DNA of 39,777 bases, taken from Spirochaetae bacterium HGW-Spirochaetae-2. GTDB lineage: Bacteria > Spirochaetota > Spirochaetia > Sphaerochaetales > Sphaerochaetaceae. This document shows, piece by piece, positions 1 through 39,777 of this stretch; the first letter of the stretch is position 1; every line of letters begins with the position of its first letter. The position numbers and the translations under genes are program-made. Below the pieces are notes generated by a model, which worked only from the letters and a program-made list of their open reading frames with translations, did not search any database and was not told the origin of the DNA. The stretch spans positions 1-39,777 of the forward strand of contig PGXW01000026.1 of NCBI GenBank assembly GCA_002839355.1. The letters are read 5' to 3'.

Positions 1-450
1 GCGGTCATTCTGGGCCAATCGGTCTGGTTCTTGCCTATGAATGATAATAACGAAGCCTTCTTTCAGAAAATCTCTGCAGAAATCACTCTAAACGGTGGTG
101 AGTCCTATATTATGCGGATGATTCCTCATAATGAAAGCACTTCCGAGCGCATCGTTGCTGCCTTTAACCAAGCCAGGGATGAAGAATACATCGAACTATT
201 GGAACAGTGCGACTACCTGCTTTGTGAACTTGAAAAAGAATCAGGACTTGGGAAATTCACATTCGCAGAATTGGAGGAGAATGAGGATGAATTTCAAAAA
301 TTGACCGATTGGTATCAAAAAATACGTGAAAGAGATTTTCATGGTGCGCCCCTGTATCTCTCTGCTGAGGAAAAGCTGGAACAATGCCGTACAAAATTGG
401 ACACGTTCAGTTGCGAAGTATATCAGCGATCCTATGAAAGTACTCAGTGA
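1..450 (+). CDS. chrB: Chromate resistance protein ChrB, N-terminal-domain type (5' end cut by window)
   Basis: The frame is open from base 1, so the gene starts outside the window and the visible part is the C-terminal 149 codons. The segment QSVWFLP, followed by an acidic stretch and then AAFNQARDEEYIELL, matches the ChrB N-terminal domain family, in which short ChrB proteins act as sensors or accessory factors for chromate-resistance operons. The last 60 residues are helical and charged, with no C-terminal ChrB enzymatic domain. It is followed 14 bases later by a DUF1232 membrane protein and then an MFS exporter, all on the same strand, suggesting a small resistance operon in which an MFS protein stands where ChrA is often found. 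The family assignment is by motif recognition. The actual substrate (chromate or another toxic compound) is inferred. Confidence 0.7.
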   Translation, partial: AVILGQSVWFLPMNDNNEAFFQKISAEITLNGGESYIMRMIPHNESTSERIVAAFNQARDEEYIELLEQCDYLLCELEKESGLGKFTFAELEENEDEFQKLTDWYQKIRERDFHGAPLYLSAEEKLEQCRTKLDTFSCEVYQRSYESTQ

Positions 451-464
451 GGGAGGCCAGAGCT

Positions 465-833
465 ATGAATATGAGAGAAAGAGCGAAAGAGTTGAAAATG
501 GATATTCCAGCCGTGTTTCTTGCACTGAGGAAACGAGAAACGCCGGTATTTGCAAAAATGTGCGCAGGAGCAACCATCATATATGCCTTTTCACCAATCG
601 ACCTCATTCCAGATTTCATTCCGGTGCTAGGGTATCTTGACGATGTGATCATTCTGCCTGCGCTTGTGGCATTGACGGTCAAACTGATTCCACACGAGGT
701 TTTTCAACAATGTAGAATTGAATCCGAAGGCTTATGGCGAGACGGAAATCCGAAAAAATGGGTGTACGCATTGCCAATCGCAGCAATCTGGCTACTGATC
801 GTTTTCTTCATCATCAAATTGATTTGGTTTTAA
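465..833 (+). CDS. DUF1232 (YkvA-like) small membrane protein
   Basis: A 122-residue protein. The core GATIIYAFSPIDLIPDFIPVLGYLDD is the DUF1232 signature, with the typical SPIDLIPDFIP followed by GYLDD. A second hydrophobic segment close to the C-terminus (residues about 98-120, ending IIKLIWF) makes it a likely two-pass inner-membrane protein. The ATG at 465 is chosen because GGGAGG lies about 8 bases upstream; an in-frame GTG at 447 overlaps the end of chrB but has no Shine-Dalgarno. The function of DUF1232 proteins is not known. Here the gene sits between chrB and an MFS transporter, which suggests an accessory role in the same stress response. Confidence 0.75.
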   Translation: MNMRERAKELKMDIPAVFLALRKRETPVFAKMCAGATIIYAFSPIDLIPDFIPVLGYLDDVIILPALVALTVKLIPHEVFQQCRIESEGLWRDGNPKKWVYALPIAAIWLLIVFFIIKLIWF

Positions 834-849
834 AACCAGGAGAACGCAC

Positions 850-2031
850 ATGTGGAATGTCATTGTATTGGGATTAGTCAGTTTTTTTTCTGATATCAGT
901 GCGGAGATGGTATACCCTATCATTCCGCTTTATCTCTCCTCCGCATTCGGCGCGACACCAGTACTCGTCGGCATTATTGAGGGTATCGCTGAGAGTCTTG
1001 CCAGTCTATTGAAGGTGTTCAGCGGATACATCACTGATAAAAGAGGTAAAAAGAAACCGGTTGCCTTTGTCGGGTATGCAGCAGGATTGGTTTACAAGGC
1101 AGCCCTCATCTTTGCTACTTCATGGGTTGGTGTTTTAGGTGCACGCGTCATCGACCGCGTCGGAAAAGGCATCAGGACCGCTCCAAGAGATGTGATGGTG
1201 AGCGAAAGTGCTGATAAAAACCAGATGGGAAAAGCATATGGCATCCATAAGGCGCTAGACATGGCTGGCTCGGCAATTGGTATTTTCATAAGTTATCTGC
1301 TGCTGAAAAATGCAGGGGAGCATTTTGTGTATAAAAAACTATTTGCCTTCTCAGTCATTCCTGCGCTACTAGGACTTTTCATGTTCCTTTTCATAAAAGA
1401 AAAAAAGAAGGACCGCACTATGAAAAAGCGGGAGCCGTTCTGGCAAGATATGAAAAAGTTGGATAGTCAACTCAAGATGTACCTTGCAGTGGTCTGTTTG
1501 TTCACACTTGGAAATTCTTCAAACGCATTTCTGCTATTGCGTGCAAAAAGTGTGGGGTTCGGAGACACAAATGTTATATTATTGTATTTCATTTTTAATA
1601 TTACAGCATCCATTTTCTCAATCCCATTTGGACGGTTGTCGGATAAGATTGGGCGAAAGTATTTGCTCGTCACTGGCTACCTGGTTTTTTCAGTTGTATA
1701 TCTCGGTTTTGCCATCGCCTCCAGCCAAGCGGTTGTTGTTGCCGCCTTTTTATTATATGGGCTGTACACCGCTATGATTGTTGGTGTGGAACGGGCGTAT
1801 ATCGCCGAAATATCGCCAGTGGAATTAAAGGGGACTATGCTTGGAATGCATTCTACCGTTGTAGGGCTTGCCTTGTTGCCTGCCAGTGTCATTGCCGGTT
1901 TGTTGTGGAATGGTATCGGAGCCCCGGCACCATTTTTATTCGGCTCAGGAATGTCGTCAGCAGCCGCCTTGATTTTACTATTCTTCATGAAAAATAGGCA
2001 CGTCCCTTCTAATTGTATCAGTATCCTGTGA
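850..2031 (+). CDS. MFS transporter, drug/toxic-compound exporter type
   Basis: A 393-residue protein with about 12 hydrophobic segments and a charged central loop (KEKKKDRTMKKREPFWQDMKK, around residues 183-203), as in 12-helix major facilitator proteins. The loop between helices 2 and 3 carries the MFS motif A variant GYITDKRGKKKP, repeated in the second half as GRLSDKIGRKY. The segment RVIDRVGKGIRTAPRDVMVSE is typical of a family of putative exporters found beside chrB-like genes. The start ATG has AGGAGA 6 bases upstream and follows the DUF1232 gene by 16 bases, so the three genes are probably co-transcribed. The substrate is unknown. No rho-independent terminator is evident directly downstream. 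Confidence 0.85.
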   Translation: MWNVIVLGLVSFFSDISAEMVYPIIPLYLSSAFGATPVLVGIIEGIAESLASLLKVFSGYITDKRGKKKPVAFVGYAAGLVYKAALIFATSWVGVLGARVIDRVGKGIRTAPRDVMVSESADKNQMGKAYGIHKALDMAGSAIGIFISYLLLKNAGEHFVYKKLFAFSVIPALLGLFMFLFIKEKKKDRTMKKREPFWQDMKKLDSQLKMYLAVVCLFTLGNSSNAFLLLRAKSVGFGDTNVILLYFIFNITASIFSIPFGRLSDKIGRKYLLVTGYLVFSVVYLGFAIASSQAVVVAAFLLYGLYTAMIVGVERAYIAEISPVELKGTMLGMHSTVVGLALLPASVIAGLLWNGIGAPAPFLFGSGMSSAAALILLFFMKNRHVPSNCISIL

Positions 2032-2091
2032 AATGAAATTATAGGTAGGTGGTCAGGACGAGCGGTTGAAAACTTATTTAATTAGAACTTT

Positions 2092-2295
2092 ATGGGAGAC
2101 TTAATCTATGGACAAAAGATATCTGTAAAGTATCTAGATGTACAGAGGATTGGTAATAATCCGAATGAGGTATTCAATTCGGAATACCATCACCCTCGTA
2201 TCTTTGACAAAGTCAGCCTTGACGGGATTCGAGAGATGAGATGCCTACGCATAACATCCATAATATTGATTAGAGGGTTCACTACCAGACATTAA
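2092..2295 (+). pseudogene. Relic of a serine recombinase (C-terminal part of recombinase domain)
   Basis: About 50 residues from GDLIYGQK to REMR align with the C-terminal part of the complete recombinase at 16197-17219: VQRIGNNPNEVFNSEYHHPRIFDK here against MKRVGNNPEEVKRSENHHPPIIGK there. The catalytic resolvase domain and the rest of the gene are absent, and after codon 52 the reading frame runs into unrelated residues. This is therefore a decayed fragment of an earlier mobile element. The bases on either side (2032-2091 and 2296-2475) hold no other gene that I can recognise. Confidence 0.6.
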
Positions 2296-2475
2296 TAGAA
2301 CTGCCACACATCCTTGCGCTCTCGTCGAGAAGTAGCAATCGGATTGTTCTCTTAATGAATATGGGCAACGGTTGTTTGTATAGTTATATTCTCACATGTT
2401 CGAGATACTCTGTATCAACATTTCGGAGGATCATTTGGTGTTCCAATTCATGACAGGATAATATAGGTCTTCCTT

Positions 2476-4908
2476 CTACAGGATACCAATCCTTCTAGCT
2501 TCAGAAACTGCCTCCATTCTTGATGTCACCTGCAACTTTTCGTAGACCTTAGAAGCATGCCACTTAACCGTTCGCTCGGTGATATGTATCATTTGTGCAA
2601 TCTCCTTGTTTAGGAATCCCTTTTCTATCAGCTTCAGGACCTCTAGTTCACGATCAGTCAACAGATAGCTCTTGGGCACATGCTGTGATGCATAGAGCTC
2701 CCGTAAGGTGGAAATATGACTCTCATTGACTTGGGTCCTGGAAAGCTCAGCCGTCTGGAGATCGAATGCACCATATTCAAGGGAGAGGATAACCGAATGC
2801 AACAACCTATGCTTATCCTTCAGCAACGTCTGCAAGGAAACATAGAGAGTCTCTGCCTGTTCGGTTTGCCCAGTCAATTGGTAATACCCGAGGACCTGCC
2901 TCTGTTCCAACTCATAGAGGTCAAACGGGACGCCCTGCTGCTCGTTCTTTCTTTGATACTTGTGTACCCACATTTCCAGAGCAGGAATATCCCCAACACG
3001 TCTCAGCGACATGGCATGCATCGCCTCGATGACGCGGTCATCCATGGCGGTGACATCATATTCGTTAGCCTGTTTGCCTGCGTCGCGAAGCAACCGCACT
3101 GCTTCCTCGTGACGATCAGTCACAATATAGAACTCAGCAAGTGCCAATTGTGCATGGAGAGAGAGATAGAATGAATATCCCTTTGCAGAGGCAAGTCCTC
3201 GTAACAGATACTCCTCTGCATCCTCTCTCATCCCTGAATAGAGAGAGAGCAATCCCTTACCTATCCAAGCCATGCTGCATGAAGTGGCATACCCTGCTTT
3301 TTCCTCATATCCCAACCTCAGCGCTTCATCAAAGGATTGCCTTGCTTGCTCAAACAACAAGAGTTCGAGTTGGATGGACCCTATTTGCCCAAGCAACACG
3401 ATGGAAAGTACATCGTATTGCTTGATCCCAATGGTTCGTAACGTCTCCTGCAGATGGTGATAGACCTGTTCAAGATCTTCCTCCGGTCCAAGAGGTAAGG
3501 AAGCAATGAACACGCTGATAAGCGGACGAAGATAAGTCAGTTCATCAGGAAGCTTGTTCAACAGTTTTTCAGCATGATAGAAATCACGTTGGAGCAAGAG
3601 GTCGATCCCATCAAGGATGGACAGAAGGTCAACCTCCTGCATTTTCTTCCTTAGCCTGGATGACTGTATCCCGGCAATTCTGTCCATCACATGTCTCGCG
3701 GTCCATCCCTTGCGGATTCCGCTGAGTATCTCCAGTAGCATTAAGGAAGCATACCTCTCTACCGAAACCTTAGGCAGCTGTCCAATGATACTGGTGATAA
3801 AATCCAGATTCCCATCTGTCAACAATTTTGCACAATATTCATCGAGAAGACTGGCTACCAATTCATAGTCTTCAATCCCAAGGGTCATCGTTATCGCTTC
3901 CCGATATAATGATGCGTCAAGAAGATCTGCAACTGCCTGCGCCACGGCATGTTCAATTCTTCTGTTCTTCCCTGCTCTCACGCGATTGAGCACAAAGGAA
4001 CGGAAAAGAGGGTGAATGAGAACCTCTCCAGCACTTGTCATTTCGACAAAAAGGGATTTCTCGATCAGAATCATTACCCCCGTCTTGAGGGTCTCTTGTT
4101 CCTTCCCAGGGAAGAATGCTCCAAGCAAAGCAGTATACACGAGTGCTGTTTCCGCTTTCTTTGGAACCTCATCCCAAATGGGGAGGAAATACGATTCAAG
4201 CTCACGGCTTCTCCCTTCCACCTGTGCACTGTTTTGAATCTCCCCTTTGGCAAAACAGGCTTTGAGCAACAGTGGGGATCCCCAAGTGTTCTCGATCATG
4301 AGCTCCAGCGCCTCGTCATCGATATCATCTGCAAAGTATGCAGCTAAACGTCTCCCTTCCTCCTGCGTGAAGGCAAGATCATCCCTGTTGATTTGCATCA
4401 CTGCATCACGATGCATTGAGGCTTTTGGGAAAACAGCAATATCTGTTCCAATAAGCATGAGATGCACCGTTTCAGGAAGATATGCTGCAAGAAAGGATAA
4501 CCAGGATGTAATGTGCTTATGGTTCAGGAACTCAACATCATCAAATATGAGGTACCGTGGTTCACTGATTTCTCCAAGAAGCTCAACCATTCGGCTTAAC
4601 TGCACATCAGAAGGGTCCTCACTTTCTGTAACATTTGGTAGCAAGGAAATAAGCATAAGGCTCAGACGGGAAGCAAATGTTTTTGGATTGTTATCGTCAG
4701 AAGTGCATTGCATGTATGCATGACAGTACTCTCTTGAAGCTAGGTATCGGGCTATTGCTGTTGTCTTCCCATACCCATGGGGTGCATGAACCAGAGCGGT
4801 CTGGTAGTGCAGCGAGAGCGCTAGCTTCTCATCCAATCGAGGCCTTTCCACCAAAGCGCTTCGTGAGACTGAAGAGAGTGTCGCTTTGGTCGATTCATTT
4901 TCTTTCAT
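2476..4908 (-). CDS. LuxR-family ATP-binding transcriptional activator (MalT/LAL type)
   Basis: An 810-residue protein if it starts at the ATG at 4908; the frame is open to a TTG at 5004, but that extension lacks family similarity. Residues 41-50, HAPHGYGKTT, form a Walker A loop and RYLIFDDVEFL a Walker B strand of a STAND-type ATPase. The middle is helical and TPR-like, and the last 60 residues carry a LuxR HTH (LTDRELEVLKLIEKGFLNKEIAQMI, then TVKWHASKVYEKL). This is the architecture of MalT and the LAL regulators, which bind an inducer plus ATP, oligomerise and activate neighbouring promoters. It is divergent from the SPW-repeat and radical SAM genes, which are its probable targets. The Shine-Dalgarno upstream of 4908 is poor, so the start is not certain. 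Confidence 0.88.
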   Translation of the reverse strand: MKENESTKATLSSVSRSALVERPRLDEKLALSLHYQTALVHAPHGYGKTTAIARYLASREYCHAYMQCTSDDNNPKTFASRLSLMLISLLPNVTESEDPSDVQLSRMVELLGEISEPRYLIFDDVEFLNHKHITSWLSFLAAYLPETVHLMLIGTDIAVFPKASMHRDAVMQINRDDLAFTQEEGRRLAAYFADDIDDEALELMIENTWGSPLLLKACFAKGEIQNSAQVEGRSRELESYFLPIWDEVPKKAETALVYTALLGAFFPGKEQETLKTGVMILIEKSLFVEMTSAGEVLIHPLFRSFVLNRVRAGKNRRIEHAVAQAVADLLDASLYREAITMTLGIEDYELVASLLDEYCAKLLTDGNLDFITSIIGQLPKVSVERYASLMLLEILSGIRKGWTARHVMDRIAGIQSSRLRKKMQEVDLLSILDGIDLLLQRDFYHAEKLLNKLPDELTYLRPLISVFIASLPLGPEEDLEQVYHHLQETLRTIGIKQYDVLSIVLLGQIGSIQLELLLFEQARQSFDEALRLGYEEKAGYATSCSMAWIGKGLLSLYSGMREDAEEYLLRGLASAKGYSFYLSLHAQLALAEFYIVTDRHEEAVRLLRDAGKQANEYDVTAMDDRVIEAMHAMSLRRVGDIPALEMWVHKYQRKNEQQGVPFDLYELEQRQVLGYYQLTGQTEQAETLYVSLQTLLKDKHRLLHSVILSLEYGAFDLQTAELSRTQVNESHISTLRELYASQHVPKSYLLTDRELEVLKLIEKGFLNKEIAQMIHITERTVKWHASKVYEKLQVTSRMEAVSEARRIGIL

Positions 4909-4956
4909 ATGGTATGTAAGTATAGTTTGAAACCTCTGTTGAGGCAACAAACCGTT

Positions 4957-4988
4957 ACTGTACCACAACTGTACCTTCGTACAGTACC
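4957..4988. promoter_or_regulatory. Candidate operator: two ACTGTACC boxes plus an inverted copy
   Basis: ACTGTACC occurs at 4957-4964 and again at 4968-4975, exactly 11 bases apart (one helical turn). The second copy pairs with GTACAGT at 4979-4985 to make a 7-bp inverted repeat around CTTC. The cluster lies in the divergent region between the LAL regulator and the SPW gene. Helically phased direct repeats are what MalT-type activators bind, so this is a reasonable site for the adjacent regulator. The assignment is inference; the repeats themselves are visible. Confidence 0.5.
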
Positions 4989-5052
4989 TCTGTAAGGCGC
5001 TCAATGATACGTTTCAAGCACAAAACAAGACCAAACGTACTTGGAGGTACAC

Positions 5053-5370
5053 ATGGACAAATTTAAACGGACCCAAGATTGGACAGTTGCAGTTCTGGGA
5101 TTGTATGCGGCATTTTCTCCGCTCTTCTACACCTACTCAGGAGGTTCTGGTTTCAGTGTTGTGATTGCTATTGCAATTGTCATTTGTGCTGTAATTGCTC
5201 TTTCACTCCCAGAATCAAAACCTGTTCAATGGATTCTCATTGTTGCGAGCGTATTGTTGTTCATCGTTCCCTGGATTTCATCTATTACCGGCTGGGCTGC
5301 GTGGAACCTTCGTATCGTGTCCATCATCATGATTATTCTAGAAGCAAAAACGATGAAGACGATTGCGTAG
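5053..5370 (+). CDS. SPW-repeat small integral membrane protein
   Basis: A 105-residue protein with four hydrophobic segments. It has the two-fold pattern of the SPW family: DWTVAVLGLYAAFSPLF near the N-terminus, and a second half with ASVLLFIVPWISSITGWAAWN. The ATG at 5053 has GGAGG 5 bases upstream, at 5043-5047; an earlier TTG at 5041 overlaps that ribosome site and is rejected. It is the first gene transcribed away from the LAL regulator and lies 75 bases ahead of a radical SAM gene. The function of SPW proteins is unknown. Location beside lipid-type genes is compatible with a membrane-stress or envelope role. Confidence 0.75.
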   Translation: MDKFKRTQDWTVAVLGLYAAFSPLFYTYSGGSGFSVVIAIAIVICAVIALSLPESKPVQWILIVASVLLFIVPWISSITGWAAWNLRIVSIIMIILEAKTMKTIA

Positions 5371-5398
5371 CATTCACCAACAACTTTTATGAAACATA

Positions 5399-5430
5399 GG
5401 AGAGGAAGCTAATTTGCTGGCTTTCTCTCC
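5399..5430 (+). terminator. Hairpin between SPW gene and radical SAM gene
   Basis: GGAGAGGAAGC at 5399-5409 pairs with GCTTTCTCTCC at 5420-5430 with one G-U pair, leaving a 10-base loop. No run of T follows, so it is more likely an mRNA processing, stability or attenuation element than a full terminator. It sits 15 bases before the radical SAM start codon. Confidence 0.35.
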
Positions 5431-5445
5431 ACCTAGGACAAACCC

Positions 5446-6786
5446 ATGAAATCAATTCCCGAGAACGTATTGAGAACAAGTCTGCGACTTGTATATGCAA
5501 ACCCAGAGAAAAATCTCCCCAAACTTGTGAACTGGGCACAGCCCATTGCAGCAGCAACGGGAAGAATACAAGAGAAACAATGGAAGATGATCAAACGTAT
5601 TACTCAAGACCCCTCATCAGGGGGATACGGCTTGATCATGAGGATCATCCACCAGACAGACTACGAGGTGCTAGAGAAGATAGTCATGAATTTTGTCTTC
5701 AATGCTGCTTGGTTTGGATCTGAACAGTTGGAGAAAAACCGTGTAGAAATGGATATGAATATCCCTTGGGCAATCTTGATGGATCCCACGTCTGCCTGCA
5801 ACCTTTCCTGTACAGGATGCTGGGCCGCCGAATACAAGAAAACTGATGAGCTCTCTTTCCAGACCTTGGATCGCATCATTACCGAAGGAAAGGAACTGGG
5901 AACCTATGCATATCTCTTTTCCGGTGGTGAACCGTTGGTTCGTAAACATGACCTGATAAAGCTTGCAAGCAAACACAACGACGCAATCTTTGCTGCCTTT
6001 ACCAATGCAACATTGATTGACGATGAATTTGCGGAAGACCTACTGAGTGTGAAAAACTTTATCCCACTAATCAGCATCGAGGGAACTGAGGAAATGACCG
6101 ATGCAAGAAGGGGTAGTGGGGTTTGGAAGAAATGTATCCATGCGATGGACCTACTCCGTGAACGGAACTTGCCCTTTGGTTTTTCCACTTGCTACCACGC
6201 ACACAATACCGAGTATGTAGGTTCTGATGAGTTCATAGAGTTCATGGTGGAAAAGGGGGCCCTCTTTGGGTGGTATTTTACCTACATTCCTGTGGGTGAA
6301 GGAGCCTCACTCGGTTTGGTTGCATCCCCTTCACAGCGGGCCTATATGCTCGAGCGAGTTAGGGAGATACGCGCACACAGGCCGCTCTTCGTCCTGGATT
6401 TCTGGAATGATGGTAACCATGTAAATGGATGCATTGCTGGAGGGAGAAGGTATTTGCATATCAATTCTCATGGTGACATGGAACCGTGTGCATTCATCCA
6501 CTATGCCTGTGAAAGCATTCATGGCAAACCTCTCGTGGAAGCTCTTAGGAACCCATTGTTCAAGGCATATCGGGAGCATCAGCCATGCAATTCAAACATG
6601 TTCCGTCCCTGCCCCATGTTTGACAATCCTGAGTTGTTGTTGGATATGGTCAACCAGTCGGGGGCTCAAAGCACCCAACGGATCGACTCAGAATCAGTAG
6701 AACAGCTCTATGCTAAATGCAAGCCGATAGCTGATAGCTGGGAACCGATAGCTGACAGTCTTTGGGAGGCATACCAAGAGAAGTAA
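5446..6786 (+). CDS. Radical SAM enzyme with extra C-terminal cysteine region (copy 1)
   Basis: A 446-residue protein. Residues 118-125 hold the radical SAM CX3CX2C motif (C118, C122, C125, in CNLSCTGC), which binds a 4Fe-4S cluster and S-adenosylmethionine; LFSGGEPL is the usual GGEP strand that contacts SAM. A C-terminal cysteine set (GCIAGG, EPCAFIHY, QPCNSN, FRPCP) resembles a SPASM/twitch region for additional Fe-S clusters. The first 110 residues form a helical domain shared with the paralogue at 9611-10966. The two copies look about 55-60% identical over the core by eye. The substrate is unknown. The context (acyl-CoA ligase, lipase-like hydrolase) suggests work on lipid or acyl chains, but this is inference. 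The start ATG has a weak AGGA upstream. Confidence 0.85.
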   Translation: MKSIPENVLRTSLRLVYANPEKNLPKLVNWAQPIAAATGRIQEKQWKMIKRITQDPSSGGYGLIMRIIHQTDYEVLEKIVMNFVFNAAWFGSEQLEKNRVEMDMNIPWAILMDPTSACNLSCTGCWAAEYKKTDELSFQTLDRIITEGKELGTYAYLFSGGEPLVRKHDLIKLASKHNDAIFAAFTNATLIDDEFAEDLLSVKNFIPLISIEGTEEMTDARRGSGVWKKCIHAMDLLRERNLPFGFSTCYHAHNTEYVGSDEFIEFMVEKGALFGWYFTYIPVGEGASLGLVASPSQRAYMLERVREIRAHRPLFVLDFWNDGNHVNGCIAGGRRYLHINSHGDMEPCAFIHYACESIHGKPLVEALRNPLFKAYREHQPCNSNMFRPCPMFDNPELLLDMVNQSGAQSTQRIDSESVEQLYAKCKPIADSWEPIADSLWEAYQEK

Positions 6787-7033
6787 GTTCAGAAAACGCA
6801 AAGGATTGAACCCAACATATTCGGCTGACCGACCCTACCGATGCGCAAGGACCTGATAGGCAAAACCCATCATGCAAAACTCCAATAAAACTGTTTTTCC
6901 CGGTTGCCGGCAAGAGGGTTCATTGCAGAACTTTTCTGTGGCGATTGCCCATGAGATACCATTCATCTGCTTCGCATTGTCCAGAAGCAGAGACAATTGT
7001 CAACCGACTGTTCATGATCAAAGCAGTACTTGT
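6787..7033. other. Intergenic region between convergent genes
   Basis: This lies between the stop of the first radical SAM gene and the stop of the convergent DUF2974 gene. I see no convincing gene and no strong terminator. A 10-bp palindrome GACAATTGTC at 6992-7001 shares its arms with one of the inverted repeats at the tetR promoter, but it is too short to interpret alone. Confidence 0.5.
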
Positions 7034-8122
7034 TCAGCTGGAATCCCTGATGTTCTTCACCAACAAGATAAATAGGGATCCGATGGTTTTTAGAACGAAC
7101 CATCGGGTTTCCTCATCAATATCTTTTATGGAATAGACCACTGCGATAGCTTTCTTTCGCCAGTCATCTGTAAGGTCATGAAATGATTTCGCATCGGTTG
7201 CCTTCACAACCTGATACAGAGTATCCACGAACAATTCCCGCTTTTCCTTATCCACTGACAGTATCCAGCGGTTGAGTATTTCATTCGTATATTTCGTACT
7301 ACCTCGCACCGTTCCGACATAGAGGAAATCTTCTTTTTCGACTAGCCAGGAGAATGGGTCGTGCTGCATGATCCAGATTCGGTTGCTCTTCACCACCTTA
7401 TACGGCTCCTGATGCTGCAGGAGCATCCCAATCACGGAAGATTGGGGTTGGGTCTTCTGTATCATCGTCTGAATGTCCGAATATCCTTCACTCAGCAATA
7501 CCTCGGGGATGAAACCAGGTCCGTCGTGGGTATAGATCATGGTTATCCTTCCACGTATGTGCGGTTTGCATCGCAAGGATGAATAGACAGCAATATTTCC
7601 TCCTTTCGAATGTCCGCCGACTATCAAATTACTCGAAATGAGTCCCGCCACGGAATTAAGATAGGTGACACCCTCTTCCTGTGAAGGGACGGGATAGAGG
7701 AAAGCCATGTTGAAATCCTCCTTCCACCCGACGAATGTCGAATCAGTGCCCCGGTAAGCGACATATGCAATATCATTGTCGAGCAGATAGGTGATTGCCG
7801 AGAATTGCTTTTCCAACGTGAAATCTGTCTTGTCCACATGATATGCCAATCTCACATTACGAAACCTCGGGCTTTGGGAAAGCGCATGGAACAGTCTCCG
7901 GTTCTTCCGGCTATCACGTACATCTATGAACAACTTATCAAGATTGTCGTTTTTTGCCAGGTCTCGTATGCTGATCGGTTCTGAATTATCTGAAAATCCA
8001 GGAACAAATCCACCGAATTGAAGATATGCGAATTGGGATAGTATCAGACTATCCACTGCATTGATATCACGAATTGTGAAACTATCCTCCATGGCTTCCG
8101 CATAATCGATAATATTTCCCAT
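7034..8122 (-). CDS. DUF2974 (Mbeg1-like) alpha/beta hydrolase, lipase-like
   Basis: A 362-residue protein. GGHSKGG at residues 169-175 is a nucleophile elbow with Ser172, following the beta strand SNLIVG; YVAYRGTDSTFVGWKEDFNMAF resembles the oxyanion-side strand of class-3 lipases. These are hallmarks of the DUF2974/Mbeg1-like family. No signal peptide is present, so it should be cytoplasmic, presumably hydrolysing an ester or thioester. The start ATG has AGGAGG 7 bases upstream. It is divergent from the small ORF and tetR, and its upstream region carries a promoter overlapping the same operator as tetR (8330-8343), which argues that the TetR protein controls it. The substrate is not known. 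Confidence 0.8.
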   Translation of the reverse strand: MGNIIDYAEAMEDSFTIRDINAVDSLILSQFAYLQFGGFVPGFSDNSEPISIRDLAKNDNLDKLFIDVRDSRKNRRLFHALSQSPRFRNVRLAYHVDKTDFTLEKQFSAITYLLDNDIAYVAYRGTDSTFVGWKEDFNMAFLYPVPSQEEGVTYLNSVAGLISSNLIVGGHSKGGNIAVYSSLRCKPHIRGRITMIYTHDGPGFIPEVLLSEGYSDIQTMIQKTQPQSSVIGMLLQHQEPYKVVKSNRIWIMQHDPFSWLVEKEDFLYVGTVRGSTKYTNEILNRWILSVDKEKRELFVDTLYQVVKATDAKSFHDLTDDWRKKAIAVVYSIKDIDEETRWFVLKTIGSLFILLVKNIRDSS

Positions 8123-8560
8123 GTCGAATCCTCCTATTCCTGTTTACAACTCATAAAAAATCATTTCTTCGAAACGGTTCTTGGTAATCTTAACACCATG
8201 CCCCATGATTTTTTCAGTTTTACTTCTCATAAGAAGTCATGGGAAATATAACAAGAAAATTCCAAACCAAGCTTTCGTGAAAGCATTCGGCAATGAATTG
8301 TTGACTGTTCCTCATAGATATATTATTTTTGACAGTAGTGTCAATAATAGTCGATGATGAGAGACTGTATCGGAAAAGGGTAAAGAAACCTTTCGATGGC
8401 TGCCTCTCCCCTAGATAATCCAATGTTCTGGCAAATGGCGTAAACATCTAGGGGCTTGTGGATAATACGGCACTTATCCCGTTAGTTATAACTTTGGATG
8501 GAAGGAAATGGAATGTGAGAACATGTTTGGAATTGGGATTTATGGGAGGGGGCCCAAAAT
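8123..8560. other. Divergent intergenic region with several small inverted repeats
   Basis: No gene is supported here. Visible elements are a 6-bp inverted repeat around CATA at 8222-8237 (ACTTCT/AGAAGT), the promoter and operator at 8317-8344 described separately, and GGATAA/TTATCC arms at 8460-8465 and 8474-8479. The last lies about 80 bases before the small ORF and could mark its promoter region. Confidence 0.4.
8317..8344 (-). promoter_or_regulatory. Sigma70-like promoter for the DUF2974 gene with TetR-type operator
   Basis: Read on the minus strand, TTGACA (8344-8339), a 16-base spacer and TATATC (8322-8317) form a good promoter directed at the hydrolase gene about 200 bases away. The palindrome TGACA-GTAG-TGTCA (8330-8343) overlaps the -35 box. 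It has the same half-sites and spacing as the palindrome at the tetR promoter (8862-8875). Repression by the adjacent TetR protein is the natural reading. Confidence 0.55.
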
Positions 8561-8767
8561 ATGGGTAGTGATTGGCAAGAAAACTTGGATGATATAATTC
8601 TCTCGCTGACTCATGTGCAGGAAGATATCGATAGAATTCCATTGTCACGCAGTCGTATCCTGACTGAAACACAACAACTGCTTCGAAACATGAATTTAGA
8701 GGCCACCCAACTAAGAAACATGCTTGAGTATATCGAGGACTTGGGTTTCCAAGAATCCAATGATTGA
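8561..8767 (+). CDS. Small hypothetical protein, helical
   Basis: A 68-residue ORF starting at an ATG preceded by GGGAGGGGG about 8 bases upstream, a strong ribosome site. The product is acidic and almost entirely predicted helix (DWQENLDDIILSLTHVQEDIDRI, then LRNMNLEATQLRNMLEYIEDLG), consistent with a short coiled coil. I do not recognise a family. It sits between the divergent operator and tetR, so it may be part of the same regulon. It could also be a chance ORF, since it is short and there is no second line of evidence beyond the ribosome site and the residue pattern. Confidence 0.45.
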   Translation: MGSDWQENLDDIILSLTHVQEDIDRIPLSRSRILTETQQLLRNMNLEATQLRNMLEYIEDLGFQESND

Positions 8768-8832
8768 TGTACGACGAAACCGACCTAATCCAAGCCACAT
8801 GTTCATAACCTTTCATCTCTGCCGATGGGGTA

Positions 8833-8875
8833 TTGACAATGGGCAATTGTCGAATTATTATTGACACATGTGTCA
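8833..8875 (+). promoter_or_regulatory. tetR promoter with two inverted-repeat operators
   Basis: TTGACA (8833-8838), a 17-base spacer and TATTAT (8856-8861) make a near-consensus sigma70 promoter for the downstream tetR gene. GACAAT-GGGCA-ATTGTC (8835-8851) overlaps the -35 box and spacer. The perfect palindrome TGACACATGTGTCA (8862-8875) begins immediately after the -10 box, where a bound dimer would block initiation. The layout indicates autoregulation by the TetR protein encoded 70 bases downstream. Confidence 0.65.
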
Positions 8876-8946
8876 GAATAAATCCCAAAGCAATGGGTCG
8901 CCCATGATTCAATTGAAAATTGAAAGGGGAAAGAGGGGGATATCAG

Positions 8947-9564
8947 ATGCCGAAGATTGTCAATCACGTAGATCGTCGTCTTCTTATAATCGAGAAAGCT
9001 CTTGTTATATTCGCTCAACAGGGCTTCTATTCCACTAATTATAATGAGATTGCGCAGGTATGCGGTCTGAGCAGGACCGGATTGTATCAGTATTTCCCCA
9101 ATAAGGAAGCAGTCTTCAAGGAGACAGTGGAACATGTGGTGGATACAATTGCAGTACGGGTGTTTTCAATTGTTCAGGAGAACAACCTCTCCACATCACT
9201 TAAATTACAAAAGATCTTGATGATTTTCATCGGTGTGATGGAACACAAAGAGGATTCCGCGGTCCTCTTGGAATTTTTAATTTGCCTGAAACGCCGGAAC
9301 CTACAGCTTACGGAATACCTCGAAGATTCCATCAAATCATTGATATGTGCAGTCCGGGAGCTGTTCGAGAGTTTGGAAAACAAATCATCTTACCTGTCGT
9401 CGACCGCAAAGATGCTGTTTACATTCCTACAGAGCCAAATCCTGCAGCCACTATTCGGGGATACTGCGACAATCGGGGACTATATCGCTACATTGGGAAG
9501 ATTGGCAGGTATCCAAAAAGAAGATCGGCGTTCAAGAGCTGTTATCACGTCGGATATGAAATGA
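8947..9564 (+). CDS. TetR/AcrR-family transcriptional regulator
   Basis: A 205-residue protein. Residues 10-60 contain the TetR HTH: LIIEKALVIFAQQGFYSTNYNEIAQVCGLSRTGLYQYFPNKEAVFKETVE, with the hallmark GLYQYFPNKEAV. The rest is an all-helical ligand-binding and dimerisation domain with no recognisable subfamily. The ATG at 8947 (MPKIVNHVD) is chosen because AGAGGGGG lies 6 bases upstream; a GTG-like upstream start would include the ribosome site itself. It lies 46 bases before the second radical SAM gene and is probably transcribed with it. TetR proteins next to acyl-CoA ligases often respond to acyl-CoA, so an acyl-CoA or a lipid is a possible ligand (inference). Confidence 0.9.
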   Translation: MPKIVNHVDRRLLIIEKALVIFAQQGFYSTNYNEIAQVCGLSRTGLYQYFPNKEAVFKETVEHVVDTIAVRVFSIVQENNLSTSLKLQKILMIFIGVMEHKEDSAVLLEFLICLKRRNLQLTEYLEDSIKSLICAVRELFESLENKSSYLSSTAKMLFTFLQSQILQPLFGDTATIGDYIATLGRLAGIQKEDRRSRAVITSDMK

Positions 9565-9610
9565 TCAGGAACCCAAGCAAGACTAAGTTTCATGACGAAG
9601 GAAAACTAAC

Positions 9611-10966
9611 ATGAATCAGATTACCCATGGGATCAGCAACAACGCACTCAAACTTGCCCTGCAATATATGGAAAGCAATCCTGAAGAGAATATACCGAAA
9701 GTTATCGACCTCCTGTTGACTTTCATAAAGACTGAAGATGGCCGAAAAAAGCTCATTGCAGCAAAACGCGTCATGCAAGAACCCGGCAATCCCTATCGCA
9801 ATCTCATCATCAGGGGATTCAATGAACTTGAACCGATGGTCCGCAAACGTTTCGTCTCGAACTTCGTGTTGAATGCATCGATGTTCGGACCTGCCCATGC
9901 GAAGAAGTTTGCGGAAAAATATGATTGCAATATCCCTTGGGCAATTCTTATGGATCCTACGAGTGCCTGCAACCTCAAATGCATGGGGTGTTGGGCAGCA
10001 GAATATGACAAAACCGATACGATGGAATTTGCCCTGTTGGACAGGATTATCAGAGAAGGTAAAGAGATGGGGATTTATTTCTACCTTTATTCAGGAGGTG
10101 AGCCGACATTACGGAAGGCGGATATTCTCAAACTCGCCACGATACATGATGATTGCATGTTCCTTGCGTTCACCAACGGAACCCTGGTTGATAGGGAGTT
10201 TTCACAAGCATTGGCTGATGTGGGCAATTTCATGCTTGCTTTCAGTATTGAAGGTTTCGAAGAATCGACTGACTACCGGCGTGGAACCGGTACATATCAA
10301 AAGGTTCTCGAGGGGATGCAGCACATGCGGAAGGCGGGTGCTCCCTTCGGGTTCAGCGCTTGCTATCACGCAAAGAATACAGAATCTGTTGGTGATGAAA
10401 AGTTCCTTGACTTCCTTATCGGACAAGGATGTATGTTTGGATGGTATTTTACCTATATCCCTCTTGGCAAGGAGGCGGATCCTGACTTGATCGCCAGAGC
10501 GGACCAGCGATTCTATATGGCGCATTGGGTACGTGAGATGCGTTCAAGGAAACCGGTATTCCTTATGGATTTCTGGAATGATGGACAATATGTGGAAGGG
10601 TGTATCGCGGGAGGTAAAAACTATCTCCACATCAATGCGGCAGGTGATGTCGAACCCTGTGCATTCATCCATTATTCGAATGCGAATATAAGGACAGTCT
10701 CGCTATTGGATGCGTTGCGTTCACCCTTGTTCATGGAATTTAGGGAGAACCAACCATTCAATGAAAACCATTTCCGTCCTTGCCCGCTCATGGACAACAC
10801 AGGAGCTCTCGCTGAAATGGTGAAAGCCTCGGGTGCACGATCGACACAGCCGCTCGACATAGAGGATGTGGATGATCTCACAGCCAAATGTGCCCGAGCT
10901 GCAACCGAATGGATCCCATCGGCTAACCAGCTCTGGGAAGACGAATTTCCCCGACATGCTAGGTGA
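9611..10966 (+). CDS. Radical SAM enzyme with extra C-terminal cysteine region (copy 2)
   Basis: A 451-residue paralogue of the enzyme at 5446-6786, with the same plan: a helical N-terminal domain (residues 1-110), the CX3CX2C motif (C120, C124, C127 in CNLKCMGC) after MDPTSA, GGEP in LYSGGEPT, and C-terminal cysteines in GCIAGG, EPCAFIHY and FRPCP. The segment FGWYFTYIP and the WNDG loop are identical in both copies, so the active sites are probably alike. The QPC cysteine of copy 1 is not conserved here (QPFNEN), which hints at a difference in the auxiliary cluster ligands or simply a non-ligand. The ATG has AAGGAAA upstream and the gene follows tetR closely. Function is unknown. Confidence 0.85.
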   Translation: MNQITHGISNNALKLALQYMESNPEENIPKVIDLLLTFIKTEDGRKKLIAAKRVMQEPGNPYRNLIIRGFNELEPMVRKRFVSNFVLNASMFGPAHAKKFAEKYDCNIPWAILMDPTSACNLKCMGCWAAEYDKTDTMEFALLDRIIREGKEMGIYFYLYSGGEPTLRKADILKLATIHDDCMFLAFTNGTLVDREFSQALADVGNFMLAFSIEGFEESTDYRRGTGTYQKVLEGMQHMRKAGAPFGFSACYHAKNTESVGDEKFLDFLIGQGCMFGWYFTYIPLGKEADPDLIARADQRFYMAHWVREMRSRKPVFLMDFWNDGQYVEGCIAGGKNYLHINAAGDVEPCAFIHYSNANIRTVSLLDALRSPLFMEFRENQPFNENHFRPCPLMDNTGALAEMVKASGARSTQPLDIEDVDDLTAKCARAATEWIPSANQLWEDEFPRHAR

Positions 10967-10990
10967 GGACTAATTAGGAGTTTGGGTGCT

Positions 10991-11021
10991 TTCCAGTAGA
11001 AATTTATATGGAATACTGGAA
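10991..11021. repeat. Inverted repeat upstream of the CmpB-HD gene
   Basis: TTCCAGTA at 10991-10998 is exactly mirrored by TACTGGAA at 11014-11021, with a 15-base AT-rich spacer. It begins 25 bases after the stop of the second radical SAM gene and about 95 bases before the next start. It lacks a T-run, so an operator or mRNA element is as likely as a terminator. Confidence 0.35.
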
Positions 11022-11116
11022 CAGATTGATTGGACCAAGTAATCCGGTCGCTACGTTAGAATTTGATCAGTCGTTTGATTATCAATCCAGCAAGATAGGC
11101 TAAAGAAGGAAGTGGG

Positions 11117-12316
11117 ATGAAAGGTATTCTCGATTGGTTCGTTTTATTCTTGGTATGTTCGGTTCTAGGATGGATGCTCGAATCAACATATCGAAGTATC
11201 TTGGCCAAAAAACCTATTGATTCGGGAGTCCTTGGCGGGCCTTTTATCCCGATATATGGATTTGGAGCCTTGCTTGTCGAAATGGTGGATACTCTTTTTC
11301 GATATCATCATTTGGGGTGGAAGTTGGCGTTATGCATCCTCCTATGTACGTTGTTGGAATTTCTTGTGAGCGTGTTCTATGAAACAGTATTCCATCTGAG
11401 ATTATGGGACTACTCCAAAATGGTCCTGAATATTCAAGGGCGGGTTTGTCTGTTGTACAGCTTATTTTGGGGCCTCCTTGGATTAGTATATTTGGAAATA
11501 CTCCAAACCCAACTTTTATGGTTGGTTGGTAGAATTCGAGACGTACCGATTCTTGGCGTGATTTTCATCGGTTTCACCGTGATGTTCGCTATCAAAGTGA
11601 TTTCCAGTTTCTTTGAGCTTGGTACACTAAAGGCTATGAAAGCAACTCTGTCCAATCAATTTGACGGTTCGGGCATAGAACATATATTGCGTTTAGGATT
11701 TCACGTTAATCGGAGAATCCTTGTGGCATTTCCCAATTTGATCAAGAGTTTCGTTAATGTATTCCTGCACGAGGTGAACCGGAGGGCCAACCTTCCCGCA
11801 GGATTTTTTCCTTTTCGAAAAGCGGTATCAATCCTCTTCCATGGCTCACCTGTTTATAATGATTGGGAAGATTGGTTGTTTTTCCTGTCGATTGAAGATC
11901 TGCTGGCCAATAAGGCTGTTCAATCCATGTCAAATTATCGCCACCACAATGGCTCAACGTTGGAACATGCCCTATCAATCTCCCAAGCTTCCTGGTATTT
12001 GGCGGGAGCTTTCGGCTTGGAGAAAGATGCATGTGCCAGGGGTGCCCTATTGCATGACTTCTTCCTCTATGACTGGAGAGATGAGAAACATCCCCACCAT
12101 GCTACAATGCATGCTGGAATTGCCTTAAAGAACGCACATCGATATTTCAATCTGGATGAGATGGAGAAAGATATCATCCTTACACATATGTGGCCACTCT
12201 CGGATTCATTCTTCAAATACCGGGAATCAGTGCTTGTGAGTCTGGTCGATAAGATAGGATCTACGAGGGACATTTTCTCAATGATTAGTGGGATTAACGA
12301 GGAGATCGCGAAGTAA
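11117..12316 (+). CDS. CmpB-type membrane domain fused to an HD-domain hydrolase
   Basis: A 399-residue two-part protein. Residues 1-165 carry about five hydrophobic segments, and LGWMLESTYRSI, GGPFIPIYGFGAL, LWDYS and NIQGRVCLLYSLFWG are the signature of the putative ABC-transporter permease type CmpB family (formerly DUF1113). Residues from about 270 to 395 match an HD hydrolase seen in many Firmicutes and spirochaetes: HNGSTLEHAL, GALLHDFFLYDW (HD pair near residues 311-312), HPHHATMHAG and DIILTHMWPLSD supply the metal-binding His/Asp set. The fusion places a cytoplasmic hydrolase on the membrane. Both parts are usually uncharacterised; a phosphohydrolase acting on a lipid or nucleotide is possible but not shown. 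AAGGAAG precedes the ATG. Confidence 0.75.
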   Translation: MKGILDWFVLFLVCSVLGWMLESTYRSILAKKPIDSGVLGGPFIPIYGFGALLVEMVDTLFRYHHLGWKLALCILLCTLLEFLVSVFYETVFHLRLWDYSKMVLNIQGRVCLLYSLFWGLLGLVYLEILQTQLLWLVGRIRDVPILGVIFIGFTVMFAIKVISSFFELGTLKAMKATLSNQFDGSGIEHILRLGFHVNRRILVAFPNLIKSFVNVFLHEVNRRANLPAGFFPFRKAVSILFHGSPVYNDWEDWLFFLSIEDLLANKAVQSMSNYRHHNGSTLEHALSISQASWYLAGAFGLEKDACARGALLHDFFLYDWRDEKHPHHATMHAGIALKNAHRYFNLDEMEKDIILTHMWPLSDSFFKYRESVLVSLVDKIGSTRDIFSMISGINEEIAK

Positions 12317-12528
12317 TTAATTCATATTTCCTGGATTTGTGGTATCAATACGAGAACCTGTGACATTCTGGACAATCAGTTGGGCTGGATCCTGATTTTG
12401 AGGATTTTTCCTTTTGTGGTTGAAATAATTATAAGGCAATACGCTTCATTGACTTTCCCCTCTTCATCGCACACCATATGCAAGGGGTATGGTCAATATT
12501 AACTAGAGAATCGGGAGGTAAAAACAAA

Positions 12529-14280
12529 ATGGCACGAGCATGGGATGTTTTGGAATCCTACCGGGGAACACTGTTCGAGGGAGACTGGCCTTCTATTCCC
12601 CATTTATTCCTCATCACGATGGAGAAACACGCCGGGAGTAAAGCCTTCACCATCATCAAAGGAAGTGAAAAGGTATCGCTCACTTACCAACAAGTCCACC
12701 AGCGTATCCTCGATGTGGCGACCTACCTCTTGTCGAAGGGCATCGGCAAAAACGATCGTATCATCCTCAACGGCAAAAACTCTCCGGAGTGGGCGATCGC
12801 CTACCTGGGCATTCTCTTCTGTAAAGCTACGGTCGTTCCGCTCGACAACCAGATGGCGACTGAACGGGTAGAGGCTCTCAGCGCGTTTAGCGAGGCAAAG
12901 GGCTTCTTCGGTGACCGTGATGTGATCGAGAGACTAGCGGGCGGAGCCTGGCCCGACTCGCAAGCCTTCTTCATCTACCTTGATGCCGAGGGCGATGAAC
13001 AAGGTACCGGATTCGCGCAGATTCCCACTGGAGACACTTCGATCGAAGCCTCGGAGCTTCCCAGCGGTGAGGATATCGCCGCAATACTTTACACCAGCGG
13101 AACAACTGGCCATGAAAAGGGGGTCATACTCACACACGCGAACTTCACCAGCGATGTCTATCAGGCGGGAGACCCCGAGTTCCTCGCGATTTCCAGCGAA
13201 GACATCTTCTACGCATTACTCCCGTTGCACCACTCCTATACGATGACTGCCGTATTCCTCGAATCCCTAATGCACGGGTGCGAGCTCCTATTTGGCCAAG
13301 GGATCGTCGTATCCCGGGTGCTCAATGAGATGAGGGTGGGAAATGTGACGCTCTTCCTGGCGATCCCCCTCCTCTACAACAAGCTACTTGCCGGTTTGAT
13401 GAAGAAGGTGCGAGAGAAGGGAATCTTCACCTATGTGCTCATCAGGAGCCTCATGTGGATAAATGGTAGGTTACGCAAGAGCCTTCACATCAACCTCGGC
13501 CGAAGGTGGTTCCACCAGTTGCTCGACGGGATCGGGATGATCGACAACAAGCTGTGTATTTGCGGGGGAGGGCCGCTTTCGCCGTCCACCTTCAGGCAGT
13601 ATCAGCAACTGGGTCTCGATTTCATCCAAGGCTACGGCCTGACCGAGACTGCACCGATCCTCACGCTCAATCCAGTGAGCAGGTTCAAGGTGACCTCGGT
13701 TGGCAAAGTATTTCCCCTGGTTGACATGCGGATCGCCAATGCAGACCTACTCGGCGTAGGAGAAGTCCAGGTCAAGGGGCCAAACATCTGCAAAGGCTAC
13801 TACAAGGATCTGGCGAACACCGCACAACTGTTCACTGAGGACGGGTATCTACGCACCGGCGATCTCGGGGCGCTCGACAGGGAAGGATACCTCTACCTGA
13901 AGGGACGCGTGAAAAACCTCATCGTCACCGAGGGGGGAAAGAATGTCTATCCGGAGGAGATCGAGGACCTCTTCCAGACCCATCCGCAGGTCGAGCAGGT
14001 GCTGGTACGCGCCTACATCGCGAACAAGTCGGCTCGCGCAGAAGGAATCGAAGCAGTCATATTCCCCGACGTAGAGCACTACAAGCAGCTCGGTTACAAT
14101 GCACAACTGATCTCCCAAGATATCGACAAGGTGGTCTCCGAGGTGAACAAGAAGCTGATGCCTTACAAGAAGGTCACGCGAACAACGATCATCGACAAGC
14201 CGATGGCGATGACGAGCACGAAGAAGATCCAACGGGGTAAGGTATCCCGAACATTCGAGCGGTTGCGCGGAAATAGTTGA
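12529..14280 (+). CDS. AMP-forming long-chain acyl-CoA synthetase
   Basis: A 583-residue member of the ANL superfamily. The order of motifs is complete: YTSGTTGHEKGV at about residue 188 (ATP phosphate loop), GYGLTE at about 369, TGDLG at about 444 (ribose-binding Asp), KGRVKNLIVTEGGKNVYPEEIE at about 460-480 (hinge), and a C-terminal lysine in STKKIQRGKV for adenylation. It would activate a fatty acid to acyl-CoA. The start at 12529 has GGGAGG 11 bases upstream; the open frame before it (from 12478) has no ribosome site. Codon use is clearly GC-richer than in the radical SAM genes, so it may have a different origin. It lies 212 bases after the CmpB-HD gene. The exact chain length is not predictable. 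Confidence 0.88.
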   Translation: MARAWDVLESYRGTLFEGDWPSIPHLFLITMEKHAGSKAFTIIKGSEKVSLTYQQVHQRILDVATYLLSKGIGKNDRIILNGKNSPEWAIAYLGILFCKATVVPLDNQMATERVEALSAFSEAKGFFGDRDVIERLAGGAWPDSQAFFIYLDAEGDEQGTGFAQIPTGDTSIEASELPSGEDIAAILYTSGTTGHEKGVILTHANFTSDVYQAGDPEFLAISSEDIFYALLPLHHSYTMTAVFLESLMHGCELLFGQGIVVSRVLNEMRVGNVTLFLAIPLLYNKLLAGLMKKVREKGIFTYVLIRSLMWINGRLRKSLHINLGRRWFHQLLDGIGMIDNKLCICGGGPLSPSTFRQYQQLGLDFIQGYGLTETAPILTLNPVSRFKVTSVGKVFPLVDMRIANADLLGVGEVQVKGPNICKGYYKDLANTAQLFTEDGYLRTGDLGALDREGYLYLKGRVKNLIVTEGGKNVYPEEIEDLFQTHPQVEQVLVRAYIANKSARAEGIEAVIFPDVEHYKQLGYNAQLISQDIDKVVSEVNKKLMPYKKVTRTTIIDKPMAMTSTKKIQRGKVSRTFERLRGNS

Positions 14281-14683
14281 GATCGGCCCGCCTTGCCGAC
14301 ACCCCCCTTCGATGTTTACGGCGAAGCGTCTTGGGACTTTTCTGGAAGATCTTTCCCATCATCATGCTGAACTTGTGCTTAAATATTTGCAATCATAAAA
14401 CTAGGGTTGTATCGATCGTTTCTCTATAACATATAACTAGTTATTGTCTTTCTAGCTAAGCATAGATAGATTCAGGTCGGGCTAAATATAATGATACAAT
14501 AAAGAGAATTGTAACTTTTCAAGACTTCACCAAGTTTTCAAAAAAGCACTGAGATGGGCCACAGGGATTTTTTCGAAGCTCTGCGACACCCGGGCATCGG
14601 GACGAATTCCGGATCGGATTGTCCAAGGAACTCCTTTGCTAGTGATATATTCCCAGGAGTCTTTGACGCACCCCGAAACTAAC
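14281..14683. other. Intergenic region holding the left copy of a direct repeat
   Basis: No gene is recognised between the convergent acyl-CoA synthetase and diguanylate cyclase genes. Composition drops to AT-rich in 14380-14520, unlike both neighbours. The left copy of an imperfect direct repeat lies within it and is listed separately. A weak TCGGC/GCCGA pair at 14283-14299 just after the synthetase stop might contribute to termination, but there is no T-run. Confidence 0.4.
14383..14465 (+). repeat. Imperfect direct repeat, left copy
   Basis: The last 25 bases (14441-14465: TTATTGTCTTTCTAGCTAAG then CATAG) match 17311-17335 at 23 of 25 positions. The 60 bases before them align in the same register with lower identity, for example TCTCT and ATCG in both. 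The two copies have the same orientation and bracket a 2.85-kb segment with the diguanylate cyclase and a serine recombinase. They could be attachment-site arms, or ends of two related elements. Confidence 0.5.
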
Positions 14684-15940
14684 TCAATCCTGCCGTTTGT
14701 CCTTATACATCTCACCGTCCGCCAGCTTCAGCAATTGCGCGAAGGACAGGTCATTCTCCGGGCCATATTCGACCACCCCGCAAGCCAAGGACACGGCGAA
14801 GGGATAATCGCAACTTTTCAGGTTTTCTCGCAATCTTGTGATCATCAGTTGGGCCGCATGGATGGAGGCATTCACTGCAACTACCACGAATTCATCACCG
14901 CCTATCCGTCCGATGATGTCAGAATCCCTGAAAGTTTCTCGCATGGCCTGGGCGACAGACACAAGAACCGAATCCCCCAGATCATGGCCATAGGTGTCGT
15001 TTATCCGTTTCATGCCATTCAAGTCCATGAACATGACGGTCATCACCCCACCCGTTCGCTTGGCATGTCGCAATTCCTGCTCCGCGGCCAGGGTGACTCC
15101 TCTCCGGTTGAACAGTTTTGTCAGCGGATCAGTCACCGACAGCATCCGCAGCTGATCTTCCGTCGCTCTCCGGTCGGTTATGTCCCTGGCGAGTATCATC
15201 AGCAACGGCTTCTCGCCATTGATCGTACCCAACAACTTCGCAGAAACCTCACCGAGAAACGTAGAGTCGTCGGAACGTACCAGGGTCACCTCGGAATACA
15301 ATTGTTCTCCTTTCTGGATGGCATCGACGAGCAACTCTTCCATCGCCTTTTGTTCGGAAGTTTCCACGAACGAACCGATCCACTGTCCCAAGACCGCTTC
15401 CTTTAGATCGTAGTTGAACAGCTTCAGGGCTTCCTTGTTGAAATCAAGTATCGCACCCTCCAGGCTGGACAACACGATGGCATCAGGGGACAACTCGACA
15501 ACCGACTGGTACAAGGTCTCTGTTTCCCGCAGCTGGATCTCTGTCTTCCGGATCTCCGTGATATCCCGCACGACTCCCCGGGAAAAACCAGGATGTCCAG
15601 GTATTCCCGGTCTGATTTCTATCATGCCGGTAGAACCATCTTTGCGTAGAACCCGGACACTTATCAATGAAGATGGCACACTCGAATGCTGATAAGCCTG
15701 ATACCTTTGCCTCATGACCTCCTTGTATGAAGGTTCGATGAATTCCATGAAGGATCGCCCGATGATGTCATCGGGCTTCTCATGCCCTATGATTCTTGCC
15801 AATGCCGTGTTCACATACGTAAAAATTCCATCAGGATCGGTAACGTATAGCCCATCATTCAGGCTGTCTGCAAAAGAGGAAAAATCCAAGTATTGTCTTG
15901 CGACTGCATCTTTATCTGAATTGGCAGGAGAATCGTTCAT
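14684..15940 (-). CDS. PAS-PAS-GGDEF diguanylate cyclase
   Basis: A 418-residue protein with two PAS domains (about residues 15-130 and 140-255; YVTDPDGIFTYVN and VLSSLEGAILDFN), each followed by the usual PAC-type RDIT segment (VVRDITEIRK, LARDITDRRA), then a GGDEF domain (SVTDPLTKLFNRRG, DLNGMKRINDTYGHDLGD, GGDEF). The signature is intact, so it should make cyclic di-GMP from two GTP. The inhibitory I-site RXXD (RDSD) is present 5 residues before GGDEF, allowing product feedback. No transmembrane segment is visible, so sensing is cytoplasmic. The ATG at 15940 is preferred over 15946 because GGAG is then 8 bases away. It is divergent from the recombinase gene and may be cargo of the element. 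Confidence 0.92.
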   Translation of the reverse strand: MNDSPANSDKDAVARQYLDFSSFADSLNDGLYVTDPDGIFTYVNTALARIIGHEKPDDIIGRSFMEFIEPSYKEVMRQRYQAYQHSSVPSSLISVRVLRKDGSTGMIEIRPGIPGHPGFSRGVVRDITEIRKTEIQLRETETLYQSVVELSPDAIVLSSLEGAILDFNKEALKLFNYDLKEAVLGQWIGSFVETSEQKAMEELLVDAIQKGEQLYSEVTLVRSDDSTFLGEVSAKLLGTINGEKPLLMILARDITDRRATEDQLRMLSVTDPLTKLFNRRGVTLAAEQELRHAKRTGGVMTVMFMDLNGMKRINDTYGHDLGDSVLVSVAQAMRETFRDSDIIGRIGGDEFVVVAVNASIHAAQLMITRLRENLKSCDYPFAVSLACGVVEYGPENDLSFAQLLKLADGEMYKDKRQD

Positions 15941-16196
15941 CCACATAACTCCATCATATTTTCATCTGGTGATACAAGTCCCTTTCCCTTTGGATTGTTC
16001 ACCCATTTTAAGGTCAAAGCCGTTAGGCTTCAACAGCAAAATGTAAAAGTGGCACAACAACGTGACAGATTGCCCCCCCCTTTCTACATGCCGACCTCGC
16101 TTGATGTTCCCTCATGAGGAATCATGGCATCATTGGTAATCCCGATCATATCCAACCTATCCACCCCCTCCCTCTCCGTGTTATACAGGACCAACC

Positions 16197-17219
16197 ATGT
16201 CCGAGAATGAGAAACGAGTCACCAAGAAACAAACCCTACCCACCAGCACATCGTTCGCCCATGCATTCGGCCACCGACGTGTCGCGTTGTACTGCCGCGT
16301 CAGCTCGAGGATGGAACGGCAGCTGAACAGCCTATCGGCACAGATGGACTTCGAAATGCAGGACATTCTGGACCATCCGAACTGGGAATACGTAGATACT
16401 TATACCGATATCGGCTCGGGCCGCAGTATCCAAACTCGTCCCGGCTTCAAACGCCTCATGGCCGATTGCGAAGCCGGCAAGATCGATCTCATCTACACCA
16501 AATCGATCAGTAGATTCGGTCGCAACTGCGTGGATTTCCTGGTGGTGATCAGGAGATTGAAGGAGCTTGGAGTGGATGTCTACTTTCAACATGAGGATGT
16601 GCTGTTGTCCAGTGAGGCGGGAGAGTTGATAATGACGCTCCATGCGGCCCTCGCTCAGGCGGAGAGCGAGGACAAGAGTGCAAACATCAGATGGGGCATC
16701 AAAAGAAGCACCTCTCATCCCGGCTCCCCGTTCTTCTCCCGTGTGTGCTTTGGGTATGATCATGATGATCAAAAGAACCTCGTCATCAATGAACAACAAG
16801 CCGACATCGTGAGAAGGATCTTCGGATGGTATGTGCAGGGTTGGAGCGTGGTGCGGATCAAGAAGGAACTTGAGACCTCCCGCATCCCCAGCCCCACGGG
16901 AAAGCGCAGATGGCCGGTCAGTACCATAGACGGTATCCTCTCCAACGAGAAGTATGCGGGAAATTCCGTCTTCGGCAGGACGATGGTTGCCGAATATCCT
17001 GAGATGAAGAGAGTCGGCAACAATCCGGAGGAAGTCAAAAGGTCCGAAAATCATCACCCTCCCATCATCGGTAAGGAGATCTTCGACCGTGTCCAGGAGA
17101 TGAAGAAATCGAGAACCAACATCGAGTTCGACGAACACGGAAACAAGGTCCGGAAGAGCACCCATTACAGCATGAAACGGATCGATAACAAGGATGAGAG
17201 TCCCACCGAAAAAGTGTAG
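16197..17219 (+). CDS. Serine recombinase (resolvase plus recombinase domain, short form)
   Basis: A 340-residue protein. The N-terminal resolvase domain has the catalytic serine in YCRVSSR (Ser36) and the conserved YTKSISRFGRN and GELIMTLHAALAQAESED segments. The middle (GYDHDD through NEKYAG) is the recombinase domain. There is no zinc ribbon and no long coiled coil, so it is shorter than classical large serine integrases and than the two recombinases at 31576-34574. The start ATG has CAGGA upstream. Immediately downstream lie an AT-rich direct-repeat copy and then a truncated radC, which suggests it mediated insertion of the segment. The C-terminal part is related to the relic at 2092-2295. 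Confidence 0.88.
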   Translation: MSENEKRVTKKQTLPTSTSFAHAFGHRRVALYCRVSSRMERQLNSLSAQMDFEMQDILDHPNWEYVDTYTDIGSGRSIQTRPGFKRLMADCEAGKIDLIYTKSISRFGRNCVDFLVVIRRLKELGVDVYFQHEDVLLSSEAGELIMTLHAALAQAESEDKSANIRWGIKRSTSHPGSPFFSRVCFGYDHDDQKNLVINEQQADIVRRIFGWYVQGWSVVRIKKELETSRIPSPTGKRRWPVSTIDGILSNEKYAGNSVFGRTMVAEYPEMKRVGNNPEEVKRSENHHPPIIGKEIFDRVQEMKKSRTNIEFDEHGNKVRKSTHYSMKRIDNKDESPTEKV

Positions 17220-17251
17220 CTTAGGCTAATTTATTACTTAACATTTGTTTA

Positions 17252-17335
17252 CTAGCTTGAATCAATTAAACTTGCTGTGTATCGTTAGTATCTCTTTTTC
17301 TGTAAATTACTTATTGTCTTTCCAGCCAAGCATAG
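17252..17335 (+). repeat. Imperfect direct repeat, right copy; probable element end in radC
   Basis: The last 25 bases, 17311-17335, match 14441-14465 at 23 of 25 positions, and the preceding AT-rich stretch aligns in the same register. The copy ends in CATAG; the next base starts a reading frame with clear RadC similarity, and TAG at 17333-17335 is an in-frame stop just before it. The border between element and radC is therefore probably at 17335/17336. Confidence 0.55.
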
Positions 17336-17548
17336 CGGGAGGTCTTCAGCAATCCGCTCAGGGAACGGGCAACCGCGGTCATAGTCGCACACAATCACCC
17401 CAGTGGCATACTTATTCCCAGCAACGACGATATCAATGTCACGCAACGGTTGTTGAAGGCGGGCGAGCTGCTCGGTATCCGGGTGCTCGACCACTTGATC
17501 TTCAGCGACGAGGGATTCCGATCGATGTTGGAGCAGAATGAGTTGTGA
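17336..17548 (+). pseudogene. radC: 3' fragment of radC (JAB/MPN domain)
   Basis: The frame from 17336 encodes REVFSNPLRERATAVIVAHN, then HPSG, and after a further stretch LLKAGELLGIRVLDHLIFSD, ending in TGA at 17546-17548. HNHPSG and the DDINVTQRLLKAGELLGI segment are diagnostic of the C-terminal JAB domain of RadC (HXHXnD metal-site region). Only 70 codons remain: the N-terminal helix-hairpin-helix half and the start codon are missing, and I found no radC 5' part elsewhere in the window. Integrative elements commonly target radC, so the break fits insertion by the adjacent recombinase followed by loss or rearrangement of the left part. Confidence 0.75.
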
Positions 17549-17853
17549 ACAGCAACATGCTGATCGAGAGGTACGCCTGTTCGGAATATCCGCCGCTCTC
17601 CGGATCTGAAGGTATGCATGATAGCCGGTTTGTGTCGTCCCGTCGTATCAAAATATCCGAGCCGCTCGTCGATCCTTACATTCCCTGTACTTGTTCGAAA
17701 GCGTAACCATATCACCCAACGCCTCTCCTTCGCTACATTTGTGAACGAGGATTATGAGGATATTCTTCCTGGCACATGTTTTCCACAAACCTCGCCAGAA
17801 ATGCCCTGGAAGCTCGATTTCATGTCTGAACGTGGATTTCTTTCCTGGTACCG
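17549..17853. other. Junction region between radC fragment and phage tail genes
   Basis: About 300 bases without a recognisable gene. A 49-codon frame beginning at ATG 17560 has no ribosome site and no family I recognise. The region joins two unrelated truncated coding sequences (radC on the left, a tail protein on the right), so it is probably a recombination scar. Confidence 0.4.
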
Positions 17854-18519
17854 ATGATCAGGACCGCCGACAGCGCCTTCGGGGGCGAGAGCTCGGACAA
17901 TTTGCTCAGCGAGGAACTCTCGTTCGTGCACGAGTTCCCCCTCGCCCAGGCGCATGCGAACCTGCTGGGCCAGTTCCACCGGCATGGCAACAGCCAATAC
18001 ACCTTCTACTCTGCCGTCGACCTGATGTGCGGCACCCTCGTGAGGCTCGTCGACGATGCCTTCAGCGGCCTCGACGTCGCCGTCCTGGTGGGTGCGCGCA
18101 CCTTCACCGACGAGAGTGCGGTCTACCACTACCAGGCGGTGGGCATATCGGCCTTCGACCTGGGTGCTCCCGCGTACCTCGAGGTGCTCGGCAAGGGAAA
18201 GAACGACACGGTGGGTCCCGCGGGAGCACCCGGGGAGGACGCGTACCAGCTTCAGGTCATCAGCGAGGGCGGCACCACCTTCCGCACCACCGAAGCCTTC
18301 GCCACCACCATGCGCGCAAGGGTGTTCAAGGGGGGAATCGAGGTCACCGATTCGTTCACCGATGCCGATTTCCGCTGGAGCCGCACCAGCAGCGACGCAC
18401 ATGCGGATGAGATATGGAACAGCGCCCATTACTCCGTCGGAGGCAAGACGCTGTCCATCACCCAGGACGACGTGGCGGGCAGGACCAACTTCTTCTGCAC
18501 GCTGCTCAGGAGGACCTAA
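17854..18519 (+). CDS. Phage tail protein, probably 5'-truncated
   Basis: A 221-residue ORF whose first ATG lacks any ribosome site and is preceded by a stop codon 27 bases upstream, while the protein begins in what looks like the middle of a folded domain (SFVHEFPLAQAHANLLGQFHRHG). This suggests a gene that lost its 5' part. Residues 121-129 are a short collagen-like GPAGAPGED linker, followed by an Ig-like module (FRTTEAFATTMRARVFKGG, then GKTLSITQDDV and FFCTLL) that recurs in the next gene. The family resembles modular tail or tip proteins of siphophages. It is very GC-rich and stops 2 bases before the next ATG, so it belongs to one transcription unit with the following four genes. Confidence 0.55.
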   Translation: MIRTADSAFGGESSDNLLSEELSFVHEFPLAQAHANLLGQFHRHGNSQYTFYSAVDLMCGTLVRLVDDAFSGLDVAVLVGARTFTDESAVYHYQAVGISAFDLGAPAYLEVLGKGKNDTVGPAGAPGEDAYQLQVISEGGTTFRTTEAFATTMRARVFKGGIEVTDSFTDADFRWSRTSSDAHADEIWNSAHYSVGGKTLSITQDDVAGRTNFFCTLLRRT

Positions 18520-18521
18520 CC

Positions 18522-19535
18522 ATGGCAGTATCGGTCGGACAGATCACGATCATGGACTTCAACGATGCGGTGACCCTCACCGGCTACATCTCGGGCAACC
18601 ATACCAAGAATGTGCGCTACGACGGGAACAACGAGACCTACACGCCCGACTTCGTATCCACCCCGCTGGTGCTCACCCCCAGCCTCTTTGTCGCCGGCAG
18701 CGGGACCGACATCATGGCAAGCGGCACCAACGTGCAGTCGGTGGGTTGGAAGCGCAAGGCGAACAACCAGACGGGGGAGAACAACCTCAGCGCGGGGGAG
18801 AGCGTGGGAGCATCGTTTCCCAAGGCGCTCACCGTCGCCTCCCAACCCTTCTCGACCACCGTCTTCAGCGTGGAGTACATCTGCACGATCGTCTACCGCG
18901 ATCCGGCCACCGCCCTGGATCTGACCTACAAGAACTCGGTGACGGTCCAGAAGGTGACCGAGGGGAACAACATCGCCATCGCCGAGGTCTCCGCGGACCC
19001 CGGCTTCGCCTTCAAGAACGCCCTTCCCGCATCCATCACCCTCTCGGCGCACCTGTACCGCGGGGCGACCAAGGACACCACCAACCTCACCTACGTGTGG
19101 GAGAAATTGGTCGCCGGCACGTGGACGGCCATCGGCGGGGCGACCGGCGCGACGCATGTGGTGACCGCCTCGATGGTGGCCAGCCTGCAGCAGTTCCGCG
19201 TGAAGATCGGCGACTCGGTGGTGGGCGACACCTACACCAGCGATCCGGTCTCGGTGCTTGACTTCAACGACCCCGTCCAGGTGGTCATCGAGTCCACCGG
19301 GGGGATGGTGTTCAAGAACGGCGTCGGTACATCCACGCTCAAGGCCAAGCTCTTCCAGAACGGCTCCGAGGTCGATGCGGGGGGAACGGGGTACACCTAC
19401 ACCTGGACGGTGCTCAACAAGGACGGAAGCGCGCGCAACTTCGCCGATGCGACCTCATCGAAGACGGGAAAGACAATCTCGGTCGGGACTTCGGACGTGG
19501 ATGTGAAGTCCACCTTCGTGTGCACCGTCGGCTAG
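18522..19535 (+). CDS. Phage tail protein with repeated Ig-like modules
   Basis: A 337-residue protein. The ATG at 18522 is preferred because AGGAGG lies 8 bases upstream. The N-terminal GQITIMDFNDAVTLTGYI is a typical opening of tail-tip proteins in this type of cluster and recurs in shortened form in the next gene (GQITITHMLDG). At least two Ig-like modules follow, each with VXAXXGXXFKN near the start and an aromatic YXWXX core (LTYVWEKL, YTYTWTVL); the last module, ending GKTISVGTSDVDVKSTFVCTV, matches the module that ends the preceding gene. The role is probably structural, in the tail tip or fibre base. No enzymatic motif is seen. Confidence 0.65.
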   Translation: MAVSVGQITIMDFNDAVTLTGYISGNHTKNVRYDGNNETYTPDFVSTPLVLTPSLFVAGSGTDIMASGTNVQSVGWKRKANNQTGENNLSAGESVGASFPKALTVASQPFSTTVFSVEYICTIVYRDPATALDLTYKNSVTVQKVTEGNNIAIAEVSADPGFAFKNALPASITLSAHLYRGATKDTTNLTYVWEKLVAGTWTAIGGATGATHVVTASMVASLQQFRVKIGDSVVGDTYTSDPVSVLDFNDPVQVVIESTGGMVFKNGVGTSTLKAKLFQNGSEVDAGGTGYTYTWTVLNKDGSARNFADATSSKTGKTISVGTSDVDVKSTFVCTVG

Positions 19536-19545
19536 GGAGGGCTTC

Positions 19546-21666
19546 ATGGCAACAGGCATCGGACAGATCACCATAACGCACATGCTCGACGGATCCTCGG
19601 TCGAGGACCAGTACGCGGCCAACACCTCCCTGACACTCGCCCCCACCAGCGGCTGGACCGCTTCCGCACCCGCCCCGCAGGCGGGGTATTACGTCTGGAA
19701 ACGTTCGCGCGCATCCCACGCCGACGGTACGTTCGGTGCGTGGACCGATGCGGTGCGCATCACCGGGGCGATCGGAGCTCCAGGCATCCCGGGAGAAGCC
19801 GGGCCCGCCGGGCCTCAGGGCCCTTCGGGCAATCCGGGGGCGATCGGGGTGAACATCGAGGGCGCAACCATACGCGTCGCGGGCTTCGATGCCGACGGGC
19901 AGTTTGGTGCCCCGAGTGGCATCGTGTACCTGGGGACCAGCAGGTACCGGCTCGACGACACCAGCTACACCACAACCTCCTCGGGCCAGGGCTACATCCT
20001 CGCCAGCGCATCCGGATCCATCCAATTCGCTCGCCTGGTGGCCCAGACCCAGGGCGGCGCAACCACATCGCGCATGGTGTGGAAGGACTTCAACAGCGGC
20101 ATCGAGATCACCAGCGATGCGGTGGTCGGCAACTTCCGGGTGGAATCGCTTCAGGTGACCAATGCGGAGATTACTCCACCATTGGGTCTCGACCAGTTCA
20201 TCCGCTCGCACTTCATGGAGATTTTGCGCTCATCCGATACGGCCGAAACGCAGCTGCAGGAGATGGCCGTCGCGTTGGGGGCCGACCGGGTCCTCCAGAC
20301 GATCGTCGCCATCGATGCGTTCATCAAGAACCTCTGGGTCTCGCGCCTCGAGTCGGAGATCTATTCGACCGATGCGAACGGGTACCCGGAGGTGGGCTTC
20401 CATCTCGACGGTTTGGCGGGGGTGGCGAAGATCGCGTCCCTGATCGCGAAGAACGCCGATATCGTGGGGTCGTTCGCATCCGACGGATTCAAGACCCTCG
20501 CCCAGGTGGCCGGGACCACGGTGGGCACCTTCACCGCAGCCTCCACCATATTCAGCTTCTCCGAGATGTGCGACCTGGTTCCCACCGGCGACACCCGGTC
20601 GGACATCGCCGGGACGATCGACGGATATGCCTTCACCAGGGCGTCCAAGAGGGCTAACCAGCGCCTCCTGCTGCATGCCAACGGGGCCGCGTCCAGTACC
20701 ATCAGCCCCTCCGGGGGAGACAAGGACGAGACGATCCTGAGCCGCATCACCCCGCTGCGCCTGTTCGGGGACAACCTGCATGTGCAGTGGCATATCGACT
20801 ACGACAACAACTTCGCCGTCCGCAAGCTCTGGAGGACCAAGGCGGGGCAATCCGCCGCCCAGATCAAGGCCGACAGCGAATACCAGCAGAACGTCGGCAC
20901 CGCCGACGAGCCCGTGTACATCAAGCCCGAGGTGACCGCCGGGGAGCTCTGGGGTTCCGGCCCGGGCAAGGGCGACTACGCGGGAAGCTACGGGGTGAAC
21001 GACAGCCGGCCGGATCTGACCCTGTGGGTCTTCAACGGCGGGCTTTGGGGTAGCGGGACCGCGACGGCCAACTACCTGCGCGTGTGGACCAACCAGGTGT
21101 TCGACGGCCTCGTGCTGACCGACGGGGACGCCTCGTTCCATGTGGTGGGCTTCCAGCCGGAGGCCTATTACCTCTCATCTTCCAAGGCCTTTACGATCGG
21201 AGGCACAAACCAGGACTCGGCGTCGATGAAGCGGTACAAGTCGGGCACCGACTTCTACGACCGCTTCTCGTCCGTCCCCGTCGGGACGAATTCCGCGTGC
21301 TCCGGGGCGATCCGGGTCGACGGGATCCCGCATGCGGTGACCCGCCTCCGCAAGGACGCGGACCGCCTGGTGTTCTTCACCGGAACCCAAGAGGTCCATG
21401 TGCGCAAGTTCGTCGACGGTACGGATATCGGCGTCCATACCGATCTGGCGATCACGGACCCCGTCGTCCTGGGGGCGATGGACGGCGGGATCGAATCCAT
21501 GTGGGTCGTCCCGTGGGCGCACGCCACCTACGACATCGGGCAGACGTTGAAGCGGTTCCGCTCGATGTACCTCTCGGGTGAGATGGTGTCGGGCTCGGTG
21601 CAGACCGGGACGGTGGGGGCGACAACCGTCAATGCGACGACGGTGTGGGGGGCGGTGGCAAACTGA
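19546..21666 (+). CDS. Phage tail fibre / host-recognition protein with collagen-like segment
   Basis: A 706-residue protein. The N-terminus repeats the GQITI opening of its neighbour. Residues 74-101 are nine Gly-X-Y triplets (GAIGAPGIPGEAGPAGPQGP and onward), a trimerising collagen-like stalk common in phage fibres. After it come a helical stretch (residues about 215-300), then a long beta-rich region with aromatic and glycine residues and no known enzyme motif, ending in an alanine/threonine-rich tail (GSVQTGTVGATTVNATTVWG). It is the largest gene of the cluster and the likely receptor-binding fibre. AGGGAGGG precedes the ATG by 4 bases. Confidence 0.7.
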   Translation: MATGIGQITITHMLDGSSVEDQYAANTSLTLAPTSGWTASAPAPQAGYYVWKRSRASHADGTFGAWTDAVRITGAIGAPGIPGEAGPAGPQGPSGNPGAIGVNIEGATIRVAGFDADGQFGAPSGIVYLGTSRYRLDDTSYTTTSSGQGYILASASGSIQFARLVAQTQGGATTSRMVWKDFNSGIEITSDAVVGNFRVESLQVTNAEITPPLGLDQFIRSHFMEILRSSDTAETQLQEMAVALGADRVLQTIVAIDAFIKNLWVSRLESEIYSTDANGYPEVGFHLDGLAGVAKIASLIAKNADIVGSFASDGFKTLAQVAGTTVGTFTAASTIFSFSEMCDLVPTGDTRSDIAGTIDGYAFTRASKRANQRLLLHANGAASSTISPSGGDKDETILSRITPLRLFGDNLHVQWHIDYDNNFAVRKLWRTKAGQSAAQIKADSEYQQNVGTADEPVYIKPEVTAGELWGSGPGKGDYAGSYGVNDSRPDLTLWVFNGGLWGSGTATANYLRVWTNQVFDGLVLTDGDASFHVVGFQPEAYYLSSSKAFTIGGTNQDSASMKRYKSGTDFYDRFSSVPVGTNSACSGAIRVDGIPHAVTRLRKDADRLVFFTGTQEVHVRKFVDGTDIGVHTDLAITDPVVLGAMDGGIESMWVVPWAHATYDIGQTLKRFRSMYLSGEMVSGSVQTGTVGATTVNATTVWGAVAN

Positions 21667-21667
21667 G

Positions 21668-22189
21668 ATGGCATTCACACAAGGGCAACTGATAACAGCG
21701 GCAGGACTGATTTCCATCAATTCGGCTTGGCAAACCTACTACCTGAAGACGGGCGACGGGTATGGGTCCGCCAGCCTCACCACCCCTTGGTTCTATGTGC
21801 GCAGTCCATCCGGGTTCTTCTGCCGCATCGTCCTATACACCGGGGGCTGGTTCCCCTCCTGCACCGGATACCTCGACAGGCTTTCCAGTGCCGATCCGGA
21901 TGCTCCGGCCGGTGGCTACACCACGGTATGGAGCGCCAAGAAGACGGCCTTCAACGACAGTTGGACGTACGACTTCCACTCGCAGGACTATGGTGGTGCC
22001 GGTTGGTATAGGGCAAGGGCCTCCTCGTCGAAGGGTGCCCACTCCGCGGCCTTCTATTGCGGACAGAACAACTGTGTCCAAGGGAACCTGCTCACCTATT
22101 GGGACAACCCGGCAAACAGCGGGAACAGGATGGTTGGCACTCCTTTGACTGTTGCCAACCTCAACAGCGGAAGGGCCGGAACATTTTGA
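21668..22189 (+). CDS. Phage tail-tip/fibre-associated protein
   Basis: A 173-residue protein starting at ATG 21668, 1 base after the preceding stop, with ribosome signals inside the end of the fibre gene. It opens MAFTQGQLITAAGLISINSAW and is rich in Trp, Tyr and Gly (WFYVRSPSGFFCR, YTGGWFPSCTGYLDRL, GGAGWYRARASS), which suggests a small beta-sandwich or lectin-like fold. I do not recognise a named family. Coupled position after the fibre gene suggests a distal receptor-binding or chaperone role. No reverse transcriptase or template repeat of a diversity-generating element is present nearby. Confidence 0.55.
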   Translation: MAFTQGQLITAAGLISINSAWQTYYLKTGDGYGSASLTTPWFYVRSPSGFFCRIVLYTGGWFPSCTGYLDRLSSADPDAPAGGYTTVWSAKKTAFNDSWTYDFHSQDYGGAGWYRARASSSKGAHSAAFYCGQNNCVQGNLLTYWDNPANSGNRMVGTPLTVANLNSGRAGTF

Positions 22190-22208
22190 CCGGCAAGGGA
22201 GAAATTTC

Positions 22209-22532
22209 ATGACAATACAAGTGATCGACGGGACCGAAGTGGTTTTCGAGCGGGATATAGTGCGATTTTCCATTATGGAAAGCATGTTGTCGGCCCAGCT
22301 GGTGGGCGGATATGTACAGTCGCCGTTCCGGAGGAACAAGCTGTATACGGTGGTGGTGTCGAACGTGGACGAGGTGATCCAAAATACTGCCGAGTTCGTC
22401 TCCTACAACTACAACGTGCAATCCATGTACAAGATCGATCCGGCGACCAACACGTTCGTGCTCGATGGGGACGGCAACAGGATCGTCGAGAATGCGAGGG
22501 GTGAGAACTCGCTTCTGTTCAAGGTCTTCTAA
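22209..22532 (+). CDS. Small phage tail-associated protein
   Basis: A 107-residue protein starting at ATG 22209 with AAGGGAG 7 bases upstream, 19 bases after the previous gene. It is beta-rich (VIDGTEVVFERDIVRFSIME, then YTVVVSNVDEVIQN and MYKIDPATNTFVLDGDG). I do not recognise the family. The base composition and gene spacing match the tail genes before it, so it is the last clear member of that cluster. Confidence 0.5.
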   Translation: MTIQVIDGTEVVFERDIVRFSIMESMLSAQLVGGYVQSPFRRNKLYTVVVSNVDEVIQNTAEFVSYNYNVQSMYKIDPATNTFVLDGDGNRIVENARGENSLLFKVF

Positions 22533-22554
22533 GGTTCCCGCAACGGGTGATTTG

Positions 22555-22683
22555 GTGCGGTATGCCATCGTCGGTCCCAAGGTGACTTTGATCAAGGGAC
22601 CGCTTCAAATGCCCTGGATCGCAAGGCATATCGGGAAGTGGGGGATCTCCGGGTTTCGATTCTATCCTCCAAGTCAAGATTAA
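22555..22683 (+). CDS. Possible small ORF at the end of the phage block
   Basis: A 42-codon frame from GTG 22555 (the frame is open a little further upstream) gives VRYAIVGPKVTLIKGPLQMP, then WIARHIGKWGISGFRFYPP. The codon use resembles the preceding tail genes and GC drops right after its stop. There is no clear ribosome site and no known family. It could be a real small gene, or the end of a truncated one. After it, 22684-22753 is AT-rich and empty. Confidence 0.25.
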   Translation: MRYAIVGPKVTLIKGPLQMPWIARHIGKWGISGFRFYPPSQD

Positions 22684-22753
22684 CTTTATAAATCACGGTA
22701 GTTGTTCCATGCTTGGCTGCACTACCTAGTACCGATCGTTGAATATTTGAGGA

Positions 22754-23698
22754 TTATTCTAATAACGAAATTGCAGTTAGTTCGTCGGTGATAAAGTCCG
22801 TAATAAGTTTCATTTTCATTAAGATTGAGACAGCTTTTACTTTTTCAAGTCCTTGAGTAACTAATGTACGCTTTGGGATAGTTTTTAGAATTTCAGGGGT
22901 AATCGAAATTGCCAACTTATTTGCTTTGCAATTGATGAATTCTCCATCTTTGTTGAACCAACGACCATAGATATCAGCAATTGCTCCAGCCTCAACCAAT
23001 TCTTGCTTGGCTTCTTCATCAAGAAGTTGCTCCTCCCATTGCAAGCAATGATCATTGAGAATCCCGATTGCACTAATTACCATAGTACATTTTCTCCAGA
23101 TTCCTTCATACCCAGGATAGTACCGTTGATGGACGAATTCAGCATCCTGCAAGGAAGAAGCATACATCGGATGTTGAATAAAATATCCTTTTAACCCGAA
23201 CTTATTGGAAAAATTACTTAATGCCGTAGTTGGATTTCTATCTGTGGTAATATTCAGCCCACCGTGCAATTGTACCAATTCTATTTGATGAAGGTTGGAA
23301 GCTGGCAAATTCATATAACCCATCACTTTTTTCAGGGTGCGTCCGCCGGATATCCCAACCACATCGCCCTTACCGATATTCATATCAAGGTAAAATGCGG
23401 CAGCTTTTGCTACTGAGATATCAAGTTCATCATATATCGAAGGACGAACAACGAATGCCGAGCTCAAGGAAAATTTCTTCGCCAAGGCTTCGGATAATTC
23501 AACATTTTCATGAATTGGAGTATGAACTTGAATGGTGACTACTTTATCTTTAATTGCTTGGTCTATCATTCGTGAAATAGTCATACTAGAAACACCAAGC
23601 TTGTTGGCAATTTTGGTTTGCGAAAGACCTTTCTTATATTTTAGATACGCCACGGTGATAATTTGACTTCTGCGACTTTGATCTTGAAACTTGTCCAT
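22754..23698 (-). CDS. SorC/DeoR-family sugar-binding transcriptional regulator
   Basis: A 314-residue protein. The N-terminal HTH (YLKYKKGLSQTKIANKLGVSSMTISRMIDQA, residues 18-50) is followed by a SorC-type effector-binding domain: VVRPSIYDELDISVAKAAAFYLDMNIGKGDVVGISGGRTL and the LVQLHGGLN strand. These proteins bind sugar phosphates or related metabolites and switch nearby catabolic operons. It is encoded directly downstream of the catabolic operon on the same strand, separated by a strong hairpin, and is the obvious regulator of that operon. The ATG at 23698 has only a weak GTAGG upstream. Confidence 0.88.
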   Translation of the reverse strand: MDKFQDQSRRSQIITVAYLKYKKGLSQTKIANKLGVSSMTISRMIDQAIKDKVVTIQVHTPIHENVELSEALAKKFSLSSAFVVRPSIYDELDISVAKAAAFYLDMNIGKGDVVGISGGRTLKKVMGYMNLPASNLHQIELVQLHGGLNITTDRNPTTALSNFSNKFGLKGYFIQHPMYASSLQDAEFVHQRYYPGYEGIWRKCTMVISAIGILNDHCLQWEEQLLDEEAKQELVEAGAIADIYGRWFNKDGEFINCKANKLAISITPEILKTIPKRTLVTQGLEKVKAVSILMKMKLITDFITDELTAISLLE

Positions 23699-23716
23699 AT
23701 AGACCTACTATAACAA

Positions 23717-23749
23717 AGCCTTTCCAATATGGCTAGTATTGGAAAGGCT
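23717..23749 (-). terminator. 13-bp perfect hairpin between the cyclase gene and the SorC regulator
   Basis: AGCCTTTCCAATA (23717-23729) and TATTGGAAAGGCT (23737-23749) pair perfectly around a 7-base loop. Read on the minus strand the hairpin starts 8 bases after the cyclase stop and is followed by TTGTTA, a short U-rich tract. A rho-independent terminator for the catabolic operon is the first choice. An operator at the regulator's own promoter is the alternative. Confidence 0.6.
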
Positions 23750-23757
23750 GTAAGCAT

Positions 23758-25347
23758 CTATCTCCATTCTTCAATAGCAAATACATGCGAAGGAAATCCT
23801 CCCTGGTGACTTGCTGGCAAAGGCAGGACCGCAACTATGAATTTCTTTTTCTTCAATAATTTCATATTACAAGCCCACTCTACAATTGGCACATCATTCT
23901 TGTGAAGATAGTAGTGAACCTTGTTTGGAGTATATTTAATAGCCGGGCTATTAGAGACCGGGTCACTTTTCTCGACTGCAAAATCACATACCAAAGCTCG
24001 GATGCCCTTCTTCACTAAATATACCGCTGCGTCAGGAGTGAGACCAGGTCCGCTTGTTGGTATGGTTCCATAGAAAAACCAATCGGCAAAATCTGCCCTT
24101 ATTACTGCTATATCACCTGGTTCTAAACCGGGATCAGCATCCTTCAAATGGGTAGAATCGATCAATTGATTCGGGCCGACGACGTTAGAAAGATCCAGAA
24201 GGCATGCTCTTCCTACCAATCTATCCTTAGGTATGCGTACATACCGTTTCAAGACTTCTTCTGGAACGCAATGACGACCCCAAGGATCATAGAATGCACT
24301 TTCTATGTGTGTTCCGGTACCATGACCATATTCCATATACATTTCTCGAGTAATGACATTATTGTGCTCATCAACTACTGCAAATGGGGTAAGCCTAGAA
24401 GTCTTCATCGTGATGCCTTGCAATTCACGTGGTTCGATTCGTCCAGGAAGTACATTTGGATAGTCACCGATTTCATCAAGTGCCCGTTTTGATATTGGTG
24501 GTTCAAACGGTAGCTCGTAATCATATGGATTATCCGGATAACTTTCTAAAGGATGGGTACAGTCTAGAAAATCCGTAGGATTTGACATGTGAATGAAAAA
24601 CACTCGTGACGGACCTCCAGTGATACCCTTTACAGGTAATGGAAACCCAATAATTGCAAGATCATAGGTAGCAACTACATTCTCTAAATCACAAGCATCT
24701 TCAACTACTAAGATACCGCTACTATTAAGCAAAGCGCTAATCTGATCTTTGCTCTTTCCGGTTAGAATCGGATTAATGGACCTTACATCAATAACTAGCG
24801 AGTAAATTCCTTTTGAGATAAGATATTCTGCAGCATCGACTGATAATGTTGGGGACTCTTTGAGATAGGATTCAGAAGGTTTTGCAGGGCGATTCTTGCT
24901 ATAATCTGTTCGAATCACCACAATACGGTTCAAATCTTTGTCCCCCACTACTTTTTTCAGCATTTCTGCGGTGATAGTTGACCCATTTTTTACCATACCG
25001 GTGAGGTCGATAAGGGTGTAAGCACCGACAAGATAATCGCTATCAAGATCTGCAAGATGCTCTGGTCGGCCGTTGGAAACACTTTGAGTATTCAAATAAG
25101 TGGCATATGTGGTATATGGTTTTGTAGTTAGTATCCCTTTCGTAAAAATTTCACCCGCTTGAACACCACTCATCATATGATTGAACTCGTAATAAGAGAG
25201 TATTTCATTTAATGTTCGTTCTTTGGTCACCGGTTCTCTGAGCATTTCAGCCACGGGGGATGAAGATACTGACGGGGTCAGCAATGCTTGGCCGTTGCCA
25301 ACAGGTGCGTGGTTAGGTCTGATAGACAAATCAATAATTCTGTACAT
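23758..25347 (-). CDS. Two-domain cyclase-family protein (kynurenine formamidase-like)
   Basis: A 529-residue protein, about twice the usual cyclase length, made of two related halves. The C-terminal half has the metal-binding region GHGTGTHIESAFYDPWGRH, a variant of the family HXGTHXDXPXH, and a second conserved strand GIRALVCDFAVEKSDP. The N-terminal half has the matching strand GIYSLVIDVRSINP but lacks the HGTH motif, so it is probably catalytically dead. Members hydrolyse or cyclise amide, ester or lactone bonds. In the motif the usual Asp after GTHI is Glu here, a conservative change worth noting. It is the last gene of the operon; AAGGAG lies 6 bases before the ATG. The substrate is unknown. 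Confidence 0.75.
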   Translation of the reverse strand: MYRIIDLSIRPNHAPVGNGQALLTPSVSSSPVAEMLREPVTKERTLNEILSYYEFNHMMSGVQAGEIFTKGILTTKPYTTYATYLNTQSVSNGRPEHLADLDSDYLVGAYTLIDLTGMVKNGSTITAEMLKKVVGDKDLNRIVVIRTDYSKNRPAKPSESYLKESPTLSVDAAEYLISKGIYSLVIDVRSINPILTGKSKDQISALLNSSGILVVEDACDLENVVATYDLAIIGFPLPVKGITGGPSRVFFIHMSNPTDFLDCTHPLESYPDNPYDYELPFEPPISKRALDEIGDYPNVLPGRIEPRELQGITMKTSRLTPFAVVDEHNNVITREMYMEYGHGTGTHIESAFYDPWGRHCVPEEVLKRYVRIPKDRLVGRACLLDLSNVVGPNQLIDSTHLKDADPGLEPGDIAVIRADFADWFFYGTIPTSGPGLTPDAAVYLVKKGIRALVCDFAVEKSDPVSNSPAIKYTPNKVHYYLHKNDVPIVEWACNMKLLKKKKFIVAVLPLPASHQGGFPSHVFAIEEWR

Positions 25348-25370
25348 AGAAAACTCCTTAGTAATAATTT

Positions 25371-26213
25371 TTATTCTTTTACAGCGCCACTAGATAATCC
25401 GCTGATTAGATACTTTGATGCAAATATTGTAAAAATAATCATAGGTACAATCATGAGCGTAGAATAGGCTCCCAATTGCCCCCACAATACCCCCTCATCG
25501 GTCCTGACTTGGGATGCTAATACCGGCATCGTCGCCGCTTTTGTTAATGTGAGGGGTAATGGTAAAGTGAGATTATTCCAGGAAAGACTGAAAGAAAAAA
25601 TTGATGTGGCTGCTATGCCTGGAGCCGCCAACGGAAGAATGATTTTATAAAATGCTTCGAACCGGGTGCATCCATCAATAACCGCCGCATCTTCAAGGTT
25701 TCTGGGAATACCTTCGAAAAACCCTTGGAGGAGCCATGTGGAAAGGGGTATATCCAAAGCAATGAAGGGAATGATCAAGCCAATTCTCGTATCATAAAGC
25801 CCGAATTTATTCCACATGATATATAGCGGGACGACTATCGCAATCGGCGGGATCATTCGCAAACCTAAGACAAGGTAATTTATCTTCATCTTACCTTTTG
25901 GATTTAGTCGACCCAATGAATATGCTGCTAGGGCTGAAAGGGATAGTGATATTATCATGGTAACACCGGTTATTATTACTGAGTTGGAGAACACCCGCAT
26001 AAAAGGTAGATGTTGGGTACTACTGGAAGTAAAAATATTCTTATAATTCTCCAACGTCGGAGAAAAAATGAATTTTGGCGGCCAGGCTAAAATATCAGCC
26101 TGGCTCTTAAGCGATAAGAGGAACACCCACAGTAATGGCAACACAACAATACTTACCAAAATGAGCGAAACGATGAGATTAAAACTTGCGTTTGCTGCCT
26201 TTCGAATACTCAT
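25371..26213 (-). CDS. Carbohydrate ABC transporter permease (MalG/ThuG type)
   Basis: A 280-residue protein with six predicted membrane helices. The cytoplasmic EAA loop is EGIPRNLEDAAVIDGCTRFEAFYKIILPLAAPGI, the site that docks the ATPase. The TM1 and TM2 pattern (VLPLLWVFLLSLKSQADIL) is typical of CUT1-family MalG-like permeases. The ATG has AGGAGAG 8 bases upstream. It is separated from its partner permease (27668-28558) by the FAD oxidoreductase gene, which is unusual. No ATPase gene lies in the operon, so the system probably shares a general one such as an MsmX-like protein encoded elsewhere (inference). Confidence 0.9.
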   Translation of the reverse strand: MSIRKAANASFNLIVSLILVSIVVLPLLWVFLLSLKSQADILAWPPKFIFSPTLENYKNIFTSSSTQHLPFMRVFSNSVIITGVTMIISLSLSALAAYSLGRLNPKGKMKINYLVLGLRMIPPIAIVVPLYIMWNKFGLYDTRIGLIIPFIALDIPLSTWLLQGFFEGIPRNLEDAAVIDGCTRFEAFYKIILPLAAPGIAATSIFSFSLSWNNLTLPLPLTLTKAATMPVLASQVRTDEGVLWGQLGAYSTLMIVPMIIFTIFASKYLISGLSSGAVKE

Positions 26214-26226
26214 AATCGATTCTCTC

Positions 26227-27675
26227 CTAAAGTACTACATTGTATTTTTTCAGCTGCAATTGTAGTTCTTTGATGGGCACATCTTTACATCCAACCTGTA
26301 AAATTGTCGAAAGCGCTCCTGCAACACCAGCCGCTTCTCCGATCGCCATACAAACAGGTTCTCCTCTAATCGATCCCAATGCATCACGGTCAACTGATAT
26401 GCATCTCCCCGAGGTAATGAGGTTTTTCACTGTCTTTGGTAAAAGTGCTCGATAAGGAATATCAAATCCGATAGGAATCGGGGCTTCGATCCACTGCTGT
26501 CCACCACGTTCTTGATTCAAGTCTCCTCCACCAGAACTATGTACATTCATTGCCCTCCCACTACGAGCTACGACATCATCGAATTTCCTGTTTTCCAACA
26601 CATCATCTTTAACTATGGTATAAATACCTTTTAATCTTCTTGATTCTCGTGTACCAATTAGATTTGAGGTATACAACATGTATGCATTTTCAAAGCCTGG
26701 TACATATTTTTTCATAAAGGAAAAAATACCAGGAACTTGATTTTTACGCATATCAATTTCTGCTTTACTCAGTTCGTCTGCATTAGTGATGTCAATCCCA
26801 TAAGCCATATCGACCAATAGTTTGACAAATCCTTTGGGTAAAAAACTCGTTTGGATATCGAAAATTGGATATGGTACTGAAGTAGATGTTCCTAACGGTA
26901 TGGGGTAATCTCCGTTCTGTACTGCTTTTTGCACTAAGTCGCGCAATCCCATCAGTGCAATTGGCGCACCTTTATCATACATCTGTTGCCATCGGTCTAC
27001 AGTCGAAATATGAAGATCTTGTGGATGAGCTCTGAAGTAATCTAACGTCTTTTGTAAATCTACATTACCGATTACTTGATAAATTGAAAGTGGCATGCAT
27101 CGATGTGATAGAGCATCACCTTTTTCAAATTCTTCACCTGCCCATTCGATCAAATCGCCATCGGCTGAAGCATCGATAAATACATTTGCCTTGATATGAA
27201 CCTCGCCTGATTTGTTTGCTACTTTCAGAAAAGAAATCTTATCCCCTTTTTTTTCTAGTCCGAAGACAAAACTATTAAGCATGAGATGTAGACCATATTC
27301 ATCAGCCATTTCAAAGAGTACTGGAATGAGCGCTTCGGGATCATATTCTATCCTCATCGGTGGATCGTCTTTCACCGTATAGGCAGCTTGTTTATCTGCA
27401 AGTCTATTCATGATTTCAAGAGCAAGGCCCTTGACTACAACTGACGTATGTCGGTCATCCATCAATATTGATCCTACACCCTTCGAGATAAATCCTTCAT
27501 GGACTCGCATCCCATGGAAACCGGTTACAAGACCCGATGTCATTTGCCCTCCAAGCACCGAATTCTTCTCAACTAACAAGGTATTAACTCCAGCGCGTGC
27601 GGATGCGAATGCTGCTCCAATACCGGCTGGACCACTTCCCACTACTACTACATCGAATTGTTTTGTCTCACTCAT
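26227..27675 (-). CDS. FAD-dependent oxidoreductase (FAD_oxidored-type)
   Basis: A 482-residue protein. Residues 8-36 form a Rossmann FAD-binding fold: DVVVVGSGPAGIGAAFASARAG, with the acidic end of strand 2 in LLVEKNSVLGG. GGQMTSGLVTG is the family's second signature, and the C-terminal segment GRCISVDRDALGSIRGEPVCMAIGEAAGVAGAL closes the FAD site. The family oxidises hydroxyl groups of sugars, polyols or related compounds. It sits between the two permeases, overlapping the upstream one by 8 bases, so it is co-translated with the transporter and probably processes the imported substrate. AAGGAAA precedes the ATG. Confidence 0.88.
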   Translation of the reverse strand: MSETKQFDVVVVGSGPAGIGAAFASARAGVNTLLVEKNSVLGGQMTSGLVTGFHGMRVHEGFISKGVGSILMDDRHTSVVVKGLALEIMNRLADKQAAYTVKDDPPMRIEYDPEALIPVLFEMADEYGLHLMLNSFVFGLEKKGDKISFLKVANKSGEVHIKANVFIDASADGDLIEWAGEEFEKGDALSHRCMPLSIYQVIGNVDLQKTLDYFRAHPQDLHISTVDRWQQMYDKGAPIALMGLRDLVQKAVQNGDYPIPLGTSTSVPYPIFDIQTSFLPKGFVKLLVDMAYGIDITNADELSKAEIDMRKNQVPGIFSFMKKYVPGFENAYMLYTSNLIGTRESRRLKGIYTIVKDDVLENRKFDDVVARSGRAMNVHSSGGGDLNQERGGQQWIEAPIPIGFDIPYRALLPKTVKNLITSGRCISVDRDALGSIRGEPVCMAIGEAAGVAGALSTILQVGCKDVPIKELQLQLKKYNVVL

Positions 27676-28558
27676 GTTTTGTTTCCTTTTTTAGTGTTAT
27701 CCGCACATAGAAGATACTTAGTGCGAAAGTAATTATTATCAATAGCCATGACAGGGCAGAAGAATACCCTATATGGTAGTACGTAAATGCTTGCCGATAT
27801 AACTCAATACCGAATACATTGGTCTTGTTGGCGGGCCCCCCACTGGTGAGAACCCATGGAAGTGGAAAATTCCTAATGGCAAAGGTCGTACGAAAAATAA
27901 TTGCAACCAAGAACACCGGCTTGAGCAATGGGATGGTGATGCGAAAAATTCTCTGTAGGAGAGATGCGCCATCTACCAACGAGGCTTCAATTACATCTGT
28001 AGGAATAGACTGTAATCCTGCCAATAACATCAACACTACAAATGGGGTATTAAGCCATATTTCGATAGCAACCAATGTTGTCATCGCAAACTGGGGCCCA
28101 AGCCATACTTGGCCTGCACCAGATCCAAAAAGTGTATTTAGTATATAGTTAAGGATCCCCCGATCATAGTTTAGAATCAACTTCCAAGAAAGCGCGATAA
28201 TTGTAGGTGACATCATCATAGGTAGAAGTACTATGACCCGTACTATCTTGTTACCTTTGAAATCTCTATTCAAAAATAATGCGATCAAGAATCCCAATAT
28301 CAATTCAAATCCTACCGACCAGATCAAAAATTTCCCAGTTACGAAAATAGATTTGACGACTTCCTCATCTTCAAATATGTCGATATAATTCCTCAAGCCA
28401 ATAAAACGTTTTGTGGTATCCCCTATTAAATCCCACTTGAAAAAGCTTACGAATATGCTGAATAACAGAGGGACGATAAGAACAACTAGCAAATATAGTA
28501 GTCCAGGGTATATATACTTCATTGCATAGCGCTGGCGTTCGATATCACGAATATGCAT
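27668..28558 (-). CDS. Carbohydrate ABC transporter permease (MalF/UgpA type)
   Basis: A 296-residue protein with six predicted helices (YIYPGLLYLLVVLIVPLLFSIFVSFF at the N-terminus). The EAA loop is IPTDVIEASLVDGASLLQRIFRITIPLLKPV. GLRNYIDIFED and LGPQFAMTTLVAIEIWLNTPF are typical of CUT1 MalF-like permeases. It follows the solute-binding protein gene after a hairpin at 28584-28611 and overlaps the FAD oxidoreductase start by 8 bases. GGGAG lies 8 bases before the ATG. It forms the channel together with the permease at 25371-26213. Confidence 0.9.
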   Translation of the reverse strand: MHIRDIERQRYAMKYIYPGLLYLLVVLIVPLLFSIFVSFFKWDLIGDTTKRFIGLRNYIDIFEDEEVVKSIFVTGKFLIWSVGFELILGFLIALFLNRDFKGNKIVRVIVLLPMMMSPTIIALSWKLILNYDRGILNYILNTLFGSGAGQVWLGPQFAMTTLVAIEIWLNTPFVVLMLLAGLQSIPTDVIEASLVDGASLLQRIFRITIPLLKPVFLVAIIFRTTFAIRNFPLPWVLTSGGPANKTNVFGIELYRQAFTYYHIGYSSALSWLLIIITFALSIFYVRITLKKETKHE

Positions 28559-28583
28559 CCATTGACTCCCAATAAAAATATTA

Positions 28584-28611
28584 GGGAGATCTCATTGTTT
28601 AGAGATCCCCC
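28584..28611 (-). terminator. Hairpin between solute-binding protein and permease genes
   Basis: GGGAGATCTC (28584-28593) pairs with GAGATCCCCC (28602-28611) with one mismatch. Read on the minus strand it starts 14 bases after the solute-binding protein stop and is followed by TAATATTTTTATT, a T-rich tract. Partial terminators here commonly let the binding protein be made in excess over the permeases. That role is inferred from position. Confidence 0.55.
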
Positions 28612-28625
28612 AATATGATTCTAAT

Positions 28626-29906
28626 TTATTTACTTAAAATTTGATTTGCAGCGGCTTCTGATGCAGATAATGCCTGAGAAGCAGTTATTTCACCGATAAT
28701 TGCTTTCTCTAGGTTAAGTGCGATTGCCGCCTCAATTTCAGCCCATTTGATATGCATCGGACGAGCAATACCCTCTTTCATTGCCGATTCCATCTCTTTC
28801 GCAGCTGGAACAGCTTTCAGATAAGATGGCTCATTAAATATGGCTGAAACTGTCGGAGAATTACTCGTTTCAACTGCAAGTCGAAGCTGTTCTTCATACG
28901 AACCTATAAATGCTAAGAATTTTGCTGCTGCCTCTTGATTTTTGGAATACTTATTGATTCCCAGGCCCCATCCATTTACCCGGTCGACTCCTGTGCTGAG
29001 TCCACTACCTTCGCCATAGGGATAGAACGGTAAGACTTTAAATTTCCCAGAGTTAGGCAATCCTGCTTTGTCAACAGCAGCAAACCGAGCAGACCACAGT
29101 TGTCCCATCAATGCACTTCCATTTTGCAATGCTTCGATTTCTTCACCATATCCATAGCTAAGAATTGAAGGAGATGCTAAATCACGTGTAAGTTTAACTA
29201 ACATTTCAGTTGCTTTGACTCCTAATGGAGTATTGAATGCTACCTTAGTCATATCAGCATTGAAAACGTCTTGGTCATAAGAACCTATAAGATTCAACCA
29301 TAGGGCAACAATATATGCTGGCTGGTTATATCCACCAACCCATGGCCATGCATCTGGAAATTGCTTTTTAAGTTTCAAGCCCGCTTTATAAAGTTCTTCC
29401 CATGTGGTAAGAGACATCGGATCAATTCCTGCTTGTCTAAACGCATCTTCTCTATAGATGATTACCTCGCCTCCCATACGAACTGGGATTGCCAACACTT
29501 TACCCGTTTCATTTTGTGGCCATCTAAAAGTACCGAGCATAGACGGAATAAACTCATCGTAGAAGGCTTTGTCATAGTCCAATTCTACTAAAAAATCTTT
29601 CATCAAGGGAAACCATGTATCATCAATACTGATGATATCGGGAGTCCCTAGACGCGACGAAAGGGCTAAGACTTCTTTTTCATATACTTCTGTTATAGAA
29701 AACAGAAGGACTTCGACATCGATATCATTAAGCTTGCCAAATCGTTCTGCCGATGATTTCAAAGAATTACCGGAACCACCTGCTGAGAAAAACATCGTCA
29801 GTTTAGGTTTCTTTGCCGCTGCTGCTTCTTGAGACCCCTGTGCAAACACGGTAGTCCCTAAGATCATGATAAAGATTAGCATGAATGAAAGAATTTTCTT
29901 ATTCAT
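28626..29906 (-). CDS. Extracellular solute-binding protein, family 1 (sugar ABC transporter)
   Basis: A 426-residue protein with a signal peptide (MNKKILSFMLIFIMILGTTVFA, cleavage probably after AQG) and then GSQEAAAAKK. There is no lipobox cysteine, so it is periplasmic rather than a lipoprotein. The Ala/Glu-rich start of the mature protein is common in Sphaerochaeta and related spirochaetes. The body is typical of family 1 binding proteins (LTMFFSAGG, PDIISIDDTWFPLMKDFLVELD, TTWEELYKAGLKLK). It is the first gene of the operon. The ATG has AAAGGGGGAG 4 bases upstream. The ligand is unknown, perhaps a sugar or sugar-acid-like compound given the neighbours. Confidence 0.9.
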   Translation of the reverse strand: MNKKILSFMLIFIMILGTTVFAQGSQEAAAAKKPKLTMFFSAGGSGNSLKSSAERFGKLNDIDVEVLLFSITEVYEKEVLALSSRLGTPDIISIDDTWFPLMKDFLVELDYDKAFYDEFIPSMLGTFRWPQNETGKVLAIPVRMGGEVIIYREDAFRQAGIDPMSLTTWEELYKAGLKLKKQFPDAWPWVGGYNQPAYIVALWLNLIGSYDQDVFNADMTKVAFNTPLGVKATEMLVKLTRDLASPSILSYGYGEEIEALQNGSALMGQLWSARFAAVDKAGLPNSGKFKVLPFYPYGEGSGLSTGVDRVNGWGLGINKYSKNQEAAAKFLAFIGSYEEQLRLAVETSNSPTVSAIFNEPSYLKAVPAAKEMESAMKEGIARPMHIKWAEIEAAIALNLEKAIIGEITASQALSASEAAANQILSK

Positions 29907-29928
29907 AATACTCCCCCTTTAATATAAC

Positions 29929-29946
29929 AACACTCTCTTAAGTGTT
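29929..29946 (-). promoter_or_regulatory. Inverted repeat upstream of the transport operon
   Basis: AACACT and AGTGTT flank CTCTTA, 23 bases upstream of the solute-binding protein start. Its position between start codon and likely promoter suggests an operator, perhaps for the SorC-type regulator or a catabolite regulator. No other copy of the site is evident in the window. Confidence 0.35.
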
Positions 29947-30260
29947 ATTTATAACATATATTTTATTTTTACCATCAATAGTAGGAGTTGTCAAATATTT
30001 TCTTTAAAAGTTTACACTTATTTTTTTTGTAGAATATTTACATTTTCAAATATCGATTCAGGACTGAATCTTCCACCGACAACATATTTTCCATTTCTCT
30101 CGGTCAAATCCCGTCTCACATCCGGAAGGTATCGAGGCCCCAATAGGCCTTCAAGCGGGAATAGCTACCCATGGACGCCATGAATCCCCTCTCTATTCGG
30201 GATTCGAGGGGCTTTGCGTATCGAGGGTACGGTTATCCGCCAATAGATAGGGAGGAATAC
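29947..30260. other. Divergent intergenic region upstream of the recombinase cassette
   Basis: The left 110 bases are AT-rich (promoter region of the transport operon). The right half, from about 30110, is GC-richer and belongs to the cassette. CCCCTC at 30186-30191 and GAGGGG at 30206-30211 can pair. No gene is recognised in the region. Confidence 0.4.
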
Positions 30261-30683
30261 ATGACCGAAACAGAGAAGAACCAGATCCACCAGATGCGCC
30301 GCCACGGGTGCACCTATCGGCATATCGCGGATGCATTGTCACTGAAGGAAGGGACAGTGAAGACCTACTGCGTGCGCGCAGCCAAGAAAGGCCTCATCAC
30401 CCCAATCGAGCCAAATCGCGATAGCTCCTGCAAGCAGTGCGGCGTGCCGATCGAGCAGATTCCCAAGCGCAAGAGGAAGATCTTCTGCTCCAAGGCCTGC
30501 AGCCGGAAATGGTGGAACACCCACCTGTATCTGGTGGACCGATCCTCAAAGGCCCTGTACCACTTTACCTGTCTCACCTGTGGAAAAACGTTCTCCGCCT
30601 ATGGAAACGACAAGAGAAAGTACTGCAGCCACCAGTGTTATATCAACGCGCGCTACTACCAGGATCCCTCCGATGGGCAATGA
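30261..30683 (+). CDS. Zinc-finger/HTH small protein of the recombinase cassette (copy 1)
   Basis: A 140-residue protein. Residues 1-45 are an HTH of the sigma-70 region 4 kind (QIHQMRRHGCTYRHIADALSLKEGTVKTYCVRAAKKG). Two Cys4 zinc-binding units follow: CKQCG with FCSKACSRKWW, then CLTCGKTF with YCSHQCYINARYY. The ATG at 30261 has GGGAGG 6 bases upstream; the open frame extends 90 bases further up without a ribosome site. Such proteins occur as the first gene of multi-recombinase cassettes in anaerobes, probably as DNA-binding directionality or regulatory factors, though I know of no experimental evidence. It overlaps the next gene by 11 bases. It is clearly paralogous with 30953-31372. Confidence 0.7.
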   Translation: MTETEKNQIHQMRRHGCTYRHIADALSLKEGTVKTYCVRAAKKGLITPIEPNRDSSCKQCGVPIEQIPKRKRKIFCSKACSRKWWNTHLYLVDRSSKALYHFTCLTCGKTFSAYGNDKRKYCSHQCYINARYYQDPSDGQ

Positions 30684-30843
30684 TTCGTTCACCTCGGAAT
30701 TGGACTACCAGATCTCCCTGGCCATCGCCGAGGCTTTGCTGCGATCGGGACTCCTGACCAACGGAGAGTATGATCGGGCCAGGACTTTGCTGCTTGATAA
30801 GTATCATCCTCCTATCGGGATATTGTTGGCTGAGGTTGGTTGA
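30673..30843 (+). CDS. SHOCT-like small protein (copy 1)
   Basis: A 56-residue protein. FTSELDYQISLAIAEALLRSGLLTNGEYDRARTLLLDKYHPPIGILLAE follows the SHOCT pattern: two short helices around GLLT, then EY/E and LLDKY. The ATG at 30673 overlaps the zinc-finger gene by 11 bases, indicating translational coupling; the ribosome site is weak (AGGA). SHOCT modules are short oligomerisation units. Its conservation beside both zinc-finger copies supports it as a real gene in spite of its size. Its function is unknown. Confidence 0.6.
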   Translation: MGNDSFTSELDYQISLAIAEALLRSGLLTNGEYDRARTLLLDKYHPPIGILLAEVG

Positions 30844-30952
30844 CTATTGACGCGATACGAGTGATTGATACAACACAATTTATTGAAGGGTATAAAGATA
30901 TATAACAATATACCCCGAAATGAGTTGAACCGATTCGATATGGAGGCAACAC

Positions 30953-31372
30953 ATGACCGAAATCCAGAAACACCAAATCCACGAGATGCGCCGCCTCGGA
31001 TGTACCTATAGGCATATCGCGAGCTCTCTATCACTTCACTCAGGGACGGTGAAGACCTACTGCGTGCGCGCCGTTAAAAAAGGTCTCGTCAACCCACCAG
31101 ATCCTGTCCCAGGCAGCTTGTGCAAACAGTGCGGTAATGCTGTCGAACAGATCCCCAAACGCAAGAAGAAGATCTTCTGCTCGAAGGTCTGTAGTCAGAA
31201 ATGGTGGAACTCCCACCTCTTTATGGTGGACCGATCATCCAAAGCCCTGTATCACTTCACCTGCCCAACCTGCGGGAAAGAGTTCTCCGCCTATGGGAAC
31301 CCCAACAGGAAGTACTGCAGCCACGAGTGCTATATCAACGCACGGTACTACCAGGAGGCTTGTGATGCATAG
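30953..31372 (+). CDS. Zinc-finger/HTH small protein of the recombinase cassette (copy 2)
   Basis: A 139-residue paralogue of the protein at 30261-30683 with the same HTH (QIHEMRRLGCTYRHIASSLSLHSGTVKTYCVRAVKKG) and the same two Cys4 units (CKQCG, FCSKVCSQKWW; CPTCGKEF, YCSHECYINARYY). The two are about 75% identical by eye, mostly differing in the linker after KKG and in single residues. The ATG has TGGAGG 6 bases upstream. The preceding gap (30844-30952) holds an inverted repeat GGGTATA/TATACCC (30888-30915), a candidate operator. It is followed by its own SHOCT gene and then by the recombinases. Confidence 0.7.
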   Translation: MTEIQKHQIHEMRRLGCTYRHIASSLSLHSGTVKTYCVRAVKKGLVNPPDPVPGSLCKQCGNAVEQIPKRKKKIFCSKVCSQKWWNSHLFMVDRSSKALYHFTCPTCGKEFSAYGNPNRKYCSHECYINARYYQEACDA

Positions 31373-31595
31373 TGACATCTTTCCCTCCGAGCTTGATTAC
31401 CAAGCCGCCCTTTCCTTGACCGAAGGTATGCATCGTACGGGGCTTCTGACCGACGATGAGATGTCCAAGGTCAGAGCCTTGCTGGTCGACAAGTATGGTC
31501 CTCCCCTTGGGAGCCTGTTCGCGATCCGTTGCAGGGTCGGAGATGGGGCTCACCAACATGTTCAGGAGGTCGACGATGCACGAAGGGCGATGTGA
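31365..31595 (+). CDS. SHOCT-like small protein (copy 2)
   Basis: A 76-residue protein starting at ATG 31365, 7 bases after AGGAGG, overlapping the zinc-finger stop by 8 bases. FPSELDYQAALSLTEGMHRTGLLTDDEMSKVRALLVDKYGPPLGSLFA aligns with copy 1 (SELDYQ, TGLLT, LLVDKY/LLLDKY, PPXG). The C-terminal 25 residues are not shared. It overlaps the first recombinase start by 20 bases. The tandem arrangement of two zinc-finger plus SHOCT pairs points to duplication of a two-gene unit. Confidence 0.6.
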   Translation: MHSDIFPSELDYQAALSLTEGMHRTGLLTDDEMSKVRALLVDKYGPPLGSLFAIRCRVGDGAHQHVQEVDDARRAM

Positions 31596-32997
31596 CATGC
31601 AAGATATCGATGCAACCGCAAGGCGAGCACCGGTTGATAATAAGGACAAGATCGCATCCCGAAGTTCCAGGGTTATCAAGCTCGAACGACCTGCCGTATC
31701 CAAGCCATCTAGGATTCGGGTTGCCGCCTATGCCCGCGTCTCGGTCGACTCGGATGAGTTGATGCAGTCCCTCGCGGCTCAGGTCAGCCACTACAGCATG
31801 CACATCCAAGCCAACTCCTCATGGGAGTATGCAGGGGTGTATGCGGATGCGGGAATCTCTGGCACTGCGACCAAGAACCGAAGTGAATTCCAACGCCTCA
31901 TTGCCGATTGCGAGAAGGGCATGGTCGATATCGTACTCACCAAATCGATCAGCCGCTTTGCCCGCAACACCGTCGACCTGCTGAAGACCGTGAGGCACCT
32001 GAGGCAGCGCAACATCTCGGTGCGCTTCGAACGGGAGAACCTTGATTCCCTCTCACCTGATGGGGAGCTCATGCTTTCCATCCTTGCCTCGTACGCTCAG
32101 GAGGAGAGCCTTTCGATCAGCGAGAACGTCAAATGGGGTATCCGCAAGCGTTTCTCCCAAGGACGATTCCTCGCCTACAATATCTATGGATATCGGTGGG
32201 CCGAGGACCATTTCGAGATCATCGAGGAGGAAGCCGAGGCGATACGGTTCATGTACCGCTCCTTCGCCGACGGCATGACGCTCACCGAAATATCCGATGC
32301 TTTGGCAAAGCAGGGAATCCTCAACCGAAAGGGACTGCCCTTCGGCAAGTCCTCGATACTGCGGATCCTTGATCAGGAGAAGTACCGAGGATTCAGCATC
32401 CTGCAGCGTACTTACGTAGATGACCATATCACCCATCAGAAGAAGATGAACAAAGGAGAGCTTCCCCGCTTCGAGGTACAGGGAACCCATCCGGTGATCA
32501 TCGACGAACAGTTGCACCATAAGGTAGAAGCCGAACGCGAACGTCGGCGTCAGGCGGGAACGGTGAGGTGGCGGCGAGCCACGTGCTTTACCGGCAAGAT
32601 CGTCTGCGGCTATTGCGGCAACACGTTCACCTACACTCCCAATACATGGACCGGCGAGCTCACACAGTTCCAACAAGGCCACTACCAGTGTTCCCATAAG
32701 CGCAAGAACGGTGCGAAGTCCTGCCCCTCCAAGAGCCTTCCGGTCTATACCCTGCGGCAGGTATGTTGCTCACTTCTTGGTCCGATCATCGGAACCTCTG
32801 ATTGTGACATATTCGAGGAGGCATGGATCGATGGGCAGGTAAAGCACATCGTGGCATTTGCCGATACCCTCGAGTTCCATCTCAAGACCAATGAGGTGCT
32901 CACTATCCCTTGGAAGAACAGCGCCAAGCGTGACGCGTGGGCTCATCGGCGTGCATTGGCACAACAAGAAATCAACAACAGAGAGGCACAATCATGA
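31576..32997 (+). CDS. Serine recombinase A with zinc ribbon
   Basis: A 473-residue protein. The resolvase domain has the catalytic serine in YARVS (Ser56), ADAGISGT, LTKSISRFARN and the QEESLSISENVKWG helix. The recombinase domain (EEEAEAIRFMYRSFADGMTLTEISDALAKQG through EKYRG) and a zinc ribbon (GKIVCGYCGNTF with YQCSHKRKNGAKSCPSK) follow. The start at ATG 31576 has AGGAGG 6 bases upstream; an upstream extension is open but lacks similarity. It overlaps recombinase B by 4 bases (ATGA), so the two are translationally coupled and probably work together. Confidence 0.9.
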   Translation: MHEGRCDMQDIDATARRAPVDNKDKIASRSSRVIKLERPAVSKPSRIRVAAYARVSVDSDELMQSLAAQVSHYSMHIQANSSWEYAGVYADAGISGTATKNRSEFQRLIADCEKGMVDIVLTKSISRFARNTVDLLKTVRHLRQRNISVRFERENLDSLSPDGELMLSILASYAQEESLSISENVKWGIRKRFSQGRFLAYNIYGYRWAEDHFEIIEEEAEAIRFMYRSFADGMTLTEISDALAKQGILNRKGLPFGKSSILRILDQEKYRGFSILQRTYVDDHITHQKKMNKGELPRFEVQGTHPVIIDEQLHHKVEAERERRRQAGTVRWRRATCFTGKIVCGYCGNTFTYTPNTWTGELTQFQQGHYQCSHKRKNGAKSCPSKSLPVYTLRQVCCSLLGPIIGTSDCDIFEEAWIDGQVKHIVAFADTLEFHLKTNEVLTIPWKNSAKRDAWAHRRALAQQEINNREAQS

Positions 32998-34574
32998 GAG
33001 CGGTACGCGTAATCCCGGCAACCCGGGATCTATCAACAGGTCAACAGACCAACCACTTCACACCCAAGCGTAGGGTCGCAGGCTATGCCCGCGTTTCCAC
33101 CGACAGCGAGGATCAGTACGCATCCTATGAGGCACAAGTGGATTACTATACCACCATGATCAAGGCGAATGCCGAGTGGGAACTCGTCGGTATCTACACC
33201 GACGAGGGCATCAGTGGTACCAGCACCAACAGGCGCGAGGGATTCAATCGCATGATCGCCGATGCGCTTGCTGGCAAGATTGACCTGATTGTCACCAAGA
33301 GTGTCAGCCGTTTCGCGCGCAACACCGTGGACAGCCTGCAGACCATCCGCAAGCTCAAGGAACACAAGGTGGAGGTCTATTTCGAGAAGGAATCGATAAA
33401 GACCTTTGACAGCAAGGGGGAGCTCTTGATCACCATCATGAGCTCCTTAGCGCAGGAAGAATCACGATCCATCTCGGAGAACGTGAAATGGGGACGTCGC
33501 AAACGCTTTGCCGATGGGCAGGTTACCGTCCCATTCACGCGTTTCCTTGGCTACGACAAAGGGCCTGATGGCAACCTGGTGGTGAATCCCGAGCAGGCGA
33601 AGCTGGTCAGGCATATCTTCTCATTGTTCCTGCAGGGCCTGACGTTCCACGGGATCGCAAAGCGCCTTGAGAGCGAAGGACACAAAACCGGTACCGGCAA
33701 CAGTGCATGGCATGCCTCAGCAGTGAAACACATCCTAACCAATGTGAAGTACAAGGGTGATGCACTCCTACAGAAGTACTACATCGCAGACTTCCTTACC
33801 AAAAAGCCCGTAGTGAACAAGGGAGAAATTCCCCAGTACTATGTTGAGAAAAACCATGAGGCTATCATCACACCGGAGGTCTTCGATCTTGTGCAAAAAG
33901 AGATCGAGTATCGCGCCCAACATGTAGAAACGAGAAATGGGACACACGTTTTTTCCGGACGCATCCGATGCGGAGTCTGTGGAGGATTGTTTGGACCGAA
34001 GGTGTGGCACTCTGGAAGTAAGTATCGGAAGGTGGTATGGCAGTGCAATGAAAAATATGCTGATCGGCACAACAAATGTACGGTTCCACACTTATCCGAG
34101 GAGTTGATTAAAAATCTGTTCGTCAAGGCGATGAACAAGTTTGTATCCCAAAAGGAAGGGATCATCAAAACTTTCGAAGATATCAGGGACACGGTTCTCG
34201 ACTCTTCGGAGGATGAGGAAAAGCTGAAGGATCTCGAGCAAGATCGCATGCAGATCATCGGAAAATTAGAACAATTGACAACTGTGAATGCCTCGGCTGC
34301 GATGGATCAGGATGTCTACCAAAGTCGGTACAACCAACTCTCGGATCGTTACCACGAGGTGGAATCCCAAATGTCAGCCCTGAATGATGCGATACAGGAT
34401 CGCCAATATCGAAAGACCAAAACGGAACTATTCCTCAAAGCCTTTCAGAAGCAGGAGGAGGTGGTGACCGGGTTCTCCGAGCATCTCTGGCATTCGCTTG
34501 CCGATCATGCAGAGGTGCATGGAAAAGAGGATGTGCGGTTCACGTTCAGAAATGGGGTGGAAATTCAAGCCTAA
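32994..34574 (+). CDS. Serine recombinase B with zinc ribbon and coiled coil
   Basis: A 526-residue protein. The catalytic serine is in YARVSTDSEDQ (Ser35); DEGISGT, VTKSVSRFARN and QEESRSISENVKWG complete the resolvase domain. A recombinase domain (NPEQAKLVRHIFSLFLQGLT, NVKYKGDALLQKYY) is followed by a zinc ribbon (IRCGVCGGLFGP, VWQCNEKY, NKCTVPHLSEE) and a C-terminal coiled coil of about 90 residues (DEEKLKDLEQDRMQIIGKLEQL), the set-up of classical large serine integrases. It starts inside the end of recombinase A. Its greater length and coiled coil suggest it is the main integrase, with A as a partner (inference). The region ends at 34574. Confidence 0.92.
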   Translation: MRAVRVIPATRDLSTGQQTNHFTPKRRVAGYARVSTDSEDQYASYEAQVDYYTTMIKANAEWELVGIYTDEGISGTSTNRREGFNRMIADALAGKIDLIVTKSVSRFARNTVDSLQTIRKLKEHKVEVYFEKESIKTFDSKGELLITIMSSLAQEESRSISENVKWGRRKRFADGQVTVPFTRFLGYDKGPDGNLVVNPEQAKLVRHIFSLFLQGLTFHGIAKRLESEGHKTGTGNSAWHASAVKHILTNVKYKGDALLQKYYIADFLTKKPVVNKGEIPQYYVEKNHEAIITPEVFDLVQKEIEYRAQHVETRNGTHVFSGRIRCGVCGGLFGPKVWHSGSKYRKVVWQCNEKYADRHNKCTVPHLSEELIKNLFVKAMNKFVSQKEGIIKTFEDIRDTVLDSSEDEEKLKDLEQDRMQIIGKLEQLTTVNASAAMDQDVYQSRYNQLSDRYHEVESQMSALNDAIQDRQYRKTKTELFLKAFQKQEEVVTGFSEHLWHSLADHAEVHGKEDVRFTFRNGVEIQA

Positions 34575-34861
34575 AAAAAGTGCTACGGGTTTGACCCCCA
34601 TCATCTCTCTCCTACGAAATCAACGTGTCTTTGACGTTAGCCCCCACTTCTTTCACATATCCTTCTCGTAGACACAACTTTTATTGCTTATCCAACCCTA
34701 TTTGATGCGTCTGTCCTGTGCGTTTCGTGCCACCCTCTTGTTAATTCCCTCCGATGTTGATATCTTATGGGACGAACACCGATCCTGTCAGGACGATGAT
34801 TCGCTGTATTGTGTTTCGCTCGATTAAAAAAAACCGGACTTGATCTAGAAGGACAGGTACC
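34575..34861. other. Intergenic region before the pantothenate operon
   Basis: About 290 bases between recombinase B and panB with no gene. CCTG-T-CAGG (part of TCCTGTCAGGA) around 34785-34795 is a small near-palindrome in what should be the panB promoter region. The right end of the recombinase cassette should lie here, but I could not find a repeat shared with its left end. Confidence 0.4.
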
Positions 34862-35728
34862 ATGGAACAGACGCCACGCAACTACCGGACACCAGATGCC
34901 GCAATCGATTTAACGGAGCTACATCCACTGACCGCCCCCGACTTTGCCAAACGGAAGAAGTCCAACCGCAAAATTTCAATGATCACCTGTTACGACGCCG
35001 TATTCGCGCAAATTATCGCACGCACACCGATCGATTGCGTGCTTGTCGGCGATAGTTGCGCCATGGTCGTCCACGGTGAGAAAACCACCATTCCGGCCAC
35101 CGTCGACATGATGATAACTCACACCCGGTCCGTCCGCACCGGTTTGCAGGCAGCCGGCCTTGCCAAGTTCCTCGTGGCAGACATGCCGTTCCTCAGTTTC
35201 CGCGCAGGCCTTCCCGTAGCCATCGAAGCCGCGGGAGCACTAATGCGCGCTGGTGCCGACGCTGTCAAGCTCGAAGGAGTTGATGGCCATGAAGATGTTG
35301 TCCACAATCTGGTTCAATCGGGCATTCCGGTCATGGGTCATCTCGGACTCACCCCGCAATCCTTCCACACACTCGGCGGCCACAAAGTCCAAGGACGTAA
35401 CAATTCATCCGTAGAGGTCCTCAAAGCCCAGGCGCTCAAGCTGGAACAACTGGGTTGCTTTGCCCTGGTGCTCGAGTGCATCCCCGAGAAGCTCGGAGGC
35501 GAGATCGCCCGGCAACTTTCCATCCCTGTAATCGGTATCGGAGCCGGTAGAGAAGTCGACGGCCAGGTGCTGGTGCTCCACGACATGCTCGGGCTCACCG
35601 GTTTCACTGCCACCTTCGTGCACCGGTACATCGACGGCTCCGCATTGGTCGTGCAGGCATTGAAGGAATACTGCGACGACATCGACTCCGGGGCATTCCC
35701 AGGAGCTACGGAAGTGTTCGGACCGTAA
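34862..35728 (+). CDS. panB: Ketopantoate hydroxymethyltransferase
   Basis: A 288-residue enzyme of pantothenate synthesis that adds a hydroxymethyl group from methylene-tetrahydrofolate to 2-oxoisovalerate. MITCYDAVFAQIIART opens the TIM-barrel; VGDSCAMVVHG, ADMPFLSF, GADAVKLEG, GHLGLTPQS and ALVLECIP are the PanB signatures, the last with the catalytic Glu. GIGAGREVDGQVLVLHDMLG is the C-terminal motif. An N-terminal extension of about 35 residues precedes the barrel, so an internal start is possible, but the ATG at 34862 with AAGGACAGG nearby is acceptable. It heads an operon of six genes for pantothenate and coenzyme A. Confidence 0.96.
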   Translation: MEQTPRNYRTPDAAIDLTELHPLTAPDFAKRKKSNRKISMITCYDAVFAQIIARTPIDCVLVGDSCAMVVHGEKTTIPATVDMMITHTRSVRTGLQAAGLAKFLVADMPFLSFRAGLPVAIEAAGALMRAGADAVKLEGVDGHEDVVHNLVQSGIPVMGHLGLTPQSFHTLGGHKVQGRNNSSVEVLKAQALKLEQLGCFALVLECIPEKLGGEIARQLSIPVIGIGAGREVDGQVLVLHDMLGLTGFTATFVHRYIDGSALVVQALKEYCDDIDSGAFPGATEVFGP

Positions 35729-35830
35729 CGTACCCGAAATGGTACCGGAACGCGACAAGAGCGTTTCAGTCCAGATGTCTGTACAAGTTGCCCGAATAGC
35801 TACTGTCGGGTTTCGGAGGATATATTCTTG

Positions 35831-36706
35831 ATGAATCGAATAACCACTACAAACCAATCGGAGTCCACGAACCGAGAACCCACGGCAGAGACGGTGCACA
35901 CCATGCGGATTATCACCACGTCCGGGCAGTGGAGGCATGAACTGGCAACCCTGGGGGCGAGCTCCATAGGACTGGTGCCAACCATGGGAGCTCTCCACGA
36001 GGGACATCTCTCGCTTGTCCGACGGTCACGAATCGAAAATGACATCACAGTCGTCAGCATCTATGTCAATCCCACCCAGTTCAACAATCCCCATGACCTC
36101 GATTCCTACCCCCGTACCCTCGATGATGACTACCGGCTGCTGGAACGAGAGGGGACCGACTACTTGTACCTCCCTGACTATCATTGCATGTATCCCGATG
36201 GATACCGGTACCGCCTGCACGAAATCGAATTGAGTACTATCCTCTGCGGAGCCTCCCGGCCCGGGCACTTCGATGGGGTACTTTCAGTCGTCCTCAAACT
36301 CCTGGCAGCCATCGGACCGCACCGGGCGTACTTCGGCGAGAAGGATTATCAGCAGTATCTGCTGGTAGACGGTATGGTAAAGGCGTTTCAGCTGCCGACA
36401 GCCATCGTACCCTGTCCGATTCTCCGTGAGAGCTCGGGACTGGCCATGAGTTCGCGCAATCGGCTATTGTCATCCGAGGAAAAGCGGAAGGCTCCCGAAT
36501 TCCACCGGATTCTCGATTCCGGGACATCAATCGAGGGAATTCGGCAAAATCTTGAGGCTTGTGGATTCATCGTCGATTACGTCGAAGAGCACTTCGGAAG
36601 AGTGTTCGGTGCAGTAGTTCTTGGGCACGTGAGGTTGATCGACAACATCCCGCGAAAACCCGAAGCGCGACAGGAGTGTTTTGGTTCGGAGGTACATACA
36701 TGTTGA
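35831..36706 (+). CDS. panC: Pantoate-beta-alanine ligase (pantothenate synthetase)
   Basis: A 291-residue enzyme that joins pantoate and beta-alanine using ATP. PTMGALHEGHLSLV holds the HIGH-type nucleotide motif, VSIYVNPTQF and AYFGEKDYQQ are family strands, and GLAMSSRN is the KMSKS-like loop. GASRPGHFDGVLSVV is also diagnostic. ATG 35831 (or the TTG just before it) follows GGAGG at 35815-35819; a shorter form from ATG 35903 would match the usual PanC start (MRIITT) but lacks a ribosome site. The stop overlaps coaC by 7 bases. Confidence 0.95.
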   Translation: MNRITTTNQSESTNREPTAETVHTMRIITTSGQWRHELATLGASSIGLVPTMGALHEGHLSLVRRSRIENDITVVSIYVNPTQFNNPHDLDSYPRTLDDDYRLLEREGTDYLYLPDYHCMYPDGYRYRLHEIELSTILCGASRPGHFDGVLSVVLKLLAAIGPHRAYFGEKDYQQYLLVDGMVKAFQLPTAIVPCPILRESSGLAMSSRNRLLSSEEKRKAPEFHRILDSGTSIEGIRQNLEACGFIVDYVEEHFGRVFGAVVLGHVRLIDNIPRKPEARQECFGSEVHTC

Positions 36707-37293
36707 ACGAAACACAACAGGAGAGAACCGGTTCATCCCCAGTCCTAGGCACACCTAAAACCAACATATTGCTGCACCTCTCGGGATCCATATCCTGCTT
36801 CAAGGCCTGCACTCTCGCTTCCATGCTCGTCAAGGAGGGCTTTAATGTCCAAACAACCACATCTGAAACCGCTTTGAAATTCATCGGTACAGCCTCCCTT
36901 GAAGGAATCTCCGGACGACGAGTGATCACCGACCTCTTCGGCGGCACGCCCGATCCCACCCCCCATATTACCCTCTCGCAACGATGGGCACACCTGATCC
37001 TAGCCTATCCCGCTTCGGCCAATCTCCTGAATCGCCTTGCCGCCGGCCTCTGTGATGATCTTTTTGGCGCCATCTGCCTTGCCAACAATTTCCATGTGCC
37101 GCTCTGGCTCGCTCCTGCCATGAACAGCGATATGTACGCCCACCCGGCAGTGCACGCATCCATCCAGCGATTGGAGTCCTGGGGAGCCGTAGTACTCCCA
37201 ACCGAAGAGGGGCGACTCGCCTGCGGGACCATCGGCCAGGGCCGCCTGTTGGCACCCGAGACCGTCATGGCCCTGTTGAGGAAGGCCTTGTGA
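36700..37293 (+). CDS. coaC: Phosphopantothenoylcysteine decarboxylase, stand-alone CoaC
   Basis: A 197-residue flavoprotein that decarboxylates 4'-phosphopantothenoylcysteine. LLHLSGSISCFKA is the flavin-binding start, HLILAYPASANLLNRLAAGLCDDL the FMN/dimer region, LAPAMNSDMY the PAMN motif, and GRLACGTIGQGRL the substrate-recognition clamp with its cysteine. The length equals the CoaC half of the usual CoaBC fusion, and CoaB is a separate gene downstream. GGAGG lies 7 bases before ATG 36700, inside the end of panC. Confidence 0.92.
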   Translation: MLNETQQERTGSSPVLGTPKTNILLHLSGSISCFKACTLASMLVKEGFNVQTTTSETALKFIGTASLEGISGRRVITDLFGGTPDPTPHITLSQRWAHLILAYPASANLLNRLAAGLCDDLFGAICLANNFHVPLWLAPAMNSDMYAHPAVHASIQRLESWGAVVLPTEEGRLACGTIGQGRLLAPETVMALLRKAL

Positions 37294-37331
37294 ATACGAG
37301 GCAAAATCGATCGGTGGGGATTATCATCCAC

Positions 37332-37357
37332 ACGTTCATTACGTTCATTACGTTCAT
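37332..37357 (+). repeat. Short tandem repeat, ACGTTCATT x 3
   Basis: A 9-bp unit is repeated nearly three times (37332-37340, 37341-37349, 37350-37357, the last ending CATC) in the 100-base gap between coaC and coaB. This is the longest gap between early genes of the operon. It may be prone to slippage. No function is evident. Confidence 0.6.
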
Positions 37358-37393
37358 CCGCGATACAGCCTGGCTTGGCAGGGAGCAGGTATC

Positions 37394-38263
37394 ATGCGAA
37401 TCCTGATAACCGGCGGTGGATGCGAAGAGCCCATCGACACAGTGCGCAGCATCTGCAACTTCTCCACCGGAGCCACCGCGGCGTACTTATGCGATAGGCT
37501 CTCCGAAGCAGGCCACGAAGTACTCGCCATCCTCGCCCAAAGCGCAACCAAACCGTCATGCGTAATTCCTGTCCACGCGTTCCGCACCTTCAGGGACTTG
37601 GAAGCAACTCTGCGGTCCGTGCTTGCCGAACATAGGTTTGGCATGATCATCCAAGCAGCCGCGGTAAGCGACTACGGAATCGGCAGCGTGGAAATCGATG
37701 GTATCGCATATCTCCCGGGCAACTTCGGGAAAATCGCGTCGGGTTCGCGGGTGGTCCTCAACCTCTGTGAACACCCAAAGATTATCGACAAGTTGCGTCA
37801 ATGGTCCTGCAATTCAGATTGCACTGACTATGCTGACTGCACCGATTATCCCGAATGCACGATCGTGGGATTCAAGTTGACGTCTGGTGCCAATACAATC
37901 GAGCGCGAAGTGGTGATTGCCGATCTGTTTCAGCATTCGGAAATAGACCTGGTGGTCTCGAATGACCTGTCCGAGATCACTAGGGACAGACACCCTTTCC
38001 GGATATATGGAACTGTTTTCGACGGAGAATTTCCTGAACGCCACCCAAAGGACGGCAGGAGGATTTCGGGCGACAGGTACGTACAACCGAACCGAAACTC
38101 TCCCGTCTCAATTCAGCACCTTAGACTTCAAGCCCAAGGAACCACAAAAGAAGACCTGGCCGCATGGCTGGAAAACCTGGCTTCCAGCCTGGAACAATCG
38201 GTTGAAACCGAGAACGGACACCACAATACAGGACAACGAGACATACAAGGAGGATGCACATGA
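37394..38263 (+). CDS. coaB: Phosphopantothenate-cysteine ligase, stand-alone CoaB
   Basis: A 289-residue protein. ITGGGCEEPIDTVRSICNFSTGATAAYL is the CoaB nucleotide-binding and dimer segment, IIQAAAVSDYGI the acidic strand, EIDLVVSNDLSEI the SND segment with the conserved Asn, and KEDLAAWLENL the C-terminal helix. It ligates 4'-phosphopantothenate to cysteine, usually with CTP. Residues 142-156 (DCTDYADCTDYPECT) are a cysteine-rich repeat inserted in a normally variable loop. The last 20 residues are a polar tail. Its stop overlaps the coaX start (ATGA). The ATG lies 9 bases after a GGGAGCAGG stretch. Confidence 0.88.
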   Translation: MRILITGGGCEEPIDTVRSICNFSTGATAAYLCDRLSEAGHEVLAILAQSATKPSCVIPVHAFRTFRDLEATLRSVLAEHRFGMIIQAAAVSDYGIGSVEIDGIAYLPGNFGKIASGSRVVLNLCEHPKIIDKLRQWSCNSDCTDYADCTDYPECTIVGFKLTSGANTIEREVVIADLFQHSEIDLVVSNDLSEITRDRHPFRIYGTVFDGEFPERHPKDGRRISGDRYVQPNRNSPVSIQHLRLQAQGTTKEDLAAWLENLASSLEQSVETENGHHNTGQRDIQGGCT

Positions 38264-39033
38264 TTCTGACAATCGATGTCGGCAATACCCAAATCCTGGG
38301 AGGATTGTTCGACGGGAACGACCTGGTCCTACAATTCAGGCGAATCACGAGCGCAGGCACCAGCAGCGATGAACTCGGGCTGTTTTTACGCAGCGTCATT
38401 AGGGAAAATGGATTCGACCCGGCAGCAGTTATACAAATCATATGCTGCAGCGTGGTGCCCTCCGTCAACCATTCGCTGGGTAGCGCCTGCGTAAAATACT
38501 TCAAAATAGAAGCCCTATTCGTGCAAGCTGGCACTAAAACCGGCCTCAAGATAAAGTATAACCACCCCAAGGACGTAGGCTCTGACCGGATTGCGAACGC
38601 AATTGGAGGAATATCCCTCTATCCCGACCGGGACTTGATTATCATAGACCTGGGCACAGCCACGACCTTCGACGCGATCACTTTCGACCGGAACTACCTC
38701 GGAGGAGCAATCGCGTCAGGACTCAAGATGTCCATGCTGGCACTCGAGACAGGTACCGCGAGACTGCCTTCGGTCGAGATCGCACGTCCCGAGAAAGCGT
38801 GCGGGAGTTCCACGATTGAGGCGATCCAAGCGGGCCTCTTCTACGGTCACATTGGGCTGATCCGAGAGTTCATCCTGCGGTTCGAGTCTGAGTGTTTCGG
38901 CGGCCGCAAGCCAATAGTGATCGGTACAGGGGGATTCTCTCGCCTATTCGAATCCACGGGATTATTCACAGACATCCAGCCCAATCTGGTTTTGCTAGGG
39001 CTCAGGAAGGCACTGGAGCTGAACCGGGGATGA
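38260..39033 (+). CDS. coaX: Type III pantothenate kinase
   Basis: A 257-residue kinase that phosphorylates pantothenate in the first step of coenzyme A synthesis. TIDVGNTQILGGLFDG is the ASKHA phosphate-1 loop, DVGSDRIANAIGGISLY the substrate segment, and IIDLGTATTFDAI the phosphate-2 loop, followed by GGAIASGLKMSMLALETGTARLP. This is the CoaX type, which is not feedback-inhibited by coenzyme A. The second of two close ATGs (38260) is chosen because AGGAGG lies 6 bases upstream, and the first ATG overlaps that site. It overlaps coaB by 4 bases. Confidence 0.95.
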   Translation: MILTIDVGNTQILGGLFDGNDLVLQFRRITSAGTSSDELGLFLRSVIRENGFDPAAVIQIICCSVVPSVNHSLGSACVKYFKIEALFVQAGTKTGLKIKYNHPKDVGSDRIANAIGGISLYPDRDLIIIDLGTATTFDAITFDRNYLGGAIASGLKMSMLALETGTARLPSVEIARPEKACGSSTIEAIQAGLFYGHIGLIREFILRFESECFGGRKPIVIGTGGFSRLFESTGLFTDIQPNLVLLGLRKALELNRG

Positions 39034-39165
39034 CCGGGAAGGTCAATATGATAGGGCCAGGAAATGGTTGAAGATGGAGCTCAGACCGGGCATTGATGCG
39101 CCGGGAATCTAAATCACATGATGCAACCATACACCGAGACCACGGACGCAAGGAGCGAATACCAT

Positions 39166-39510
39166 ATGATGATTCAAATTCTGAAATCCAAATTGCACAG
39201 GGCAACCGTCACCGGTGCAGACCTGAACTACGAAGGGTCGATCTCTATCGATCCACGATTGTACCGGCAAGCCGGTATGCATCCGTACGAGAAAGTGGAT
39301 GTGCTGAACGTGAACAACGGAGCCCGGTTCTCAACCTATATCATAGAAGGCAAGAGCGGGGAAATCTGCCTGAACGGTGCGGCTGCCCGATTGGTCGCTG
39401 TGGGTGACAAAGTGATCATAGTCTCCTACACATGGATCGAGGAAAATTGGAACAAAACTTGGAAACCCACTGTGGTGATCCTAGGAGAACACAACACTCC
39501 TGTGTCATGA
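39166..39510 (+). CDS. panD: Aspartate 1-decarboxylase (pyruvoyl enzyme precursor)
   Basis: A 114-residue protein that makes beta-alanine from aspartate. ILKSKLHRATVTGADLNYEGSISID is the classic start; the self-cleavage site is Gly24-Ser25 when counted from ATG 39166, the same numbering as E. coli PanD, which supports this start over an upstream ATG at 39118. AAGGAG lies 10 bases upstream. VDVLNVNNGARFSTYIIEG and GDKVIIVSYTWIEE are the remaining conserved strands. It supplies beta-alanine to PanC in the same operon. A 5-bp AGGAG/CTCCT pair at 39483-39501 covers its end. Confidence 0.94.
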   Translation: MMIQILKSKLHRATVTGADLNYEGSISIDPRLYRQAGMHPYEKVDVLNVNNGARFSTYIIEGKSGEICLNGAAARLVAVGDKVIIVSYTWIEENWNKTWKPTVVILGEHNTPVS

Positions 39511-39677
39511 AACCCCGGACAGCGTCAGGAGTCAACTGTGGGGAATAGGAAAGCTAAAGATATTGTAACTCAGGGATGCGACCTTCACCCCGGAAAGTTC
39601 AAACAGGAGGAATTCTCGCAACCCTTCAAAACCCGTTTCCACAATTTATGCACCACTAAAGCTGGCGTTGAACAGTT

Positions 39678-39755
39678 TGTAGTACAAGTAGACCGAACTA
39701 ATTCATATTCGAAAAGGAATTAGTTCGGTCTGTACCGAAATCAGTTTGTACTACA
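39678..39755. repeat. Nested inverted repeats after panD
   Basis: The inner repeat AGACCGAACTAATTC (39690-39704) is exactly mirrored at 39717-39731 around a 12-base loop. An outer pair, TGTAGTACAA (39678-39687) and TTGTACTACA (39746-39755), encloses it. The inner stem, 15 bp, could be a transcription terminator for the pan operon, though no T-run follows. The nested layout also fits the end of a mobile element. The rest of 39511-39677 holds no gene that I can support. Confidence 0.55.
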
Positions 39756-39777
39756 CCTTCGGTTCAGCCTCCAGAAC

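Follow-up and report, generated by a model that had tools for sequence, protein, structure and literature searches.

In some spirochaetes a DNA-cutting enzyme appears, judging from sequence, to place mobile gene packages, many serving phage defence or signalling, one after another within two genes of DNA metabolism; the broken radC described here would be an end of one such stack. In the window (the whole 39,777-nucleotide stretch of DNA that was analysed), positions 14469-17338 are very probably a single cassette in a tandem array, which a short serine recombinase would have built with radC as its attachment site. The locus is predicted to be one unit of a cassette-array system that is also found at a second ssb gene and that occurs in complete genomes too.

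The radC cassette of the window

The radC 3' fragment (17339-17548; all features lie on the plus strand unless stated), which is the B' half-site and codes EVF...NEL plus stop, stands at the right-hand junction of this 2,870-bp element. The preliminary description of this DNA saw a clear RadC C-terminal frame here, and the frame from 17336 does give the 70 C-terminal residues of RadC, including HNHPSG and LLKAGELLGI, with a stop ending at 17548 and a score of 86.8 bits in a genome-wide Pfam RadC search. The serine recombinase that it placed directly to the left (16197-17219, 340 aa) has the Pfam domains Resolvase (PF00239, E 1.2e-27) and Recombinase (PF07508, E 8.2e-24). The AT-rich repeat that it reported at 14383-14465 and before 17336 is likewise real: the copies match at 75% over 81 bp in a gapped alignment, and were missed by a gapless repeat finder run on the window. 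An HMM of the repeat, built without window sequences (the 17336 copy among them), hit 14408-14467 (21.0 bits, E 1.2e-5) and 17277-17337 (16.7 bits, E 2.7e-4); these were the only two window sites above 5 bits, and 50 locally shuffled windows reached 10.2 bits at most. Searching the whole genome with 17220-17541 returned five places, namely the two in the window, two on contig C6 next to 3' fragments of radC, and a fifth within another radC coding region. Given these five places and only two HMM sites in the window, we rejected the idea of a common intergenic repeat.

Alignment with other junctions resolves the element's left side into a right attachment arm (P) of a neighbouring cassette (14408-14468), a GA crossover dinucleotide (14469-14470), and the left arm (P') of the window cassette (14471-14505), which contains GCTAAATATAATGATAC at 14481-14497, a motif also found after P arms in two other genomes (G002 and G007). 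The stretch 14408-14505 reads as a complete attP-like site, P-GA-P': the left repeat is the right arm of the neighbour, adjoining the left arm of the window cassette, and does not itself form the left end of that cassette. On the right, junction alignment and the HMM place the P arm of the window cassette at 17277-17338, followed by the second GA at 17339-17340, 2870 bp from the first (17339 minus 14469). The earlier proposal that radC is an integration target and the 2.85-kb interval a mobile element is thus supported, now with defined ends. The element has only two large frames, the recombinase and a cargo protein of 420 aa with PAS-PAS-GGDEF architecture (14684-15946, minus strand; Pfam GGDEF E 5.3e-36, plus PAS domains), which has an 82% identical counterpart in the corresponding G007 cassette adjoining radC. 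Further left, an AMP-binding (acyl-CoA ligase-like) gene (12478-14280; Pfam AMP-binding E 1.5e-65) lies directly upstream of a P arm and is probably cargo of the left neighbouring cassette; no recombinase remnant was found between it and the P arm at 14408. The sequence after the window's radC 3' end had no tblastx match among the other flanks compared.

Broken radC genes and cassette arrays

The preliminary description had the radC 5' part lost or moved. Loss does not hold: a search of the genome found the 5' half on contig C68, cut at the same codon and ending HPREVFA-TAG, and when the window 3' half is joined to it in silico a single open RadC frame of 261 codons results, for which reason we rejected truncation of radC without insertion. 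Neither outcome that had been named as counting against the earlier reading, such truncation or repeats that are common intergenic sequence, was seen. The window genome, like several of the others, is available as a draft assembly with its contigs unjoined. A broken radC 5' end with the same left-end sequence is present in four genomes of two genera (G000, G001, G002 and G007), and radC 3' fragments beginning at the same place in at least 8 genomes. The left arm at the chromosomal radC break is TAGGTTTTGATACAAT, which differs from P' of the window cassette, so that the radC island need not have a single origin.

Between the window radC 3' end and the C6 copy there are 13 synonymous and 0 non-synonymous differences, and between two copies in G138, 10 and 0. 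Since the differences between repeated radC ends of a genome are almost all synonymous, each end once formed part of a working RadC. Such a trail of ends, each still bearing the mark of selection as a working protein, would be a record of successive insertions, readable from one genome.

In a further genome, G018, the break in radC falls near the same codon but is marked by an inverted repeat, TGAGCCCGTAAGTC; we took this for a different element and left it out.

The second ssb gene is the target of a sister recombinase (61-65% identity), which shares the GA core and was seen once at radC; a complete genome displays the ssb case cleanly. At ssb an array can be followed through in G138 (two contigs), where ssb 5'-GA-P' at 2687531 is followed by a recombinase, P-GA-P' at 2694151, another recombinase, and P-GA-ssb 3' at 2700488; the joined ssb flanks encode an SSB that agrees with G139's intact SSB across the 70 residues shown. 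Sequences that follow the sister-type P arm part immediately past GA and continue as ssb, radC or P'. Of 43 P arms, 30 (21 of the 23 sister-type and 9 of the 20 radC-type arms) have a recombinase, or what remains of one, no more than 400 bp upstream on the same strand; for the other 11 of 20 radC-type arms none was found within that distance. Joints of the form P-GA-P' occur in G138, G116, G139, G117, G001, G002 and G007 as well as in the window. Cassettes lie head to tail in the arrays, and some bear a spare target-gene end (a radC 3' end or an ssb 5' end).

One might instead suppose a single ordinary serine-integrase prophage or mobilisable element that entered radC and later decayed, the extra radC ends being duplications or remnants of unrelated insertions. 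Insertion at radC and ssb does obey attP x attB logic, many recombinase copies are remnants, and in G007 the two radC halves lie on one contig about 145 kb apart. We nevertheless consider this improbable, since at least two cassettes stand in tandem with P-GA-P' joints in G138, G116 and G139, the radC ends within one genome are under purifying selection, and a look over the cassettes listed (start of each ORF only) and a scan of 20 cargo proteins turned up no gene of phage or conjugation type. The same cassette, moreover, can sit at radC in one species and at ssb in another: that of G117 at radC matches that of G116 at ssb in two blocks (91.6% and 88.8%; housekeeping sequence 74.5%).

Other cassettes are also shared. 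A cassette of G138 matches one of G001, from a different genus, at 90.4% over 6.34 kb, from P' to P, versus 66.8% over the longest match (917 bp) at the housekeeping ssb locus. A 4.1-kb cassette common to G133 and G134 (99.9%) is preceded by ssb 5' in G134 and by another cassette's P arm in G133. These observations bear on a second alternative, that homologous recombination among the repeated ends of radC or ssb was the main source of the arrays, with the recombinase a passenger. The radC ends are repeated at 90% DNA identity or more within a genome, which is sufficient for homologous exchange, and G003 has radC-type junctions with no recombinase remnant beside them. We hold this account to be less probable still than decayed single integration: target-gene sequence is absent from the P-GA-P' joints, junctions switch exactly at GA in four kinds of context, and cassette ends are exact between genera.

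The short recombinase and a proposed mechanism

The zinc ribbon PF13408, present in both other window recombinases, gave no match in the recombinase of the element. Both the catalytic and the recombinase domain of this enzyme match chains of SPbeta integrase (9dxh), with the PDB integrase alignments stopping near residue 296 of 336 in the profile and 294 of 545 in the chain; the AlphaFold model is weak (mean pLDDT 58) and adds no support on the C-terminal part. By these matches the enzymes are recombinases without the zinc-ribbon/coiled-coil part of large serine integrases. A search of viral contigs gave one close relative (64%) with 310 residues from the catalytic motif, at a locus whose junction repeats that of contig C82, and 79 more distant relatives with 380-613. 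Phage and plasmid collections held relatives at 60% identity or more in 0 of 492 and 0 of 2336 records, all being below 60%. Close relatives also occur in two genome records named Bacilli and Firmicutes, which may be binning errors.

Read from the sequence, each cassette starts with P', continues with cargo and a recombinase (or a 3' remnant of one), and finishes with P. The joint between neighbours is P-GA-P', one end of the array joins its target at P-GA-B' (radC 3' or ssb 3') and the other at B-GA-P', and B joined to B' at GA restores the target gene. We infer that the recombinase excises a cassette as a circle bearing attP (P-GA-P'), and that the circle would insert at any GA-centred partner, be it a junction already present or the attB of radC or ssb. 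Arrays could then grow without a cassette destroying its neighbours, and where a cassette brings a spare radC 3' or ssb 5' end, insertion could replace rather than destroy the gene. Older target-gene ends would be displaced along the array and then decay. Simple attP x attB integration does not account for the internal radC 3' copies. The weakest step is that the missing zinc-ribbon/coiled-coil part may explain the apparent tolerance of many site pairings. PMC10754689 reports that deleting the coiled coil abolishes the activity of phiC31 integrase, not that of LI integrase; given the phiC31 result, a natural enzyme without a coiled coil may recombine poorly.

If correct, these spirochaetes would have a means of gene capture of their own, by which genes for phage defence, for toxin-antitoxin systems and for c-di-GMP signalling pass from one genus to another, and its naturally short serine integrase would allow the role of the zinc ribbon and coiled coil in direction and site choice to be tested. 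We found no earlier account of such arrays in the open-licence literature, nor any joining Sphaerochaeta with radC.

Comparison with known systems

Large serine integrases (LI, phiC31 and SPbeta types) share with this system the Resolvase and Recombinase domains, attP/attB logic with a central dinucleotide, and restoration of the target gene (here radC or ssb) when the flanks are joined at that dinucleotide. They differ in having the C-terminal zinc ribbon and coiled coil, and in forming single elements rather than arrays.

TnpA and TnpB of the Tn554 family are tyrosine recombinases. PMC3788773 gives radC as the preferred target of Tn554, Tn558 and Tn6188, TnpABC as encoded by the family, and insertion between bp 540 and 541 of Listeria radC. 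The target is thus alike, but we rejected membership, as the element's two large frames are GGDEF and serine recombinase, with no TnpABC.

Staphylococcal cassette chromosome (SCC) elements, with their ccr genes, carry a serine recombinase on the cassette, use a fixed chromosomal site, and form tandem cassettes with repeats at the joints and defence-type cargo. The arrays here resemble them in cassettes joined at repeated attachment sites, in defence cargo, and in that CcrB is the best NCBIfam model (E 6.7e-34; CcrC and CcrA are also listed) and Ccr the nearest named recombinase model. That these are true members of the SCC family in spirochaetes is nonetheless most unlikely, and we rejected that filing: the CcrB score is 117.4 bits against a cut-off of 900, with profile residues 6-282 of 542 alone matched, and insertion is at radC or the second ssb gene, not at the 3' end of rlmH (orfX). 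The host here is a spirochaete, the recombinase has about 340 aa without the C-terminal half of CcrB, and spare target-gene ends lie along the array.

Integrons keep, at one fixed site, an array of small cassettes in which toxin-antitoxin and defence genes abound, and the present arrays are alike in this. We rejected filing them as integrons, as the enzyme is a serine recombinase and not an IntI tyrosine integrase; cassettes here, moreover, often have their own recombinase, and sites, aligned here in double-strand form, are target-gene or attP-like rather than attC, which folds into single-strand hairpins. Tentatively, and with less than even confidence, we suggest a serine-recombinase counterpart of the integron, in which a naturally shortened enzyme without the part that imposes one-way recombination might treat every GA-centred site (radC, ssb and P-P' joints) as a partner, so that cassettes could be captured, stacked, swapped and released while the target is re-ended by spare 3' or 5' ends.

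The window element and its recombinase

The window, which is the entire contig C77 of a 3.6-Mb draft genome, had been described as carrying a broken radC at the end of a serine-recombinase element, and the landmarks of that description hold: the C-terminal radC frame is present (ending at 17548), both copies of the AT-rich repeat are borne out, and the serine recombinase to the left of radC is 340 aa long (16197-17219). From left to right the locus comprises an acyl-CoA-ligase-like gene (12478-14280), a right attachment arm, P (14408-14468), followed by the dinucleotide GA, a left arm, P' (14471-14505), a minus-strand PAS-PAS-GGDEF gene (14684-15946), the recombinase and, 3' of it, a second P arm (17277-17338) followed by GA and the 3' part of radC. 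The element measures 2,870 bp from GA core to GA core.

The recombinase matches Pfam Resolvase and Recombinase; the zinc-ribbon Pfam model found no match in its 340 residues, and matches both other recombinases of the window. Alignments with PDB integrase chains extend no further than about residue 294 of 545. Among 80 viral-contig relatives, measured from the catalytic motif, one close relative has 310 residues and the other 79 have 380-613. The closest NCBIfam models were CcrB, XisF, CcrC and CcrA, every one far under its cut-off.

Elsewhere in the window, two neighbouring full-length serine recombinases with zinc-ribbon domains occupy 31456-34574, 5' of which lies a duplicated small sigma-like gene (30171-30683, 30953-31372; 77% identical over 300 nt). 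Similar pairs occur in the compared genomes G007 (contig C20), G002 (C23, C10), G138 and G001; this pair is a separate, CcrAB-like two-recombinase system. To the right of the radC fragment, 17854-21666 encodes a series of proteins rich in repeats, which match collagen or cuticle-type Pfam models weakly and whose genes are separated by short direct repeats. A 90-nt repeat (5758-5847 and 9929-10018, 77% identity) sits inside two genes of similar size (5446-6786, 9611-10966), and its translation (CNLKCMGCWAAEY-like) resembles, by eye, a cysteine motif of the radical-SAM kind. An imperfect 28-nt inverted repeat (8322-8349 and 8856-8883, 79%, arms 506 nt apart) flanks a small minus-strand frame.

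The two halves of radC

A Pfam RadC search of the window's genome led to five places. Contig C68 carries the chromosomal 5' half, in which a TAG codon directly follows HPREVFA; C6 has other 3' fragments, at 58.1 and 50.6 kb, and a separate radC of 158 aa is on C41. On C6, comparison at the DNA level revealed a further short relic, near 48.0 kb. Joined in silico, the C68 5' half and the window's 3' half form a single open RadC frame.

The same break and following sequence were found in G000, G001, G002 and G007, and at the nucleotide level 3' fragments that begin at one common codon occur in eight genomes (these four plus G003, G117, G123 and G138). In G007 about 145 kb of a single contig separate the two halves, G003 has four 3' fragments in succession on one 16-kb contig, and G138, G116 and G117 also keep an intact radC. 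In G003, contig ends (L070 end, L068 start and end, L066 start) meet precisely on the core GAGGTCTT; a sampled population in which one radC 3' sequence is joined both to radC 5' and to a P arm would give this pattern. In G018 (L080:579-139, L079:136-324) radC is interrupted at roughly the codon of the shared break by another sequence, which has inverted TGAGCCCGTAAGTC at each end and may be an unrelated transposon in this position.

Synonymous and non-synonymous differences number 13 and 0 between the radC fragments of the window and C6 at 50.6 kb, 9 and 3 for that at 58.1 kb, and 10 and 0 between the two G138 copies; in the full list of comparisons dS was saturated in two. One G003 copy contains a stop codon. 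Since truncated copies would not be expected to diverge in this way, every radC end must, judging by these substitutions, have been joined to a 5' half while diverging. The simplest reading is that a cassette brings a gene end that takes over on insertion, and that the displaced old end then decays; the C6 relic nearest the shared flank gene agrees with such decay. Spare ssb 5' ends occur in G139 and G134.

Attachment sites, transfer and cargo

A P-arm HMM built from the sequence upstream of 12 radC 3' fragments found additional P arms with P' in place of radC behind them, and the window's left repeat is one such P arm followed by P'. Recombinases of a sister lineage share 61-65% identity with that of the window and have a P arm of their own, which ends GTTGTCATTGA; after it, directly behind GA, the sequence switches to ssb 3', radC 3' or P'. 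The listed junctions, aligned on GA, agree with a single scheme, with GA at one of them (G001, 52304) further right than the core used in the alignment. The clean example is the two-contig assembly G138, which reads ssb 5'-GA-P', 6.6 kb, P-GA-P', 6.3 kb, P-GA-ssb 3'; joining its ssb flanks yields an SSB that matches the intact one of G139 across the 70 residues compared. Because a housekeeping ssb is present elsewhere in the genomes examined, the target is a second ssb. At P-ssb joints, including G138:C2:2700426-2700489 (L126), the sister P arm gives TTG TAT CAT GGG CAA in frame with ssb, and once joined it may provide a new start codon.

Of 43 P arms from 38 chosen loci, 30 have a recombinase or its 3' remnant no more than 400 bp upstream on their own strand (sister type 21/23, radC type 9/20). 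Three of the 43 arms sit close to the edge of a locus, G133 and G134 nearly duplicate each other, and the model had been seeded with 12 of the radC-type sites. We conclude from this placement that the recombinase belongs to the P-arm sites.

From P' to P, the last ssb cassette is 90.4% identical over 6.34 kb between G138 and G001, which are different genera by the tool's labels; around their housekeeping ssb just 917 bp at 66.8% and 196 bp at 75% can be aligned. The G117 cassette at radC matches a G116 cassette at ssb at 91.6% (4.9 kb) and 88.8% (2.0 kb), against 74.5% for housekeeping sequence, and a G139 cassette at 96.5% over 2.8 kb, against 91.2%. A cassette common to G133 and G134 (99.9% identical) follows ssb 5' in G134 and the P arm of another cassette in G133. 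A counterpart of the window's PAS-GGDEF cassette stands next to radC in G007 (82% protein identity). These comparisons indicate that the cassettes move.

Twenty cargo proteins, hand-picked from 92 frames plus the left end of the C68 island and thus no measure of enrichment, were scanned with Pfam, and one had no match. Matches included an HD-GYP-type HD domain and response regulator, a hybrid histidine kinase and PAS-GGDEF-EAL, as well as OLD-like nuclease, AbiTii, Abi_C, AbiEi/AbiEii, PIN and HNH, and further pentapeptide, WYL, RibD_C, cupin, radical SAM and chitobiase-type repeats. PADLOC concurred on OLD, AbiTii and AbiE, and placed a type I restriction enzyme close to the broken radC of G000.

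Recombinase matches at E 1e-90 or better were found in 13 of 139 genomes of the family (genera g1, g3 and g6 out of 22) and in the phylum sample in 4 of 392, all from the same family. Carriers include Sphaerochaeta halotolerans 4-11, Sphaerochaeta sp. UBA6084, Spirochaetae HGW-Spirochaetae-4 and Spirochaetales SM3-B16.1.

Proposed mechanism and known systems

The sequences show how the sites are built, GA as the point of exchange, the tandem arrangement of cassettes, their transfer with exact ends and the in silico restoration of target genes. We propose that circle intermediates would carry the cassettes, that the recombinase would catalyse their exchange, and that arrays would grow at already existing junctions. 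The most speculative step is that direction may have been relaxed through loss of the C-terminal part. In published work the coiled coil favours attP x attB pairing and prevents attL x attR (PMC3783163), and its deletion abolishes phiC31 activity, with an auxiliary role in LI integrase (PMC10754689). Internal radC 3' copies could come from circles with a P-radC' site or from exchange among junctions, and we prefer neither.

Serine-recombinase cassettes are known in the form of SCC. Tn554-type transposons are known to target radC (PMC3788773). A literature search of open-licence papers found no description of a radC/ssb serine-recombinase cassette system.
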